Shown here in pieces: positions 1-64,000 of a stretch of DNA of 64,000 bases; the stretch's first letter is position 1, and each line of letters begins with the position of its first letter. Below the pieces are notes generated by a model. That model had not been told where the DNA came from. It was given only the letters and a program-made list of their open reading frames with translations, and made no database searches. A program made the translations under genes and the position numbers. The stretch lies in the NCBI GenBank assembly GCA_958296165.1, contig OY282447.1, positions 2,170,001-2,234,000 on the forward strand, written 5' to 3'. This stretch comes from an uncultured Pseudomonadales bacterium. GTDB taxonomy: Bacteria > Pseudomonadota > Gammaproteobacteria > Pseudomonadales > Azotimanducaceae.

Positions 1-2249
1 CCAGACGCACGGAACAGGCGGCCGTATGTGTCCGTGTTGCCGGTAGTCTCCACGCGCACCGTGCCGAGCGTCGTCAGCTCGATGCGAAAGGTGTCCGCAT
101 CGAGCGCCGTTTCCAGTGTGCCGGGGGTTGTCGACGGCAGCGCTACCATCGTCGCGGTGGCGCGCGAATCGCCGTGGTCGTCATTTCGACCGTCGGGACC
201 GAACCAAACGTCCAACGTATAGAAGCCCGTCGCGGCGGAGGAGAAGGTGCTCATCGCCGGGCGTGCGGCGAAGCCGCGCACTTCCACGATGTAGGCGCCG
301 GCGGGCAGAGCGGTCTCGATGCGGAAGTTCCGATTCCGGCCGCTGTCGTCGTCCTCCAGCACCGCCCGACCGTCCAACCAGGCGAGCTTGCCGTGGGTGT
401 CCACGTCGCCGTTGGTTTCAACGCGCAGCACAGCCGCCTCGGCCAAGTCGATGCGGAAGTAGTCCACGTCGTCCACGCCCAGCAGGCCCTCTGTGGAAGA
501 CGGCGTCGCCACCCGGGTGGCATCTCCCGCCGCGTCGCCATGATCGTCATTGCGCAGCCAGTCCAGAGACACGTTTAGGCGGTACGAGCCTTGTGCGCCG
601 GCGGTGCCGCGCACTGCCACGAAGTAGACGCCGGCTTTCACTTGTCTTTCGATCAGGAAGTTGGCGTCTTCGCCGCCGTTGTCATCGCGAGACCTGAACG
701 GGGTGTCGCTCTCGCCGCCGGTTAGCTCGCCGTGTGTGTCCGTTGTGCCCGTGGTCTCCACCCGCAACGTGCCAGTGCGGGGCACGTCGATGCGGAAGTA
801 GTCCACATCTTCCCGCTCCAGCAATCCTCGCGTAGTGGATCGAACCAGAACCGGCGTGGCGCCGCTTGCGGTGTCGCCGTGGTCGGTGGCGCCGCCGCGG
901 TCGCCTAGGCTGGCGCGGAAGTTGGCCACCACGTGGCGCGCCTTGTTGAGGCTGGCCACGGCGTTGGCCGGGCCTCGTCCATCGGTAAATGTGCTGTTCT
1001 CCGCTACGCCCAGCGGATCGCCGTCGGTGGCGGGATAGCGTTGGTTCGGGTTGGAGAAGTACGGAATGCGCACGGCCAGACGATGTCCACCGTGTCCGCA
1101 CTGGCTTGAGTACGCCATGATCGTTCCCCAGCACGAATCGCGCGGCGCCCCTGGATCGAAGGCGCGTTGGTTGACGTAGCCGTGGCTGTATGGAAAGACG
1201 CCGCCTACGGGGTTCACATGGCGATCGTGTTGAACCCCCATGTTGTGTCCTATCTCGTGCGCGAGCGTGTTGTAGGCCACGCGTTCCACATGGACGAAGT
1301 TGTAGGCCAAGCTCTCGAAATCCGGCGACAGTTCGTGCATCAGGTTTCCGAAGCCGCCGAAGTACATCTTCATGACGATGCTGACGATGTCCGCGCCGAC
1401 ACGATCGCGAACAGCGGCCAATGCGTCCCACTGCGCCGCGTTTTCCTCCTCCCACGTACGCTGGTCCTCGTCGGAAAGCCCAAACGGCAGCTCGAAGCTG
1501 CTGTCTAGATCCGGGAAGTCCGTTTGCTCTGTGCCGACCAAGCTCAAGCGGAAATCCACGCCGCTGCGTGCGTAGGCGTGGTTGGCGGCTGCAACGCCTA
1601 AGTCGATCAGCGCCTCGATATTGGCTACGCCACCGGCCTGCTTGGCCGCCGCCGCTGTCCAAAGGACGAGAACATCGACCACGGCGCCGTCGTCCGGTAG
1701 CTCGGCTTGCGCGTCCGACCCGCTTCGCGATTGCGATTTCGTCCCGCGCCGGCTGGGCGGGTAAGCGCGCACCAGCGGCGCCGCCAAGGGCGGCAGCGCT
1801 GCCACATCCACTTCTCGAATGACCTGCAAGCCGTTGATCGTGCGGATGTCGTAGAGCGCCGAAGGCGTCCACACGGTGCCGACGACGACATCGCCGTTGA
1901 CCACCAGCGTCGTCGCGCCGTGCCGAACGCCGGCGAGCCGACCCGACAACGAATACCCCGAGGACGTGCGAGCCGTTCGCTCAATCAGCGCATCGAACTC
2001 GGCATCCGCCCACAGGTTCAGCGCCATCGGTGCTGCAAAGCCCTGCCGCACACGCTGGCGCACGTCGCCAAGTTGCTCGAGGTCTACCCTCGCCAACCGC
2101 TTCCGAATGTCCGAATGCTCGGCCGGAGCGAAGGCCGCCGGTGGCGCCCGCACATCGTGGAAGATTGCCGCGGAGCGTTCGCTGGGCACGGCGCCGACCG
2201 CAGCGATAGCAGCCACGGCTGCGCTCAATACCAACTTTACGTCGCGCAC
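1..2249 (-). CDS. Secreted zinc metalloprotease with PPC repeats (3' end outside window)
   Basis: The frame is open from a GTG at 2249 to the window edge, so the C-terminus is missing. It starts with a short signal peptide (VRDVKLVLSAAVAAIAAVGA). A propeptide-like region follows, then a catalytic domain with the metzincin zinc motif HEIGHNMGVQHD at about residues 331-342 and a Met-turn (TIMAYSS) about 40 residues later, as in reprolysin/M12-type proteases. After it come at least three tandem modules of about 110 residues, each with DDHGD near its start and DYFRI or DTFRI inside. This is the pattern of bacterial pre-peptidase C-terminal (PPC) domains, which usually mediate secretion or substrate binding. 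It lies 42 bases downstream of the multihaem protein gene on the same strand, so the two are probably co-transcribed. Protease identity is firm; the substrate is unknown. Confidence 0.85.
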   Translation of the reverse strand, partial: MRDVKLVLSAAVAAIAAVGAVPSERSAAIFHDVRAPPAAFAPAEHSDIRKRLARVDLEQLGDVRQRVRQGFAAPMALNLWADAEFDALIERTARTSSGYSLSGRLAGVRHGATTLVVNGDVVVGTVWTPSALYDIRTINGLQVIREVDVAALPPLAAPLVRAYPPSRRGTKSQSRSGSDAQAELPDDGAVVDVLVLWTAAAAKQAGGVANIEALIDLGVAAANHAYARSGVDFRLSLVGTEQTDFPDLDSSFELPFGLSDEDQRTWEEENAAQWDALAAVRDRVGADIVSIVMKMYFGGFGNLMHELSPDFESLAYNFVHVERVAYNTLAHEIGHNMGVQHDRHVNPVGGVFPYSHGYVNQRAFDPGAPRDSCWGTIMAYSSQCGHGGHRLAVRIPYFSNPNQRYPATDGDPLGVAENSTFTDGRGPANAVASLNKARHVVANFRASLGDRGGATDHGDTASGATPVLVRSTTRGLLEREDVDYFRIDVPRTGTLRVETTGTTDTHGELTGGESDTPFRSRDDNGGEDANFLIERQVKAGVYFVAVRGTAGAQGSYRLNVSLDWLRNDDHGDAAGDATRVATPSSTEGLLGVDDVDYFRIDLAEAAVLRVETNGDVDTHGKLAWLDGRAVLEDDDSGRNRNFRIETALPAGAYIVEVRGFAARPAMSTFSSAATGFYTLDVWFGPDGRNDDHGDSRATATMVALPSTTPGTLETALDADTFRIELTTLGTVRVETTGNTDTYGRLFRAS

Positions 2250-2291
2250 AAGTCGACCCGTTGACCTCTGCGAACGACGAGCGCTACGCCG

Positions 2292-5200
2292 CTAGGGTGC
2301 CCCGCACTCCGAGCCTTCGTAGACGCCGATGTCGTCGATCTGCACGTCGATGTCGCTCTGCGCGAAGTCGAAGGCGACGCGGCTCATCAGATCGGTTTCG
2401 GCGACGGTGAACGTGTGCTTGAAATCCTGGTACGAGCGGGTCAGGTCGGCCCGGAACTGGCCGCCGCTGACATTGGCCCATGTGAACATGTTGGTGTCCA
2501 TGTAGGCGGTGATGAATCGCTCGCCGGCGGCCTTGGCACGGTAGCACAGCGTGTATTCGCGGCCGCCGATGACGGTGACGGCATGGCTGATCTGGGCGCG
2601 CCAGGGCTGGTCGTGCGCTGCGTTGAGATCGACGCGAACTTCGCCGCCCCTGACTTCGATCCAATTGGTAACGGACGCCGTCTCCACGGTGTTCCAGTTG
2701 TTCGGGCGGCCTGCTCGCCGTGCGTTCAAGTCGTCGAAGTCGCCGCCGCTGAACCTGCCGCCGCTGCTGATGAGGTTGCCGGCCCGGGGCGGGACTGGCG
2801 ACTGTTCGGAGAAGAACATCATGTCGTTGCTCACCAGCCCGCCGGGGTTCTGCAATTGCAGGAAGTGCAGCCCGCCCGGCTGCGGCGCCTCGCTCATTTC
2901 AACGAGCAGGATTTCGTCTTCGCACGCCGGCAGCGCACCGCCGTTTGCGCAGCGCACGTGGCCTTCCACGCGACGGCCGTCGACGAAGATCAACGCGCCG
3001 CCACGCACGTGACGACCGCTCACTTCCAGCGCGTAGCGGTCGTTCAAGAAGGCGATGTTCACCGTCGGCCGCTGCTGCGCGATCGGATACAGGCACTCTT
3101 CGCCGGCGCAGTAGGCCTCGTCTGGCGCTGCCCGCTCCGGCCAGAGCGCTGGCTGCGGATGGTCGGCGCCGACGTTGGGGCCCAGCCGGGCGGTGAGCGT
3201 GAGCACTAGGTCGCCGTCTGCCGCCTCGCGTATCAGTGCGGACCGATAGAAGGATTCCGTGCCGCCCCGCACGGCGTAGCTGCCCGACTCGAACTGCAAG
3301 GCAATGGGCTGGGCCTCGGCGTTCACAAAGCGCACGCCTTCGGCCTGCAGGATCACGGCTTCGTCTTGCGCTCCTGCCTCCAATGCGTCGAGCAGCCGTG
3401 CGGTGAGTGCATCGTTGGCGCTGTCGGCGTTCAAGGTCACTTGGCGGGCGAAGCTGCCGGGGAAGCCGGTGCTGCCCTGCGTCACCATTTCCCACACGTT
3501 CGGCGTGGCGCCGCCGAGAATCCACATGTCGCGCTCTGGGAAGCTGTCGTCCATGTTGACGATGTCCAGCAGATCGATGATGTTGAGGCGCGCTTGCGGC
3601 GTCACCATCCAACGATCGTAGGCGCCGCGCCAAGTCGGCGCCTCCATGCCGGTGCCCGGCGTATTGGTGCTGACCAGGAACGGCATCTTGTGGCAGGCGC
3701 CGCAAGTCTGTGCGCCGGTAGTGCGGCCAGACGAGTCGGTGAGGTAGCTGAACTCGAAGAACCCTCGCTGCGCGGCGGCGGTGAGCGTGTTGTGGAACGG
3801 GCGCGTCTGCGACGGCGGGTAGGGGATGTTCAGGATGAACTCCGCGAGCGCGTCGCGGCTGGCGCCGTCCAGCAGGCCTTGCTTGCCTTCGTCGTTGCGT
3901 TCGTCGCACAGCACGGGATCGATGCCTTCGCCGGTGGGGGCAACGCGGCACATCGTCGTGGCGAGGCTGCCGTCCACAAGATGGCGGGTGCAGCTTGCTG
4001 GATCGTCGATGTCGCAGTTGGGACTCTCGGCGGCGTCGATGCTGCGCGTGTTTCTGCCGCCGTAAGGGTCGCCCGGGATGCCGTCCCAATGGTAGGGCTG
4101 GGTGTCGCGCAGGCCGCGCACTGGCATGGTGAGACGGGGTGGAACTTGCGTGCAGCCAATGCGATCCAGCCGCTCTCCGCTCGTGCCGCAGTTCGGCGTG
4201 TGCAATACCCAGATCAGCTGGTCGGTGTGCCCGTCCGGGTGGCAACTCTCGCACGAGAACGTGCCAGTGCTGGAAGCGTCGGCATCGTTGAAAGCGATGC
4301 GCCCTCTCTTGACGGTCGGCTCGGTGGGGTCGTCAAGAGCGATCGTCTCGAGCACGGCGGGATCGGTGCGCGTAGAAATGTCCACCAGCGACACCGAGTT
4401 TTCCACCGCGTTCAACACCCAAGCCTGCTGCGCTGCGCCGCTCGCGTCGGAGACCAAGGCGATGCCGCGCGGCGCTACGCCTACGGACGCGCGGCCGAGT
4501 ATGGTGCCGTCGCTCGCGTCTACGGTGAACACCTTGTCGGAGCCGGCGGCTGTGACTACCAAGGTGGCGTCGTCGTCGCTTATTTGGATGCCGAACGGAG
4601 TCGCCAGCGCCATGCCCCGCTGGGGATGCTGCGGTGGCAGGGGCTCCAAGTCGAATCGCGGCAGACGGCCGCAGCTAGAGGCGATGCAGGATGCGCGGCT
4701 GATCTGGTTCAGAAACGCCCGGTTCTCCATCTCCGCCAAACCGTGCTTGCGCGTGCCGGCGCGGCCGTTCTCCACGTTGCGGGCATCCGCTTGCGCGATG
4801 AACACATTGCCGGCGCTATCCACCGCTAGGCCGTACAGCAGAGTGCCGAGGCCGGTGACTATGTGCCGGGGCTGATCCGTGCGCGTATCGAAGACGAAGA
4901 GGTCGCGGTCCGGCAGGCGCGGATTCTTCACGATGTCCGCATCGTAGCCAGTCGAGAGCACGTTGTTGTTGCTGAACACATGCTCTACGGCGTCGAACGT
5001 ACACGTGTCGCCATCGATGGGGTTCACGTCCACTCGGCAGCCGGACAGCTGGCTTTGGTTGTTGGACTCGAAGGGAATCACATAGAGGTTGTCGCCACGC
5101 ACCACCATTGCCCTGGGGTCCTGTGCGCGGATGGGCAGATGCTTGGTGACGGTGCGCTCGCGGACATCCACCACGGCGATGCGGTTGGATGTGGACAGCG

Positions 5201-7475
5201 CCACGTAGGCTTTGCGGTTGTTGGCGAAGGCGATGCCGACCGGCTCGTCGAAGCGAGTGGACAGGGTGTGGGGATCCACGTCCTGGATGGTGGCGATCAC
5301 CTGTTGAAAAGTGCGGCTGGCCGGATTCGTGTCGATGACGCTCACCGAATCGGAGATGTGGTTGGCCACCCACACTTCCATGCCGTCCGGCCGCGCCACC
5401 ACGCTCACCGGATCGACGCCGACGTCAATGCGGTGGACGATGCGCCGGCTCTTCGCGTCGATCACATCGACCGTGTCCGCCGGCGTGTTGGCTGCGTAGA
5501 CGTATCCGCCAGTGATGGCGATGGGCTTGGAGTGGGGGCTCGCGAACGTCGGGTGACCGACGTCGCCGGACGCGGGGGGCTCGGCGCGCCCTTCCTGGCC
5601 TTCTTGCCCAAGCAGCCGCAAGAACTCCTCCATGCTGGCGAAGAGGTCGCTGCCGGCAGGTATCTGCGTACCGCCGCCGTGGCCGTCGTTCCCCTGAATC
5701 TTGCCCAAGATCACGTTCGCTCCATCGTTCTCATCGGCGACATAGTCCTTGAACTGTTCGAAGTTGCGTTGTTCGTGGTCTTGGACGGACGATCCCACGA
5801 ACACCAAGGGTGTGTGGCCGGAGGCCCCGCCTGCGACATGGCAATTGATGCACCTGCCCTGCACAACCGGCTGGGAAATGTTGCTGGCAAAGTAGTCCCG
5901 CGCGGACGGGTCCCCGCCGCCGGCGTCTACTTCCTCGCCGGCCGTGGTGGTGGATAGGTTGGTCAAGTGGCCGGTGGGGGTCTCCAGCAAGCTCATCACG
6001 CCGATAGGCTGGCTAGAACGCACCGTGAGCTGCCATTTGCCGGAGGGGCTGCCGAGCGAGCCTGTGACGTTCTCGCCAGACTCCAGCTGCTGCACGGCAT
6101 ACGTGGCGGTGCTGCCGGCCGCAAGGGTGACTCGCGCGGTGCCTCGTGAAGCTGTGCCCGCGTCGTCGGTGCCGGATATGGTGACCGTTGCGGCTTGATC
6201 CCCGTAGTTGACGAGGCGCAGGCTGCTCTTCTGATTCGTGTTCCTGCCCGGGTTGGACGTCGCCACGGCGTAGACGTTGGCGACGCTGGCGGGGGCCAAG
6301 TCGTGCATGCTGGTGAGGAAGCCATCCGATGTGCGGATGTAGGCCAGCACTTGGATCTCCTGCTCGGTTTGCAGGCGCAGGCGCCATGTGCCAACGCCGT
6401 CGCCCACGCCCTCCGTCAGACCCTTGCTCGCATTGCCAAGCTCCAAATCCATCGAGTTGAAGTGGATGGTCCTGCCGGCACCGATCGTCACCGAGAAGGG
6501 ATCGTGGGTTGTGTCCGGGTCGTCGTCGAAGGCGGTGACCGTCACATTGGCCGTTTCGTCCGATCGGTTCACCAGCCGCAAGAAGCCCTCTTGCGTAACG
6601 CGGCCTGACGTCGGCTCAGCCTGCGTGTAGGGCGGGAACAGGGGGACGCGATGGGTGGTGACGCCGTTCTCTGTGGTCGCGTTGGCCGGTGCCGTGGAGA
6701 GGTTGGTGATGTGCCCGGTGGGGCTGTCCAGCAGGCTCATCGTTTGGATGGGTTGGTCGGCGGTTACCTCCAGCCGCCACTTGCCGCTGCCCGCACCCAA
6801 TCTGCCCTGCCAACCCGCGCCGCCGGACTCCAGTTGTTGCGCCCAGAGCGTGCGAGCTGCCCCGGCCGGAATCGTAATGCGCACGTCCGCATCGCCGCCC
6901 ACGCCAGCGTCGTCGAAGCCGACCACGGTTGCCGCTGCGGCTTGCGTGCCGGGATTGATGAGGCGCAGCTTGCTCCTCTGGTTGCTGTTCCTGCCCGGAT
7001 TGAAAATGGCGACCTGATGCGTGCCGTCCTGCACTGGCACCAGATCGTGCAGACTGGTGAGGAAGCCGTCGCCAGTGGTGCGCAGATAGGCAAGCACTTG
7101 GACGTCCAACTCCGTGGTGAGCTCGAGGCGCCAATCGCCTTGAGTAGGCTCGCCAATGCTGCCGACTAGGTTCTTCGCCGGGTTGCCGTCGCGCAGGTCG
7201 TCCGTGTTGAAATGCCGCGTCTCGCCGCCAGTCAGCGTGAGCGTGACCGGCCCCCTCTGCACACCGGCATCGTCGAAGGCGAGGATGCTCACTACGCCCC
7301 CCTCGTCACCGTTGTTGATGACGCGCACAAAGCCCTGCCGCGCGTTGTCTTGCGCGGTGCTCTGCGTGGAGTCGGCGGCACCGAACAGCGGTACGGTGTG
7401 GAGATACTCCTGGCCGAAGGCGCTCGCGGCGCCTAACACCGCGACAAGCGAAACACTCCAAGCCCCAGACGTCAC
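2292..7475 (-). CDS. Giant secreted c-type haem protein with beta-propeller and C-terminal carbohydrate-binding-like module
   Basis: I chose the GTG at 7475 because GGAGG lies 8 bases upstream and a signal-like segment follows (VTSGAWSVSLVAVLGAASAFG); an ATG at 7565 is possible but has no ribosome site. The 1727-residue product has four related domains of about 120-130 residues at its N-terminus, arranged A-B-A-B; A units contain FLTSLHDL or FLTSMHDL, and B units end in TGHxTNLST. Three CxxCH haem sites follow: CINCH (542), CESCH (1075) and CGACH (1258). Between the first two lies a YVTN-type beta-propeller (VDVIDAKSRRIVHRIDVG, VSVIDT), and the last two resemble di-haem MauG/cytochrome-peroxidase proteins. 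The last 150 or so residues look like a CBM4/9-type beta-sandwich. I infer an extracytoplasmic redox protein anchored to a glycan or particle. The metalloprotease gene follows directly. Confidence 0.85.
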   Translation of the reverse strand: MTSGAWSVSLVAVLGAASAFGQEYLHTVPLFGAADSTQSTAQDNARQGFVRVINNGDEGGVVSILAFDDAGVQRGPVTLTLTGGETRHFNTDDLRDGNPAKNLVGSIGEPTQGDWRLELTTELDVQVLAYLRTTGDGFLTSLHDLVPVQDGTHQVAIFNPGRNSNQRSKLRLINPGTQAAAATVVGFDDAGVGGDADVRITIPAGAARTLWAQQLESGGAGWQGRLGAGSGKWRLEVTADQPIQTMSLLDSPTGHITNLSTAPANATTENGVTTHRVPLFPPYTQAEPTSGRVTQEGFLRLVNRSDETANVTVTAFDDDPDTTHDPFSVTIGAGRTIHFNSMDLELGNASKGLTEGVGDGVGTWRLRLQTEQEIQVLAYIRTSDGFLTSMHDLAPASVANVYAVATSNPGRNTNQKSSLRLVNYGDQAATVTISGTDDAGTASRGTARVTLAAGSTATYAVQQLESGENVTGSLGSPSGKWQLTVRSSQPIGVMSLLETPTGHLTNLSTTTAGEEVDAGGGDPSARDYFASNISQPVVQGRCINCHVAGGASGHTPLVFVGSSVQDHEQRNFEQFKDYVADENDGANVILGKIQGNDGHGGGTQIPAGSDLFASMEEFLRLLGQEGQEGRAEPPASGDVGHPTFASPHSKPIAITGGYVYAANTPADTVDVIDAKSRRIVHRIDVGVDPVSVVARPDGMEVWVANHISDSVSVIDTNPASRTFQQVIATIQDVDPHTLSTRFDEPVGIAFANNRKAYVALSTSNRIAVVDVRERTVTKHLPIRAQDPRAMVVRGDNLYVIPFESNNQSQLSGCRVDVNPIDGDTCTFDAVEHVFSNNNVLSTGYDADIVKNPRLPDRDLFVFDTRTDQPRHIVTGLGTLLYGLAVDSAGNVFIAQADARNVENGRAGTRKHGLAEMENRAFLNQISRASCIASSCGRLPRFDLEPLPPQHPQRGMALATPFGIQISDDDATLVVTAAGSDKVFTVDASDGTILGRASVGVAPRGIALVSDASGAAQQAWVLNAVENSVSLVDISTRTDPAVLETIALDDPTEPTVKRGRIAFNDADASSTGTFSCESCHPDGHTDQLIWVLHTPNCGTSGERLDRIGCTQVPPRLTMPVRGLRDTQPYHWDGIPGDPYGGRNTRSIDAAESPNCDIDDPASCTRHLVDGSLATTMCRVAPTGEGIDPVLCDERNDEGKQGLLDGASRDALAEFILNIPYPPSQTRPFHNTLTAAAQRGFFEFSYLTDSSGRTTGAQTCGACHKMPFLVSTNTPGTGMEAPTWRGAYDRWMVTPQARLNIIDLLDIVNMDDSFPERDMWILGGATPNVWEMVTQGSTGFPGSFARQVTLNADSANDALTARLLDALEAGAQDEAVILQAEGVRFVNAEAQPIALQFESGSYAVRGGTESFYRSALIREAADGDLVLTLTARLGPNVGADHPQPALWPERAAPDEAYCAGEECLYPIAQQRPTVNIAFLNDRYALEVSGRHVRGGALIFVDGRRVEGHVRCANGGALPACEDEILLVEMSEAPQPGGLHFLQLQNPGGLVSNDMMFFSEQSPVPPRAGNLISSGGRFSGGDFDDLNARRAGRPNNWNTVETASVTNWIEVRGGEVRVDLNAAHDQPWRAQISHAVTVIGGREYTLCYRAKAAGERFITAYMDTNMFTWANVSGGQFRADLTRSYQDFKHTFTVAETDLMSRVAFDFAQSDIDVQIDDIGVYEGSECGAP

Positions 7476-7758
7476 GTTCGTCGCCTCCCCGCTGCGGTCG
7501 CCTCGTCGACCGCGACCGATTAATGCACGGACACAATCCGTACACCAAGCGAAAAGGGAATGCAACCGCCGAATGAGGTGCAGGTGTAGTTTGAGGACGG
7601 TCAGGACTCTGGAAATCAGTCCTCACCCCACGGGAAGGACTTTTACGAGACGAATTTGCGTGACTTGCGGCTATGTAAAGTGGGGCTCGGCAGCGCTGTC
7701 AACCGACTAGGACGTTGGCTGCGGACCACGGCCGCACAACCTGCCTTGAGGATCGCTC
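7476..7758. other. Intergenic region with two mutually exclusive hairpins
   Basis: This gap separates two minus-strand genes. It contains an inverted repeat TGAGGAC (7592-7598) / GTCCTCA (7619-7625). A second possible stem, AGGACT (7603-7608) / AGTCCT (7618-7623), shares the same right arm, so only one can form at a time. No T-tract follows on either strand. It could be a terminator for the 7759-9075 gene or a leader element for the haem-protein gene. No coding potential is convincing here. Confidence 0.3.
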
Positions 7759-9075
7759 TTAGGAATCGCTCTCGGTGGCGAGCACCCAGCGCCAGCCTCG
7801 GAAGAACGCTTGGGGCTCTGCGCTGCTGGCAACATCGAAGCTGAACGTTACTGCGCTGCCGTCGGTGGCGATTGCCGTCAGCGTAATCGTTGCGGTGCCT
7901 TGGCCGTCCTCGTGGACGCGAACGGTCAGCACGCGGCCTGAAATGCTGACGGTTGCAACGTTGGTGTCGCTGCTCGTCGCGTCGTAGCGCAACGTCTCCT
8001 CGCCAGCGGCGAACAGAACATCGAGGTTCTGCATCAGTTGGCTGTCTGTGCGCAGCCCCTGCAGCATTGCGTTCCATAGCTCGGCGCGTTCCAGGAAAAC
8101 GCCGCTATTCTGCCGCCACTGAGGATGGTCGATGCGCTGCGCGGCGGTCAGCCAGCCAATCCTTTCGTTCAGGCAAGCCAGCAGGTTGGGGTTGTCCACA
8201 TCCACCGAGAAGCCGCCTACTTCCCGGAATGCCATGTCTACACCGGTGAGAACGTAAAGCCCGGCGGACTCTCTCACCGCGTCGGCGTTGCCGATCTCGC
8301 CGCGGCCAATGGCATCGATAGTGCCATCCGCAAGGGCGGCCAGCTGCGCGCGTTCATGTTCCAGATAGACAACTTCCGGGCTGTTCGCGTCCGGCGGATG
8401 CAGATGCCGCCGGCCTGCCAAGTCTGCCCGTTGCGTGCCGGGGGTGATGACGTAGCTGTCCGTGCCGTCGGCGACGACTTCGATGCGCGTACCGGCTTTC
8501 AGAACGCCGTCTTCGTCGGCGTAGCCGGTTAGTTGCAGCAGCCTTCCTTCGCCCGTCGTGCCGCTGATCACGCCCACCTTGACGTCGCTCGTCAGCGAGG
8601 CGTGATCGCTAAGCCGCTCCGCGTCGGCGCGGCGCACGAGCAAGGACTGGCGAAAGGAAATGTGGCCGGCGGTGAAGCTGATTGCCGTTTCTCCGGCGGC
8701 GTTTCTGGTGCGGTCGTCGCGGATGGTGATGCCGCCGCCAACCACATCGAACTCCGGCGTTGCGGAAAGCAGCCAGATCGGCGGGTCTTGCTCCGCCCAG
8801 TAGCCAATGGCGCGGCGGTCGAACGTGAGGCCGGCGTCTTCAAGCGCTTCCAAAGCGGTCACGAGATCGGCTTCGTAGCCACGGTGACTGTTGTAGCCGG
8901 GCTGCCCCTGCTGGCGATTCTCGCTATGGCTAACGGATGCGAAGTCGAAGTAGAAACCGAACGCCAGCGGTTCGTCCCTCGCCTCGCAGTTCTGCGCCAG
9001 CGCTTGCGACGCAGTGGCGCAAGCGACAAGCGAAACCGCAACGACAACGCCGCACGGCAACATACGTCGAATCAC
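7759..9075 (-). CDS. Periplasmic solute-binding-like (SBP_bac_3) protein with Ig-like C-terminal domain
   Basis: The GTG at 9075 gives a proper signal peptide with a basic start (VIRRMLPCGVVVAVSLVACA, then signal cleavage after ATASQALA), and GGGAG lies 8 bases upstream. Residues 30-300 or so resemble the type-2 periplasmic binding domain of amino-acid ABC transporters: an early segment about a substrate-like compound, VVGGGITIRDDRT, a FTAGHISFRQSLLVRR block and a VGVISGTTGEG hinge. The last 100 residues (TNVATVSISGRVLTVRV, GTATITLTA) look like a BIG2-type immunoglobulin fold, which ordinary transport binding proteins do not have. No permease or ATPase gene is adjacent, so it may be a sensor or an outer-surface protein. 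It is divergent from the TonB receptor gene, with 121 bases between them. Confidence 0.65.
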   Translation of the reverse strand: MIRRMLPCGVVVAVSLVACATASQALAQNCEARDEPLAFGFYFDFASVSHSENRQQGQPGYNSHRGYEADLVTALEALEDAGLTFDRRAIGYWAEQDPPIWLLSATPEFDVVGGGITIRDDRTRNAAGETAISFTAGHISFRQSLLVRRADAERLSDHASLTSDVKVGVISGTTGEGRLLQLTGYADEDGVLKAGTRIEVVADGTDSYVITPGTQRADLAGRRHLHPPDANSPEVVYLEHERAQLAALADGTIDAIGRGEIGNADAVRESAGLYVLTGVDMAFREVGGFSVDVDNPNLLACLNERIGWLTAAQRIDHPQWRQNSGVFLERAELWNAMLQGLRTDSQLMQNLDVLFAAGEETLRYDATSSDTNVATVSISGRVLTVRVHEDGQGTATITLTAIATDGSAVTFSFDVASSAEPQAFFRGWRWVLATESDS

Positions 9076-9132
9076 GTCCTCCGCTCCCAGAACAACGGTT
9101 GCCGCAGAGAGTAACACCCGGCGAGCTCGGCG

Positions 9133-9163
9133 TTGCGCCACTGCACGGTAGGAGACGTATACT
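9133..9163 (+). promoter_or_regulatory. Putative sigma-70 promoter of the TonB-receptor gene
   Basis: TTGCGC (9133-9138) and TATACT (9158-9163) are spaced by 19 bases, upstream of the start at 9197. The -10 box is good; the -35 box is weak and the spacer is long. Confidence 0.35.
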
Positions 9164-9196
9164 CAAGGGCCGCTGTCTTGGTTCTTGGGGAAAGGA

Positions 9197-11860
9197 ATGT
9201 CAACTTACGGTCCACGCTTCGTCTCGCCAGTAGCGCTGCTGGCGATCCTCTTTTCACTACCGTCGCAAGGTCAGGAATCAGCCGACGAACCGGCCATCGA
9301 TGATTCGGTCGAGTTCGTCCAGGTTTGCGCTCGTTGGGACGACGACAACGAGACTTGGGATGTCTACAGCCCGGCCGGAGACCAAGGCTGCGAAATCATC
9401 GGTTCGCGTCGCGGCGGCCGTTCTGCCGCCGATTCGCCAGTGCCCGTGGACGTGATCGGAGTGGATGAACTCCTCGCCCACGGCGACACCAATTTGGATT
9501 CACTGCTGGCGTCTGTGGTGCCGTCGTTCAACGTCAGCCAAGGCGCGGACGCCGCAATGTTCATGCGACCGGCCACTCTGCGCGGGCTCGCGCCAGACGC
9601 AACGTTGGTACTGGTGAACGGCAAGCGCCGGCATCGCGGCGCCATCGTCGCGCTGCTCGGCAGCGGAATCTCGAGCGGCGCCCAGGGTCAAGATCTAGCC
9701 GCCATCCCTGCCATCGCCGTCGAACGAGTGGAAGTGCTTCGGGATGGCGCTTCGGCGCAGTATGGCTCGGACGCTATCGCCGGTGCCCTCAACATCGTGC
9801 TGAACAGGCGCCGCGGCGTCGAGCTAGAAGCCAAGGTCGGGTCTCATTTCGAAGGCGACGGCGATGCCGTTACGTTGGGCGGCAACTTCGGCATGGCACT
9901 CGGCAGCGACGGCTGGGGAAATATCAGCTTCGAGTGGAAAGAGGCCGACCCCACCGTGCGCAGTGTGCAGCGCGCAGACGCGCAAGCGCTGATCGACGCC
10001 GGCAACACGGCCGTGCCTCGGCCGGTGGCGCAAAAGTGGGGGCTTCCCCGCCTGTCGGACGACCGCAAGCTGTTCGTAAACATGGGTACGGCGCTTGGCG
10101 AGAGCGCGGAAGCGTACGCCTTCGGCAACTGGGGCGAAAGGCAGTTGGAGGGCGGGTTCTATTACCGCAACCCGCATACGCGGCAAGGTGTGTTTGCCGG
10201 CGACCCGCTGGCGGATGGCACGTCTACGGTGAAGGTTGCCGATCTCTCCGCGGACGGCACGGGCAACTGTCCGGCGATTCCCGTAGTGGGCAACCGTGCC
10301 GATGCGGGCGCACTGAGCGCGGTTAGGGCCAATCCTGCGTGCTATTCACTGATCGACAAGTTCCCCGGCGGCTTCACGCCGCAATTCGGCGCATTCATCA
10401 AAGACGTGAGCGCAGCCGCCGGCGTGCGCGGCAGCACGGCGAACGGCTGGCGCTGGGACGCCAGCATCGCCACGGGCAGCAGCAACGCGCGCTTCTACAT
10501 CCACAACACCGTCAACCCGCAATTGCTGGGCATGCGCGACGACATCCCCACCAGATACCGGATTGGCGCCTACACGGCCGCCGAGCGGGTTGCGAACCTC
10601 GATTTCGCCAAACCCTTCGGCGTGGCGGCGTGGGCAGGATCGCTCAATGTAGCGTTTGGCTTGGAGTACCGCAGCGAGTCGTTCGACATCGATAGCGGCG
10701 AGCGGAACTCGTACTACATCGACCCCAATCTGGAATACGGCCTGGCGGCGCAAGGTTTCGGGATCGGCTCGAACGGCTTCCCCGGCTTTCCGCCAAGGCA
10801 CTCCGGCGAGAACACGTTAAGCGCCTACGCTGCCTATCTCGACTTGGAAGGCGAGGTGTCCGAACGGCTGCTTGTGGGCGGCGCGGTGCGCTTCGAGGAC
10901 CACGCAGACTTCGGCGACACGTTGGATGGCAAAGTAACGGCGCGTTTGGATCTGTCCGATGCCGTCGCCGTGCGCGGCGCCGCCAGCACGGGATTCCGTG
11001 TTCCCACCGCCGGCCAAGCCAACCTGCGCAACGTTCTCACTGCGTTTCGCACCATCGATGGTGTCGGCCGATTGATAGACACCGCCATCCTGCCGCCGAC
11101 CGACCCGGTTGCGCAACGCAAAGGTGCGCAGGCGCTCACGCCGGAGCAATCCACTCATCTCACGTTCGGTTTCGTCTTCGATGTGGGGGCGCTGGCGGTT
11201 ACCTTGGACTACTACAGCATCACGATAGAGGATCGCATCTCTTTCACCAGCCCGTTCCAGATCACGGATGACGATGTCGCCGCCTTGCTGGCCGCCGGCG
11301 TGCCGGACGCATCGAGCATCGGCGAGGTGAGGTTCTTCTCCAATCAACAGGAGGTGGATGTCTCCGGGGTAGACGTGGTGGCCACTTGGCCGTTCTCTCT
11401 TGGCGCGGGGAGCTCCACCCTGACCTTGGCCGCCAACTTCTCGAATGTGGATCTGCGGCAATACAACCCCATGTTCACTTCCGCAAATCGCGTTGCGGAA
11501 ATCGAGGACGGACGCCCTGAATCGCGGCTCACCGCAACGTGGGTTTACGACCGAGCGCGTTGGTCTGCGCTTGCGCGGGTGCGCCACTACGGCGAGCACT
11601 ACGATGCGCCGACCGGAGGCGGCGGCTGGGGCGCATACCGCCCGGAGCCGGCTACGTTGGTCGATTTGCAGATCGAGGTGGACCTGACGAGCAGCTTCGC
11701 ACTCGTGCTAGGCGGCCAGAATGTGTTCGACACCTATCCGCAAGCGAACCCCAACATGGGCGTGCCCGCGTTCAATGGATTGCCGTGGCCCGAAAACTCG
11801 CCCGTAGGCTTCCAAGGCGGCTCGTACTATGTCCGCGCAACTTGGCGCAGCGACGGTTAG
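9197..11860 (+). CDS. TonB-dependent outer-membrane receptor
   Basis: The ATG at 9197 follows GGGGA by five bases; a TTG at 9185 in the same frame is less likely. The 887-residue protein has a signal peptide and then a plug domain with the typical run of motifs: RGLAPDATLVLVNGKRRH, IPAIAVERVEVLRDGASAQYGSDAIAGALNIVL (quoted in part here as IAVERVEVLRDGASAQYG), followed by a long beta-barrel with many aromatic alternating strands. The protein ends YYVRATWRSDG, so the last aromatic residue is five from the end rather than terminal. Such receptors import siderophores, vitamins, peptides or glycans using TonB energy. The family and length fit well, but nothing local identifies the ligand. A solute-binding-like protein gene is divergent from it. 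Confidence 0.9.
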   Translation: MSTYGPRFVSPVALLAILFSLPSQGQESADEPAIDDSVEFVQVCARWDDDNETWDVYSPAGDQGCEIIGSRRGGRSAADSPVPVDVIGVDELLAHGDTNLDSLLASVVPSFNVSQGADAAMFMRPATLRGLAPDATLVLVNGKRRHRGAIVALLGSGISSGAQGQDLAAIPAIAVERVEVLRDGASAQYGSDAIAGALNIVLNRRRGVELEAKVGSHFEGDGDAVTLGGNFGMALGSDGWGNISFEWKEADPTVRSVQRADAQALIDAGNTAVPRPVAQKWGLPRLSDDRKLFVNMGTALGESAEAYAFGNWGERQLEGGFYYRNPHTRQGVFAGDPLADGTSTVKVADLSADGTGNCPAIPVVGNRADAGALSAVRANPACYSLIDKFPGGFTPQFGAFIKDVSAAAGVRGSTANGWRWDASIATGSSNARFYIHNTVNPQLLGMRDDIPTRYRIGAYTAAERVANLDFAKPFGVAAWAGSLNVAFGLEYRSESFDIDSGERNSYYIDPNLEYGLAAQGFGIGSNGFPGFPPRHSGENTLSAYAAYLDLEGEVSERLLVGGAVRFEDHADFGDTLDGKVTARLDLSDAVAVRGAASTGFRVPTAGQANLRNVLTAFRTIDGVGRLIDTAILPPTDPVAQRKGAQALTPEQSTHLTFGFVFDVGALAVTLDYYSITIEDRISFTSPFQITDDDVAALLAAGVPDASSIGEVRFFSNQQEVDVSGVDVVATWPFSLGAGSSTLTLAANFSNVDLRQYNPMFTSANRVAEIEDGRPESRLTATWVYDRARWSALARVRHYGEHYDAPTGGGGWGAYRPEPATLVDLQIEVDLTSSFALVLGGQNVFDTYPQANPNMGVPAFNGLPWPENSPVGFQGGSYYVRATWRSDG

Positions 11861-11908
11861 CGCCGATTGCCGCGGCTGTAGTCGTCGTAACGCTGTGCGC
11901 CAAGGCCG

Positions 11909-13648
11909 ATGGCCCATCCAGCCATTCCCTACGGGCTGGCTCACTTCAAGGGTCTCCGCTTGGAGGGGTGCCTGTATGTAGATAAGACTCGCTTCATCCG
12001 CGACATGGAGAAAGAGCGCCATGTCTTCCTGATTCGCCCGCGGCGCTTCGGCAAGAGTCTTTGGCTTTCCACGCTGGAGAGCTACTACGACCGCAAGCAG
12101 GCGGAAGTTTTCGATGCCGTTTTCGGCGGCACCGAGATAGGGCGCAAGCCCACGCAGAATCGCAACCGCTATGTGGTGCTGCGCTTCGATTTCTCCGCCT
12201 TCAACGACGAGCTCACCACCTTGGAGGAGCGCTTTGAAGCATATTGCTCCACGCAACTGCGTGGTGCCTTGGAGCGCAACGAGGACCTCTTTCCCAACGC
12301 CGCGTTGCAGCGCATCTGTTCCGCCTCGGGCATCAACGAGCAGCTGAACAGGCTGTTCCAATACGCCGGCCAGAAAGACATCCCGCTGTATGTGCTGATC
12401 GACGAATACGACAACTTCGCCAACACCATCTTGGCGCGTGAGGGCGCGGACGCCTACCAACGCTTCACCCACGGCGGCGGCTTCTACCGCAGCTTCTTTG
12501 CCAGCCTGAAGGCCGGCACTGCGGTGGGCGGCCTACAGCGCATGTTCATTACCGGCGTTTCGCCCATCACCATGGACGACGTGACCAGCGGCTTCAACAT
12601 CGGCGCCAACATCAGCCTTAATCCGGCCTTCAACGAACTGCTCGGCTTCACCAAGGCGGAAGTGCGGAACGTCCTGCGCCTGTATCGAGACAGCGGCGTA
12701 CTGCACCAGGAAGCAGACGTAGCGCTGGATACCATGCGGGAGTGGTACGACGGCTATCGCTTCGCACGGAGTGCGCCGACCGACGTGTACAACACCGACA
12801 TGGTGCTCTACTACCTCAAGGCGCTCGTTCTCTACGGCGCTCCTCCGGACGATCTGATCGACGTCAACGTGCGCATCGACTATGGCAAGCTGCGCCACCT
12901 GCTGGTGACCGGCCAGCGGCTGAACGGCAATTTCGACCTGCTGCGGAATCTAATCGGCGCAGCCAAGGCGGAAGCGAACCTGGTCGGCAGCTTCCCGCTG
13001 GAGCGCTTGACGCGGCGCGAGAACTTCCTCTCCTTGCTGCACTACTTCGGCCTGCTCAGCATCCAAGCAGCCGGCGAGGAAACGGTGAGCCTAGGCATTC
13101 CAAACCAGACCGTGCGCCAGCTCATGTACGGCTATCTGCGCGACGCCTACGACGACACCGGCGTATTCTCCGTCGACCTCTACGAGTTCGAACGACTCAC
13201 CCGCGCCATGGCGCGCGACGGCGCGTGGCGGCCGGTTATCGAGCGCCTTAGCGCCGCCGTGGCGGAGCAAACCGGCATCCGCGACTACATCCAAGGCGAA
13301 AAGGTCATCCAAGGCTTTCTTGCGGCCTATTTGGGCACATCGCACTGCTTCGTCTTCCGCACCGAACTCGAGCTGAACAAGGGCTATGCAGACATCGTTC
13401 TGGTGCCCCTCGTCGCCCGCTTTCCCGCCATGCGCCACGGCTATGTGATCGAGGTGAAATACTTCAAGCGAGATGACGTGGGCGCCGTCAGTCCAACCAT
13501 AGCGCTAGCGACAGCAACCGAGCAATTGCGCCGCTATCTGGCGGATGCGCGTTTGGCCGAGGAGTATCCATCCGTTCAGTTCACGGGCTTGGCGCTCGTC
13601 TTTCGCGGCTGGGAGCTGGTGCAAAGCCACGCGGTAACGGCCGCTTAA
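11909..13648 (+). CDS. AAA-ATPase-like protein with C-terminal PD-(D/E)XK domain (DUF1703 type)
   Basis: This 579-residue protein matches the widespread AAA-ATPase-like (PF09820) plus DUF1703 architecture. The N-terminus has the family signature YVDKTRFI and a Walker A-like RPRRFGKSLWLS. VLIDEYDNF near residue 155 is the Walker B, and FITGVSPI follows. The C-terminal third contains ELNKGYADIVLVP and YVIEVKYFK, the D...ExK core of a PD-(D/E)XK nuclease fold. Members are numerous and often multicopy in Bacteroidetes and some symbiont genomes, but their function is not established. The start codon is preceded only by AAGG. The gene follows the TonB receptor gene by 48 bases, although the functions need not be linked. 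Confidence 0.85.
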   Translation: MAHPAIPYGLAHFKGLRLEGCLYVDKTRFIRDMEKERHVFLIRPRRFGKSLWLSTLESYYDRKQAEVFDAVFGGTEIGRKPTQNRNRYVVLRFDFSAFNDELTTLEERFEAYCSTQLRGALERNEDLFPNAALQRICSASGINEQLNRLFQYAGQKDIPLYVLIDEYDNFANTILAREGADAYQRFTHGGGFYRSFFASLKAGTAVGGLQRMFITGVSPITMDDVTSGFNIGANISLNPAFNELLGFTKAEVRNVLRLYRDSGVLHQEADVALDTMREWYDGYRFARSAPTDVYNTDMVLYYLKALVLYGAPPDDLIDVNVRIDYGKLRHLLVTGQRLNGNFDLLRNLIGAAKAEANLVGSFPLERLTRRENFLSLLHYFGLLSIQAAGEETVSLGIPNQTVRQLMYGYLRDAYDDTGVFSVDLYEFERLTRAMARDGAWRPVIERLSAAVAEQTGIRDYIQGEKVIQGFLAAYLGTSHCFVFRTELELNKGYADIVLVPLVARFPAMRHGYVIEVKYFKRDDVGAVSPTIALATATEQLRRYLADARLAEEYPSVQFTGLALVFRGWELVQSHAVTAA

Positions 13649-13733
13649 GACTAAGAACGCCAAGAAGGATGTGGAACGCGAGGTAGCGGTCGCCTATGCT
13701 CTGTTGGCGATTCGTCCCAGCTAGGAGAGACCA

Positions 13734-14816
13734 ATGCAAGCTGCCGTTCTGCGCGAAGTCAACAAGCCGCTCGCCATCGAAGATGTGAGCACGGCCGATC
13801 CTGGGCCGCGTGAAGTGCTGGTGCGCACCGCCGCGGCGGGCGTGTGCCACTCGGACCTGCACTTCCAGAACGGCGCCTATCCCTATCCGCTGCCGGCCGT
13901 GCTTGGCCACGAGTCCGCCGGCGTGGTCGAAGCCGTGGGTTCGGACGTCCACTATGTGCAGCCGGGCGATCATGTGATCACCTGCCTCTCGGCCTTCTGC
14001 GGGCATTGCGAATACTGCCTCACCGGGCGCATGGTGCTGTGCAACGAGCCGGAGTTGTCGCGTGGCCCTGGCGAGCCGCCACGGCTTGCGGCCGGCGACG
14101 AACCGCTAGCGCAGTTCCTGAACCTGTCTTCGTTCGCCGAGAACATGCTGGTGCATGAACACGCGGTGGCGAAGATTCGCAAGGACATGCCGCTCGACCG
14201 GGCGGCGCTGATCGGCTGCGGCGTGACCACCGGCGTAGGCGCGGTGATCCACACCGCGGCGATCGAACCGGGTTCGACGGTGGCGGTGATCGGCTGCGGC
14301 GGCGTTGGCCTGTCTTGCGTCAACGGCGCCGAGATTGCCGGTGCGTCGCGCATCATCGCCATCGACACGGTGGCCTCCAAGTTGGAGTTGGCGCGCAAGT
14401 TCGGCGCCACGGACACCGTCAACGCGGCGCAGACGGACCCGATTGAAGCGGTGCGGGAAATGACGAGCGGCGGCGTCCACTATGCGTTCGAGGCCATCGG
14501 CCTAAAGGCCACCACCGAACAGGCATTCAAGATCATCAAGAACGGCGGCACGGCCACCGTGATCGGCATGATCCCGGTGGGCACGATGGTGGAAATCCAC
14601 GGCCCCGAGTTCCTGCGCGAGAAGAAGCTGCAAGGTTCCAGCATGGGCTCCAACCGCTTCCGCGTCGACATGCCCCGCTTCGTGGATTTCTACCTCGCCG
14701 GCAAACTGCACTTGGACGACATGATCTCGGGCCGCATCCGATTGGAAGACGTCAACGATGCCTTGGAGGCGTTGAAGACCGGCGAAGTCGCCCGCAACGT
14801 CATCGTCTTCGATTGA
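13734..14816 (+). CDS. Zinc-dependent alcohol dehydrogenase (medium-chain, class III/NDMA-type)
   Basis: The 360-residue protein belongs to the medium-chain dehydrogenases. The catalytic zinc site is in AAGVCHSDLHF with GHESAGVVEAVG. The structural zinc lobe has four cysteines in CGHCEYCLTGRMVLC plus the preceding one. The NAD-binding Rossmann motif is VAVIGCGGVGLSCVNGA, followed by an acidic residue (IIAIDT) that favours NAD over NADP. The ATG has a good ribosome site (AGGAG) and a possible -10 box TATGCT at 13695. It probably oxidises a primary alcohol or an aldehyde-glutathione/mycothiol-like adduct; the exact substrate cannot be read from sequence. It stands alone between the AAA gene and tRNA-Gly. 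Confidence 0.9.
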   Translation: MQAAVLREVNKPLAIEDVSTADPGPREVLVRTAAAGVCHSDLHFQNGAYPYPLPAVLGHESAGVVEAVGSDVHYVQPGDHVITCLSAFCGHCEYCLTGRMVLCNEPELSRGPGEPPRLAAGDEPLAQFLNLSSFAENMLVHEHAVAKIRKDMPLDRAALIGCGVTTGVGAVIHTAAIEPGSTVAVIGCGGVGLSCVNGAEIAGASRIIAIDTVASKLELARKFGATDTVNAAQTDPIEAVREMTSGGVHYAFEAIGLKATTEQAFKIIKNGGTATVIGMIPVGTMVEIHGPEFLREKKLQGSSMGSNRFRVDMPRFVDFYLAGKLHLDDMISGRIRLEDVNDALEALKTGEVARNVIVFD

Positions 14817-14831
14817 CTTGGCTGCCCGCCG

Positions 14832-14853
14832 GCAACCGCGGAGGCGCGGTTGC
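14832..14853. terminator. Strong hairpin between alcohol dehydrogenase and tRNA-Gly
   Basis: Perfect 9-base arms GCAACCGCG and CGCGGTTGC enclose the loop GAGG. It lies between the convergent dehydrogenase gene and tRNA gene and could end transcription from both sides. No T-tract follows on either strand, so intrinsic termination is uncertain. Confidence 0.5.
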
Positions 14854-14864
14854 ATGTGGGTAGT

Positions 14865-14939
14865 TGGAGCGGGCGATGGGAATCGAACCCACATCACCAG
14901 CTTGGGAAGCTGGGGTAATAGCCGCTATACGACGCCCGC
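14865..14939 (-). tRNA. tRNA-Gly (CCC anticodon)
   Basis: On the minus strand the sequence folds as a complete tRNA. The acceptor stem GCGGGCG pairs with CGCCCGC, the discriminator is T and CCA is encoded at 14867-14865. The anticodon stem is CCAGC/GCTGG with loop TTCCCAA, which gives anticodon CCC. The T arm is GTGGGTTCGATTCCCAT. No integrase is present next to it. Confidence 0.95.
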
Positions 14940-14962
14940 TGTGGCGCTGCTAGCGAGCGCCA

Positions 14963-15574
14963 TTATACCTTATCTATTCGAAAGTGCTGGTAGGCGTCAC
15001 CAGAACGAGTTACTTTCCATCGCTTCTTCTTTGGCAATCGCAAAGGCAGCCATTGGAGTTTGCCATCATTGAGCATCCATTCGGGCAGGCATTTAGGTTT
15101 TAACCGCTTAGGTTCAGGGCCGATGATGTAGAAGCGTGGCTGCACGCGAGGCCAGCAGTTTCCCTGATCGCCAAAGATTTTCCGTAGTCGAGCGCCTTTG
15201 CACGACAGTTGTCCGTTGTCCCAACTGGCATATGCCTTGGCTTCCACCAAGATCAAGTGGAACGTCTCACCTACTTGGTAAGCGATCAGCAAATCAACGT
15301 CCCTCTGCGTTCCCTCAATGACCTTGCCTTCGTTACTGAATTCGGTCTTACCCGGGTCGCGGTACAAGTGGAGAGCCGCCTGCAACCAATCCAAGTGATA
15401 GTCCATCGCCACGAAGATCCTACAAGCGTCTGCGGGAATCGAGAGGTCTTTTCGGAAGCTATCGGACAGCGAGAACGCCGGTTCACCGGAATCGGATTGG
15501 CCCAGAGCGTGGGCAATGAGGAAAAACCGCTCCTTCCGGTTGAAGGATTCCAGAATCTCGATCAAGTCACCCAT
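14963..15574 (-). CDS. Hypothetical protein, possible PD-(D/E)XK nuclease fold
   Basis: I do not recognise this 203-residue protein. Its centre has DVDLLIAY followed about 10 residues later by LILVEAKAY. This D...ExK arrangement on adjacent strands is typical of PD-(D/E)XK nucleases, including restriction-like enzymes. The N-terminal third is helical and mentions no known motif; the C-terminus is rich in lysine and arginine (KKKRWKVTR), which would suit nucleic-acid binding. It sits 23 bases upstream of the tRNA-Gly gene on the same strand and is visibly less GC-rich than its neighbours, so it may have been acquired. No methylase or other partner is adjacent. Confidence 0.55.
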   Translation of the reverse strand: MGDLIEILESFNRKERFFLIAHALGQSDSGEPAFSLSDSFRKDLSIPADACRIFVAMDYHLDWLQAALHLYRDPGKTEFSNEGKVIEGTQRDVDLLIAYQVGETFHLILVEAKAYASWDNGQLSCKGARLRKIFGDQGNCWPRVQPRFYIIGPEPKRLKPKCLPEWMLNDGKLQWLPLRLPKKKRWKVTRSGDAYQHFRIDKV

Positions 15575-15611
15575 CTAAGCCGCCCAACGTGCGTACACGA
15601 CCTGCACCGTA

Positions 15612-17693
15612 TCACCGCAGGCGTTGCGCCAGCAGATTCAGAAACAGCCCTACGTCCGTGACGATGCCGGTGGATTCGACGCTGCCGCGGTCGGCCAGCT
15701 TGGTCACTACCGCGGGATTGATGTCTACGCACACGAGGCGGACGCCAGCCGGCGTCATGTTGCCGACGCCGATGGCGTGCAGCATGGTGGCCAGCATGAG
15801 GATCAGATCCGCGCCGACCAGTTGGCGAGCGTAGGCGGCCTGCGCTTCGATCAGGTCCATGCGCGTCTCCGGCAGCGGCCCGTCGTCGCGGATCGAGCCA
15901 GCGAGTTCAAACGGCACCTCGCCGCGCACGCACTCGAACATCACGCCGCCGCCGATCAAGCCGCTTCGCACCGCAGCGGCGATGGAGCCGGCGGCGCGGA
16001 TGCGGTTGATGGTGCGCAGATGATGCCGATGGCCGCCGCGCACTGCGGCGCCGCGCACCAGGTCTACGCCCAGCGAAGTGCCGTAGAGGTTGGCTTCGAG
16101 GTCGTGTACTGCCAGCGCGTTGCCGGCCAACAATGCCTGCACATAGCCGTCGCGCACCAGATCGGCCAGATGGCGCCCGCCGCCGGTGTGGATCACTACG
16201 GGCCCAGCCACCACTACGGTGCGACCGTGTCGGGCGCGGATGCGGCGCATCTCCAACGCCAATTCCTCCACCGCGTTCTCCACGCGCCGTTCGCTGGAAA
16301 CGCCGGCGGACATGAACCCGAAGTCGGTGCCAGCGTGGGGCGTTTCCGGCACGTGTACCCGAACGCCGTTCTCGCCGCGCACCACGAGGTCGCCGGGGCG
16401 CAGATCGCGCGGCAGGACGCAGGCGGCGATTGCCTCTTCGGCTTGGACGGAGACGCGGATGGCTGCGTCCATGCGCTGCGCGCCCACTCGCAGCCAGCGC
16501 CCTGCCACGCGGACGTCGGTGGGATAGATCGTGCTGCAGCAGAAGTCGTCTGGCGCTACGCCGGCTTGTTTCACCGCGCTTAAGGTGGCGTCGCCGGTCT
16601 CGCCAGCGACCGCGACCGCGATGTCCGGCGTGGCATCGTGCAGCTGCTGGACGATGCGCTCTAGCAGCGGTTGCTCGGGGGCGCTCACTTTGAGGCGGGC
16701 GTGGCTGGTTTGATCGGCTCGGGCACCGCCGCGGAAACGCTCCAGGCGAGCGCTGCCGCCGGCTTCGGCGACCAGCTCAAACGCACGCGGCAACACGCTC
16801 TTGTCGAGCAGATGGCCGTCCATCTCCAGCGCTTGTGAGCGAATCGGCGAACGAACGGCGGCGCGGCTCTCGAAGCCGGCTGGCACTTCTTGGTCGAGCA
16901 GCAACGTGAGGCACTTGGCGGCGCCGCCGGCCTTGATGAACTCGTCGAGCGGCGTGGCAATGACCTCGTAGCCCCAGTCGGCCAAACGGCGTCGCAGCGC
17001 TGGCGATGCGTGGTTGCAGATCAGCGTGTTGCCCAGCCGAACGGCGTTGCAAGCGAAGTGAAGAGCGTCCTCGTCACTCACCTCGATGCGCCGGTCGGCC
17101 GGCACCAGCGACTCCACCAAGCGGCGGGAGCGCAGGTCGAACGCCGCTGGATAGTAGATCACGCGCTTGTCCGGGAGAGGCACGAAGCACGTGTCCAGAT
17201 GGTAGAAGCGGGCATCGATCAGCCGTAGCGACGCCACATGTACGCGCAGCCGCTCCGCCAAGGTGCGATGGCACTCCAAACTGCTGCGCACGCCGTAGCC
17301 AGCCCACAGCAGCGCTTGGCCCGGCCACCACAACGCATCGCCTTCGCCCTCGAACGGTATGTCTTCCTCGAGTGCGACCACGTCGTATCCGGCCGCGCTC
17401 GCCCAGTCGTGGAACAGTGCCGTCTCCGGCGTGCGCTGCGAGACTGCAAACGTCGCCGGCACGAACGCGCGGCCGAGCGCGAAGCCGCCGTTGGCGACGA
17501 AGCACATGTCCGGCAGGCCGGGCGCGGGATCGATGGTGGACACTTCGCAGCGTGCCGAGAGGATGTGTACCAAGGCATCCCACTGGCGCCGCGCAGTGCG
17601 GGCGGAGACCGCGCCAACGTTGCCGGTCATCCACGGGTTTATGACGTACTCGACGCCGAAGGAGGTAGGCGGGCAGACGAGAACTCGTGCCAC
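15612..17693 (-). CDS. agrE: Bifunctional arginine dihydrolase / ornithine cyclodeaminase (ArgZ/AgrE type)
   Basis: The 693-residue length and domain order match cyanobacterial ArgZ/AgrE. The N-terminal half is an amidinotransferase-fold guanidino hydrolase: PDMCFVANGGFALG, FEGEGDALWW, YHLDTCFVPL and a nucleophile cysteine in GGAAKCLTLLLD (C261). The C-terminal half is the TIGR00300/LOR-SDH-type ornithine cyclodeaminase with TPHAGTDFGFMSAGVSSE, VVVAGPVVIHTGGG and an NAD-binding region near HAIGVGNMTPAG. In cyanobacteria these enzymes turn arginine into ornithine plus ammonia and CO2, then into proline. The GTG start has GGAGA 7 bases upstream. The gene ends an operon-like series with an ABC transporter; a -10-like TATAGT at 17725-17720 could give it its own promoter. 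Function is inferred from family resemblance. Confidence 0.8.
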   Translation of the reverse strand: MARVLVCPPTSFGVEYVINPWMTGNVGAVSARTARRQWDALVHILSARCEVSTIDPAPGLPDMCFVANGGFALGRAFVPATFAVSQRTPETALFHDWASAAGYDVVALEEDIPFEGEGDALWWPGQALLWAGYGVRSSLECHRTLAERLRVHVASLRLIDARFYHLDTCFVPLPDKRVIYYPAAFDLRSRRLVESLVPADRRIEVSDEDALHFACNAVRLGNTLICNHASPALRRRLADWGYEVIATPLDEFIKAGGAAKCLTLLLDQEVPAGFESRAAVRSPIRSQALEMDGHLLDKSVLPRAFELVAEAGGSARLERFRGGARADQTSHARLKVSAPEQPLLERIVQQLHDATPDIAVAVAGETGDATLSAVKQAGVAPDDFCCSTIYPTDVRVAGRWLRVGAQRMDAAIRVSVQAEEAIAACVLPRDLRPGDLVVRGENGVRVHVPETPHAGTDFGFMSAGVSSERRVENAVEELALEMRRIRARHGRTVVVAGPVVIHTGGGRHLADLVRDGYVQALLAGNALAVHDLEANLYGTSLGVDLVRGAAVRGGHRHHLRTINRIRAAGSIAAAVRSGLIGGGVMFECVRGEVPFELAGSIRDDGPLPETRMDLIEAQAAYARQLVGADLILMLATMLHAIGVGNMTPAGVRLVCVDINPAVVTKLADRGSVESTGIVTDVGLFLNLLAQRLR

Positions 17694-17774
17694 AGCGATC
17701 TCCGCGAACTGCGCGGCCTACTATACCTGTCTGTCCCTGTCTCTGTCCCTGCGTGTGGTCGCCGCGTCGGCCGG

Positions 17775-18980
17775 TCAGCCCAGCTTCATCCGCTCCACGC
17801 CGACCAAACGGTCGTATAGAAGGTACAGCGCCACCACGCATGCCAGCAGGATGCCGCCCAATGCCGCCGCCAGGCTCCAGTTCAGGGATTGCTGCATGTG
17901 GTAGGCGATCATGTTGGAGATCAGCTGGCCTGTGCGTCCGCCCACCAGCGCCGGCGTGATGTAGTAGCCGATCGAGAGGATGAACACCAACAGCGAGCCG
18001 GCGCCGATGCCCGGCAAGGTCTGCGGCCAGTACACGCGCCAGAAGGAGCGGGCGAAGCTCGCGCCCAACGAAGCGGCGGCGCTCATGTGCTGTGGCGGGA
18101 TGGTGCGCATCACCGAGTAGAGGGGCAGCACCATGAACGGCAGCAATACGTGCGTCATGGCCACCACGGTGCCGTTCATGTTGTAGATCATGGACAAGCG
18201 CTCGTCGTCGCCGAGCAGGCCCAGCGCCACCAGCGTGTCGTTGATCACGCCTTGCGATTGCAGCAAGACGATCCACGATGTGGTGCGTACCAAGAGCGAG
18301 GTCCAAAACGGTATGAGCACCAGCAACAGCAGCAGGTTGCCTTTGTTCGGAGGCGCGCGGGCGATCAAGTAGGCGATGGGATAGCCGAGCAACACGCAAA
18401 GCGCGGTAATGGCGACGCTCAGCATCAACGTGCGGCCGAGCAGCGATACGTAGATGCGCTGCGACTCCGGCTGCGCGACGACGCCGCCACTGCCGTCGCG
18501 ATCCAAGTCCACGGCGTGCAGATAGTGCTGATCCGTGATGCTCTGGCCGGCGCGGCGAAAGGCGCGCCAGGTGGAGGGTTCGGCCCACGCATCGGCGGCC
18601 TCGATCATGGCCTCGCGCCAGGAATCTGTCTCGACGCGCGCCAGCTTGCGGGCCGTGCGGGTGATGACGCTGCGCAGCCCCGGCTCGATGCGGTTGACGC
18701 GCGTGGCCACTTGCCCAAGCGTGCGCTCTTCGCGGGCTGCCAGCAACTCGGCGGCGGCGGTTTCGAACGTTTCGTCCGGAGGGAGCTGGCCGCCGTCCCA
18801 GACGCGCAGCAGCGCGATGGTCTTGGGCAGCGCGTCGGCCACCACTGGATCGTAGACGCTGCGCGTGAGCATCGATAGCAGCGGCGCAATGAAAGTGACG
18901 CCCACGAAGGCAATCAACGGCAGGGTAAGCGCCGCGGCGCGCAGCCGTGCCCGGCGCGAGGCAATCACCGTGCCAGCCAT
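17775..18980 (-). CDS. ABC transporter permease, PotB type
   Basis: The ATG at 18980 overlaps the end of the binding-protein gene by 16 bases, so translation is probably coupled; a longer frame upstream is unlikely. The 401-residue protein has a first membrane segment (LIAFVGVTFIAPLLSML), then a periplasmic region of about 150 residues, then five or so segments with the PotB/HisM-type EAA loop at AAASLGASFARSFWRVYWPQ (quoted to 20) . This large first loop is seen in spermidine/putrescine and related permeases. Only one permease gene is present; PotABCD-type systems normally have two different ones. The protein may act as a homodimer, or a PotC homologue lies elsewhere. AgrE follows 81 bases downstream. 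Confidence 0.8.
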   Translation of the reverse strand: MAGTVIASRRARLRAAALTLPLIAFVGVTFIAPLLSMLTRSVYDPVVADALPKTIALLRVWDGGQLPPDETFETAAAELLAAREERTLGQVATRVNRIEPGLRSVITRTARKLARVETDSWREAMIEAADAWAEPSTWRAFRRAGQSITDQHYLHAVDLDRDGSGGVVAQPESQRIYVSLLGRTLMLSVAITALCVLLGYPIAYLIARAPPNKGNLLLLLVLIPFWTSLLVRTTSWIVLLQSQGVINDTLVALGLLGDDERLSMIYNMNGTVVAMTHVLLPFMVLPLYSVMRTIPPQHMSAAASLGASFARSFWRVYWPQTLPGIGAGSLLVFILSIGYYITPALVGGRTGQLISNMIAYHMQQSLNWSLAAALGGILLACVVALYLLYDRLVGVERMKLG

Positions 18981-20041
18981 GCGGCGAAGCGCTCGTTCAT
19001 CTCGTCGCCTCGGTCCGCCCACCACTCCCAGTCCGCATGCAAGGCGCGGACGAGATTCGGGGCGCTGGTGGGCATGTGCGGCGCCATCGGCGTGCCAGTT
19101 TCCAAATGCCTCTCGGCCACCAACGGCCTGGCCGAATGCCGCGTCGGCCCGTAGGAGATGTACTGGCTCACCCGCGCCATCGTTTTCGACTCGGCAGCGT
19201 AGGCGACAAGCTGCCGTGCCGCCTCCAGGTTCGCCGTTCCCGCGACGATGCCGAAGCCGCCGGTATCGAGCAGCTGGCCGTCCCATACCACCACGAACGG
19301 CTGGTCTTCCAGCACTTGGGCATTGAAGATGCGCCCGTTGTAGGCCGTGCTCATGGCCACCTCGCCATCGGCGAGCATCTGCGGCGGCTGTGCGCCGGCC
19401 GCCCACCAGACGATCTCTTCTTTGATGCTGTCGAGCTTGCGAAACGCCCGCTCGATGCCGGCTTCGGTATCCAGAGCGGCGTAGACATGATCCGGTGGCA
19501 CGCCATCGGCCATGAGCGCGAATTCCAGATTGGAAAACGCCTTGCGGCGCATTCCGCGTCGGCCTGGGAACTTGCCGAGATCGAAGAAATCGGCGATCGT
19601 GGTTGGCACTTGCGCGCCGAAGTTATCGCGCTTGTAGGCAAACACCGTGCTGTAGAACAGCTGGCTTTGGCCGCAGTCGGTGACCGTTTGAGGCATGTAG
19701 TCGGCCGCAGCCAGGGCGCCGTCCGCCGCCGGCGGCAGGGCGTCGACGGAGATGGGTTCCAGAAGGCCCTCGTCGCAGCCGCGCACCATGTCGGCGAAGT
19801 CCATGTCCACTACGTCCCAATAGACGTTGTCGGTTTCTACCTGGGCGCGAATCTGCGCTAGGCCGCCGTTGTAGTTCTCTACTTGGATCTCGATGCCGGT
19901 CTTCGCCGTGAAGGGCGCCATCACCGCCCTCTTGCTGGCGCGCTCGTAGGAACCGCCCCAGGAGACCACCGTGAGCGGGTCTGCGTCGGTCGGTGCAGCC
20001 AAGGCGGCCGCGACTGCCGCGAGCAAGAACCAGCGCGGCAT
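18965..20041 (-). CDS. Periplasmic substrate-binding protein, PotD/family 1 type
   Basis: The ATG at 20041 gives a clear signal peptide (MPRWFLLAAVAAALAAPTDA) and lies 5 bases after the stop of the ATPase gene. The mature protein (about 335 residues) starts with LTVVSWGGSYERASK and contains the usual PotD-like features VYWDVVDMDF, EVAMSTAYNGR and a tryptophan-rich end. This family binds polyamines and related cationic or carboxylic compounds. The gene lies between the ATPase and permease genes of the same transporter. The nearby arginine-degrading enzyme makes arginine, agmatine or a polyamine a reasonable ligand, but this is inference. Confidence 0.85.
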   Translation of the reverse strand: MPRWFLLAAVAAALAAPTDADPLTVVSWGGSYERASKRAVMAPFTAKTGIEIQVENYNGGLAQIRAQVETDNVYWDVVDMDFADMVRGCDEGLLEPISVDALPPAADGALAAADYMPQTVTDCGQSQLFYSTVFAYKRDNFGAQVPTTIADFFDLGKFPGRRGMRRKAFSNLEFALMADGVPPDHVYAALDTEAGIERAFRKLDSIKEEIVWWAAGAQPPQMLADGEVAMSTAYNGRIFNAQVLEDQPFVVVWDGQLLDTGGFGIVAGTANLEAARQLVAYAAESKTMARVSQYISYGPTRHSARPLVAERHLETGTPMAPHMPTSAPNLVRALHADWEWWADRGDEMNERFAAWLAR

Positions 20042-20046
20042 GGTCG

Positions 20047-21147
20047 CTAGTCCGCCGGGCCCAAGTCCGGTGCCAGCGCCCGGCAGTCGGTGGTGGTCCA
20101 GCCAATGCGCACGGTGTCGCCCGGCAGCACGCCGCCGTGGCCGATGATGTTCGGGATCTTGATGACGAATTCGCTGCCGCATACCACCGTCTGCATGCGC
20201 AGGTGGTCGCCGAGGAACGTCGTGTCTTCGATGCGCACCTCGAACTCGTTGCTGTAAAGCCCGGCGTCCGGCGCCAGGCTGACGCGCTCCGGCCGGATCG
20301 CCAACGAAACCTCCTGGCCGACATCGAGCGGCGCCACTAGGAACGCCTTGACGATCTGGCCGTCCACCGCTACTTCGCAGATGTCTTCGGCGACGCTGTG
20401 TACGCGCCCGTGCAGCAGGTTGTTGTCGCCGATGAAAGTGGCGACGAACGGACGTTCCGGCTCCTCGTAGAGCACCTCCGGGGGCGCCACCTGCTGGATG
20501 CGCCCGTGATTGAACACGGCGACGCGGTCAGACATCGCCATAGCCTCGGTTTGGTCGTGCGTGACGTACACCACCGTCACCCCCAGAGAGCGCTGTATGC
20601 GCCTGATCTCGAACTGCATTTCTTCCCGCAGACGGCGATCGAGCGCGCCTAGCGGCTCGTCCATCAACACCAGGTCCGGCTCGAATACGAGCGCCCGGGC
20701 GATGGCGACGCGCTGCTGCTGGCCGCCCGACAGCTGGCCCGGGCGGCGATCCTCGAAACCCTGCAGTCGCACCAGCTGCAAGGCGCGCTGCACACGTTCC
20801 GCCACGGCGCTCTTCTCCATGCCGCGCGCCTGCAACGGAAACGCCAGATTGCGCCCCACCGTCATGTGCGGAAACAGCGCGTAGTTCTGGAACACCATGC
20901 CAATGTCGCGTTTGCGGGGCGGCACGTCGTCCACGGCGCGCCCGCCGATGCGGATGGCGCCGCCGCTCGGCGTCTCGAATCCGGCCAGCATCATCAGGCA
21001 TGTGGTCTTGCCGGAGCCCGACGGGCCGAGCAACGTCAGGAACTCGCCCTCGCGCACCGTCAGATGCAGGTCGCGCACGACTTGCGAGACGCCGTCGTAG
21101 CTCTTGCTGACGGCATCGAATTCGACGTATGCCGGTTGGGCAGCCAT
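20047..21147 (-). CDS. ABC transporter ATP-binding protein, PotA type
   Basis: The 366-residue protein has Walker A GPSGSGKTT, the Q-loop in FQNYALFPHM, signature LSGGQQQRVAIARAL, Walker B LVLMDEPLGALD and the switch histidine in YVTHDQTEAM. The C-terminal 120 residues form a TOBE/OB-fold regulatory domain (IRPERVSL), as in PotA, MalK and related importers. It is the first gene of the set ATPase, binding protein, permease and AgrE-type enzyme. A -10-like TACAAT lies about 30 bases upstream of the start. Confidence 0.92.
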   Translation of the reverse strand: MAAQPAYVEFDAVSKSYDGVSQVVRDLHLTVREGEFLTLLGPSGSGKTTCLMMLAGFETPSGGAIRIGGRAVDDVPPRKRDIGMVFQNYALFPHMTVGRNLAFPLQARGMEKSAVAERVQRALQLVRLQGFEDRRPGQLSGGQQQRVAIARALVFEPDLVLMDEPLGALDRRLREEMQFEIRRIQRSLGVTVVYVTHDQTEAMAMSDRVAVFNHGRIQQVAPPEVLYEEPERPFVATFIGDNNLLHGRVHSVAEDICEVAVDGQIVKAFLVAPLDVGQEVSLAIRPERVSLAPDAGLYSNEFEVRIEDTTFLGDHLRMQTVVCGSEFVIKIPNIIGHGGVLPGDTVRIGWTTTDCRALAPDLGPAD

Positions 21148-21178
21148 GCAGTGCGAGCAATGTGGGGAAGGCGGGCGG

Positions 21179-21184
21179 ATTGTA
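21179..21184 (-). promoter_or_regulatory. Possible -10 box of the transporter-agrE operon
   Basis: TACAAT on the minus strand lies 31 bases upstream of the ATPase start, in the short gap after the CoA-transferase gene. No clear -35 box is visible. Confidence 0.3.
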
Positions 21185-21222
21185 CACGACGCCCGCGCGT
21201 GTACGCTTGTGCGCCGTTGCCG

Positions 21223-23658
21223 TCAGATGACGCCGCTCGTGCGCAGATCGGCGATTTCCATTGCGCTCAAGCCCAACAGGTCGTGCAGCAGTTCGTCCGT
21301 ATCCGCGCCGAGGCAGGGAGCGGGAAAGCGCACGCCGTTGCGCCGGCGGGCCAGCCGCCAGGGAATGCCCGTGTGGGCTCGGGCGCCTACTCTCGGATGC
21401 GGCAAGCGTTCGATGTAGCCGCGGGCGTTGAGATGCGGGTCCTCGACGATGTCGCGGCAGCTGAACGTGGGGAATGCCGCGATGCCAACCCCTTGCAGCT
21501 GCGCGGTGACCTGCCAGCGATCGCGCTGGCGCGTCCAGGCCGCGATGGTGGATTCCAAGGCGTCTTCGTTGGCCTTGCGGGCGACGAGAGTCGCAAAGCG
21601 TTCGTCGTCCGCCAACGCTGCCGCGATGAAACCGGCCAGCTGGCGCCACTCGTCGTCGTTCGTGCAGGCGATGGCTACCCACTCGTCTTCGCCTCGGCAG
21701 GGAAAGCAGCCGTGCGGCGACATGCACGGGTCGCGGTTGCCAGTGCGCCCTGGCTGGGTGCCGTTGAGCGCGTGCTGCATCCACGCTTCCAGCCCGAGAG
21801 CGGCGCTCGATTCGAGCAGGGAGATGTCCAGATGATCGCCGGCGCCGCTCGCGTCGCGGCGGATCAGGGACGAAACAACGGCGTAGGCGGCCGTGATGCC
21901 GGCGTTCGGATCCGGCATGGAGACGCCGACTTCCTCGGCGCCGCCGCCAACGTAGCCGGTGACGGACGAGATGCCGGTGAGTGGCGACGTGGCCGGGCCG
22001 TAGCCCATGTAGTTGCGGTACGGGCCGGACTGGCCGTAGCCGCTGATGCTCGCCAGGACGATGCGCGGGTTGATCTCGCGCAGCACGTCGTAGCCTAGGC
22101 CCAGGCGCTCCATGACGCCGGTGGCGAAGTTCTGCATCACTACGTCGCTCAAGGCCACGAAGCGCTTGACCAGCTCGATGCCGCGCGGGTGGCGGAGGTC
22201 CACGCTGACGCTCTTCTTGCCTTGGTTCCATTGGTTGAACATGCCGGAGGTGTCCAAATCAGGCGCTGTGCCCGCCGCCGAGATGCGTGAGCGACGGTAC
22301 AGATCGGGGCGCTCGGCAGACTCGAAGCGGATCACCTCGGCGCCGAGATGCGCCAGGTTCATCGCGCCGAAAGTGCCAGCCCAGACCCAAGTGAGATCCA
22401 CTACTCGAATGCCCGCCAACGGCAAACGCGGCGGTTCGTCTTGGGACGGCGTTGTGGAGCGCTGCGGCTTTGTGGAGCGCCGCGGCTCTGTGGAGGGCGG
22501 TGCCGGGAATACGTCGCCGTTGTGCTCGCCGAGCTGCGGCGCCGGGCGCCGGATCGCGGGGCGACCCGCATTGCCGAGCACGGGCGACGCGAGGTGCTCA
22601 ACCGGCCCCACGCCAGGACTGTCCACGGTGGCGAAGAGACCTCGCGCCCGCAGATGTTCGTTGGCGGCCAATTGCGCGTAGCTCATGATCGGCGCGCAGC
22701 AGATGCGGCGTTTCTGGGCGGCGTGATAGAGGTCGAAGGCGTTCCACTCGGCGATGAACTCCTGCAGGAAGCCGTGTATCACGTCTTGGTTTTCCGCACG
22801 ACCAGGCCGCGTGGCGAATACGTCCAAGGTCGCCCAATCCGGCCTGCCCATGAAATCCACCAGCCGTTCCCACTGATCCTGCTCTACGCAGACGAGGAAG
22901 ATCGGCGCGTCCTTGGCCTGGAAGATGCGCCACGGAATCAAGCCGCGCGGATGCGTGCGTGTGAGCACAGCGCCGAAATAGCTGTAGACCGGGATGGCGG
23001 CTTCCAGCACCGCGGCCGTGTACTCCTGCTCGGAGAGGTCGATGTAATCGCCAAGGCCGCACCGCGCCGCTTCGCGCGCCATGGCGAGCGAAGCCATCGC
23101 GCCAGCTGTGCCGGCCATCATCGCGCACTGGTGGCCGAAGACCTTAAGCGGCGGAAACTCCGCTTCCGGGTGCGTGCCGGGGCAAAGGCTCGTCCAGCCG
23201 CCGGCGTTGGCGACGATCAGCTCCGTGCCTTTGTAGCCGCAGTAAGGGCCGCTGGCGCCGAACGGCGTGATGGAGAGCGCGACGAGGTCCGGCCGCTGCG
23301 CCGCCAGCGCCGCTTTGTCGATGCCGAGCTCGGCGGCGCGCTGCGGCGCACAGTTGTGGACGAGGACGTCGGCCCAGGCGACGAGTGTGGCCAGCCGCCG
23401 TCGTCCTTCGGCCGTGTTGAGATCGATGCAGACGCCGCGCTTGTTGACGTTCAAGGCGAGGAAAGTGCCGCTCTTCTCGAGGCGGGCCTCGATATCCGCC
23501 TCAATGTCCGCCGCGCCGTCCGGATAGGGCCCGCGCCGCCGCGTCTCGTCGCCCTTGATGTCTTCGACCTTGACGACATCGGCGCCGTGGTCGCCCAGCA
23601 ACTTGGCGGCGTAGGCCGCGGAAACCCCGCTGCCGAGTTCCAGAACTCGCAACTCCAT
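21223..23658 (-). CDS. Tandem CaiB/BaiF family III CoA-transferase
   Basis: The ATG at 23658 has GAGAGG 6 bases upstream and starts directly with MELRVLELGSGVSA, the family III N-terminus. The 811 residues contain two complete CaiB/BaiF domains. The first (1-390) includes GDHGADVVKVED and LNVNKRGVCIDLNT. A proline/serine/arginine-rich linker with repeated RRSTKPQRST-like units follows, then the second domain (about 410-811) with IRVVDLTWVWAGTFGAM and HLGAEVIRFESAERPD. The second has the catalytic-loop aspartate context YVGGGAEEVGVSMPDPNAG. Standard family members are about 400 residues and act as dimers, so this may be an internal pseudo-dimer. Such enzymes move CoA between carboxylic acids; the substrate is unknown. 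The gene is divergent from the family 5 binding protein. Confidence 0.88.
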   Translation of the reverse strand: MELRVLELGSGVSAAYAAKLLGDHGADVVKVEDIKGDETRRRGPYPDGAADIEADIEARLEKSGTFLALNVNKRGVCIDLNTAEGRRRLATLVAWADVLVHNCAPQRAAELGIDKAALAAQRPDLVALSITPFGASGPYCGYKGTELIVANAGGWTSLCPGTHPEAEFPPLKVFGHQCAMMAGTAGAMASLAMAREAARCGLGDYIDLSEQEYTAAVLEAAIPVYSYFGAVLTRTHPRGLIPWRIFQAKDAPIFLVCVEQDQWERLVDFMGRPDWATLDVFATRPGRAENQDVIHGFLQEFIAEWNAFDLYHAAQKRRICCAPIMSYAQLAANEHLRARGLFATVDSPGVGPVEHLASPVLGNAGRPAIRRPAPQLGEHNGDVFPAPPSTEPRRSTKPQRSTTPSQDEPPRLPLAGIRVVDLTWVWAGTFGAMNLAHLGAEVIRFESAERPDLYRRSRISAAGTAPDLDTSGMFNQWNQGKKSVSVDLRHPRGIELVKRFVALSDVVMQNFATGVMERLGLGYDVLREINPRIVLASISGYGQSGPYRNYMGYGPATSPLTGISSVTGYVGGGAEEVGVSMPDPNAGITAAYAVVSSLIRRDASGAGDHLDISLLESSAALGLEAWMQHALNGTQPGRTGNRDPCMSPHGCFPCRGEDEWVAIACTNDDEWRQLAGFIAAALADDERFATLVARKANEDALESTIAAWTRQRDRWQVTAQLQGVGIAAFPTFSCRDIVEDPHLNARGYIERLPHPRVGARAHTGIPWRLARRRNGVRFPAPCLGADTDELLHDLLGLSAMEIADLRTSGVI

Positions 23659-23728
23659 CAAATACCTCTCGCGCGGCAGCATTGCCGGCGGCGAACAAGC
23701 CGTTCAAGCCTTCCTGTAGCATAGCCGA

Positions 23729-25732
23729 ATGGTCGAACCGGAACGCCGTACGCTGGCGGCGCCCATTGCGGCGCGAAAGCGTCTGGCGTTGCCAGCGCTT
23801 TGGCTGGCCGTGCTCGCGTTGCCGTGTAGCGGTGCCGAGAACGCGCCCGGTGGCTATCGAAACCCGGACTGGCCGCAAGCGTGGTTCGAGCCGATGAAGA
23901 CCGCCAGCGAGCTCGGCATCACGACGTTCTCTCAAAGTCCTGTCTTGGACGGCAAGGGCCTGCCTCCGGTGGCCGAGCGCTTGCCGGACGATCCCGTGGT
24001 CGCGACGCCGTTGGCGAAGAACGGCGTGTACGGCGGCACGGCGAACATCACGTTCACCGAGTGGCTGACGTTCCCGAACGTAGAGCCGCCGCTCAGCATT
24101 TCCGCCGACATGCGGACGTTTCTGCCCAACCTCGCCGAGCGTTGGGAGATCAGCGAGGACGGTCGCGCCGTTACTCTGTGGCTGCGCGCCGGCATCAAGT
24201 GGTCGGACGGCGTGCCGCTCAGCAGCGACGACTTCCTGTTCGTGTTCAACGACCTCTTCTTGAACAAGGAGTACGCGCCGGTCACCGACCGCAACATGGT
24301 CGGCGGCCGGGCCGTGAAGATCGACGAGCTGACGTTCCGCTACGAGTTCGCCCAGCCGCACCCGCTGTTCGTCAACCTGCTTGCCCAATATGGCAACTTC
24401 CTCGTCGCGCCCAAGCACTACTACCGCAACTTCCACCCCGCCTTCGTGCCGCACGAGGTGCTCCGGGAGCGCATCAGCGAAGCCGGGTTCACCAGCTGGA
24501 TGCAATACATCGGCGAGTGCCGGCGCGGGCGCATCGAGCAGAGCGCCGAGGCGCCGACGCTGGACGCCCACCGCATGGTGAGCCGCACGCCGCGCCTCAT
24601 TCGCTATGAACGCAATCCCTATTACTTCAAGATCGACCCGCAAGGGCGCCAACTGCCTTACATCGATGCCGTGGAGTCGCTCGACGTCACGAACAAGCAA
24701 CTGCTGACGGCGATGGCATCCACGGGCCAGCTGGACTTCTCCTCCTACGAGATGCGCACTCAGGACATCCCGCTCTTGAAGCTCGGCGAGCGCACCGGTG
24801 CCATCAAGGTGCATGTTTGGAAGCGCCTGCACTCTAGCGACGTCGTCATACAACCCAACTTCAACTACGACGACGAACGCCTGCGGCGGCTGTATTGGGA
24901 TGTGCGTTTCCGTCGCGCGCTCTCCATCGCCATCAACCGCCAGGAGATGAACGAGATCATCTACTTCGGGCGCGGCACGCCGCGGCAGGTGACGGCGCAT
25001 CCCACGAGCGTGTTCTACAAGCCGGAGTTTGCCGACGCCTACGCGGAGTACGCTCCCGACCGAGCCCGCGCAATGCTTGCCGAAGTGGGCCTGCACGACG
25101 TGAACGGCGATGGCTTGCGTGAATACCCGGACGGCTCGCCGCTCACCATCACCTTGGAGTTCATCGACTGGGAGACGCCCAAGGCCATCACGCTGGAACT
25201 GGTTGCCTCCTATTGGCGCGACATTGGCATCGACTTGCGGCTGAAGGTGGTGGACAGCAATCTGCAATCCGCCCGCGCCCAGGCTGGCGAGATGCAGATG
25301 ACGGCGTGGCATGCCGATCGCGTCACCGACATTCTGCTGCCGTTGCAGCCGGACTGGTGGGTGCCGCGCCGCGCCGGGTGGGACATGGCCATGTGGAACC
25401 TCTGGGCGCGCTGGCACCAAACCGACGGCGAACTCGGCGAAGAGCCGCCGCCGATCATGAAGCAGCTGCAGGGCTGGGCCGAAGAGATGCGCACCACCAT
25501 GGACCCGGCGAGACGCTTGACGCTAGGACGCCAGATTCTCGCCACCCACGCCGAGAACGTCTGGAACTTCGGCACCGTGGGCCTGGCGCCGCACCCGGTG
25601 GTGGTCACCAGCCGCCTGCACGGCGTACCGGCCACGGGCGTGTGGGGCTGGGACATCCGCTGGACGATGGCGAGCCAGCCTTCGACCTGGTACCTGGATG
25701 ACGGCAGCGCTAGCCAACAGATCGACCTATGA
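23729..25732 (+). CDS. Extracellular solute-binding protein family 5 (peptide/opine type)
   Basis: The 667-residue protein has a signal peptide after a basic N-terminus (RKRLALPALWLAVLALPCSG). The SBP_bac_5 hallmarks are LPNLAERWEISEDGRAVTLW followed by KWSDGVPLSSDDF, then a DVRFRRALSIAINRQEMNEI block and the C-terminal WETPKAITLELVA region. Family members bind oligopeptides, opines, nickel or glycosides for ABC import. No permease or ATPase gene is nearby, so it is an orphan in this window and may serve a transporter encoded elsewhere. Its stop overlaps the stop of the convergent dioxygenase gene by a few bases. Confidence 0.87.
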   Translation: MVEPERRTLAAPIAARKRLALPALWLAVLALPCSGAENAPGGYRNPDWPQAWFEPMKTASELGITTFSQSPVLDGKGLPPVAERLPDDPVVATPLAKNGVYGGTANITFTEWLTFPNVEPPLSISADMRTFLPNLAERWEISEDGRAVTLWLRAGIKWSDGVPLSSDDFLFVFNDLFLNKEYAPVTDRNMVGGRAVKIDELTFRYEFAQPHPLFVNLLAQYGNFLVAPKHYYRNFHPAFVPHEVLRERISEAGFTSWMQYIGECRRGRIEQSAEAPTLDAHRMVSRTPRLIRYERNPYYFKIDPQGRQLPYIDAVESLDVTNKQLLTAMASTGQLDFSSYEMRTQDIPLLKLGERTGAIKVHVWKRLHSSDVVIQPNFNYDDERLRRLYWDVRFRRALSIAINRQEMNEIIYFGRGTPRQVTAHPTSVFYKPEFADAYAEYAPDRARAMLAEVGLHDVNGDGLREYPDGSPLTITLEFIDWETPKAITLELVASYWRDIGIDLRLKVVDSNLQSARAQAGEMQMTAWHADRVTDILLPLQPDWWVPRRAGWDMAMWNLWARWHQTDGELGEEPPPIMKQLQGWAEEMRTTMDPARRLTLGRQILATHAENVWNFGTVGLAPHPVVVTSRLHGVPATGVWGWDIRWTMASQPSTWYLDDGSASQQIDL

Positions 25733-27325
25733 CGCCTGTGCGAGGGGCCGCTTAGCGGCCGATACGTCGCCCGACTTCGGCGTCGGATCCCACCGTGTCG
25801 TCGCCAGATAGCGCAGCGCGGCTTCGGTTGCGGCAGGCGTGCGCAGGCGCTGCAACGCTTCGATGGCCCAGCCGCGCACATGGTGGTGCCAATGGTAGAG
25901 GTTGTCCGCAAGCACGTTGACCAACGGCTCGCCGGCGCCGATGTCTGGCGCCAAGCGGGCGGTGGCCAGAGCGGCGTTGCGGCGCACCAGCGCATCTTCG
26001 TCGGCGAGCGCGGTAGCCAACGGGGCGATGTCGACGGTTCCACGTTGCGCCACCGTGCCCAAGGCTTCCGTGGCGTAGCGCCGCACCACCACATCTGCAT
26101 GGTTCGTCGCGGCCACGACATCAGGCAATGCGCCGGCCGCCGGCGCACCGATGTCGCCAAGCACATCGAGAACGCGCACGGCGAGCTCGGCATCCGCGTG
26201 GGCTAGCGTCTCGAGCAGCCGTGGCACGGCGTTTGCTTCGGCCGCCACCAGCCCGTAGGCGGCGATGGTGCGCACATCCGCATCGTCGCAGAGAAAGGCA
26301 TCGAACAAGGCGTCCAGGCTGGCGGCGGTCGCTGCGGCGCCTAGCGCGTAGGCCGTTCCCAGCGCTATGCGATCGTCGTCGCTGTGAAGGCCATCCGAAT
26401 CGACGCTGCAAGCGCCGGGCAGGCGCTCGCCGCGGTGCCAGTGCCAAAGAGACCGCCACACCGGCGCCATCGGGTCGTCGCTAGACGGCCATTCCGCGCC
26501 GCCGTGACGCCATGCCGGCGAGAGCGGGTCGCGGTCTCGGGTGAACAGGAACTTCACCATGTGTCGCGGTTGGCTGGTGGTGTTCGCCGAGTAGCGACCA
26601 TGCACCAAGTCGAAATGCACGATGGTGACCGTGCCCGCGTCTCCCGTGAGCGGAATCTTTGCCGATTCCCAAGGTTCGTCGAGCTCCTCAAGCGCATCGA
26701 ACATGGCCGGGTTGTCGGTGCGAAACCGCTCCAAGCGTTGCTGCAATGCGGCCTGGGCTGCACGGCTGGCGTGGATGCGCACGCCGAACTCCGCTTCCAC
26801 TTCTTGGCGGTTGCGCTGGTTGAACCGGTGGAGGCGCCGTCGCGCCGCCTCGAGCGAACGGCGCGGCAGGTATTGGCTTGCCGGCACTATCCCGGTGGGG
26901 CCTTTGGCCAGCGGCGTGTCCTGCGGGTAGTAGAACAGCATCGCAAAGCGCGTGCGGTGCATGCGCCGCAGGCCATCCACCGCATGGTGGGAGTGATTGT
27001 CGCCGTCCTTGTGCAGCGGTTGCGCGTCGCCTGGGAACTGGAAGTGGTCGTGGCGGTGAAAGTGCAGGTAGTGGCCGTCGCCGAGAATGGAGGTCAGTGC
27101 GCCTTTGACCAGCGGCTCTTCGAGCATTCTCGACAGTTCCGGCACGCAAGGCAGCAGGTTGTTGTGGCCGCGCGGGCCGCCTTCTTCGAGGTCGTCGAGC
27201 GCGGCGAACATGCGGGCGTGAAAATCCGCCGGCAGTTCCGAGCGCAGCGTGACGTAGCCGTCGCGCAGAAAGCGCTGCATGGCGTCGTCGGACAGCAATC
27301 GGGGCGACGTGTTCGTCTGGTTCAC
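25727..27325 (-). CDS. Phytanoyl-CoA dioxygenase-like protein fused to HEAT repeats
   Basis: Residues 1-290 resemble the PhyH family of Fe(II)/2-oxoglutarate dioxygenases: an N-terminal FLRDGYVTLRSELP, a metal HxD-like region in PLHKDGDNHSHH and a distal histidine in VHFDLVHGR. From about residue 320 on there are at least five helical HEAT/PBS-lyase-like repeats of about 31 residues (for example DDADVRTIAAYGLVAAEANA, ADVVVRRYATEALGTVA, EDALVRRNAALATARLA), normally protein-binding scaffolds. The fusion is unusual and suggests an oxygenase that docks on a protein partner or modifies one. The longest frame starts with GTG at 27325, without a clear ribosome site. It ends against the convergent binding-protein gene. 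Confidence 0.8.
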   Translation of the reverse strand: MNQTNTSPRLLSDDAMQRFLRDGYVTLRSELPADFHARMFAALDDLEEGGPRGHNNLLPCVPELSRMLEEPLVKGALTSILGDGHYLHFHRHDHFQFPGDAQPLHKDGDNHSHHAVDGLRRMHRTRFAMLFYYPQDTPLAKGPTGIVPASQYLPRRSLEAARRRLHRFNQRNRQEVEAEFGVRIHASRAAQAALQQRLERFRTDNPAMFDALEELDEPWESAKIPLTGDAGTVTIVHFDLVHGRYSANTTSQPRHMVKFLFTRDRDPLSPAWRHGGAEWPSSDDPMAPVWRSLWHWHRGERLPGACSVDSDGLHSDDDRIALGTAYALGAAATAASLDALFDAFLCDDADVRTIAAYGLVAAEANAVPRLLETLAHADAELAVRVLDVLGDIGAPAAGALPDVVAATNHADVVVRRYATEALGTVAQRGTVDIAPLATALADEDALVRRNAALATARLAPDIGAGEPLVNVLADNLYHWHHHVRGWAIEALQRLRTPAATEAALRYLATTRWDPTPKSGDVSAAKRPLAQAS

Positions 27326-27369
27326 TGGTCTTGGCGAGCGTTGCAGCGTTGGTGCGCTGGCGGCGCCTG

Positions 27370-27669
27370 TCAGCGCACTTGAGTTTCCTCAGCTTCGTAG
27401 AACGTCACCGCGCTCGCCTTGGCCGGCCGCGCCCGCATCGCCTGCTGAAAGACCGCCATGTGCGGGCTGGCGAAGTGCTTCTTCAACGCTTCCGCGTCGC
27501 GCCACTTCTCGGTGATGCGAATGACGTTGGGATCGTTGAGTTCCACCGAGAACGTGTAGTCGTCGCAGCCGTCTTCGGCGCGACTGGCGGTTTCCATGGC
27601 CGCAATTGCCGCCTTCAGATGCGCGATGTTCTCGGCACTGGTTTCGATTTTGCCGTTGACGATTATCAA
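27370..27669 (-). CDS. Antibiotic-biosynthesis-monooxygenase (ABM/YgiN) domain protein
   Basis: This 99-residue protein has the ABM ferredoxin-like fold pattern: IIVNGKIETS, then a helix with HLKAAIAAMETASRAE, GCDDYTFSVELNDPNVIRIT (strand region), EKWRDAEALKKHFASPHM and a final strand. Dimeric relatives include quinol monooxygenase YgiN and haem-degrading enzymes, but many members have unknown substrates. The start is a TTG preceded by GGGAGAG, which decides the start. It lies 44 bases upstream of the PhyH/HEAT gene on the same strand and 67 bases downstream of lrp, so it may share their transcript. Confidence 0.8.
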   Translation of the reverse strand: MIIVNGKIETSAENIAHLKAAIAAMETASRAEDGCDDYTFSVELNDPNVIRITEKWRDAEALKKHFASPHMAVFQQAMRARPAKASAVTFYEAEETQVR

Positions 27670-27736
27670 GGTTGCTCTCCCGCATCAAAGTGAGCGAAGT
27701 ATGCCGGATCGGAAGGTGCGCGACATTGCCACGATG

Positions 27737-28201
27737 CTAGTCCGGCACCGGCAGGGTGTATGCGTGCTTGATCTCCTGCAAGCTGAAGCTGGATTCCACG
27801 TTCTGCACGCCCGGGTAGTGCAGGATGTTGCGCATCACCAAGTCGGAGAAATGATCGATGTCGCGGGCGACCACCTTCATCAAGTAGTCGTGGCTGCCGC
27901 TTGTGGCATGGCACTCAACGATGTGCGGTTCGCTTTGGACGCAGCGGTGAAAACCCTCCGCCTGGGCATCGGGTTGCTTCTCCAAGGTCACCAGAACGAA
28001 GGCGGTGACGGCAAGGCCGAGAGCGCGCTTATCGACGACGGCGGCATAGCCCTGCACCACGCCAGCGCGCTCCATCTTCCGCAGCCGCCGCTGGCAGGCG
28101 GATTCCGACATGCCCACATCCGCCGCAAGTTCCACGTTGGGCATGCGGCCGTTCGCCTGCAGCAGGGCGAGGATGCGGCGTTCTGCGTTGTCTAAGGCCA
28201 T
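27737..28201 (-). CDS. Lrp/AsnC family transcriptional regulator
   Basis: The 154-residue product begins MALDNAERRILALLQANGR, has the helix-turn-helix in VELAADVGMSESACQRRLRK and a C-terminal RAM effector domain (EPHIVECHATSGSHDYLMKV). Family members are feast/famine regulators that bind an amino acid or similar ligand and often control the divergently transcribed gene. Here the original divergent partner may be the 4-hydroxyphenylpyruvate dioxygenase gene, now 1.6 kb away beyond an inserted AAA/DUF4276 module. The start at 28201 is inside a repeated segment (see the repeat entries). No strong ribosome site is visible. Confidence 0.9.
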   Translation of the reverse strand: MALDNAERRILALLQANGRMPNVELAADVGMSESACQRRLRKMERAGVVQGYAAVVDKRALGLAVTAFVLVTLEKQPDAQAEGFHRCVQSEPHIVECHATSGSHDYLMKVVARDIDHFSDLVMRNILHYPGVQNVESSFSLQEIKHAYTLPVPD

Positions 28202-28285
28202 TTTCGATGGAAACTCTTGTAGCCGGTGGAGAAGCCGCAAGAATACGTCTTTTCAAGCGCGTTTCGAGTAGCGAAATAGGCGAGC
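28172..28285. repeat. Direct repeat, copy 1 (lrp 5' end and upstream region)
   Basis: This diverged repeat matches 29654-29765. The two copies share the exact core CCGCAAGAATACGTCT (28235-28250) at the same distance (34 bases) from a shared TTTTCG, plus GCGAAATAG (28271-28279) further on. It covers the first codons and probable promoter region of lrp. Confidence 0.75.
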
Positions 28286-28395
28286 TTGACCGCCGACCGC
28301 CACTCGGCAATGCTTCCAACGCTATGGGGCGCAACTATGGCGACATTTGCGGAGTTCTTCGTAGGAATCGGATGGGTTAGGGAGGCGATCGCACC

Positions 28396-29442
28396 GTGCG
28401 ATTTCTAACGATCCAACCAAGGAACATCCTCTCGTTCGGCCCCGATTCGCCGGAACTGGCGCTTGAGCCGCTGAACGTGCTGATCGGGCCCAACGGATCG
28501 GGCAAATCGAACCTGATCCACGTGCTTGCACTCCTTCAGGCGGCAGCTACTGACTTGGCCGCGGCCATCAAGAACAGCGGCGATGCGGCGCACTGGATCT
28601 GGCGACATGGGACTGGAAGTTCCGCTGTTGCTTCTGTCGAGGCGGTGTTCTCGATCGGAGACGAGCGTTTTGTGTATGAACTAACGCTCGGCGAGCAGCA
28701 CCTTGAGCCGGTCGTGGTCAGCGAGAAATCGATGGACGCGGGCATCGAGAGGTCTTACTTGGAACCTAGCCAGCCGCTCTATCGCTATGTGCATAGAACA
28801 CAAAGCGCATTTGCCGAACTGAGCATCTACCGCGACTGGGCCATCGGCCGTGCAGCGCCTGCGCGACGCCCGCCGAAACCGAATTTGGGCGGTGCCATCC
28901 TGAACGACGACGCCAGCAATCTAGGTCTCGTACTGAATCAGCTCAACCAAGACCACGCTGCGAAGACAAGGCTTCTCGATGCGTTGCGCGAGCTGGACGA
29001 CAACATCACCGACTTTCGCGTCAACATCGAGCACGACTCGGTGAAGATCGTGTTGCGCGAGGGCGACGTGGAAATGCCGGCTGCTCGGCTCTCGGGCGGC
29101 ACGCTCCGCTATTTGTGCCTGCTGGCGATTCTCTGCCATCCACGGCCGCGGCCCGTGGTTTGTCTCGAAGAACCGGAACTCGGCCTGCATCCAGACATCC
29201 TGCCCGGGCTCGCGGACTTGCTGAAGGACGCCTCAACGCGCTGTCAGCTAATCGTTACCACGCATTCGGATGTTCTGATAGACAGGCTCTCGGATACGCC
29301 GGAGAGCGTGGTGGTCTGCGAAAAGCACGATGGCCAAACGCAGATGCGGCGCTTGGAAAGCGGCCCTCTCAAACAATGGCTAGAGCGCTACACGCTCGGC
29401 GAGTTGTGGACTAAAGGCGAGCTGGGCGGCAACCGTTGGTGA
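28396..29442 (+). CDS. AAA family ATPase (AAA_21/OLD-like), partner of DUF4276
   Basis: The 348-residue protein has an ABC/SMC-type ATPase core: Walker A IGPNGSGKSNLIH at about residue 31, a signature-like RLSGGTLRYLCLL, Walker B VVCLEEPELGLHPD and a switch histidine in IVTTHSDVLIDRL. It resembles the ATPases that are encoded next to DUF4276 proteins and are often considered defence-associated. The GTG start is preceded by GGGAGG 11 bases upstream. Its stop overlaps the start of the truncated DUF4276 frame by one base pair group (GTGA), typical of the two-gene unit. The pair is bracketed by the direct repeats at 28172-28285 and 29654-29765. Confidence 0.85.
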   Translation: MRFLTIQPRNILSFGPDSPELALEPLNVLIGPNGSGKSNLIHVLALLQAAATDLAAAIKNSGDAAHWIWRHGTGSSAVASVEAVFSIGDERFVYELTLGEQHLEPVVVSEKSMDAGIERSYLEPSQPLYRYVHRTQSAFAELSIYRDWAIGRAAPARRPPKPNLGGAILNDDASNLGLVLNQLNQDHAAKTRLLDALRELDDNITDFRVNIEHDSVKIVLREGDVEMPAARLSGGTLRYLCLLAILCHPRPRPVVCLEEPELGLHPDILPGLADLLKDASTRCQLIVTTHSDVLIDRLSDTPESVVVCEKHDGQTQMRRLESGPLKQWLERYTLGELWTKGELGGNRW

Positions 29443-29639
29443 GGGCAACGGTCTACATTCCGAAGCAGGACATCCAAAGCGGCCTAGCGGCTACTCGCCA
29501 AGCCAAGAAAGGCAACTACCACAAGGGACGCCATCCGTTCGACATTCTCCGGCTGATCGATCCCAACAAAGTCACCGGTGCTTCGAGTCACGCACGGAGG
29601 CTAGTGGAAGCATTGCGCACCGCACTGCCGAGCCGGTGA
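29439..29639 (+). pseudogene. DUF4276 protein, N-terminally truncated
   Basis: The 66-residue product starts at GTG 29439, overlapping the AAA stop. From QSGLAATRQAKKGNYHKG onward it matches the C-terminal signature of DUF4276 proteins as I know them: KKGxYxKGxHxFDIL, IDPxKVxxAS and a closing AxRLxxxL helix. Family members are normally about 200 residues, so roughly two thirds, including the presumed active region, is missing. It is therefore either a decayed partner or a surviving interaction tail. The AAA gene upstream looks intact. Confidence 0.6.
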
Positions 29640-29653
29640 GCAGATGTAACAGA

Positions 29654-29765
29654 GGCGGCGACGTTCTACGGAGCGGACGCCGTTTTCGCCGGAAACCTTC
29701 ATATCAAACGGTGAGACCGCAAGAATACGTCTATCAGCCGCGTTCCAGCGGCGAAATAGATGAGT
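29654..29765. repeat. Direct repeat, copy 2 (with decayed lrp-like 5' end)
   Basis: This is the second copy of the repeat at 28172-28285, in the same orientation. The core CCGCAAGAATACGTCT is at 29717-29732, TTTTCG at 29683 and GCGAAATAG at 29751-29759. Read on the minus strand, its left part gives SVERRRL, which resembles the NAERRIL start of the Lrp regulator, but the frame is broken. Confidence 0.7.
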
Positions 29766-29825
29766 TCTTGCGCGACTTTCCACCTAGCATGTTTGTAGCT
29801 GCAAAGCTGCAACGCGGAGGTCGCC

Positions 29826-30905
29826 ATGCATCGCCACGACAATCCCATGGGCCTGGACGGCTTCGAGTTCGTCGAGTTCGCCGCTGCCGAACCCGGCCCT
29901 CTGGAGCACGTCTTCGCACAGCTCGGCTTCGAGCGCATCGCCGCACACCGCTCCAAGGACGTCCACCTGTGGCGTCAGAACGACATCAACTTCGTCGTCA
30001 ACTACGAGCCTGCGAGCGCCGCCTCGTTTCTTGCCGAAGAACACGGGCCGGGTGCGGTGGGGCTTGCGTTCCGCGTACATGACGCGCACCGCGCCTACGC
30101 CAGAGCGATGGCTTTGGGCGCACAGCCGGTGGACATCCCCACCGGCCCGATGGAGCTGCGATTGCCGGCCATCCGCGGCATCGGCGGCGCGCCTTTGTAC
30201 CTCATCGACCGCTATCGCGACGGCGCCAGCATCTACGACATCGACTTTGAGTTTCTCCCGAATGCCAACCACCGCCCGCACGGCGTTGGCCTCAAAGCCA
30301 TCGACCATCTCACCCACAACGTCTACCGCGGCCGCCTCGCCCACTGGGCGGCCTTCTACGAGCGCTTGTTCAACTTCCACGAGATCCGCCGCTTCGACAT
30401 CAAGGGATCGCAAACCGGCCTCACGTCGCGCGCCATGGCTGCGCCAGATGGCCGCATCCGCATTCCGTTGAACGAGGAGGCGGCGCCGAACGCGGGCAAC
30501 CACAGCGGCCAGATCGAAGATTTCCTGATGCGCTACAACGGCGAGGGCATCCAGCACATCGCCCTGGCCTGCGACGATTTGCCAACCGTCTGGGATCGTC
30601 TGCGCGAACGCGGCGTGCCGTTCATGGCGCCGCCGCCGTCGAGCTATTACGCGATGCTCGACGCGCGTCTGCCCGGCCACGGCGAGCCCGTGGCGGAGCT
30701 CGCCAAACGCGGCATCCTGATGGACGGCCACACGGTAAGCGGCGAGCCGCGGCTGCTGTTGCAGATTTTCACCAGCGAGCTGATCGGGCCGATGTTCTTC
30801 GAGCTCATTGAACGCAAGCGCGACGAAGGATTTGGAGAGGGCAACTTCCAAGCGCTGTTCGATTCCATCGAACGCGATCAAGCGCAGCGGGAGCAGGCCG
30901 CATGA
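29826..30905 (+). CDS. hpd: 4-hydroxyphenylpyruvate dioxygenase
   Basis: The 359-residue protein has the two VOC-type halves of this enzyme, which converts 4-hydroxyphenylpyruvate to homogentisate in tyrosine breakdown. The metal ligands are visible as the histidine in [11 protein letters not shown], the histidine in [11 protein letters not shown] and the glutamate in [10 protein letters not shown]. The C-terminal signature [18 protein letters not shown] is diagnostic. The ATG has GGAGG 6 bases upstream. Homogentisate 1,2-dioxygenase is not in the window. Copy 2 of the lrp-region repeat lies directly upstream, so Lrp control is plausible. The VOC gene downstream overlaps its stop (ATGA). Confidence 0.93.
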
Positions 30906-31468
30906 AACCGCGCCAAAATCAAGACGGCGACTGCGGCCCACCCACGAAGCTCGCACGCATCCATCACGTCGCCTATCGCTGCAACGATGCGAAGGAGACG
31001 GTGGACTTCTACCGCGAGCATTTAGGCATGGCGTTTACGCTCGCCTTCGCGGAGAACGAAGTGCCGTCCACCGGCGCGCCGGACCCGTACATGCATGTCT
31101 TTCTGGACGCTGGCGGCGGCAATGTGCTGGCGTTCTTCGAGCTGCCCAACTCGCCGCCAATGGGCAAGGATCCCAACACGCCCGCGTGGGTGCAGCACAT
31201 CGCCTTCGAGGTGCCGACGTGGGCCGATCTGAACGCCGCCAAGGCTCGGCTGGAACGCGCCGGCTTGGACGTCCTCGGCCCGGTCGATCACGGCATCTTC
31301 GACTCCATCTACTTCTTCGACCCGAACGGCCATCGCTTGGAACTAGCCTGCAACAAGGGCGGCGCGGCAGCCCGTCAACGCGCCCATGCGGTGGCTGAAG
31401 CCATGCTAGAGGAGTGGTCGCGCACCAAGCGCGCGCCGCGACACGCGGCTTGGCTACACGCGCAGTAA
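30902..31468 (+). CDS. VOC family (glyoxalase/dioxygenase superfamily) protein
   Basis: The 188-residue protein contains one VOC module: [20 protein letters not shown] at the start, [14 protein letters not shown] in the middle and [14 protein letters not shown] at the end, giving the usual H...H...E metal set. It has an extra N-terminal 15 residues and a basic C-terminal helix. Translation is coupled to hpd through an ATGA overlap, which suggests a role in aromatic-amino-acid catabolism or a side reaction of it. The specific reaction cannot be deduced. Confidence 0.82.
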
Positions 31469-31509
31469 GTCGCTCTTCGCCGCGGGATGTCAACACGCGA
31501 ACACGCGAG

Positions 31510-31546
31510 ACAAGCGTTGACGCAGACACGCCAACGGCGCTATTTT
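31510..31546 (+). promoter_or_regulatory. Promoter, copy A of a repeated promoter segment
   Basis: TTGACG (31517-31522) and TATTTT (31541-31546) are 18 bases apart, 26 bases before the small membrane-protein start. The segment ACAAGCGTTGACG and a nearby ACGCCAACGG recur at 32037-32062 in front of the diiron gene. Confidence 0.6.
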
Positions 31547-31572
31547 TCGACGCTCTGCTTTAGGGGGGGTTC

Positions 31573-31890
31573 ATGCGTCGAGAAGAGCCGACCAAGCAAG
31601 TTTGGCGGCCACGGACTGCGGATGCGTGGATGCGGACCCTCACGGCGATATTGCTGGCGCATTTGCCAGTGCCCATCATCGCCATCCACCTGAGTCTGAC
31701 GGCCTGCACCGACCTCCACCAAGGAGTGATCTGGTCGATTAGCGGCGTGATGGCCTTGGTCGTTGCAGCGCATTTGGTCTGGGTAACGCGCCGGCGACGC
31801 TCTATCGCCGGGCGCGTTTTGGCCATGTGGCTGGAAGACTATCGGACGAGCCGTATTCGGCTGCGAGACCAGGCACCAGGTGCCGCGTAA
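31573..31890 (+). CDS. Small hypothetical two-helix membrane protein
   Basis: I do not recognise this 105-residue protein. It has a charged start, then two hydrophobic segments (LTAILLAHLPVPIIAIHLSL and VIWSISGVMALVVAAHLVWV) and a basic C-terminus with RRRRS. The likely topology puts both ends in the cytoplasm. The ATG follows a run of seven G bases at ribosome-site distance. A promoter lies just upstream and a GC hairpin just downstream, so it looks like a single-gene unit. Confidence 0.6.
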   Translation: MRREEPTKQVWRPRTADAWMRTLTAILLAHLPVPIIAIHLSLTACTDLHQGVIWSISGVMALVVAAHLVWVTRRRRSIAGRVLAMWLEDYRTSRIRLRDQAPGAA

Positions 31891-31897
31891 CCGTCGC

Positions 31898-31919
31898 TGC
31901 CGGCGCTAGCACGCCGGCA
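31898..31919. terminator. GC-rich hairpin after the small membrane-protein gene
   Basis: Perfect 8-base arms TGCCGGCG / CGCCGGCA enclose a 6-base loop, 7 bases after the stop codon. No T-tract follows, so its strength as a terminator is uncertain. Confidence 0.45.
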
Positions 31920-32036
31920 GATTCCGCCCATTAGAGCAGCCTACGTCGGCGAGGCACCGAAGCCGCGTCGTACGTCCACAGCATCTTCGCGCTGCCCGCC
32001 ATTGCGCTCTACGAAGGTCGCCAGAAGATCGCCAAA

Positions 32037-32071
32037 ACAAGCGTTGACGAGGACGCCAACGGTGGTATTGT
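32037..32071 (+). promoter_or_regulatory. Promoter of the diiron cluster, copy B of the repeated segment
   Basis: TTGACG (32044-32049) and TATTGT (32066-32071) are spaced by 16 bases, 30 bases before the ATG at 32101. It shares ACAAGCGTTGACG and ACGCCAACGG with copy A at 31510-31546, which suggests common regulation or a local duplication. Confidence 0.6.
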
Positions 32072-32100
32072 CAGCCGCTTAAGCGCCGGAGGCAGACTGG

Positions 32101-33168
32101 ATGAGCGAAGCCGTAGACACGCAGAACGACTACGAATTGGACCTTGGCTGGATGGAACGCACGGGCGAGTGGAACACCCGAGCGGAGCGCAGCAAGTACG
32201 GCCTGACGCTGGCCGACATCCAAGTGGGCGATTACGGCGAGGCGCCAGCCGAGAGCGCCAACCAAACCGGTCGCCCGCGCGGGGCGGCGGCGCGGCCGGC
32301 GAGCTATCGGCTCGGTGCCTACGCGGTGCGCAGCAAGAGCGAAATCTGGCTGGACAACGCCTCGTTCCTCTACGAAGAAGCGCTGCAACGCCAGTGGAGC
32401 TCCGCCACAGACGTGCCTTGGCACACCATCGAGCCGCTGCCAGACGATGTGGAACAGGCCGAGTGCCAACTGGCCACCTTCCTCACCGAGGTGGAGTTCG
32501 TTGCGGGCGACGTGCCAGCGCGCTGGATTTCGCTCACTACGCCGGATTTCCTGGAACCTCGGCAAGTGCTGCTCGCGCAGGTGATGGATGAATCCCGTCA
32601 TATGGACGTGTTCCGCAAACGCGCCCTTGCCAATGGCGGCGGCTTGATGCAGGCCACCGGCGCCACCGCCGGCTTCGTCGGCAGCATTGACCTCTCCCGC
32701 GACTTCACGGAGATGTCCTCGCGGCTGCATATTTCCGGCGAGGGCGCCGTGCTCACGCTGTTCCGCATGGGCGAGCTGATGGCGCAAAACGAAGCCGAGA
32801 AGGTGATCTACCGGCTCTGCGCCCAAGACGAAGCGCGCCACGTTGCGTTCGGCGTTATGCACATGCGCTACATGGCCGAGACGGCACCGGAGCGGCGCGA
32901 GGAAATCCAGTGCTATTTGGACGAAGCCGAAGGCGGCCTGATCGGCGCCGCCAACCCGGTCGGCCAGCTCACTCCCACGTCGGAGTCCATGGCGATCATC
33001 CTCGGCGGCGGCAAGGAGCATTTCGACGACGGCATGAACAAGATCATCGCGATCCGCCGACGACAACTGCGCGAATACAAGAAGCGGGTGGTCTCGGCCG
33101 GTTTCGGCGAGCGGTTCGAGAGCGGCCGTTCCAAGGTGAACGACATGATCGAGCAAGCCGCGGCGTAA
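32101..33168 (+). CDS. Ferritin-like diiron protein, predicted catalytic oxygenase subunit
   Basis: The 355-residue protein has a four-helix diiron pattern: an acidic helix at 121-132 (ECQLATFLTEVE), ExxH in DESRHMDVF (E164, H167), an acidic helix near 231-233 and a second ExxH in DEARHVAFG (E244, H247). This is the ligand set of carboxylate-bridged diiron oxygenases such as the PaaA, BoxB and AurF groups, though I cannot place it in one of them. GGAGG precedes the ATG by 8 bases and a promoter lies upstream. The next gene is a paralogue without the two ExxH glutamates, so this is likely the active partner. Substrate unknown. Confidence 0.75.
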   Translation: MSEAVDTQNDYELDLGWMERTGEWNTRAERSKYGLTLADIQVGDYGEAPAESANQTGRPRGAAARPASYRLGAYAVRSKSEIWLDNASFLYEEALQRQWSSATDVPWHTIEPLPDDVEQAECQLATFLTEVEFVAGDVPARWISLTTPDFLEPRQVLLAQVMDESRHMDVFRKRALANGGGLMQATGATAGFVGSIDLSRDFTEMSSRLHISGEGAVLTLFRMGELMAQNEAEKVIYRLCAQDEARHVAFGVMHMRYMAETAPERREEIQCYLDEAEGGLIGAANPVGQLTPTSESMAIILGGGKEHFDDGMNKIIAIRRRQLREYKKRVVSAGFGERFESGRSKVNDMIEQAAA

Positions 33169-33179
33169 CGCCGCGGCTT
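33155..33179. other. Perfect hairpin with the stop codon as its loop
   Basis: The 11-base arms AAGCCGCGGCG (33155-33165) and CGCCGCGGCTT (33169-33179) are perfectly complementary. The 3-base loop is the TAA stop codon of the diiron gene. No T-tract follows. It may partly end transcription, or protect the upstream mRNA, and so set subunit ratios within the operon. Confidence 0.65.
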
Positions 33180-33201
33180 GAATGTCTCACGAGGGGGAGC
33201 G

Positions 33202-34338
33202 ATGGCGAAGAAGGTCAAGGAAGCACCTGCCGGCCCCAAGGTTGTACACGATGCGCAACGCCCGCCCGCCGGCGCGGATGGCACCGATGGCACCCATGAG
33301 AAGCGCCAATACGAGCCCAAATACAACTGGATGAACAAGTCCCGCCAATGGGGCGTGCGTGTGCGTCCCGGCAAGGCGGGCCTGAAATTGGGCGATTTGA
33401 ACGCCGGCATTTACGGCGAAGTGCCCATGCACTGGCAGGATCAAAGCCGCAATCCGCGCGGCGCTGTGGCGCGGCGCGGCATGCCGCCGGTGGGCTACAC
33501 CATCCGCGACAAGGCCGGGCTGTGGGCGGATTGCGCCGCCGATCTCTACGAGGAGGCCATCCAGCGTCGCTGGGCGCCGGCCACCGACGTGCCTTGGGAG
33601 ACCATCGACAACCTGCCGAGCGACGTCGAACATGCCGTCTGTCAGGTTTGCACGGAACTCACCGGCTACGCCAACGTGGACATCGAGGCCGTGACCGGCT
33701 GGCAACACCAGATGTCCTACGGCTACCACGAAGTGAAGCAGTTTCTCGCCACCGCGAGCTTCGATGCCGCCCGCCACCACGAGTGTTTTCGCAAGCGTGC
33801 GCTGGTGAATGGCGGCGGCCTGGGCTTGGAGAGCCCCTGCCAAGTGAACCGCATGATCCTCGAGAGCCGCGGCGGCTGGACGGAAGCAGTCGTCTACCTC
33901 TACTTGATGCGCGGCGTGTTCACCATGACGCTCTACAAATACTTGGAGCGCTACGCCCACAACGACGCCGAACGGTTCATATACGGCCGCGCCCTGGCGG
34001 ATAAGGCGCGCCACGTCACCTACGGGCTGGACCATCTCAAGTTCGCCGTCGCCCATGTGGAAGATCAGCGCCAAGTGCTGGCGATCTTGCTCGCCATTGG
34101 CGATGGCGGCTTCGGCCGAGATCTCGCCGATCCCGTGCTGAGGGAGGCGTTGGCGATCATCTTCGGCGGCGGCATCAAGGGCGCTCGCCGGCAAGGCATG
34201 GACGTGTACAACGATCTCATGCGCGACTATGTGAAGACGCACTTGGAGTATTGCAGCTGGCTGGACGTACCGCGCAATCCAGCCGCCTTCCCGCCTGCGC
34301 TCAAGGAGTTCGCGCCGCCGCCGGCCGCGGCCAGCTGA
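33202..34338 (+). CDS. Ferritin-like paralogue lacking diiron ligands, predicted structural subunit
   Basis: The ATG at 33202 has a GGGGGAG ribosome site. The 378-residue protein is clearly paralogous to the preceding diiron protein: both share ATDVPW, the FRKRALxNGGG block and a long matching helical core. At the two ExxH motifs it has DAARHH (A189 replaces the glutamate, H192 kept) and DKARHV (K268 replaces the glutamate, H271 kept). Loss of both bridging glutamates should abolish a normal diiron centre. Catalytic/non-catalytic ferritin-fold pairs are known, for example PaaA/PaaC and the alpha/beta subunits of bacterial multicomponent monooxygenases. An N-terminal extension of about 30 residues is rich in K, P and G. 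Confidence 0.75.
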   Translation: MAKKVKEAPAGPKVVHDAQRPPAGADGTDGTHEKRQYEPKYNWMNKSRQWGVRVRPGKAGLKLGDLNAGIYGEVPMHWQDQSRNPRGAVARRGMPPVGYTIRDKAGLWADCAADLYEEAIQRRWAPATDVPWETIDNLPSDVEHAVCQVCTELTGYANVDIEAVTGWQHQMSYGYHEVKQFLATASFDAARHHECFRKRALVNGGGLGLESPCQVNRMILESRGGWTEAVVYLYLMRGVFTMTLYKYLERYAHNDAERFIYGRALADKARHVTYGLDHLKFAVAHVEDQRQVLAILLAIGDGGFGRDLADPVLREALAIIFGGGIKGARRQGMDVYNDLMRDYVKTHLEYCSWLDVPRNPAAFPPALKEFAPPPAAAS

Positions 34339-34350
34339 TGGCTTAACCCA

Positions 34351-34797
34351 GTGGAAGTGGCTGCTCCGTTCCCGTCCGTGCGGTGGTTCGACGCCGTGCG
34401 CGACGTCTTCAACAACGATGACAGCTACCGCGGCGCTGGTGGCGGCTACTGCAACTGCGCGGCTGGCATCAAGATTGGCGACGCGATCTTCGTGCTCACC
34501 TTCGAGGGTCAAGAGTGCGCACGCGCCGTGGCAGCGGACGACGCCGCTTTGGACGACGTGGATTTCTACTTGGACATGAGCGCTGCCGACTGGCACGAAA
34601 TGGTCGCCAATATTCGCGACAACGGCCACGCCGATTTGCATCACACGCTGAACACGCTGGACTTAGACCGCGAAGACGGTCTGGCCACGTCGCACCACGG
34701 CGATCAGTATCGCGAAGACCTGTTCTTCCGCTACAACCAAACCTTGCAGTTCTTCTTCGACGCCTCGGCGCGCGTCAAGACGGAGTTCGCCCGCTAG
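34351..34797 (+). CDS. Small SCP2-like protein 1 of the diiron cluster
   Basis: The 148-residue product starts at GTG 34351, 12 bases after the preceding stop. It has the rough layout of the SCP2 (sterol-carrier-like) fold: an N-terminal helix (VRWFDAVRDVFNNDD), paired strands (IKIGDAIFVLTFEGQEC), DVDFYLDMSAADWHEMVANI and a C-terminal helix rich in aromatics (LFFRYNQTLQFFFD). Such domains bind lipids or hydrophobic acyl compounds. It is probably a binding or coupling protein for the oxygenase substrate. It shares the layout, with weak similarity, of the next protein. The family assignment is tentative. Confidence 0.55.
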   Translation: MEVAAPFPSVRWFDAVRDVFNNDDSYRGAGGGYCNCAAGIKIGDAIFVLTFEGQECARAVAADDAALDDVDFYLDMSAADWHEMVANIRDNGHADLHHTLNTLDLDREDGLATSHHGDQYREDLFFRYNQTLQFFFDASARVKTEFAR

Positions 34798-34814
34798 GGC
34801 TAGGTGGAGAGGCG

Positions 34815-35222
34815 ATGGCGCAGCTAGATTGGCTGGAAGCAGCAGCAGCCGCGGTCAACGAAGACCCAGCGTTCCGCAAGCTAGGCTCAGTGGACCTGGT
34901 GTTGGGCTTGAAGGCCGGCCGCGTGGTACGCACCGTCACCTTTGAGGCGTTTGGCGTTGCGGATGTTGAGGACACCAACGACACGGCCTTGCGCGATTGC
35001 GACTTGGTCATCGAGATGTCGCCCCGCGAGTGGACCAACTATTTGCGCCGACGCGCGAGGCTTGCCGGGCCGTCGTTGCTGGCATTGGACTTGGATCGCG
35101 GCATCGTTAGCGCTGCGAACCCGTTGAACCGCCTCAAGTTCGAGCGCTACCACTTGAGCTTGCAGGCGCTCGTCGACCAAGGCGGCGCCATCACCGTGCG
35201 GTCGAAGACCGCCGCTGCGTGA
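34815..35222 (+). CDS. Small SCP2-like protein 2 of the diiron cluster
   Basis: The 135-residue protein begins at ATG 34815 after GGAGAGG. It repeats the plan of its neighbour: WLEAAAAAVNEDPAFRKLG at the start, a central VDLVLGLKAGRVVRTVTFEA, then DCDLVIEMSPREWTNYL and a final helix with FERYHLSLQALVDQG. The DCDLVIEMSPREW segment aligns with DVDFYLDMSAADW of the first. Two divergent small proteins may form a heterodimer that holds a hydrophobic substrate. Function is inferred only from fold-like pattern and position in the operon. Confidence 0.55.
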   Translation: MAQLDWLEAAAAAVNEDPAFRKLGSVDLVLGLKAGRVVRTVTFEAFGVADVEDTNDTALRDCDLVIEMSPREWTNYLRRRARLAGPSLLALDLDRGIVSAANPLNRLKFERYHLSLQALVDQGGAITVRSKTAAA

Positions 35223-35240
35223 GCGCGGGGCCGCCGCCCG

Positions 35241-35525
35241 ATGCCCCTCTACGAATACCGCTGCGGCGAGTGCGACGGCATCACCAGCCACTTGGCGCCG
35301 GTGCATGACATTGCCCCGAACGCCGAATGTCCGCACTGCGGTGGGCTTGCACAGCGCATCGTCTCGCGGCCATCGGTGCATTTGTCCAAGCGCTCCAAGG
35401 TAGGACGACTCGATCCCAAGTACGACAGAGCGGTGGATCAGGCGATGCGCAATACGGCGACGGCCGATCCGGACCGACTCATCAACCGCCGCGGCGACAT
35501 CGCCAAGGGCAGGCCGGACGGCTAG
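35241..35525 (+). CDS. FmdB-type zinc-ribbon protein
   Basis: The 94-residue protein starts MPLYEYRCGECD, the hallmark of FmdB/CxxC_CXXC_SSSS proteins, with a second pair in CPHCGG, together a four-cysteine zinc ribbon. The C-terminal half is charged and without a known domain. Proteins of this type occur as small partners in amidase, methane or other oxygenase operons, with unclear roles. It ends the diiron cluster: the gaps between these genes are 12-33 bases. A hairpin follows. Confidence 0.75.
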   Translation: MPLYEYRCGECDGITSHLAPVHDIAPNAECPHCGGLAQRIVSRPSVHLSKRSKVGRLDPKYDRAVDQAMRNTATADPDRLINRRGDIAKGRPDG

Positions 35526-35531
35526 TAGCGT

Positions 35532-35549
35532 GGCGGCGCTGGCGCCGCC
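35532..35549 (+). terminator. Putative terminator of the diiron cluster
   Basis: Arms GGCGGCG (35532-35538) and CGCCGCC (35543-35549) enclose the loop CTGG, 7 bases after the fmdB-like stop. A short TTTT run follows 12 bases later. Confidence 0.45.
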
Positions 35550-35599
35550 GATGTCTCGGTTTTGCACGCACCGCATGGGGTTCAGGGCGTACCGAATCG

Positions 35600-35605
35600 T
35601 ATAAT
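35600..35605 (+). promoter_or_regulatory. -10 box of purL, possibly leaderless transcript
   Basis: A perfect TATAAT lies only 10 bases upstream of the purL ATG. Transcription would start at about 35612, leaving a leader of a few bases or none, which fits the lack of a ribosome site. No good -35 box is seen at 16-18 bases. Confidence 0.5.
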
Positions 35606-35615
35606 CGCGCCGCTC

Positions 35616-38600
35616 ATGTCGCTCCCCGTGCAGATCCTCGCCGGTCCCCCCGCCTTTTCGCGTACGAACCTGCAACGCAAGCTGCAACAGGTGCGCGAGC
35701 TCGATTCGGCGGTTCGCGCCGGGTTTGCCGAGTTCGTTCACTTTGTGTTCCTGCGTCAGGATCTCGACTGCGAGCAGCGGCGGCTCGTCGATGCGCTTCT
35801 CGACTATGGGCCGAAGCGCGATCTAGCCGCCAAAGTCGGCACGCCACGGTGCCTGGTGGTACCGCGTCCTGGCACTATTTCGCCTTGGTCCAGCAAGGCC
35901 ACAGACATCTTCCGGCGCTGCGGGCTGCACGCCGTGAGCAGAGTGGAACGCGGCGTCCGTTGGTATTTCGAAGGCGCAGCGCCAGAGCGTTTCGACGTGT
36001 TGCACGACCGCATGACCGAGGCGGTGATCGACAGCGAAGACGTGCAGGCACTGAGCGCCGAGACGTCCCCCAAGCCGCTGCGCCGCTTGGCTTTGGGCGA
36101 GCGTCCTTCGGCTGCGCTGCGCGACGCCAACTTCCGCCTCGGCCTGGCACTCTCCGAGGCCGAGATCGAATACCTTGCCGAGGCATTCGCCGACTTGCGC
36201 CGCGATCCAGCGGACGTAGAACTGATGATGTTTGCGCAAGCCAATTCGGAGCACTGCCGGCACAAGGTCTTCAACGCCGATTGGCTGGTCGACGGCAAGC
36301 CGCAGCCGCGATCCCTATTCGCCATGATCCGCAACACCTACGACGTCATCAACGGCGCCGGCATCCTTTCCGCCTATTCGGACAACGCCGCGGTGGTGGA
36401 ATCCGCCCCTGCCGCCGGCCGCTTCTGGCCCGGTTCGGACCGCGTCTATCGTCCCCAGGCCGCCGCAACCCATCTACTGATGAAGGTGGAGACCCACAAC
36501 CACCCCACCGCCATCGCGCCCTACCCCGGCGCCGCAACGGGCGCCGGTGGCGAGATCCGCGACGAAGGGGCGGTCGGGCGCGGCTCGAAGCCAAGGGCAG
36601 GACTGGTTGGATTCACCACCAGCCACATCGGCATCGGCGCCGAGCCCACCATTCGCGGCGCAGCCAAGCCGAACCGCATCGCCTCTGCGTTGGACATCAT
36701 GCTAGAAGCCCCGCTGGGGGCCGCGGCGTTCAACAACGAGTTCGGCCGGCCGTGTTTGGCGGGGTATTTCCGCACCTTCGAGGCGGCAAGCCGAACGCCC
36801 GGCGAAACCTGGGGCTATCACAAGCCGGTGATGATCGCCGGCGGCGTTGGCGCCGTTGACGCCGAGCATGTGCAGGCGAGCGCGGTGCCGGCCGGCGCCA
36901 AGCTGGTGGTGTTGGGCGGCCCGGCCATGCTGATCGGCCTGGGCGGCGGAGCGGCATCCAGCATCGCCGCTGGCGAAGGCGATTCCGAACTGGATTTCGC
37001 CTCCGTGCAGCGTGACAACGCCGAAATGCAGCGCCGCTGCCAAGAGGTGATCGACCGCTGCTGCGCTTTGGGGCCCGCCAATCCGGTGCTGCTGATTCAC
37101 GACGTGGGCGCCGGCGGCCTCTCCAACGCGCTGCCGGAGCTCGTCCACGAGGCGAAGCGTGGCGGACGTTTCGACATCCGCGCCGTGCCGAGTGCAGACG
37201 CCGGCCTGTCGCCGCTCGAAATCTGGTGCAACGAGGCGCAGGAGCGCTATGTGCTGGCCGTGGACGAGGCGGACTTGGCCACGTTCGACGCCATCTGCGC
37301 TCGCGAGCGCTGCCCTTACGCGGTAGTTGGGGAAGCGACCGAAAAGCGCGATCTGGTGGTGGACGATCCATTGCTGCATGAACAGCCGGCTGCGCTGCCG
37401 CTCTCGACGCTGCTCGGCAAGCCGCCGAAGATGACCCGCGCGTTCTCCCGCGCAAGCCGCCATGCCGCCGCATTCGACCACCGCGGCATCGACTTAGCGG
37501 ACGCCGTCGAACGTGTGCTGCGCCTGCCGGTAGTCGCCAGCAAGAAGTTCCTTGTAACCATCGGCGACCGCAGCATCAGCGGCTTGGTGGCGCGGGATCA
37601 AATGGTGGGGCCAAGGCAGGTGCCGGTGGCGGACGTGGCGGTCACCGCCAACGACTTCGAGACCTATCGCGGCGCCGCGATGGCGATGGGCGAGCGTGCG
37701 CCGGTGGCGGTGATCGACCCGGCCGCAGCGGCTCGGCTCGCGGTGGCGGAAGCCCTCACCAACCTCGCCGCGGCGGCGATCGATGGCTTAGAGGGCGTGG
37801 TGCTGTCCGCCAACTGGATGGCCGCGGCCGGGCACGAAGGCGAGGATCAGGCGCTGTTCGAGTCGGTGCGGGCGGTGGGGCAAGAGCTCTGCCCGGCGCT
37901 CGGCATCGCCATTCCGGTCGGCAAGGACAGCCTCTCGATGCGCACGACCTGGGGCGATCAGACGGTGGTGTCGCCCGTGACGCTGAACGTGAGCGCATTT
38001 GCCAGCGTGACGGACGTTCGGCGCACGTTGACGCCCGACCTGAACGTGCGCCCAGGCGGTGCCGCAGCGCGAGCCGGTGGGTTGGGCGAGGAGACGGTGC
38101 TTTATCTCCTCGAACCGCCGTTCAGCCGGCGGCGTCGGCTGGGAGGCAGCGCGCTCGCGCACTGCTACGGCGCATTGGGCGACGACGTGCCGGACGTCGA
38201 CGACGCCGCCGCTCTGAAAGCGCTCATCGAGCTCAAGACCGAACTAGCAGCGCAGGATCTGATCATCTGCTACCACGACCGCTCGGATGGTGGCCTGTTT
38301 GCCACTTTAGTGGAAGTCGCCTTCGCCAGCGGCTGCGGGCTGGACATCTTCGTTGCGGACGACCCCATCGCCGAATTGTTCGCAGAGGAGATCGGCATCG
38401 TCATCGGCGTCGACGGCGGTTGCGCGGACGACGTTTGCGCCGCCGCGCGGTCTGCCGGGCTGGCGATTTCCCCGGTGGCCTCGCGCCGCGACGATCAGCG
38501 CATCGTCATCGCCGCTGGCGCCGAGCAGCGCCAGCTGTTCGCATCGACCCGCACCGATCTGGAACGCCTCTGGGCATCTGTCAGCCATGCCATGCAGCGC

Positions 38601-39503
38601 CGGCGCGACGACGCCGACTGTGCCGATCAGGAGTTCGCCACCATCGCCGATGCCGAGCCGCTGCTCACCTTTGCCGCCGACTTCGACCCGGACGACGACA
38701 TCGCCGCGCCGTACATCGCCAGCGGCGTTCGTCCCCGCATCGCCATCCTGCGCGAGCAAGGCGTGAACGGCCAGATCGAAATGGCGGCGGCCTTCCACGG
38801 CGCCGGCTTTGAGGCGGTGGACGTTCACATGACGGACCTATCTGCCGATCCGGACCTGTTGCAGAGCTTTCAAGCGCTGGCCGCCTGCGGCGGCTTTTCC
38901 TACGGCGACGTGCTGGGCGGCGGCGGCGGCTGGGCGAAATCCATCCTCTTCGAGAACCGCGTGCGCGACGCCTTTGCCGCTTTCTTTGCCCGCGCAGACA
39001 CGCTTGCGTTGGGCGTCTGCAACGGCTGCCAGATGCTCGCCCATGCCAAGCAGCTCATACCCGGCGCTGCCGCTTGGCCGCGCTTCGTTGCCAACCGCTC
39101 CGAGCGCTTCGAGGCCCGTACCGTGTTGGTGCGCGTTGCCACGAACGACTCGCCGTGGCTGACCGGAATGGCCGGTACCGTGCTGCCCGTGCCAGTGGCG
39201 CACGGCGAAGGCCGCGCAGAGTTCGACGTAGGTGCCGGTTTCGACGATTTGGCCGCCCAGCGCTGCGTCGCTCTGCAATACGCGGCAGCGGACGGCTCGC
39301 CGACCGAACGCTACCCGCACAACCCCAACGGCGCAATCCAAGGCTTGGCGGGCGTGACCGCGGCGAACGGGCGCGTGCTGGCGACGATGCCGCACCCGGA
39401 ACGCGCATTCCGCGCAATACAGAACTCGTGGGTAGACCCAAGCTGGGGAGAGGACGGGCCGTGGCTGCGGCTGTTCAGGAATGCGCGCGTAGCGCTAGGC
39501 TGA
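35616..39503 (+). CDS. purL: Phosphoribosylformylglycinamidine synthase, single-chain
   Basis: The 1295-residue enzyme catalyses the ATP- and glutamine-dependent conversion of FGAR to FGAM in purine synthesis. The order is an N-terminal PurS-like domain, a linker, two AIRS-type ATP-binding halves ([20 protein letters not shown] motif region near 290, and [11 protein letters not shown]) and a C-terminal glutaminase domain. With the ATG at 35616, the catalytic triad falls at C1135 ([10 protein letters not shown]), H1260 and E1262 (PHPERAF), exactly the numbering of the enterobacterial enzyme, which confirms this start over a longer frame beginning at 35562. A -10 box lies 10 bases upstream. This housekeeping gene anchors the window in core genome. 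Confidence 0.97.
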
Positions 39504-39520
39504 CGGCGCACGCCGGCGCT

Positions 39521-39919
39521 TCAAGCCGGGTAGCGGATGAACTCCAGCAGATTGCCGTCTGGATCGCGGATGTAGACGCTGCTGCCGGCTTCGCCGCGTC
39601 CACCCTCGCGCTGCACAGGCCCTTCGACAATGGCTACGTCCAATGCGGCCAGGCGGGCGGCGAGTTCCGCCTCAGAACCGTTCCAAACGAAGCAGAAGTC
39701 GCCGCAGCCCGGCACGGCGGCCGGTCCGCGCAAGGTGAAGTTTGGCGACCGCCACGCCTTGGGGCCGTGAAAGTTGATTTTCTGCGTACCGAAATGCACC
39801 GCGTAGAACAACGGCGCCTGGGCGTCGCGCACCTCGAACCCGAGACGCCGATAGAAGCTGAGCATGGCGTCGACATCTTCAATCGGGATGGCAACATGAT
39901 CGAAAGAGACGATGGACAC
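39521..39919 (-). CDS. VOC family metalloprotein
   Basis: The 132-residue protein is a single VOC module: FDHVAIPIEDVDAMLSFYRR at the start, a histidine in AVHFGTQKINFHG and VYIRDPDGNLLEFIRY at the end, the last giving the family glutamate ligand. It resembles small glyoxalase-like proteins often labelled 'virulence protein' or 'VOC family', with no defined reaction. It is convergent with purL, with 17 bases between stops. Confidence 0.85.
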   Translation of the reverse strand: MSIVSFDHVAIPIEDVDAMLSFYRRLGFEVRDAQAPLFYAVHFGTQKINFHGPKAWRSPNFTLRGPAAVPGCGDFCFVWNGSEAELAARLAALDVAIVEGPVQREGGRGEAGSSVYIRDPDGNLLEFIRYPA

Positions 39920-40449
39920 GAGACGTACCGGTGTTCCGACCTCAGCTGAGTATAGGCGGCTTGGAAGCAGGGTAATCGCATTTGAGATTAGGGGCTACTC
40001 CGACCTGCCGATGAAAATCATGTACTTGCGATTGTTCAACTGACGAACCAGCATCCGGCGTGGCGACGGTAGCTTCGGCTGGGCACCGCATGGCGGCGTC
40101 CACGCGCTGGCGCTTGGCGACCAGTTCGAGTTCGAGCGCGTCGGCGTTTTCGTGTTTGCGCCGAGCTGCGCGTTCTTGTGGCCAGCGCGTACTCGATTTC
40201 GCGCATCACATAGGGGAGTCGACCGCCGTGGGCGTCAACAAGAAAGAGCTGAGTTCATGGTTGCAGATGTCCAGCACGTCGTATTACGATATGTAAATGT
40301 CCAGGGACATCCATGCTCTACGACATGGCCGTCCTGACATGGATCGACGGCTGGCAGCCGCTGAACCGACACTGACTACCAGCGATGTGCTTCGGGCATA
40401 GGACGGACCCGGACGCCCGCTCAAGGACTCCCCAAAATACAATCGCCCT
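39920..40449. other. Non-coding or decayed region between VOC and arylsulfotransferase genes
   Basis: About 530 bases hold only short open frames without recognisable homology or good ribosome sites. Base composition changes within it, becoming more AT-rich toward the right, so it probably marks the border between core genome and an acquired island. No tRNA, repeat or att-like site was recognised. Confidence 0.5.
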
Positions 40450-41943
40450 ATGATCCCCATTAAGCACAATATCTGCTTAATTCGGACTATCGTCCTGTAT
40501 GCCGTAGCGGTAACTTCACTACTAGCCTGTGGCACGGAGGGGTTGATCGAAACGTCAATGCCACGTCCAACAGCGGCGCCAGTTGTTACCCAGCTCCCAG
40601 ACCCTGCGTCTGGCGCCAAAACAGTCGGGTTGATCCTGAACGAGCCAGGAGCATTTGGCGGCTATACGTTATTCAATAAAGTGCGGAGCGAGACGATTTA
40701 CCTGATTGATAGTCATGGGCGGGCGGTTCATAGGTGGGAGCTCGACTCCCCCTCCCAGTTCACAAAATTGCTAAAGAATGGAAATCTGCTGATTGGTTCC
40801 CGCGGCGTAGCGGCGGTTGACCGGGACGGCGACACTCTTTGGCAATGCATGCTGGACAGTTGGCATCATGACTTTCTTAGAATGCCCAACGGAAATTTGC
40901 TGCTGCTGTCCCGGCAAGACAAAGCGGCCGAGGAAGCCATCGCCGCCGGCGCCAACCCGGACTTCATCGGCGCTGATGGCTTGACGGTGCCGCATATCGT
41001 TGAAGTCAAGTTCACCGGGCCGGCAAACTGCGAAATTGTCTGGGAATGGTCGGCGTGGGATCATCTGATTCAGGACTTTGACTCCGGCAAGGCGAATTAC
41101 GGGGTGGTGGCCGAGCATCCGGAGTTGATTGACCTTAACTTCCACCTTTCCGAGGTAGCCGCCTGGCGTGACCCTTCGGACTGGATACACAGCAACGGAA
41201 TCGACTATAGCCCGGAATTGGACCAGGTTGTGCTATCGGCCCGTCATTTCAGCGAAGTGTGGATTATCGACCACAGTACCACCACCGCGGAGGCGGCCGG
41301 CCACGGCGGCGGAAAGAGTGGCAAAGGGGGCGACTTGCTGTATCGCTGGGGCAACCCGCGAGCCTGGCGTGCCGGGACTCGCGATGACCAGCAACTCTTC
41401 TGGCAGCATAACGCTCATTGGATCGCCCACGGCCTGCCCGGTGCCGGAAACATCCTCATTTTCAACAACGGCCGCGAGTTCGGGGATTTCCCGCGTGGCT
41501 ATTCGTCGGTGGACGAGATTACTCCGCCGGTGGACGGGGCCGGCTATCGGCTGAATCCGCACTCCGCTTACGCGCCGGCAGAACCTGCATGGGCCTACAC
41601 TGCCGCAACGCCCAGCGACTTCTTCTCTGGATATATCTCAGGAGCGCAACGGCTTCCCAACGGAAACACGTTGATTTGCGATGGTGCACACGGTACGTTT
41701 TTCGAGGTAACGCCGGCCGGGAGAGCAGTCTGGAAATACATCAACCCCATGACCAGCAAAGGCCCTTTGCGTCAAGGCGAGTCGGTGCCAAACAAACGAG
41801 ATGACAATAATCGGGTGTACCGCGCTTATCGGTATGCGCGGGACTACCCCGGTCTGCAAGGGTTTGATTTGATCCCGGGTGAGCCGCTCGAGCTTGATTC
41901 CACCTTTAGCCCGATTCGGACCGAGGCAAATGTCAGTGAGTGA
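40450..41943 (+). CDS. Arylsulfotransferase-like (ASST) lipoprotein 1
   Basis: The 497-residue protein has a lipoprotein signal ending in the lipobox LLAC. Then come GLILNEPGAFGGYTLF and repeated propeller strands (LIDSHGRAVHRWEL, NGNLLIGSR, NGNTLICDGAHGTFFEV), the pattern of the arylsulfotransferase (ASST) beta-propeller family. True ASSTs move sulfate between phenols in the periplasm, but many relatives are untested. It is closely similar to the protein encoded at 60800-62605 in the opposite orientation, but lacks that protein's extra C-terminal domain. The codons are more AT-rich than in neighbouring core genes, which points to horizontal transfer. Confidence 0.8.
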   Translation: MIPIKHNICLIRTIVLYAVAVTSLLACGTEGLIETSMPRPTAAPVVTQLPDPASGAKTVGLILNEPGAFGGYTLFNKVRSETIYLIDSHGRAVHRWELDSPSQFTKLLKNGNLLIGSRGVAAVDRDGDTLWQCMLDSWHHDFLRMPNGNLLLLSRQDKAAEEAIAAGANPDFIGADGLTVPHIVEVKFTGPANCEIVWEWSAWDHLIQDFDSGKANYGVVAEHPELIDLNFHLSEVAAWRDPSDWIHSNGIDYSPELDQVVLSARHFSEVWIIDHSTTTAEAAGHGGGKSGKGGDLLYRWGNPRAWRAGTRDDQQLFWQHNAHWIAHGLPGAGNILIFNNGREFGDFPRGYSSVDEITPPVDGAGYRLNPHSAYAPAEPAWAYTAATPSDFFSGYISGAQRLPNGNTLICDGAHGTFFEVTPAGRAVWKYINPMTSKGPLRQGESVPNKRDDNNRVYRAYRYARDYPGLQGFDLIPGEPLELDSTFSPIRTEANVSE

Positions 41944-42041
41944 TCACCTGGCGAGATTGGTTGGAGACCGAGCGCCTGCGTCGAAGCAATCACCGTAGAA
42001 CTCGGGGACGCACGCCCACAAGACTGTCCACCGAGCCGATA

Positions 42042-42227
42042 GCGAAGTGCGAAGGCTGCAAGCCCAACACCAGCGGACACCTGAAAAGCGACAAGAACGC
42101 GGCCGGCTGGCTGCCGGCGCACGACCGATGCTGGTTCGTTGCGCGCGTCTTGGGGGTCAAGCGCAAGTACGGACTCGAGGACGCGGCCGAACAAGCGGCG
42201 CTGGATCGCGTGTTAGCGAACTGCTCG
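42042..42227 (+). pseudogene. HNH (DUF1524/GmrSD C-terminal-like) nuclease remnant
   Basis: A stretch of the frame reads SDKNAAGWLPAHDRCWFVAR and then VKRKYGLEDAAEQAALDRVL, ending LANC. This resembles the C-terminal end of HNH proteins with the DUF1524 domain (WLP..NRCWFA, then a KYGL helix). The upstream HNH core is not present in the frame, so only a fragment remains. The assignment rests on memory of the family pattern. Confidence 0.4.
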
Positions 42228-42465
42228 AACCGCGTTGACGACAGGCGTTCTCGCTATCCCTTCGTCGCCGCGGCGGTGCGGCGCTATGTAGATCGCCCGA
42301 TGCTGCTGTTCGCTTGGATACCACTGCTGGCGCATGTGCTCCCGCACCCAATGCGCGGCGACGCCTTGCCGTTCGTGCGTCGCGTCGCGGCCACCGCCCG
42401 AACCTTTCGGCCGCGGCCACTCCACGACTCGAACGCGTGTGAGCATCTCGACACCTCGTTCACGC

Positions 42466-43088
42466 TTAGCCTGCCGGCGCATGTGCCGCGGCGGTGCCAC
42501 CCTCGGTAGACGCCGCCGCCTTTGCTTTGAGCAACGCCTGCATCTTGCACGCGAGCGCGTGGTAGGTGGGGTGGCGGTTGAAGGGGTGCATGTGGCTGAG
42601 CATTTTCCGCGCTAATTCACGATCGGGGCCATAGATGACATGGTGCTCCAGTTTTTTCCGCTTCTCCATGTGCGCCCATCCCTGCACGCCGTCACTGTTC
42701 GGCAATATCCTTTCAACTCGTCCATCAAAGCCCGATTGTTCGCTATTGCGTTTTCGTACGCGGCGGGACCGAGGTGCCGCTCTCTCAGGTAGCAAGCGAG
42801 GTTCTGAAACGGATCCTCGAACACATGGAACCCGAAGCCTGGCCCTTGCGGATCGAGTGCGCATTTGCCTAAGTCGTCAAAAACCGGCATGTCGTGCAGC
42901 GCTTCCAGCATGTCGAGCGTCCACGCCCAGGTCTGTTCCTCGTCGTCGTAGGTCATGTTTTCAGCCCTGAGACACGCGTAGCGCCGTGCGGCCTCATACG
43001 TCCACGCAGCGTTCTCGCGCAAGCTCGGCCGTTGCGCGAGCCACCGCGCCACGAACGGATCGTCGGCTTGAATTTTCCTCACAGCCAT
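42466..43088 (-). pseudogene. Frameshifted unknown protein downstream of conjugative coupling-protein remnant
   Basis: The gene starts at ATG 43088 with a textbook ribosome site (GGGGAGG, 6 bases before), overlapping the coupling-protein remnant. It reads MAVRKIQADDPFVARWLAQR, continues through YDDEEQTWAWTLDMLEALHD and VFEDPFQNLACYLRERHLG to about 42710. There the frame changes and continues as GVQGWAHMEKRKKLEHHV and PFNRHPTYHALACKMQAL to the stop at 42466. One missing base explains the break. I do not recognise the family; its place next to a TraD-like gene suggests a conjugative or integrative element gene. Confidence 0.55.
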
Positions 43089-43090
43089 CT

Positions 43091-43387
43091 TCAACCTCCC
43101 CTCAAACCATCCAGAGTTGTATTCAGCCGCCGCCATTCGAACTGGCCGAGCCGCCTGCGCTCCATCCGCCCGTCCGCGAGCACCGCGTAGCACTCGCCCG
43201 GCCGCAGCGTCGAGAGCGGCCGCACGTCCGCCACGCACGGTCTGTCCGGCGTCAGCGGGCAGAGGTCCCGGACGTACCGTTGCGCTATGCCGTCCGTCGA
43301 TCTGAAGAACAGCTTGGTCGCCGTGTTGGCGAGCAGCATCTCCACCGCGTGCGCCCCCACGCCGTTGGCGGACCAAAGGCCACTCTA
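43091..43387 (-). pseudogene. C-terminal remnant of a TraD/TraG-type conjugative coupling protein
   Basis: Starting just after an in-frame stop, the frame reads LWSANGVGAHAVEMLLANTA, TKLFFRSTDG and VRPLSTLRPGECYAVLADGR, ending in a charged tail. This matches the conserved C-terminal TraM-recognition/TraG-D_C region of type IV coupling ATPases. The ATPase core is missing, so this is the tail of a deleted conjugation gene. The downstream gene overlaps it. Confidence 0.6.
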
Positions 43388-43479
43388 GCCGACCGGGCGC
43401 GCTTCACCGTCGTAGGTGCTGATGGCGATCTGCCGCCTGAAGAGTGCGACCTCGCTTGCCAAGACTGCCGCGGCACCGG

Positions 43480-44152
43480 CTTCTGCATGGACGAACCACC
43501 TTGATTTCTGGACCGAGTCGCGAATCAACGGCCTGGGCTTCGTGGATCGCGAACCCATCGGCCTCGAGCGGGCCGCGGCAAGCTGCCACATCGCCATGCT
43601 CGGCGATTCCTATGTGGAGGCGCTCCAGGTTCCCGTCGCCGACAAATTTCAAGTTCGGTTGGAGGAACTTGCGGCCAAGGAACTCCGCGATCTGGACATC
43701 ACGACCTCGGGCGTTCGGGATCTCCGGCACCGGCCAAGTCAACCAACTGGCGTACTACGACGAATTCGCGCGGTATCTCCGACCCGCCCTGTTGGTGCTC
43801 GTCTTCGTCGACAACGACTTCATGGACGCCAATCCTGAAAGGGTTGCACCAGGGAATAGAGCCGGACAAGCTCACCAATGTTTCCGCGACGCGAGGCGCG
43901 GACGGGACCATCACGCTGCAACCACCCCATCCCCATTCACCGGAGTCCCGGTTAGCCGTCCCATCCCGGCACGCGCGCGTCACGGACCGCCTGACTGACA
44001 TGTCTCCCCTCGCGAAGTGGCTGGATGCCAAGAGGCGCGCTTCTTTCCCGGACGCCACGGCTTCGGCGGTGGGCACTTCCGCTGCCGCGCCAAAGTCGGC
44101 ATTGCGTATTTCGTTCCGGAACGTTTTCGGGACGATTTCCGAGACGAATTAA
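43480..44152 (+). pseudogene. Frameshifted SGNH/GDSL hydrolase-like gene
   Basis: Three successive frames join into one SGNH-type product. Frame A has HIAMLGDSYVEALQVPVADK with the GDSY catalytic serine and stops making sense near 43700. Frame B then gives GQVNQLAYYDEFARYLRPAL and VFVDNDFMDAN. Frame C continues GIEPDKLTNVSATRGADGTI to RALRISF-like residues and a stop at 44152. At least two indels inactivate it. The N-terminal membrane portion expected of acetyltransferase-associated members is absent. It lies in a region of decayed genes. Confidence 0.55.
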
Positions 44153-44342
44153 CCGCCTATTCGTCCCGAAATGTTTTCGTAATCTTTTCGATTGACTCCC
44201 GTAAAGTTTTCGGGTGAAGTTTCGCACGGCGCATTGCGTGGCGTAGCGTTCGCTCGTGCGGCCCACAACAGTCCCATAGCCTCGTACGCAGCTGCCGTCA
44301 ATAAGAGTGCCCTCAAGAACTCATCTTTGGCCTCGCCCCGAC

Positions 44343-44522
44343 CTAGAAGAAGCTGCGCCTTACCGGCTTGGCGTATTGCTTCCATATGGCGCCGAGCGTC
44401 CATGCATGCCCGGGAAGGCGCGGCAGCCGCTTGCGCTCCACGATCCCACCCTTCGCGTCCGTCGCCGCGAGGTGGAGGATTCGCTCGCCCAGATCCACGC
44501 GGACTCGTTTAATCTCGTTCAT
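44343..44522 (-). pseudogene. IS110-family transposase, N-terminal fragment
   Basis: The frame from ATG 44522 begins MNEIKRVRVDLGERILHLAA, then TDAKGGIVERKRLPR. This is the N-terminal RuvC-like strand pattern of IS110 transposases (VGVDLAKxxxxVxxxDxxGxxxxxKxL). After about 35 residues the similarity ends and a stop follows. No other part of the element is seen. Confidence 0.6.
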
Positions 44523-44702
44523 GGTTCGTTCCGTTGGTTGATGGGTGCCATTGACAATGGGCAACCCGCGCCATTCCGGCCTCCGAGGCCGCGCGAATGG
44601 AGCGGGTGGCAAGACGTCGGTCGCCTCGGGCGTCGTGGCGCGAGCCGTATGCGCCACTCCTAGCCACCCATTCTTCAGGATAGGGGAGTCGCCATACCGT
44701 TG

Positions 44703-45414
44703 ATGCTGGACAAGATCCTCGCGCTGTTGGCCATGCCAATAGGCGTCGCGGCGACTGCGGGAGTGTGCGCTCTGGCGGCGCTCGCCTATGGTCGGCGCCG
44801 CGTCGCGTTCGGACTAATGGCATTCTCGACCGTCTGGCTGTGGGGCTGGTCGACGCCACTCGTAGCGGACCGCGTCGCCGCCCCCCCTCGTGGAGCGATT
44901 TCCAGCGCGGTCTGCCGCGGAGTTGCCTGCCGCCGATGCGATCGTATTGCTCGGCGGCCCCGACGACGACCGGGTCTGGCATGCCGCGCGGCTCTACCAC
45001 GCCGGCAAGGCCCCCTTGGTCATCGTGACTGGCGGCCCCGTGTGGCCGGACGCCGGCCCGTCTGCTGCAAGCGTCATGCGTATCCAGCTCCGTGCGCTGG
45101 GCGTCCCCGAACACGCCACCATCATCGAGAACGAGAGCCGCAACACTAGGCAGAATGCCCTGTTCGCCGTAGAGCTTGCTGCCTCGCTGAGGATCGGGCA
45201 CGTGTTGCTGGTTACCTCCGCCTATCACATGCCACGCGCCAGCGCGGCCTTTGGCCGAACGCTGCATGTGACCCACGCGGCACCTCGGCGGCTAAACCGA
45301 CGTCTCCCCCGGATTCTCCTATTCCTTCCGTCCGCCCCCGCGCTGAGTAGAAGCACAAAGGCGCTACGGGAATACCTCGGCCTAGTCGTCTATCGCCTGC
45401 GCGGCTGGGTGTGA
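44703..45414 (+). pseudogene. YdcF/ElyC (DUF218) family membrane protein, frameshifted at a C run
   Basis: The first frame (44703 on) encodes two membrane segments (ILALLAMPIGVAATAGVCAL and GLMAFSTVWLWGW). The second frame, open to the stop at 45414, encodes the DUF218 domain: ADAIVLLGGPDDDRVWHAAR, LVIVTGGPVW, ENESRNTRQNALFAVELA and VLLVTSAYHMPRASAAF. They join perfectly if the run of seven C at 44881-44887 had six. ElyC/SanA relatives act in envelope polysaccharide or peptidoglycan metabolism. It is either a true single-base pseudogene or a homopolymer sequencing error. Confidence 0.75.
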
Positions 45415-45481
45415 CTGGGCTGACATGTCGCCGGAGGGCGAAAGGGCTGCTCGCCAAACGGCCACGGGTCAAGAGTAGAAC

Positions 45482-45510
45482 GCTGGCGGCGCCTTCCGGT
45501 CGCCGCCAGC
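45482..45510. terminator. Hairpin between convergent YdcF-like and LRR-ligase genes
   Basis: Arms GCTGGCGGC and GCCGCCAGC, perfectly complementary over 9 bases, enclose an 11-base loop. The rest of the gap 45415-45730 has no recognisable gene. There is no T-tract. Confidence 0.4.
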
Positions 45511-45730
45511 ATGAACGCGACTACGCCGAGGCGTTCCAGAAGTCCAACATCTGGCTGCAGCCGATCAACGCGACGGTATTGCCTTCAGTTTGCGCCGCCC
45601 ATCGACGTCGCAGCGCACCGCGAACTCCAGCTGCAACATGGTGGTGCGGCGCTGCGCCGCGGAAACAAGGCGCGCGCGTGCTGCTGTCGGGATGGGCGGC
45701 GACGACGTGGAGTCTGCCCGCGGCCACGGG

Positions 45731-48700
45731 TCACGCCTCCGCGACCGGTCGGTCGCCATCGTCGTGCGCCGTCCCTGTCGCGACGCTCAACCCGGCGAGA
45801 AACATGAACGCGCCCATGCCAAGCAGATGGTGGAGGCTCATGCAGTACAGCGCAATGACGAAGACCCCGGCCACGGTCGCGTCCCGGGCAAGCGACTTGG
45901 GCGCGGCCCACTGCCGGCGCAGCAGCAGGACGATGGCGGACACGAACAGCAGCAGAGGGACGATGCCCGCCTCGCCCAACAAACTCAGATACAGATTGTG
46001 AACGCCCAACGGCCTGCCGTGATTTCCTATTGGGGCGCCGTCCACGTAATCCAACGCCCAAAGGCCGTGACCGAAGAATGGCGCCTCGATGGCCTTCTCG
46101 AAACCCAATCTCCAAAGCAACGGTCTGTCCATCGCCAAGGCAGTCCGGTCGAGGCCGCGGTCGAAGTCCGGGGTAGGCAAACGGAGCAGTTCCTGCGGCA
46201 ACTGGCCGCGGATCCCGTTGCCGGTGACATCTACGGAGAGCCCCTCGAATCCGGCCAATGCGGGCGGGATGGAACCAGTGAGACGGTTGTCGGCCAGCCA
46301 CAGTTGTTTGAGATTCAACAGATTGGCGAGCTCGGGCGGGATGGGGCCGGTCAGGCGATTGCCGTCCAACGACAGCATCGTCAAACGGGTCAGGTTCGCC
46401 AGTTCGGGCGGAATGGGGCCGGTCAGCCGGTTGCCGTCGAGCCGCAGAACATCGAGATGCCTCAGTTCGCCGAGTTCCCGGGGAATCCTGCCCGTCAGAT
46501 CCATCTCTCGCAAGTCCAGGCCGACGACGCGACCTCCGTCGCCGATGGACACGCCCCGCCAAGACGAGACGGGCCGGACATAGCTCCAGTTCAGCGACGC
46601 GTCGCCGGCCAGGATGTCGCGCATGCGCATCAAACGCGCGCCGTCTTCGAACAGGCCCGGTTTGATCGAGGGCGGCGACTCGCAGAGCAGATCGGCGGAA
46701 TCCAAGTCGTTGTCGCGGACCTGCGCCGCGCGCGACCCAACCCTGACGCAGCCCGCAAACGCGTTGCCGCCCAGCCGGAGGACCGCAAGATTGGCCAACC
46801 AGTCAAGCTGCGCGGGGATCGATCCGTGCAGACGATTGTTCTCGAGCCGCAGTTCCTCCAGCTGCCACAGAGAACCAAGCCCCGGATGGAGGTTGCCCGT
46901 CAGATTGTTTCCTTCCGCGGCGAGCACTCGCAGACCGGTCAAGGCGTTGAACTGCTCCGGGCGGCCAGTGAGTTCGTTGCCGCCAAGACGCAGCGAAACG
47001 AGTGCCTGCAACGCCCCCAGTTCTTGCGGGATCGCGCCGGCGAGCGCGTTGTTCTCCAGCGCGAGCGTCCGCAGCCCGGCCAATGCGCCGAGTGCCGGCG
47101 GGATCGATCCCGCAAGTCGGTTGTCGCCAAGACGCAGAACGGCCAGCGCGTCCAGAGCGGACAGCTCTGCGGGAATCCGTCCGTTCAATCCCATGTGCGA
47201 CAGATCCAGCGCGGTCACGCGCAAACCTGCCGCGGCGTCGCCGGCGAGGGCGGGAAGGCCGACGGTGACGCCCCGCCAATAGCCGATGGGAACTTCGTCG
47301 TGCCAGTTCAATTGGACATCGCCGGCCAGAACGCGCCGGGCGTCCAACAACGTGGTGCAGTCGCCATGCAGGCGCGACCGTGCTTCGAGGTGGCGTCGAC
47401 AGAGCAGGTTTCGGTCGAGAACGCTTCGGCGCCCGCGATCCTGGCCAGCCGCGTCCTCGCCTTGGCGCAACCCGACCAGCTTGGGCAGCGCGACCACCGA
47501 GGGAGGCGCGGGGCCGCTCAAACGGTTCCAGCGCAACCCCAAGTCGGTGAGCTTCGACAGCTTGCCAAGTTCCGGCGGTACGGATCCGGTCAAGAGGTTG
47601 CCGTCCAATGCCAGTATGCGGAGATCGACGAGGTCGCCGAGCTCGGGCGGGATCTCGCCGACAAGGCGGTTGCGGCCGAGGCGCAGAGAGACGAGCCCGG
47701 CAAGCTCGCCCAACTCCGCGGGTATGTGTCCGTTCAACCCCATTTGCGTAAGATCAAGCGCCGTCACGCGGCCGCGCGAACGATCCACGGTGACTCCCTG
47801 CCAATCGTCGACCGGCACGTCAACGTGCCAGTTGAGCGGCGCAGGCCCGGCAAGGCTGTCCCTCGCCGTCAGCAGGAGGGCGCAATCGGCTTGCAGGCCC
47901 GGATCGATCTTCCTCGGCCGGCAGAAGGCCGGCGTGTCGAGGTCGTGGTCGACAATTTCGCGGAGCGCCGGCGGAAAGGGCCGATGCAGGTCGTTGCCGG
48001 CGAGGCGCAGGAAAGAGAGATTTTCCAGTCCTGCGAGTTCCGGAGGCACGGGCCCCGTGAACCGATTGCCTTCCAGGCGCAGCGAGACGAGCCGTTCCAT
48101 CCCACCCAGGCCCGGCGGGATGGGCCCGCCGAGGCGGTTGCGACCGAGGTTGAGCGAGACGAGGCCGCCCAGTTCTCCGAGCTGGGCAGCCAAGCGTCCG
48201 TTCAGTCCTGCGCCCGGCAATTCGAGGGCGGTCACGCGCTTCGGCGCGCCACGGACCGTGACGCCCTGCCAGAATTCGAGGGGAACGTCCTCGCTCCAGT
48301 TGAGCGGAGCGTCGCCGGCCAGGACCTCCCGGATCGACAGCAGAAGGGCGCAGTCGGCCTGCAGATCGGAAACGATGCCGGAGGAGGGTCGACAGAACAG
48401 GCGCTCTACGAACGCCGAACGAGCCGTGTTCGCGCGCCGGTCCAATGTCTGCGCAGCGTGCGCGTCGCCCATTGGTCGACGAGGGCGCATATCCTCGACG
48501 ACGATGTCGTTGGTGGCGATCGTCCGGAAGAGACGCTCCGGGAAGGGGCGGTCCAGTTTGTTGCCGGAGAGGCGCAGGACGTTCAGCTTCTCGAGATCTT
48601 CGAGCTCCGCCGGCACGGGGCCTTCCAAGGCGTTGGAGGAGAGCGCCAAGTACTCCAGGTTGGTCAACTCCCCCAGTTCCGGAGGCACGGGGCCGGCGAG

Positions 48701-51700
48701 CCCGTTGTCGCTGAGATCGAGCGACACGAGATGGCTCAATCGTCCCAGCGCCGGCGGGATGCGCCCGTTCAGCCCCGACCGTGGCAGTTCGAGCATCGTC
48801 ACGCGTTCCGCCGCGCCGCCAATGGCGACGCCTTGCCAGGACTCCATGGGCACATGCTCGCTCCAGTTGAGCACCGCGTCGCCGGCGAGGACGTGTTCGA
48901 CGGCCAGCAGCGTCTCGCAATCGCCGCGCAAACCCGGATTGGCGTTCCGAACGCTTGGGCAGGACGGTTCCCGGCGGGCGACGGCCCGCAGTTCGGGCGG
49001 CAAGGGGCCGGTCAGGTCGTTGCCGCCCAGCCAGAGTTCCCTCAGGCTCGACAGATTCGCCAGCTCCGAAGGGACGGCGCCGGTCAACGCGTTGTTGCCG
49101 AGCCCGAGCGCTTCCAAGCGCGTCAGTTTTCCCAGCTCGGGCGGAATGGGGCCGGTCAGGTCGTTGCCGTCGAGCACGATGGCCCGCAAGCCGGCGAGCT
49201 GCCCCAACGCCGCGGGAACACGCCCATTCAGGCCCATTCTGGGCAGTTCCAGCGCAGCGACGCGACCTTCCGGCCCGCCCACGGTCACGCCCAGCCACTC
49301 CTCCATCGGCAAGGCCGCGCTCCAGTTGAGGCGTGCGCTGCCGGCCAGCGTTCTTGCCATCCTCGACAGCGCGACGCAGTCGTCGAACAACGCGGGGCTC
49401 AATCCCGGCGGCGGCTCGCAGACCAACAGATCGCCGAAAGCGGTTGTTGGGATCTCGAGCAGTTTCGACGGCACGGAACCGGTCAGGGCGTTGCGATCCA
49501 GGAACAGACTGCGCAGGCCGACGAGTCGCTCCAACTCCGGCGGAATCGAACCGGTAAGCTGGTTGGCGGACAAGTCCAGGAACACGAGGTCGTCCAAGCT
49601 GCCGAACTCCCGCGGAATCCGCCCAGCGAGTCCCTTGGCGGCCAGATGGAGCTCGGTCAAACGTCCGTGCCGGCCTACGTTCACGCCCTCCCATTCGACC
49701 AGCGGCAGCGCCACGCTCCAGTTGAGCTCCGCCGCGCCAGCCAGCGTCTCCTTTGCCGCCAGGAGCGAAGTGCAATCTTCGAACAACTCCGGGTCGAGAG
49801 GCGCTGGCGGCGCGCAGAACACGAGATGCCGGAGATCATGGTCGCGGACGTCGGACAGCGCCGGCGGAACAGGACCGGTCAGGCGATTCTCCCTCAGCCA
49901 CATGGAATCGAGCCGCCCGAGTCGTCCCAGTTCCGCGGGAACGACGCCGGTGAGAGAGTTGCGGTCCAGACTCAAACCACGCAAACGGACGAGGCGCCCC
50001 AACTCGGGAGGAATCGGCCCGGCGAGGCGGTTGTTCGCCAAGTTCAAATCGACGAGTCCCTCCAGCTTGCCGAGTTCCGGGGGAATGCGTCCGTTCAGCA
50101 TCTTATCGCTCAGGTCGAGCCCGGAGACGCGTTCCCGGGCGCCGCCCACGGTCACGCCTTCCCAGGAACCGACGGGGATCGCCGCGTGCCAGTTGAGCGA
50201 CGCGTCGCCGGCCAGCGTGCCCTTCGCCGCCAGCAGCAGCGTACAGTCCGCGAACAGCTCAGGGCTCGTTGACGGCAGCGGCAGACAAGGCCGCGTACGG
50301 GCCAGACCGTGGTCGGCAGCGGCGGCGAGTTCGCGGGGGACGGAGTCGAAGTCGTTGCGCGCAAGGCGCAGGATGGACAGGTCGAGAACTCCGAGAGCGG
50401 CCGGTACCGGGCCGGTCAGACGGTTGGCGGCCAACCGCAGCATCTTGAGGTTCTCGAGCTTCGCCAGCTCCGGCGGGATGGCCCCCGTCAAGTCGTTGTG
50501 GTTCAGATTCAGAACCTCGAGGCTCGCCAGGTTGCCCAACTCGGGCGGAATGCTGCCCCCGAGCCGATTGCGTTGCAGGAGTAGCGAAACGAGGCGATCC
50601 AGACGGCCGATGTCCGAAGGGATCCGGCCGTTCAATCCCGCTCCGCGCAGATCCAGGCGGGTGACGCGTCGCCCGCTGGCGTCCACCGTAACGCCCTGCC
50701 AGGAGCTCACGGGCACGTCGCTGCTCCAGTTCAAGACAACGTCCCCGGCCAGGACGTCCCTCGTTGCCAGCAGGACCGAGCAGTCCGTGCCGGGACCATC
50801 CGTCGGCGACGGCTCGCAGAACGGCATCGCGTTGTCCGCAACGCCCCCCGACCGCAACCTCGACCACTCGAAAAAACCTCCGGAGACAATCACGACAACG
50901 GCGAGTCCCGCAATCCCCGTCGACACTGTCGCTGCCCAGCCAAAGACGAAGGTCCTCGATTTGCCGCGGACGTTGATCGCCAGGAACACGATCGCCAGCG
51001 CGCCGAGTACGACCAGCGCCGTTCGGGACGCCGTCGCCAGGCTCGCGGCGACGCCGGCGATCAGACCAAGCCAGCCGATGGCGCGCGCCCCGCCGTTGGT
51101 CAGCCACGCCGCCGCCAGCGCCACCGTCATGCACGCCCCCAAACTCGCGTCGTTGGGATCGGCGAAAACACCGGTCAGACGAAATGGAATTCGGTAAGGC
51201 GAAAGGACTCCGAGGTCGCGCAGGAGCGGCGAAGCGAGAATGACGACGCAAGCCGGAATCAGGATGACAAGCGCACCCTGCAACAGCCCCTGCGCCCCGA
51301 CTCGTTCCAACACCGCCCAGCCGCCCGTCACGGCAGCCGCGAGCACGCCGAAATGGAGGAGTTGATACGTCAAGCGGTCCAATGCGGCCGGTTCCCGCAT
51401 CGCTTCGGCGCCAAGCGCCAAGGCGCCGATTGCCAGATACGACGCCACCGCGCCCAACAGCAACATGCCGGGCGTTTCGCCAAGCGTCCTCCGGACAGGG
51501 GCGAATGAACGAGACTTCCGCCAAGCGATCGCGCTGCGCACCGCGACCAAGCCCAACAACACCACGACGAACGCCATCGTCGCCCGGGCCACCATGGCCT
51601 CGAACTCGGGCAGCCCCCGAAGCGGGAGATACCTCAGGTCGGTCAGCGTCGCGAACGCCAATCCCCAAAACGCAACGGCGATCAACGACGTCGGCAACGC

Positions 51701-51742
51701 CTCTCGGCGGCGCAGCAGCGAGGCCGGATGTCCGAACAGCAC
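45731..51742 (-). CDS. O-antigen ligase/polymerase-like membrane protein with about 1550-residue LRR insertion
   Basis: The 2003-residue product starts at GTG 51742 after AGGAG. Residues 1-300 are membrane segments of the Wzy_C/O-antigen ligase family, with FADPNDASLGACM and LATASRTALVVLG. The family then expects a periplasmic loop. Here residues 309 to about 1860 form nine modules of plant-type leucine-rich repeats (LTGPIPPELGxLxxLxxL). At about 1871 the ligase resumes with RPLLWRLGFEKAIEAPFFGH and the conserved VHNLYLSLLGEAG, followed by final membrane helices. WaaL-type enzymes join glycan to lipid A core; related enzymes glycosylate proteins or polymerise glycan. LRRs would face the periplasm and could hold a protein or glycan. 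No frame break occurs over 6 kb, so the fusion is under selection. Confidence 0.85.
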   Translation of the reverse strand: MLFGHPASLLRRREALPTSLIAVAFWGLAFATLTDLRYLPLRGLPEFEAMVARATMAFVVVLLGLVAVRSAIAWRKSRSFAPVRRTLGETPGMLLLGAVASYLAIGALALGAEAMREPAALDRLTYQLLHFGVLAAAVTGGWAVLERVGAQGLLQGALVILIPACVVILASPLLRDLGVLSPYRIPFRLTGVFADPNDASLGACMTVALAAAWLTNGGARAIGWLGLIAGVAASLATASRTALVVLGALAIVFLAINVRGKSRTFVFGWAATVSTGIAGLAVVVIVSGGFFEWSRLRSGGVADNAMPFCEPSPTDGPGTDCSVLLATRDVLAGDVVLNWSSDVPVSSWQGVTVDASGRRVTRLDLRGAGLNGRIPSDIGRLDRLVSLLLQRNRLGGSIPPELGNLASLEVLNLNHNDLTGAIPPELAKLENLKMLRLAANRLTGPVPAALGVLDLSILRLARNDFDSVPRELAAAADHGLARTRPCLPLPSTSPELFADCTLLLAAKGTLAGDASLNWHAAIPVGSWEGVTVGGARERVSGLDLSDKMLNGRIPPELGKLEGLVDLNLANNRLAGPIPPELGRLVRLRGLSLDRNSLTGVVPAELGRLGRLDSMWLRENRLTGPVPPALSDVRDHDLRHLVFCAPPAPLDPELFEDCTSLLAAKETLAGAAELNWSVALPLVEWEGVNVGRHGRLTELHLAAKGLAGRIPREFGSLDDLVFLDLSANQLTGSIPPELERLVGLRSLFLDRNALTGSVPSKLLEIPTTAFGDLLVCEPPPGLSPALFDDCVALSRMARTLAGSARLNWSAALPMEEWLGVTVGGPEGRVAALELPRMGLNGRVPAALGQLAGLRAIVLDGNDLTGPIPPELGKLTRLEALGLGNNALTGAVPSELANLSSLRELWLGGNDLTGPLPPELRAVARREPSCPSVRNANPGLRGDCETLLAVEHVLAGDAVLNWSEHVPMESWQGVAIGGAAERVTMLELPRSGLNGRIPPALGRLSHLVSLDLSDNGLAGPVPPELGELTNLEYLALSSNALEGPVPAELEDLEKLNVLRLSGNKLDRPFPERLFRTIATNDIVVEDMRPRRPMGDAHAAQTLDRRANTARSAFVERLFCRPSSGIVSDLQADCALLLSIREVLAGDAPLNWSEDVPLEFWQGVTVRGAPKRVTALELPGAGLNGRLAAQLGELGGLVSLNLGRNRLGGPIPPGLGGMERLVSLRLEGNRFTGPVPPELAGLENLSFLRLAGNDLHRPFPPALREIVDHDLDTPAFCRPRKIDPGLQADCALLLTARDSLAGPAPLNWHVDVPVDDWQGVTVDRSRGRVTALDLTQMGLNGHIPAELGELAGLVSLRLGRNRLVGEIPPELGDLVDLRILALDGNLLTGSVPPELGKLSKLTDLGLRWNRLSGPAPPSVVALPKLVGLRQGEDAAGQDRGRRSVLDRNLLCRRHLEARSRLHGDCTTLLDARRVLAGDVQLNWHDEVPIGYWRGVTVGLPALAGDAAAGLRVTALDLSHMGLNGRIPAELSALDALAVLRLGDNRLAGSIPPALGALAGLRTLALENNALAGAIPQELGALQALVSLRLGGNELTGRPEQFNALTGLRVLAAEGNNLTGNLHPGLGSLWQLEELRLENNRLHGSIPAQLDWLANLAVLRLGGNAFAGCVRVGSRAAQVRDNDLDSADLLCESPPSIKPGLFEDGARLMRMRDILAGDASLNWSYVRPVSSWRGVSIGDGGRVVGLDLREMDLTGRIPRELGELRHLDVLRLDGNRLTGPIPPELANLTRLTMLSLDGNRLTGPIPPELANLLNLKQLWLADNRLTGSIPPALAGFEGLSVDVTGNGIRGQLPQELLRLPTPDFDRGLDRTALAMDRPLLWRLGFEKAIEAPFFGHGLWALDYVDGAPIGNHGRPLGVHNLYLSLLGEAGIVPLLLFVSAIVLLLRRQWAAPKSLARDATVAGVFVIALYCMSLHHLLGMGAFMFLAGLSVATGTAHDDGDRPVAEA
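46140..50818 (-). repeat. Nine tandem LRR modules inside the ligase gene
   Basis: Each module is about 130-240 residues. It starts with a cysteine, a proline-rich stretch and a second cysteine 10-14 residues on, then a cap of the form LLxxxxxLAGxxxLNWS, VPxxxWxGVTV and RVTxLDL. Three to seven 24-residue LRRs follow. The cap looks like the plant LRRNT_2 N-terminal cap (LLxxKxxLxxxxxLxxW...CxWxGVxC). Module 1 begins at residue 309 (50818), module 2 at 486 (50287) and module 9 at 1687 (46684). Module 9 has glycine where the second cysteine should be. The modules differ enough that they are old duplicates. Confidence 0.8.
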
Positions 51743-51951
51743 TACCCGCTCCTATTCGCCGTACTTAGGGTACCTGCAACACGAAGCTGCTAAGCCGCCC
51801 GACGCATCCACCCGCGCCCAGCCCTGTGGATCGGCGAACTTGACGCGACAATAAGGTAGGATCGGCGCATTGGCTGGCGGCTCCGGTCGATGACGGCGCG
51901 GATAGCCTAGCTGAAAATACCACAGGGATCGCTTCCACGAGGGGCTTCTCA

Positions 51952-53736
51952 TTGCACCTGTCCGCCGAGATCTCCGCGACGCCTCCGCCCGTCACCGCGC
52001 CCTTGGAGGGCTTGCTCGCGGGGCTGCGTCTCCGCCTCGGGACCGGCGACACGGAAGCCGACCTGGAGGCACTCTCCCGGGTCGACGACTGGAACGCCGT
52101 CGCCGCGCTCGCGCGGCGACACCGGGTGGCGCTCCTGCTCTTGCAGGGGACACGGAATCGAGCCGCCGACCTGGTCTCCGACTCCGGCATCGCGCCGAGG
52201 CTCAAGAGAATCGGCGAACGGACCGCGCGTCGCGGGCTGGCCCAAGTCGCAGCGCTGAAACGGGCGACCGGCCTGCTTGCCGCCGCCGACATCCCCTGTC
52301 TGGTGCTCAAGGGTGTGCCGCTCAGCCAACGCCTGTACGGACACCCGCTGGCGAGAAGCGCGCGGGACATCGACCTGCTGGTTGCACCGCGAACGTTTCA
52401 GGCCGCCGAGCGGGCACTGCTGGAAAACGGCTGGTCGCGGGTCGAGCCGAATTTCCCTGAGACACCGGCCCGCAACCGCTGGTACCGCAGGTTCCAACAT
52501 GATCATACGCTCGCAGGCCCCGGCGGATTGCTGGAGCTGCACTGGCGCCTGTCGACCAACCCCTTCTACATCGACGTGCCTTTCGAGAGGCTCCTTGCGG
52601 GCAGCGTCCAAGTGGAGATCGGCGCGCTTTCGTTCAGAACCCTGGGGCAGGAGGATGAACTCCTGTACCTGATGTGCCACGGCGCGAGGCATTGCTGGAC
52701 GAGACTTGTCTGGCTGTGCGACGCGGCGGTAATCCTCGCATCCATGGGCTCCGAGCGCTTCGAACGGGTGTCGGCGCGGTGCCGGCAAGCGGGGCTTTCG
52801 AGCATCCTCGCCTCGACGCTGCTGCTGTGCGGGGCGGCGCTCCACGTCCGGCTTCCGCGGGGTGCGGCGCCGTTGCCCGCCAGTGGAAGGCGAGCGGCCT
52901 GGATCGCCCGTCTTTCGGAACGGACCTGGTGCGATGAAGACGCCACCCGTTTTAATGGCGGCTTTGACTGGGCCGGGCAGAAGGCGGTCAGGCTGATCGC
53001 CAAGCCCCATTCGAGGACCATCCTGCACGAGATCGCAAGCGTGTTCGTCGGCCCGCAAGACTGGGGGAGGCTCGACCTCCCCGACCGGTTGTTCTACCTG
53101 TACTTCCCGCTGCGTCCGCTGCTCTGGGCGACCAGGAGGAAGGGCGGCCGGAGCGCGCCTCCTGCCGCGACCGCAGGGGCGGATCCCCGCCTCGGGCAAT
53201 CCGCGAAAGCCGTTCGCGCTTTCGTCCGCGCGCCCGTTGCGGCCAAGGCGACGGCGCTGGAAGCGGCGCTGTTCCTGCTCCTGGCGCGGCTGCTCGTCGC
53301 GCACGTGCCGATGCGCCGCTGGCGGCGCTGGCTGGTCACGGCGGAAGCGCCGGCGCCGACCGGCCGACCGGCGGCGGACTCGCACGTTGCTTCCTGCGCC
53401 GGCGATCCCGAAGGACCGGCGCTTGCCGGTGAACATCCGGCGGGCGCACCGCGGCGGCGGCTTCCCCGAAGGGTGGCGCGCATCGTGCGAAGGGTCGCCC
53501 GCCACGTGCCGTTTCCCGCCGTGTGCCTGCCGCAGGCCATGGCGCTGCAGTGGATGCTGCGCCGCCGCGGGGTCTCGAGCCGCCTCGTCTTCGGCACCCG
53601 TCGCAAGGCGCAGGATTCGGGGCTGGATTTCCACGCTTGGCTGACCGTCGGCGGGGAATGCGTGATCGGGGCGGGCGAGGTCGAGACGTATGCGGCGCTG
53701 CCGCCGTTCGACGGCATCGGCCCGCGGCCCGGATGA
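51952..53736 (+). CDS. Nucleotidyltransferase (NTP_transf_5) fused to lasso-peptide B2-like cysteine protease domain
   Basis: The start is TTG 51952, with GAGGGG 7 bases upstream; the frame gives 594 residues. Residues 60-370 match the uncharacterised nucleotidyltransferase PF14907: IPCLVLKGVPLSQRLYGHPL then the acid pair DIDLLV (D139, D141), and HDHTLAGPGGLLELHWRLS. A 100-residue linker rich in A, P and R follows. Residues 490-594 look like the lasso-peptide biosynthesis B2 (transglutaminase-like) domain: cysteine C525 in FPAVCLPQAMALQWMLRRRG and histidine H561 in DFHAWLTVGGE. B2 proteins remove leader peptides from ribosomal peptides. The fused pair, with PqqD and ABC genes alongside, suggests peptide maturation. 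The exporter gene overlaps its stop (ATGA). Confidence 0.8.
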   Translation: MHLSAEISATPPPVTAPLEGLLAGLRLRLGTGDTEADLEALSRVDDWNAVAALARRHRVALLLLQGTRNRAADLVSDSGIAPRLKRIGERTARRGLAQVAALKRATGLLAAADIPCLVLKGVPLSQRLYGHPLARSARDIDLLVAPRTFQAAERALLENGWSRVEPNFPETPARNRWYRRFQHDHTLAGPGGLLELHWRLSTNPFYIDVPFERLLAGSVQVEIGALSFRTLGQEDELLYLMCHGARHCWTRLVWLCDAAVILASMGSERFERVSARCRQAGLSSILASTLLLCGAALHVRLPRGAAPLPASGRRAAWIARLSERTWCDEDATRFNGGFDWAGQKAVRLIAKPHSRTILHEIASVFVGPQDWGRLDLPDRLFYLYFPLRPLLWATRRKGGRSAPPAATAGADPRLGQSAKAVRAFVRAPVAAKATALEAALFLLLARLLVAHVPMRRWRRWLVTAEAPAPTGRPAADSHVASCAGDPEGPALAGEHPAGAPRRRLPRRVARIVRRVARHVPFPAVCLPQAMALQWMLRRRGVSSRLVFGTRRKAQDSGLDFHAWLTVGGECVIGAGEVETYAALPPFDGIGPRPG

Positions 53737-55715
53737 ACATTCGGGGCGAGGGGGACGAGGCCGGCCCGTCGCCGCCCGGCCCGTCGGACCGCCGCTTTGA
53801 ACCATCGGGTTCGCGCTCCAGCCGGTCGAGCGGTTCTCCCGCCATCTTCGCCGAGGCGGGGAGACTCGCGCACGCCCTGATCGCCTATGCGCCGCGCAAG
53901 AGCGTCCTGGCGCTGCTGCTGATGCTGGCCGCCGGGGTGACCGAGGCGTTCGGCCTCCTCATGATCATTCCCCTTCTGCACGTGGTCGGTCTCGCCGCGC
54001 GGCCCGGTGGGGAAAGCCCCGTCGCGGAGGCGGTGGCGCGCGCTGCGGACGCCGCCGGCGTGGAGTTGACGCTGCCGGCCATGCTCGCGGTCTTTCTGAT
54101 CCTTGCCGCCGCGCGCTCGGCGGTGGCCTGGCAGCGGACGGTTCTTCTGGCCGGGATGCGTCTGGGATTCACCGACCGGCTGCGCGAGAGGCTCTACGCG
54201 GCCGTCGCGGAAGCGAAGTGGGAGTTTCTCCTCGCGCGCCGCCGGTCCGACGTGCAACATGTGCTGACCGGCGACGTGCAACGCATCGGCCAGGGTGCGT
54301 TCCTCCTCCTGCAACTGGCGGTGACGGCGCTGCTGGCGCTGGCGCAGATCGTGCTCGCCGCGCTGATTTCCCCCTCCCTGACCGCCGCGACCCTTGCCAC
54401 GGGGGCGGCGCTGCTGTTCCTCACCCGCCCGCTGGTGCGGCGTTCGCGGACCCTCGGCGAGATGCTGACCGGCGCCAACCGGGCGCTCCACGGCACCATG
54501 ACGGACTTCCTGGGTGGGTTGAAGCTCGCCAAGGCCTACAACGCCGAAGGGCGGCACGTGCGGCACTTCACGGCGACGGTCACGGTCATGCGGGAACGCC
54601 AGTTGGCGTTTACGCGGCTCAGCTCGGCGGCCCGTGCAGGCCTCGACATGTGCGCCGCGTTCGTGCTTGCCGCGCTGGTCTGGCTTGCCCTGTCCACCGC
54701 CGCGCTGCCGCTACCGGAGCTGTTGCTTGTAGCGGTGATCTTCGCGCGTCTGCTGCCGGCGCTGTTCCGTTCGCAGCAGCAGGCGCAGGCACTGGCCCAC
54801 GCGCTGCCCGCGTACGCCCATGCGCGTGCGATGCACCGAGCGTTGAAAGAGGCCGCGGAGGCGCCCGCAGGTCGCGGCGGCCCGCGAATGGAACTGCGCA
54901 GCGCGCTGACGGTGCGCGACGCTTCGTTCACCTACGAGGCAGGCGCCGAATCCGGAACCGGGATCTGGGCCGAAGCCCGGCTTGGCCTCGGGACCGCGAC
55001 GGAACCCGGGGCCGAGGCCGGGTTCGAAACGGCGGCCGGCGTCGCCGGGCCGGCACTGAAGAACGTCAGCTTGGTTGTCCCCGCTGGGAAGATGACAGCG
55101 ATCGCCGGGCCGTCCGGGGCCGGCAAGAGCACGCTGGCAGACGTCCTGCTCGGCCTCCTCGCGCCCAGCGAGGGCGAGGTGTGCGTTGACGGCGTGCCCC
55201 TGACAGGGGCGAACCTGCACCGCTGGCGGCGCTCCGTCGCCTGCGTTCCCCAGGACACCTACCTGTTTCACGACACCATCCGGGCGAACCTGCGATGGGC
55301 GCAGCCCCGGGCCACGGAGGCGGAGATGTGGCAGGCGTTGCGCCTGGCCGCCGCCGACGGGTTCGTCGCCGCCCTGCCCGAGGGGCTGGACACCGTCGCC
55401 GGAGACCGGGGCGGGCGGCTTTCCGGCGGCGAGCGCCAGCGCATCGCCTTGGCGCGGGCGCTGATGACGAACCCGGCCCTGCTCGTGATCGACGAAGCGA
55501 CGGGGCAGCTTGACGCGGAGAACGAGCAGCGGATCCTCGAGGCACTGGAATCGTTGCGCGGGCGCACGACCGTCGTCGCCATCTCCCACCACCCAGCCCT
55601 ACTGGAAGCGGCGGACGGGATCGTGCGGCTGGAATCCGGCCGAGTCGCCGCCACCGGCTCCTGGCGCGAGCTTGCCCGAGGCGGGCAGGTCCGGCAGATG
55701 CGGCGCCGGCGCTGA
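53733..55715 (+). CDS. ABC exporter (fused membrane and ATPase domains)
   Basis: The ATG at 53733 overlaps the stop of the B2 fusion gene; a longer frame from 53523 exists but is inside that gene. The 660-residue half-transporter has an N-terminal proline/serine/arginine-rich cytoplasmic stretch, six membrane helices between about 40 and 360, and an ATPase domain with Walker A GPSGAGKST (near 459), signature LSGGERQRIALARAL (near 563), Walker B LLVIDEATGQLD and switch H in ISHHPALLE. It lacks a C39 peptidase domain, so cleavage would fall to the B2-like domain. A long G/A/E-rich linker precedes the ATPase core. It may export the mature product or flip a lipid-linked glycan. Confidence 0.85.
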   Translation: MNIRGEGDEAGPSPPGPSDRRFEPSGSRSSRSSGSPAIFAEAGRLAHALIAYAPRKSVLALLLMLAAGVTEAFGLLMIIPLLHVVGLAARPGGESPVAEAVARAADAAGVELTLPAMLAVFLILAAARSAVAWQRTVLLAGMRLGFTDRLRERLYAAVAEAKWEFLLARRRSDVQHVLTGDVQRIGQGAFLLLQLAVTALLALAQIVLAALISPSLTAATLATGAALLFLTRPLVRRSRTLGEMLTGANRALHGTMTDFLGGLKLAKAYNAEGRHVRHFTATVTVMRERQLAFTRLSSAARAGLDMCAAFVLAALVWLALSTAALPLPELLLVAVIFARLLPALFRSQQQAQALAHALPAYAHARAMHRALKEAAEAPAGRGGPRMELRSALTVRDASFTYEAGAESGTGIWAEARLGLGTATEPGAEAGFETAAGVAGPALKNVSLVVPAGKMTAIAGPSGAGKSTLADVLLGLLAPSEGEVCVDGVPLTGANLHRWRRSVACVPQDTYLFHDTIRANLRWAQPRATEAEMWQALRLAAADGFVAALPEGLDTVAGDRGGRLSGGERQRIALARALMTNPALLVIDEATGQLDAENEQRILEALESLRGRTTVVAISHHPALLEAADGIVRLESGRVAATGSWRELARGGQVRQMRRRR

Positions 55716-55879
55716 CGACGCCACCGCCGGCACCGCAAGATGGCGCAGCACCGTGGAGTCCATGCCACCGGAGAAACGCCTGGGTTCAGGATGGAAAAAA
55801 CAGACTTCGGCTGGACACGCGACACTTCTGTTCTGTAACTTGCCGTGGACGCTCCAACCTCTCGAAAGGCGGAAACCCC

Positions 55880-56218
55880 ATGGCGGAGAACGATGCCGTG
55901 AAACCAGACGGACCGGACGTGACCGTCGCCCTCACCTCCCAAGTGTCGCGCAACGAGGCCATCGTCTTCACCGACCTCGACGACACCATCGTGATGATGG
56001 ACGTCGACGAAGGGCAGTACTACGAGCTCGACCCGGTCGGCGCCCGAATCTGGGGCTTGCTCGAAACCGCCCGATCCGCCGCGGATCTCTGCGACGCCTT
56101 GGCTGCGGAGTTCGACGTCGCCCCCGACACCTGCCGCCACGATACCCTGGAGTTCCTGCAAGCGGCCGGCGCCATGCGGATCATCCACGTGCAGCCCGCC
56201 CGGACGCCGCCGGCCTGA
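55880..56218 (+). CDS. PqqD/RRE-like peptide-recognition protein
   Basis: The 112-residue protein has the PqqD-like pattern: strands in NEAIVFTDLDDTIVMMDVDE, then GQYYELDPVGARIWGLLE and helices with DLCDALAAEFDVAPDTCRHD and LEFLQAAGAM. The YYELDPVGARIW segment is the usual signature of PqqD/lasso B1 recognition elements, which bind the leader of a precursor peptide and hand it to the modifying enzyme. Ribosome site AGGCGG is 8 bases before the ATG. It stands 165 bases after the exporter gene; a tiny open frame in that gap (55791-55838) is discussed elsewhere. Confidence 0.8.
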   Translation: MAENDAVKPDGPDVTVALTSQVSRNEAIVFTDLDDTIVMMDVDEGQYYELDPVGARIWGLLETARSAADLCDALAAEFDVAPDTCRHDTLEFLQAAGAMRIIHVQPARTPPA

Positions 56219-56268
56219 CCCCGGCGCAGCCGCGGCGCCAGCCCTGCCCCACGCGGGAGACGTCGGCG

Positions 56269-57177
56269 ATGCGGGATGACGAACGGCCGCTGTCCGAGGT
56301 GATGCCGGCGCTGCTGCGCCCGGGCGGCCTCCAGGAACTGGCCGAGGCGGCCCTGCGCCGGACGCTCGCCGCCGACCCCGACGATACGGACGCGCAGTGG
56401 AAGCTGGCCGGGATCCATCGGCGGCAGGGGAACTTCGCCGCGGCGCGCGACCTGTACCGGCGCCTGGGCGCCCACGGCCCCGACCGGCACAAGGCCGCTT
56501 GGCTGCACACGGTGCTGGGCGGCGACGGGCCGCCGGAGGCGGCGCCTCGCGGCATCTGGCCGGCACCGTTCGTGTGGATGGCGAACTTTCTGGCGCCCGA
56601 GCAGTGCGACCGCCTGTTGGCCCTTGCGCTCCAGGGGAGGGAACGCTTCGTCCTCGCGCAGGTGGGGGCTCAGTCATCCGAGCGGGTGGACCCGGAGGTC
56701 CGCCTCACCTTGGAGGCGGACAACCGGACCACGCAGCATTTCCGCCCCTGGTTCGCCCGGAAGATTCGAAGCCTCGTGCCAGAGGTCCTGGCGCGGCTGC
56801 GGATGGAGGGCATCGGCCGATTCCAACTCGAGCTAGGCATGCGCGGGTATCACACGGGGGGGTTCTACCGGGCGCATCGCGATACTGGCGCAATCACCCA
56901 TCGTTCACGGAAGCTCAGCTTCGTGTATTTCTTTCACCGCCAGCCTAGGCGATTCTCCGGCGGAGATCTGCTGCTCTACGATACGGACGCCGATGCTGGC
57001 GTCTACTCCTACAGTGACTTTTCGCGGATCGTCCCGCTCCGCAACAGCATCGTCTTCTTTCCCAGCGCCTGCTGGCACCAGGTGCATTCCGTGCAGTGCG
57101 AGACGGACGACTTCGGGGACGGGCGGTGGGTCGTGAACGGCCATGTGTGGCGTTCTGGCCCGGACCCGGCGGCCTAG
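56269..57177 (+). CDS. 2OG-Fe(II) oxygenase with N-terminal TPR-like region
   Basis: The 302-residue protein starts at ATG 56269 after GGGAG. Residues 20-85 form TPR-like helices (DDTDAQWKLAGIHRRQGNFA). The C-terminal 200 residues are a prolyl-hydroxylase-type dioxygenase with H203 and D205 in YRAHRDTGA, the distal histidine H270 in CWHQVHSV and a basic residue near 286 (DGRW) for the 2-oxoglutarate carboxylate. The Fe2OG fold is also supported by FSGGDLLLYDTD. It probably hydroxylates a peptide or protein side chain. Together with the PqqD and B2 genes it suggests a modified-peptide pathway. Its stop overlaps the stop of the convergent glycosyltransferase gene. Confidence 0.85.
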   Translation: MRDDERPLSEVMPALLRPGGLQELAEAALRRTLAADPDDTDAQWKLAGIHRRQGNFAAARDLYRRLGAHGPDRHKAAWLHTVLGGDGPPEAAPRGIWPAPFVWMANFLAPEQCDRLLALALQGRERFVLAQVGAQSSERVDPEVRLTLEADNRTTQHFRPWFARKIRSLVPEVLARLRMEGIGRFQLELGMRGYHTGGFYRAHRDTGAITHRSRKLSFVYFFHRQPRRFSGGDLLLYDTDADAGVYSYSDFSRIVPLRNSIVFFPSACWHQVHSVQCETDDFGDGRWVVNGHVWRSGPDPAA

Positions 57178-58097
57178 GCCAAGGTCCATCCCGCCCATCC
57201 CCGGGCCGCGGTGCGGACGCGCGCGTTCGTCAGCGCCTCAACGTAGGCCTCGTGCCAGAGCCTGAAGGCGGTGACCTCGGGCCGGTTCCAGCGACCCCGG
57301 ATCCCGCGCAGCATGGCGTCCGGACGCCAAGGCTTGGCAGGCATGTTGAAGTGCAGCACCTTGGCGCGGTGCAGACCCACGCCCTCCCGCGCGCGGATGG
57401 CCGCGGCGCCGGGGATCAGGAAGTTGTAGGTGGAGCTGACGAGCGTCTGCCGCCCGGCGAAGTACCGGTTCAGGAGCGGCTGCTCGCCGAGCGGCGCCTT
57501 GAGGCCGCGCCAGGGCGCCGGCGACATGGCGGCCAGGAGGTCCGCGTACACGCGCTCACCGGCCAGCCGGCCGTCGATGCACAGGAAGCCGCTGTTGAAG
57601 GTGTTCCGAAGGAGCGATCGGCCGGGGACAGGGGCCACCCCGTGCTCAACGGGCAGGAAGGTGTCGGCGTCCACCCGCTGGCCGGCGAGGAAGGAGAGAT
57701 CGCCGCAGCACAGCAGCTCTTCCGTCGAATCGAACAATTCGTCGACCGGCGCGCGGAACAGCAGGTCGCCGTCGCACAACAGCAGCTTGGCGGCGCCTGC
57801 CAGCCGGAACGCCTCGAACATCCAGAACTGCGCCGGATGCATGGGGAGCGGGGCGAGCGCGGCGCACAGGCGCTCGGCCCGCTCCCGCAGCGCCGGCGGG
57901 ACCGGCGCGAACCGCAAGGCATCGGACGTTGCCGCGAGCACTGCGTGCGCCTCTCCGGACAGGCCGTCGTGGATGACGACGATCTCCCCGTCGAACCGGG
58001 GATGGCGCCGCAGGAAGGAATCGATCAGGACAAGCGTTCCCGGCACGTAGCGCTCGGTGGTGGCCGTGGCTAGGCAGACCGGCTTCCTCGCGGTCAT
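57174..58097 (-). CDS. Glycosyltransferase, GT8-like
   Basis: The 307-residue protein starts LATATTERYVPGTLVLIDSF and has the DxD-like LLCDGDLLF at about residue 115, then FNSGFLCIDGR and PLGEQPLLNRYF. These features are typical of GT-A fold glycosyltransferases of the GT8 type, which transfer sugars from UDP-sugar donors using a metal ion. The final VLHFNMPAKPWRP matches the C-terminal HF/HY.G..KPW motif of GT8. Its start overlaps the stop of the next gene (ATGA), so the two act together. It may modify surface glycan or the ribosomal peptide product. Confidence 0.8.
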   Translation of the reverse strand: MTARKPVCLATATTERYVPGTLVLIDSFLRRHPRFDGEIVVIHDGLSGEAHAVLAATSDALRFAPVPPALRERAERLCAALAPLPMHPAQFWMFEAFRLAGAAKLLLCDGDLLFRAPVDELFDSTEELLCCGDLSFLAGQRVDADTFLPVEHGVAPVPGRSLLRNTFNSGFLCIDGRLAGERVYADLLAAMSPAPWRGLKAPLGEQPLLNRYFAGRQTLVSSTYNFLIPGAAAIRAREGVGLHRAKVLHFNMPAKPWRPDAMLRGIRGRWNRPEVTAFRLWHEAYVEALTNARVRTAARGWAGWTLA

Positions 58098-59230
58098 GTC
58101 GCCCCTCCCGTTGTGCCCCTTCCCGGCACCGGTGCGCGGCAGGGAGGCCCCGAACGAACGCCGCCCGCCAATCCACGCAACCGCCGCGCCGCAGCCTCCC
58201 GGCCTTCATGCAGACGGTGCTCCAGCAATCTGGCCCGGACGCGCCAGGGACGAAAGCGGCGGCCGTGGCGCCGCACGGCCTGCCAGTCGATGGAGACGTC
58301 CGGGAACGTGGCGGCGCCCTGCACCCGCTGGGCCGAAGCCGGCGCCTCCGGCCCGGCCTCGCCGGCGCCTTGCGCCCCCGGCCGAGGACCCCGGTTCAGC
58401 CGCCACGGCTGGAAGTTGCCGCCGTGGTTCGCCATCACCACCGCGCCGGCGTCGCGGCTGGCGTCGAAGAAGGTGTCGGGGCCCATCGGGATACGGCCCA
58501 CCCGCGCATCCCGTGCAGCCTGCAGGAACCACTGCCGGACCAGGCGCACGTGCTCGTCCGGCGGCGGATCCAGGAAGTCACCGTACGTCTGCGCGTACAC
58601 ATGGCTCAGGCCGAGGACGCTGAAGTCGAACGCCGGCCAGCGGCACAGCAGCGAAAACCCGCACGATGCCACGGACGCCAGCCCGCGCCATGGCCCGGCC
58701 CACCCGAAGGGCGCGTCGGGCGTGAAGACCATATCCCACTGGACGATCCGCCTGGCCCCGGCGAGCATGAACGGCGGCAGCCGATCCTGCGCCGCCAGGC
58801 CGCGGGCGTGGGATTGCAGCACCTCGATCCAGCGCCGGGGCAGCGCGTCGTCGTCATCGTTGAGCGTCGTGAGGACGTAGTCCGGGGCGCCGGCGGGTGA
58901 CGGCCCAAGCCAGCCGAGGCGCTCCAGTGGCTGCGGCGCATCCGCCCGGTGTTCCACGAACCGGACGCGGTCCATGCCCCGCGTCATGTCCCGCAGCCGT
59001 CGTCGGGCCTCCTGGCCCAGTGCGCGGTCGATGAGCAGCACCCAGGTGAAATCCCGATTCGTCTGCGCGCGCAGACCGGGCAGGCAGGTCGTCTCCAGCA
59101 GGTTCAGGCGCAGCTCGACGGTGCGGGGCGCGAGCGGGTTCATGGTGCGGAACGGCGCGAGGGCGGTGCGCCGGTGCAGCCAGCGGTCGCGCAGGCAGAA
59201 CCGCGTGATGACGAAGTGCTCCAGCGTCAC
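58094..59230 (-). CDS. Rhamnosyltransferase-like glycosyltransferase (PF11316 type)
   Basis: The 378-residue protein starts with GTG 59230 after GGGGGG at 6 bases. HFVITRFCLRDRWLHRRTAL opens the fold, LLETTCLPGLRAQTNRDFTW follows, and YVLTTLNDDDDALPRRWIE carries the acid-rich metal motif. This matches the putative rhamnosyltransferase family PF11316. The last 60 residues are rich in R, G and P and may be disordered. It is coupled to the GT8-like gene. Upstream, 3 bases away, is the C-terminal scrap of a gene interrupted by the IS1595-type element, so a larger glycan operon was probably cut here. Confidence 0.75.
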   Translation of the reverse strand: MTLEHFVITRFCLRDRWLHRRTALAPFRTMNPLAPRTVELRLNLLETTCLPGLRAQTNRDFTWVLLIDRALGQEARRRLRDMTRGMDRVRFVEHRADAPQPLERLGWLGPSPAGAPDYVLTTLNDDDDALPRRWIEVLQSHARGLAAQDRLPPFMLAGARRIVQWDMVFTPDAPFGWAGPWRGLASVASCGFSLLCRWPAFDFSVLGLSHVYAQTYGDFLDPPPDEHVRLVRQWFLQAARDARVGRIPMGPDTFFDASRDAGAVVMANHGGNFQPWRLNRGPRPGAQGAGEAGPEAPASAQRVQGAATFPDVSIDWQAVRRHGRRFRPWRVRARLLEHRLHEGREAAARRLRGLAGGVRSGPPCRAPVPGRGTTGGAT

Positions 59231-59233
59231 GCG

Positions 59234-59350
59234 CTACCCCCCAATCTTCCGCAGGTGGGCTTCGATACGGTCTGTCAGGGCGTCGAGCCGGAACGTACGC
59301 TCCGGCCGCACCACCCGCGCGACCGGCACCTGCTGCGCCATCGCGGCCAC
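59234..59350 (-). pseudogene. C-terminal remnant of a gene cut by an IS element
   Basis: The frame ends AMAQQVPVARVVRPERTFRL then DALTDRIEAHLRKIGG and a stop at 59234. It has the look of a real C-terminus with a closing amphipathic helix, and it precedes the rhamnosyltransferase start by 3 bases. Upstream sequence changes character within 60 bases, where the IS1595-type element begins. The family was not recognised; a sulfotransferase is possible. Confidence 0.45.
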
Positions 59351-59397
59351 CACACAAAAAGGGGAATCATATCCTTGACTCAACCAACCACAGTATC

Positions 59398-60358
59398 TTG
59401 TGTTTCAACCCATCCGTTTGGGCCACGAGACGACATTTTATGTCCTAATGCAATCGCCCTGCGCCAAGGGCGCATATGATAATCCGCAAGATTCGGGACA
59501 AATCGACAATGCCTAAGCGAATCGCCGCCACCATCAGCATGATTCAGCTAATCAAGCGCTTCCCCACCGAGGCGGCTTGCGTGAAGTGGCTTGAGGATGC
59601 TAGGTGGGGCGGCCAGCCAGTCTGGCACTGCGGCGGCATGGACAACCCAACCCGCCCCAGGAGCAAGCCTTTCCACTACTGGCATAAGGATTGCCGCAAG
59701 CACTTCACAGTCAAGACCGGAACGGTCATGCACAGCTCCAAGACGCCCACCCTGAATTGGGTGATCGCCATCCATCTGGTGCTGACCGCCCGCAAGGGCG
59801 TAAGCTCCATGCAGCTAAGCAAGGAGTTGGGAGTGCAGCAGAAAACGGCTTGGTACATGCTGCGACGCATCCGTGAGGCTTGCCGGCAGGGCGACTTCAA
59901 GTTGGCGAACGTCGTTGAAGCCGACGAAACCTACATAGGCGGCAAGGAAGGCAACAAGCACAAAGGCAAGCGCTTGAACGCGGGCCGCGGAGGGGTGGGC
60001 AAAAACCGCAGTGGTCGGCGTTCGGGAGCGCGGCGGCAAGACCGCGGCCAAGCCGGATGCCGCAACCTTGGTGGACTTTGTCGAGGAGCGCGTTGAAGCG
60101 GGATCAACGGTCCACACCGACGAAGCCCAGGCGTACAAGGCGCTTCCCAACCTCATCAATGGCTTCCGCCATGCAACCGTCAAGCATAGTGCGGGCGAAT
60201 ATGTCAGGGGCGCAGTCCACACCAACGGGATGGAGAGCGTTTGGGCGCTTCTCAAGCGCAGCATCCAGGGCACTTGGCATCATGTTTCGTCAAAGCACTT
60301 GGCCCGGTATGTCAATGAAGCCGCCTTCCGCTGAACGAAGGCAACTGCGAAGTTGACA
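59398..60358 (+). mobile_element. IS1595-family element (ends approximate)
   Basis: It encloses the IS1595-type transposase. Imperfect terminal repeats may be TGTGTTTCAACCC near 59398 and, reading inward from the right, AGTGTCAACTTCGCAG near 60352. No target duplication was identified, so both limits are uncertain. The element's base composition is less GC-rich than that of the flanking genes. Confidence 0.45.
59509..60334 (+). pseudogene. IS1595-family transposase, frameshifted
   Basis: The first frame from ATG 59509 (59476 is an alternative) has MPKRIAATISMIQLIKRFPT, a zinc-ribbon-like region, HLVLTARKGVSSMQLSKELG and the first DDE aspartate in VVEADETYIGG. At a run of five A (near 60001) the frame changes. 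The second frame gives RERGGKTAAKPDAATLVDFV, the second aspartate in VHTDEAQAY and the glutamate in GMESVWALLKR. One extra base in the A run explains the break. Programmed slippage on the A run cannot be excluded, but this family usually has a single frame. Confidence 0.75.
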
Positions 60359-60428
60359 CTGTTGACCGCATGGGCCTGCTGGTTTTGGCCTTCGGCGGCA
60401 AGAGAATCCCCTATCGGGAGTTGACGGC

Positions 60429-60548
60429 GTGAGCTACAGGAAAATCGCAGTCACCCAAGCCCATATCGACGCCGGCGAGCGCAAGTCCGGGGAGAAGTTT
60501 CTGGAGCGGCTGGTTCCGTGGTCGGAGCTGGAGGAGGTGATCCGCCCC
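60429..60548 (+). pseudogene. IS5-family transposase, N-terminal scrap
   Basis: The frame from GTG 60429 reads ERKSGEKFLERLVPWSELEE followed by VIRP. This resembles the N-terminus of IS5 transposases (KxxRxExFLxxMxxxVPWxxLxxxIEPxYP). The similarity ends after about 40 residues and a stop soon follows. Confidence 0.45.
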
Positions 60549-60574
60549 GCACTATCCGAAGGTGCCGCGCTCTG

Positions 60575-60750
60575 GTGGGCACCGAGATCGAGCGCGTGAA
60601 CGCGAAGTTCGCTCGCGTGGAGACGATCAAGAAGTTCCGCTTGATTGCAACTGCTGGACCCGGAAGACAACGAGCTCACGCCGACGCAGAAGCTCAAGCG
60701 CAAGGTGGTGAACGAGAAGTACGCGGACCTGATCGAGGCCATGTACCCTG
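60575..60750 (+). pseudogene. C-terminal remnant of a long-chain acyl-CoA synthetase (AMP-binding)
   Basis: Two frames together read GTEIERVNAKFARVETIKKF then LLDPEDNELTPTQKLKRKVV and NEKYADLIEAMYP. This matches the C-terminus of long-chain acyl-CoA synthetases (NxxLARVExIKxFxLL...ELTPTxKxxR). A frameshift at about 60648 separates the two parts. The rest of the gene is absent. Confidence 0.65.
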
Positions 60751-60799
60751 ATGTGGCTCGAACTAGCAGTGCTGTTTCGCCCCGACCGTTCATTGCGCC

Positions 60800-62605
60800 T
60801 CATTGCGCGGCTTTCCCGTCATCCGCCGGCTCGACAACATCGAGACTGCCCTCCCAGATCCGATCCTCGCCGGTGAACTGGCCGGTGCGGATCGCGGCGA
60901 CGCCGTAATCAGGCAACTCCCGCATCGCTACGCAGACTTCCTCGCTCGATGAAAGAAAGTGGTCCTCGAACTCGAAAGCAAAGTCGAGGTTGTCGAAGCT
61001 GTACTGCTTGCGATGGATGGGGAGGTCGTTACTGTCGACCGGATCCAGGTGGAGGAAGAATTTTGGTTCAGCGTCCTCCGGGATGCACGGTTCCTTGACG
61101 TAGACGAGACTGTTCCCTACGAGATACACATCCCAATCGGATCGGACCACGGGCGCGGCCCCATCCGTCAGACGAATCAGATAATCCCTGATTGACGTTA
61201 TCTCGATCCGATCACCCGGCGTCAAATCCAGCCCTTGCAGACCCGGGTAGTCCGGTGCATACCGATAAGCGCGGTACATCTGATTGACTGGCCTTTCAAA
61301 ATCACCCTGTTGTTCCCACGGCACCGACTCGCCTTGACGCAGACGGCCCTTGCCGGTCGAAGGGTTGACATATTTCCACACGGTTTTCCCAGCCGGCGTG
61401 ACCTCGAAAAGCGTGCCGTGTACACCATCGCAAATCAACGTGTTTCCGTTGGGAAGCCGTTGCGCTCCTGAGACATATTTGGCGAAGAAGTCGCTGGGCG
61501 TTGCGGCAGTGTAGACCCACACAGGTTCTACCGGCGCGTAAGCGGAGTGCGGATTCAGCCGATAGTTGGCACCGTCCACCGGCGGAGCAATCTCGTCCAC
61601 CGACGAATAGCCGCGCGAGAAACCCGCGAACTCGTCGCCGTTGTTGAAAATCAGAATGTTCCCGGCGCCCGGCAGGCCGGGCGCGATCCACTGAGGATTA
61701 TGCTGCCAGAAGAGTCGCTGGTCGTCGGGAGTGCCGGCGCGATAGCTCCGCGGGTTGCCCCAGCGGTACAGCAGGTCGCCCCCCTTGCCGGACTTTCCGC
61801 CATTGTGGCTGGCCGCCTCCGCCGTTGTGGTGCTGTGGTCGATAATCCACACTTCGCTGAAGTGACGGGGCGACAGGACGATCTGGTCCAACTCCGGGTT
61901 GTAGTCCAATCCATTGCCATGCGCCCATTTCCGGTCCGACAAGGTCGCGCTGGAAAGGCCGAAGTTGACGTCGATCAACTCTGGATGCTCTGCCACCACC
62001 CCATAGTTCTCCTTGCTCGGGTCGAAGTCCTGTATCAGATGATCCCACGCCGACCATTCCCAGACGATTTCGCAGCCCGACCGCCCGGTGGGTTCGGCTT
62101 CAATAATATGCGGCACCGCCAAGCCATTGGCGGGGACGAAGTCCGGGTCGGCACCGGCAGCGATGGCCTCCTCCACCGTTTTGCGTTGCTGCGACAGCAG
62201 CAATACATTGCCGTTGGGCATTTTGAGGGAGTCATGATGCAGAAGCGCCCGAGTGCATTTCCAAACGACATTCCCGTGCTGGTCGACTTCACTCACATGG
62301 CGGGGCACATGGCCTTGAACCAGCAGATTTCCATTCTCAAGCAACCTTGCGAAGGTGGCGTTGGCGCCCAACTCCCACCTATGGACCACCGCCCCCTGAT
62401 CATCAATCAGGTAGGTCGTCTTGCCTCGGGACTTATGGATTAAAGTGTAGCCGCCAAATGCTCCCGGCTCGTTCAGGATCAATCCGACTGTTGGCACACT
62501 CACCGCTGCTGGTCGTGGCACTGACCTTTCGCTCGGCTCCACCCTGCTGCAGGCTGGCAGCGAAGCTACCGCCACCGCCATGCCACACAAGACGATAGTC
62601 CGCAT
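60800..62605 (-). CDS. Arylsulfotransferase-like (ASST) lipoprotein 2 with extra C-terminal domain
   Basis: I chose ATG 62605 because it gives a standard lipoprotein signal (MRTIVLCGMAVAVASLPAC); the frame is open to 62662. The first 490 residues are closely similar to the protein at 40450-41943, including GLILNEPGAFGGYTLI, EWSAWDHLIQDFDPSKENYG and NGNTLICDGVHGTLFEV. The last 110 residues, missing in that paralogue, form another domain (VYLVGNSLVYVKEPCIPEDA, FFLHLDPVDSNDLP) that I have seen attached to other envelope proteins, without known function. The two genes point toward each other from the ends of the island. Enzyme activity is not proven for either. Confidence 0.8.
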   Translation of the reverse strand: MRTIVLCGMAVAVASLPACSRVEPSERSVPRPAAVSVPTVGLILNEPGAFGGYTLIHKSRGKTTYLIDDQGAVVHRWELGANATFARLLENGNLLVQGHVPRHVSEVDQHGNVVWKCTRALLHHDSLKMPNGNVLLLSQQRKTVEEAIAAGADPDFVPANGLAVPHIIEAEPTGRSGCEIVWEWSAWDHLIQDFDPSKENYGVVAEHPELIDVNFGLSSATLSDRKWAHGNGLDYNPELDQIVLSPRHFSEVWIIDHSTTTAEAASHNGGKSGKGGDLLYRWGNPRSYRAGTPDDQRLFWQHNPQWIAPGLPGAGNILIFNNGDEFAGFSRGYSSVDEIAPPVDGANYRLNPHSAYAPVEPVWVYTAATPSDFFAKYVSGAQRLPNGNTLICDGVHGTLFEVTPAGKTVWKYVNPSTGKGRLRQGESVPWEQQGDFERPVNQMYRAYRYAPDYPGLQGLDLTPGDRIEITSIRDYLIRLTDGAAPVVRSDWDVYLVGNSLVYVKEPCIPEDAEPKFFLHLDPVDSNDLPIHRKQYSFDNLDFAFEFEDHFLSSSEEVCVAMRELPDYGVAAIRTGQFTGEDRIWEGSLDVVEPADDGKAAQ

Positions 62606-62662
62606 TAGGCGCGGACATGCACGAAGGGGGGAGTTTGGAGTCGTTTGGACGTAATGGCGCAT

Positions 62663-63170
62663 ATTCGGGACGGGGATTGGCTGGAAGTGGCGGAAGGCGT
62701 AGTCTTTCGATCACGTCGTGGATCAGGTTGACTCTGACCTTCATGCGGCGGACATTACGGCCACCTACCGCAGGTGTCAAGTAAGTGGACTGGTCGGGGT
62801 GTGCGACGTTTTAGTGCGCCAGCGGTGAGGCAGCGCTTGGCGGCGCTTTTGTGCCGATGGCGCCAGAAGTCTTCGTAGAGTTCGCTGCGGACGCAGGAAG
62901 GGAGTGTCAGGAATTCCGTGTGTGGGGGGCCACACTTTGGAGAGCACCGACGGCCCTCCAACAAACATGGGAGCCTACACCGCCTGAAGAAGATTCATGG
63001 AGCTAGTCTTCGAGAAGCTGGGCAGGCAGCCGGGAGCAGCCAAGAGCCCCTCCCCCCGGAAGCGATGGAGTTCATATTTGCTTTCGACGACGGCAAGCCA
63101 GTGAAGCCGTTCGTTTTCGAGGTGAACTTCGATGAAGCGGATTTCGATTGAGCTTTGTCAACATTCAGCA
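62663..63170. other. Region without an intact gene; coding-like scraps
   Basis: About 500 bases carry short frames only. Minus-strand LPSCVRSELYEDFWRHRHKS and plus-strand EFIFAFDDGKPVKPFVFEVN have protein-like composition but no recognised family, and neither has a proper start. It looks like debris between the second arylsulfotransferase gene and the right-hand IS element. Confidence 0.4.
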
Positions 63171-63182
63171 AGGGAGGTCAAT

Positions 63183-63263
63183 ATGAAAAAGGAAAGCCGC
63201 AACGACAAGGCGCTAGACAAGGCGTTGAAGCAAATCCTTTTGGCCCCATTGCTGTCCCATTAA
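63183..63263 (+). CDS. Short frame with strong ribosome site, probably a gene cut by the IS
   Basis: ATG 63183 has GGAGG 5 bases upstream. The 26-residue product MKKESRNDKALDKALKQILL plus APLLSH ends at 63263. That is where the flank of the IS4-type element appears to begin. The strong translation signal and abrupt end suggest an originally longer gene truncated by insertion. Confidence 0.4.
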   Translation: MKKESRNDKALDKALKQILLAPLLSH

Positions 63264-63349
63264 CAGGGAAGTGAAAGGGGCTTGGATCGTCCTGCGCTGC
63301 TAAGATCGTGTTCTGAGAAAACCAATCGGAACACAGGAGATCCAAGCCC

Positions 63350-64000
63350 GTGGCGCACAATGGCACGGTATTCGCACAGCTGCTCAAGCTGGTGCCGAGA
63401 CATGAGTTCGAGGGGCTGGCGAGGGAGCACGGATCGGGCCGCAAGGCGCGCAAGCTGACGCGGTGGAGCCAGTTCGTGGCGATGGGGATGGCGCAGCTGG
63501 CGGGGCGGAGCAGCCTGCGGGACATCGTGTCGAACCTGTCGGCGCAGTCGCGCAAGCCGTGCCGCCTGGGCGCTGGCGAGGTGTCGAGGTCGTCGCCGTC
63601 GCGGGTGAACGCGGACAAGCCGTGGGAACCGTGCGAGGCGCTGTTCGGGCGGCTGCCGTCGCGCTGCCAGGCGTCGTCGCCGGGCCACGGGTTCAGGTTC
63701 AAGAACAAGCTGCACTCGCTGGACGCGACGGTGATCGACCTGTGCCTGTCGATGTTTCCGTGGGCGAAGTTCCGGCGCGCGAAGGGGGCGCTGAAGGTTC
63801 ACGCGGGGATGGATCACGAGGGCCGTCTGCCGACGTTCGCGGCCGTGACGGAGGGCCGGACGTCGGACATCGAAGTGGCGCGGACGCTGCGCCTGCCGAA
63901 GGGGAGCATCGTCGCGGCGGATCGGGCGCATCTGGACTTCGAGTGGATCAACTCGTTGATTCTGAAGGGGTCTTCCTGGTGACGCGGCTCAAGAAGGGGA
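63350..64000 (+). pseudogene. IS4-family (DUF4372 type) transposase, frameshifted and cut by window end
   Basis: GTG 63350 starts FAQLLKLVPRHEFEGLAREH, followed by LTRWSQFVAMGMAQLAGRSS, the DUF4372-type N-terminus. LHSLDATVIDLCLSMFPWAK, KGALKVHAGMDHEGRLP and VAADRAHLDFEWI follow, carrying the DDE aspartates. After ILKG the frame fails at four G (near 63969-63972): one more G would give the expected VFLVTRLKKG, which continues to the window edge in the other frame. It is either a true indel or a sequencing error. The 3' end and right terminus lie outside the window. Confidence 0.8.

What the first reader, a model, noticed from the sequence alone, without database searches (positions are those of the whole stretch)
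45731..51742. O-antigen ligase-like enzyme with a giant plant-type LRR insertion in its periplasmic loop
Both halves of a Wzy_C/WaaL-type protein are intact in one 2003-residue frame: FADPNDASLGACM and SRTALVV before, RPLLWRLGFEKAIEAPFFGH and HNLYLSLLGEAG after. Residues 309 to about 1860 between them are LRRs. The insertion lies just ahead of the conserved R..LW segment of the catalytic periplasmic loop, so the LRR array would arch over the active site. I know of no described ligase with this design. It might select a protein or glycan acceptor, measure chain length or hold the ligase to another cell or phage structure.
Basis: partly seen in the sequence, partly recalled or inferred. Interest (0 to 1): 0.93.

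Follow-up and report, generated by a model that had tools for sequence, protein, structure and literature searches.

The report
Glycan ligase with giant LRR insert
A bacterial membrane enzyme of the kind that attaches sugar chains to cell-surface molecules carries, in the loop beside its active site, an enormous plant-receptor-like domain, and close relatives of it sit in unrelated bacterial phyla, so it may be a sugar-attaching enzyme that uses a built-in receptor to choose its partner.

Summary
Confirmed, on the minus strand. The 2003-aa frame (45731-51742) is one gene: an O-antigen-ligase-type (Wzy_C) membrane core interrupted, just ahead of its catalytic Arg-His segment, by nine capped plant-type LRR modules (about 1560 aa). 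It is no assembly join: the one-contig genome has five full copies, and eight named genomes of four phyla have 18 more. R240, R1873 and H1915 align with R191, R265 and H313 of solved WaaL, but only through a profile that includes three distant ligases; the family alone does not find WaaL. The site is a domain socket: 12-19 aa in plain relatives, 126-146 aa of a tentatively Ig-like domain, 342-1934 aa of LRR. LRR members form one clade (100/100), and host phylum is no more clustered on the tree than by chance: horizontal spread. LRR framework positions are under purifying selection; module order is kept between phyla. Best reading: a ligase whose periplasmic LRR scaffold docks an acceptor or partner; family and spread are well supported, docking is inference. 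AlphaFold resolved the LRR modules, not the ligase fold, so the 'arch over the active site' is unproven. My searches found no published ligase like it.

The parts
45731..51742 (-). LRR-inserted O-antigen-ligase-like gene, 2003 aa, GTG start
50852..51742 (-). Ligase N-part, residues 1-297: hydrophobic helices up to the start of the large loop
   Evidence: profile match 2-297; hydropathy
51023..51025 (-). R240 (SRTA), in the profile column that aligns with WaaL R191
46145..50818 (-). LRR array, residues 309-1866: nine capped plant-type LRR modules
   Evidence: Pfam; caps; plant receptor matches
50603..50794 (-). module 1 cap
50066..50257 (-). module 2 cap
49595..49786 (-). module 3 cap
49199..49390 (-). 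module 4 cap
48740..48931 (-). module 5 cap
48173..48364 (-). module 6 cap
47705..47896 (-). module 7 cap
47180..47371 (-). module 8 cap
46463..46654 (-). module 9 cap
45734..46144 (-). Ligase C-part, residues 1867-2003: R..LW, HNLYL, last hydrophobic helices
   Evidence: profile match 1865-2002; Wzy_C
46124..46126 (-). R1873, in the profile column that aligns with WaaL R265
45998..46000 (-). H1915 (HNLYL), in the profile column that aligns with WaaL H313
51952..53736 (+). neighbour: NTP_transf_5 + Transglut_core3 protein
53523..55715 (+). neighbour: ABC transporter (true start may lie further in)
57174..58097 (-). neighbour: glycosyltransferase family 8
58094..59230 (-). neighbour: putative rhamnosyl transferase

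Best explanation
The protein is a WaaL-type (Wzy_C) inner-membrane glycan ligase or polymerase that keeps two arginines and a histidine of the active site. A periplasmic scaffold of nine non-equivalent, capped plant-type LRR modules sits in the large loop between them. The scaffold most likely docks a specific acceptor or partner (a glycan carrier, a protein to be glycosylated, or a partner enzyme) and presents it to the active site. The insertion point is a socket that holds a different, tentatively Ig-like domain in sister genes. The gene spreads between bacteria of several phyla, at least some copies together with glycan-synthesis genes. Shown: one intact gene, Pfam family, insertion site, multiple copies, horizontal spread, purifying selection on the LRR framework. 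Shown indirectly: equivalence of the three residues to those of solved WaaL. Inferred: enzymatic activity, periplasmic side, docking role.
For: Wzy_C over cut-off in the window protein and in the one LRR and three Ig-type relatives scanned. Family profile A9 against a profile of three ordinary or distant ligases: hhalign probability 97.6, E 4.5e-12, over both halves. Profile A7, which joins them, against solved proteins: 7tpg WaaL E 1.4e-12, with the columns of R240, R1873 and H1915 on R191, R265 and H313 (the roles of those residues from passages of PMC10920833). In the 23 LRR rows the first R is R in 23, the second is R in 21 (K in 2), the H is H in 23. Large loop lies between short basic loops; 8 of 9 window caps carry a Cys pair 12-14 residues apart. 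Insert length 12-19 aa (3 plain), 126-146 (7 Ig-type), 342-1934 (23 LRR). LRR consensus positions dN/dS 0.06-0.11 in 4 of 5 pairs, 0.33 in the closest pair. Window modules best-match those of six long copies in never-falling order, with ties and skips. Glycosyltransferase, epimerase and GHMP kinase genes lie beside copies.
Against: No activity, ligand or structure is known. Without the three distant ligases the family profiles do not find WaaL or any ligase in the PDB at E up to 10: N-part A2, C-part A3 (only an antiporter, E 1.7), core A9, plain members A11. The ligase part of the AlphaFold model was poor (block means 28-65 pLDDT). Concave-face LRR positions are neither more conserved nor clearly more variable than other non-consensus positions, so nothing points to a binding face. 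For window versus L045 the ligase N-part has dN/dS 0.67 and the C-part 1.25, on few changes, loose for an enzyme. Six of seven Ig-type relatives lack the first arginine.
Confidence: 0.48

Rival explanations
1. A protein O-oligosaccharyltransferase: the LRR array captures secreted proteins that the core then glycosylates.
For: Profile A7 also hits a solved oligosaccharyltransferase, 9rmk, E 7.7e-8. The best relatives of the modules are plant receptor ectodomains, which as a class bind peptides and proteins (recalled, and seen in entry titles). Neighbours of the window copy include a transglutaminase-like protein, an ABC transporter and a 2OG oxygenase, which could belong to peptide modification.
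Against: The WaaL match is stronger (E 1.4e-12). Pfam listed no family of protein glycosyltransferases for the protein at E up to 0.1. No target protein was looked for or found.
Confidence: 0.2
2. A polymerase or ligase in which the LRR array sets chain length: long (8-11 modules) and short (2-3 modules) copies would make long and short chains.
For: 7 of the 9 LRR-bearing genomes hold both a long and a short copy. Of 12 short copies, 7 hold exactly the first and last module type (1 and 9) of the window array.
Against: Modules are non-equivalent and match in order across phyla, which a pure spacer would not need. A co-polymerase was not looked for.
Confidence: 0.12
3. The core is a degenerate ligase used only as a membrane anchor to display an LRR receptor in the periplasm.
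For: Loose dN/dS in the ligase parts of window versus L045 (0.67 and 1.25); six of seven Ig-type relatives lack the first arginine, and two LRR copies have K at the second; family profiles alone do not find solved ligases.
Against: H kept in 23 of 23, first R in 23 of 23 and second R in 21 of 23 LRR copies; Wzy_C over cut-off.
Confidence: 0.14
4. Assembly join of two genes, or a selfish repeat expansion without function.
For: Long GC-rich repeats can be misjoined; antisense frames of up to 1560 aa occur at the same place.
Against: Five full copies in the same genome and 18 in eight others; N-parts of LRR copies 61-90% identical to the window's, so not one molecule read many times; framework dN/dS 0.06-0.11 in 4 of 5 pairs.
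Confidence: 0.02

Closest known systems
WaaL O-antigen ligase (CAZy GT121; structure 7TPG)
   Same: Through profile A7: E 1.4e-12 over 154-409 of 7tpg, with counterparts of R191, R265 and H313; one large loop holds the second R and the H.
   Different: The loop carries about 1560 aa of LRR ahead of the R265 counterpart; the family alone does not find 7tpg; activity and acceptor unknown.
WadA of Brucella (O-antigen ligase with an appended globular GT25 domain)
   Same: An O-antigen ligase that has gained a second globular domain (PMC10920833 and PMC9938171, passages).
   Different: WadA's extra domain is N-terminal and cytoplasmic; here the domain is inside the catalytic loop.
Plant LRR receptor kinase ectodomains (GSO1, ERL1, FLS2, MIK2)
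   Same: Same LRR class and a similar N-terminal cap: GSO1 best stretch 82 bits, i-E 5.2e-22; ERL1 E 3e-19 by structure, though with TM-scores of only 0.24-0.32 for the whole model.
   Different: No kinase, and not a single-pass receptor; caps and LRRs repeat as modules inside a polytopic protein. Pfam did not list LRRNT_2.
Secreted-looking plant-type LRR proteins of Binatia genome G066 (loci L152-L155)
   Same: Related capped LRR module, E 1.3e-15 to 1.2e-9; a possible kind of donor.
   Different: Signal-like N-terminus and long repeat C-termini seen by eye, no ligase core.

Membership tests
O-antigen ligase (Wzy_C / WaaL) | Wzy_C domain over Pfam's curated cut-off | tested here: met
   37.0 bits against 31.7
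O-antigen ligase (Wzy_C / WaaL) | Two arginines and one histidine of the active site | tested here: met
   R240, R1873, H1915 share profile columns with R191, R265, H313 of 7tpg, through a profile that includes three distant ligases; conserved in the LRR rows except K for the second R in 2 of 23
O-antigen ligase (Wzy_C / WaaL) | Direct profile match of the family alone to solved WaaL | tested here: not met
   no match at E up to 10 for A2, A9 and A11, and no ligase for A3; match to ordinary ligases by hhalign instead
O-antigen ligase (Wzy_C / WaaL) | 12 transmembrane helices with the catalytic loop on the periplasmic side | tested here: inconclusive
   Hydropathy gives 8 segments before and 2 after the loop in the window protein, with a basic-loop pattern that puts the loop outside; AlphaFold shows nine long helices before the array but at low confidence
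O-antigen ligase (Wzy_C / WaaL) | Transfers O-antigen to lipid A-core | not testable with these tools
   needs biochemistry
PEP_O_lig_1 (TIGR03097, exosortase-A-associated ligase) | score over 188.1 bits | tested here: not met
   17.3 bits
PglL-type protein O-oligosaccharyltransferase | match to a Pfam family of that type | tested here: not met
   none among the 8 families listed at E up to 0.1; profile A7 matches 9rmk at E 7.7e-8
Plant-type LRR domain | LxxLxLxxNxLtGxIPxxLgxL repeats related to plant receptor ectodomains (consensus recalled) | tested here: met
Plant-type LRR domain | Pfam LRRNT_2 cap | tested here: not met
   not listed, though the cap region aligns with GSO1
Xop-type type III effectors | NCBIfam cut-offs (600, 450, 500 bits) | tested here: not met
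   210.7, 207.2 and 93.1 bits, from LRR stretches

The most novel reading that the evidence does not exclude
This is an acceptor-programmed glycan ligase: an exchangeable periplasmic receptor domain (LRR array or Ig-like), plugged into the catalytic loop, decides what the ligase decorates, and symbionts of several phyla in one host community share these receptor-ligases and their glycan genes by horizontal transfer so as to wear a common surface.
Probability: 0.28. Interest if true: 0.92.

Novelty: new variant of a known kind. Interest (0 to 1): 0.78.

Why it matters
It would be a glycan ligase with a built-in receptor beside its active site, a design that searches did not find in print. It gives a natural example of a domain socket in a polytopic enzyme, with plain, Ig-like and LRR versions to compare. 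It also links repeat-rich, eukaryotic-like proteins and surface glycans in one gene that has crossed phyla, which makes a shared-surface hypothesis testable.

Tried and rejected
Assembly join: rejected (five copies in one contig, 18 elsewhere). Plus-strand reading: stops inside, not the gene. Effector or internalin membership: far under cut-offs. Positive selection on the LRR face: face dN/dS about 0.7-1.0, but other non-consensus positions are 0.5-1.0, and face identity between best-matching modules is like that of other positions; no claim made. AlphaFold of the Ig-type ligase gave pLDDT 42.7 and its structure search no match at E up to 0.001. WaaL control: after the profile A7 hit solved WaaL I left out its three distant ligases and the hit vanished; the N-part alone, the plain members alone and the C-part alone also miss it. 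I therefore call the tie to WaaL indirect and lowered the main confidence from 0.50 to 0.48, the bold reading from 0.30 to 0.28, and raised the degenerate-anchor rival from 0.12 to 0.14. The Ig-like call for the second insert rests on its look and on sub-threshold Pfam hits (best SCAB-Ig, E 0.0084): tentative. Host: passages of four sponge genome notes did not tell which host the OY282xxx genomes come from; that they are sponge symbionts is inference from the taxa, not shown. Phylum names for Vicinamibacterales, Nitrospirales, Entotheonella and Binatia are recalled; the orders come from the record titles.
Full report
Observation. The frame of 2003 codons is on the minus strand, 45731-51742. 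Pfam finds Wzy_C (37.0 bits, cut-off 31.7) in two stretches around an LRR region. The array, residues about 309-1866, is made of nine modules, each with a cap (LNW..W.GV) followed by plant-type LRRs. Eight of the nine caps carry a pair of cysteines 12-14 residues apart. The best relatives of module 1 in the PDB are plant receptor ectodomains, and the alignment includes the cap (GSO1, best stretch 82 bits, i-E 5.2e-22).

Not an artefact. The window lies in a one-contig genome of 5.07 Mb. That genome has five full copies: the window's, and frames of 2034, 2213, 794 and 792 aa, plus an Ig-type relative (548 aa) and a remnant (311 aa). A profile of the capped module finds 32 matches in the genome, all 32 inside these five frames (9, 9, 10, 2, 2). 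Of the 30 LRR loci read (stretches of about 3.2 kb, so often only part of a protein), the 12 outside the ligases that gave a frame showed no cap, and one gave no frame. A scan of named genomes with the N-part found 14 loci in ten genomes, all of records OY282354-OY282460 (the tool says that records of the window's own genome may be left out). Ten of the 14 have an LRR frame whole, one was cut by the fetched stretch (it is whole in L046), and three are Ig-type. Whole-genome searches of those ten genomes gave 2-5 matches in each, some of them fragments. The tree used 33 rows: 23 LRR, 7 Ig-type, 3 plain. Left out: one split LRR copy (L116/L157), two broken copies (L010, 311 aa; G059 near 75-76.5 kb) and weak matches.

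Family and active site. The core without the insert matches ordinary ligases: family profile A9 against a profile of three other ligases gave hhalign probability 97.6 and E 4.5e-12 over both halves; the three plain members alone 97.1 and 7e-11. Profile A7, which pools them, matches solved WaaL 7tpg at E 1.4e-12 across both halves and an oligosaccharyltransferase 9rmk at E 7.7e-8. Counting along the printed alignment and checking the columns, R240, R1873 and H1915 fall on R191, R265 and H313. [quoted passage not shown] Against this: the N-part, the core A9 and the plain members find nothing in the PDB at E up to 10 on their own, and the C-part only an antiporter at E 1.7. In the 23 LRR rows the first R is kept in 23, the second in 21 (K in 2), the H in 23; in the Ig type the first R is kept in 1 of 7. 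Hydropathy finds 8 helices before and 2 after the loop over my threshold in the window protein, fewer than 12, with basic loops one helix away on each side of the array.

A domain socket. Between the core parts lie 12, 16 and 19 aa in the plain relatives, 126-146 aa in the Ig type and 342-1934 aa in the LRR type. The second insert reads like an Ig-like domain but has only sub-threshold Pfam hits. Of 12 short LRR copies, 7 hold exactly module types 1 and 9 of the window array, one 1, 1, 9, two other pairs, and in two only one cap was recognised. Seven of the nine LRR-bearing genomes hold both long and short copies; the Nitrospirales genome has a long one only and OY282354 a three-module one only (rows).

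Spread. LRR members form one clade (100/100). Over all 33 rows the label 'phylum' needs 12 changes against 12.5 for shuffled labels, as low in 73 of 200 shuffles. Starred cross-phylum groups exist: Acidobacteriota with Gammaproteobacteria (99/98), and Entotheonella with Acidobacteriota and Gammaproteobacteria (100/97). The Acidobacteriota-Gammaproteobacteria pair L046/L047 has dS of 0.09-0.16. Around the copies, stretches of 0.7-4 kb are 90-93% identical across phyla, in different orders and strands (60 of 522 rows seen), too different to be one contaminating molecule. I annotated only part of these neighbourhoods; one recurring piece lies in a GT4 gene (own_308k 13176-13892, inside L010:12639-13907). 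Presence is patchy. Genomes with an N-part match: 2 of 16 in the window's genus, 2 of 58 relatives, 2 of 369 in the class, one weak, 3 of 148 in the Binatia class, none of the LRR type, 3 of 162 in the Vicinamibacterales order, one plain and one weak, 1 of 4 in the Entotheonella order, 1 of 196 in the Nitrospirales order. The capped module is in 2 of 398 genomes of the phylum, one weak, and in 10 of 19 chosen genomes. In the large searches only some first-look candidates were scored, so misses are possible.

Selection. In five pairs, LRR consensus positions have dN/dS 0.08, 0.11, 0.33, 0.06 and 0.08; face positions 1.01, 0.68, 0.90, 0.95 and 0.83; other positions 0.58, 0.49, 0.94, 1.02 and 0.53. 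The framework is kept; the face is not special. The ligase parts are loose (N-part 0.39-0.67 in four pairs, undefined in one; C-part 0.29-1.25). Window modules best-match those of six long copies (three of other phyla) in never-falling order, with face identity 0.60-0.66 to the matching module and 0.22-0.24 to the others; this follows from descent and shows that the modules are not interchangeable.

Structure. The two-module copy L049 was predicted with 32 rows: LRR blocks mostly 77-94 pLDDT, each module with a cap helix; transmembrane blocks 28-65; mean 62.6, pTM 0.32. Its best PDB matches are plant receptors (ERL1, E 3e-19, TM-scores 0.24 and 0.32). The relation of the array to the active site could not be read. 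The Ig-type model failed.

Surroundings. Near the window copy lie an NTP_transf_5/transglutaminase protein, an ABC transporter, a GT8, a rhamnosyl transferase, a 2OG oxygenase with TPRs, a DUF218 protein and two arylsulfotransferases. The 314-330 kb copies lie by GT4 glycosyltransferases, an epimerase and a GHMP kinase.

Reading. I take it as a working ligase with a docking scaffold. The gene, its Pfam family, the site, the spread and the constraint are shown; the match of the active site to WaaL is indirect; activity, ligand, topology and purpose are not shown. Literature: ligase plus LRR plus inserted gave one paper, unrelated by its title; ligase plus sponge plus symbiont gave two, seen as listings; the other searches listed nothing of this design among the rows shown. 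The library lacks most subscription journals.

Noticed in passing
L115, L118, L119, L120, L122, L124, L125, L128, L129, L056, L058: Pieces of 0.7-4 kb around the ligases are 90-93% identical in DNA between Nitrospirales, Entotheonella, Binatia, Vicinamibacterales and Gammaproteobacteria genomes, in different orders (60 of 522 rows seen).
   Followed up: partly
L116:6412-9918 (-) and L157:4384-7389 (-): One LRR-ligase copy of OY282460 is in two pieces, N-part with five modules and four modules with C-part, about 26 kb apart; the first piece ends in a foreign, transposase-like tail (that label is recalled, not searched).
   Followed up: partly
L010:14892-15824 (window genome 322891-323823): Remnant of an LRR-ligase with most of the gene missing, among GT4 genes and intact copies.
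   Followed up: no
L117:2944-4515 (-): A further LRR-ligase copy of the Vicinamibacterales genome appears frame-broken.
   Followed up: no
L152, L153, L154, L155: Four 1824-2020 aa proteins of a Binatia genome with a related LRR cap, long LRR arrays and, by eye, closely similar C-terminal regions; possible source of the module.
   Followed up: partly
window 51952-55715 (+): NTP_transf_5/transglutaminase protein and ABC transporter next to the ligase; parts of this stretch recur beside the 2629 kb copy's relatives in OY282460, perhaps a peptide-modification cluster.
   Followed up: partly
window 40450-41943 (+) and 60800-62662 (-): Two arylsulfotransferase genes on either side of the region.
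   Followed up: no
window genome 575655-575969 (-) and 4217795-4218109 (+): Two giant open frames (4668 and 4203 aa), very similar where read, with a few LRRs of another class.
   Followed up: no
L056, L057 (two genes), L058, L119, L129, L012: Ig-type sister ligases: six of seven lack the first catalytic arginine (A, Y or F instead).
   Followed up: partly
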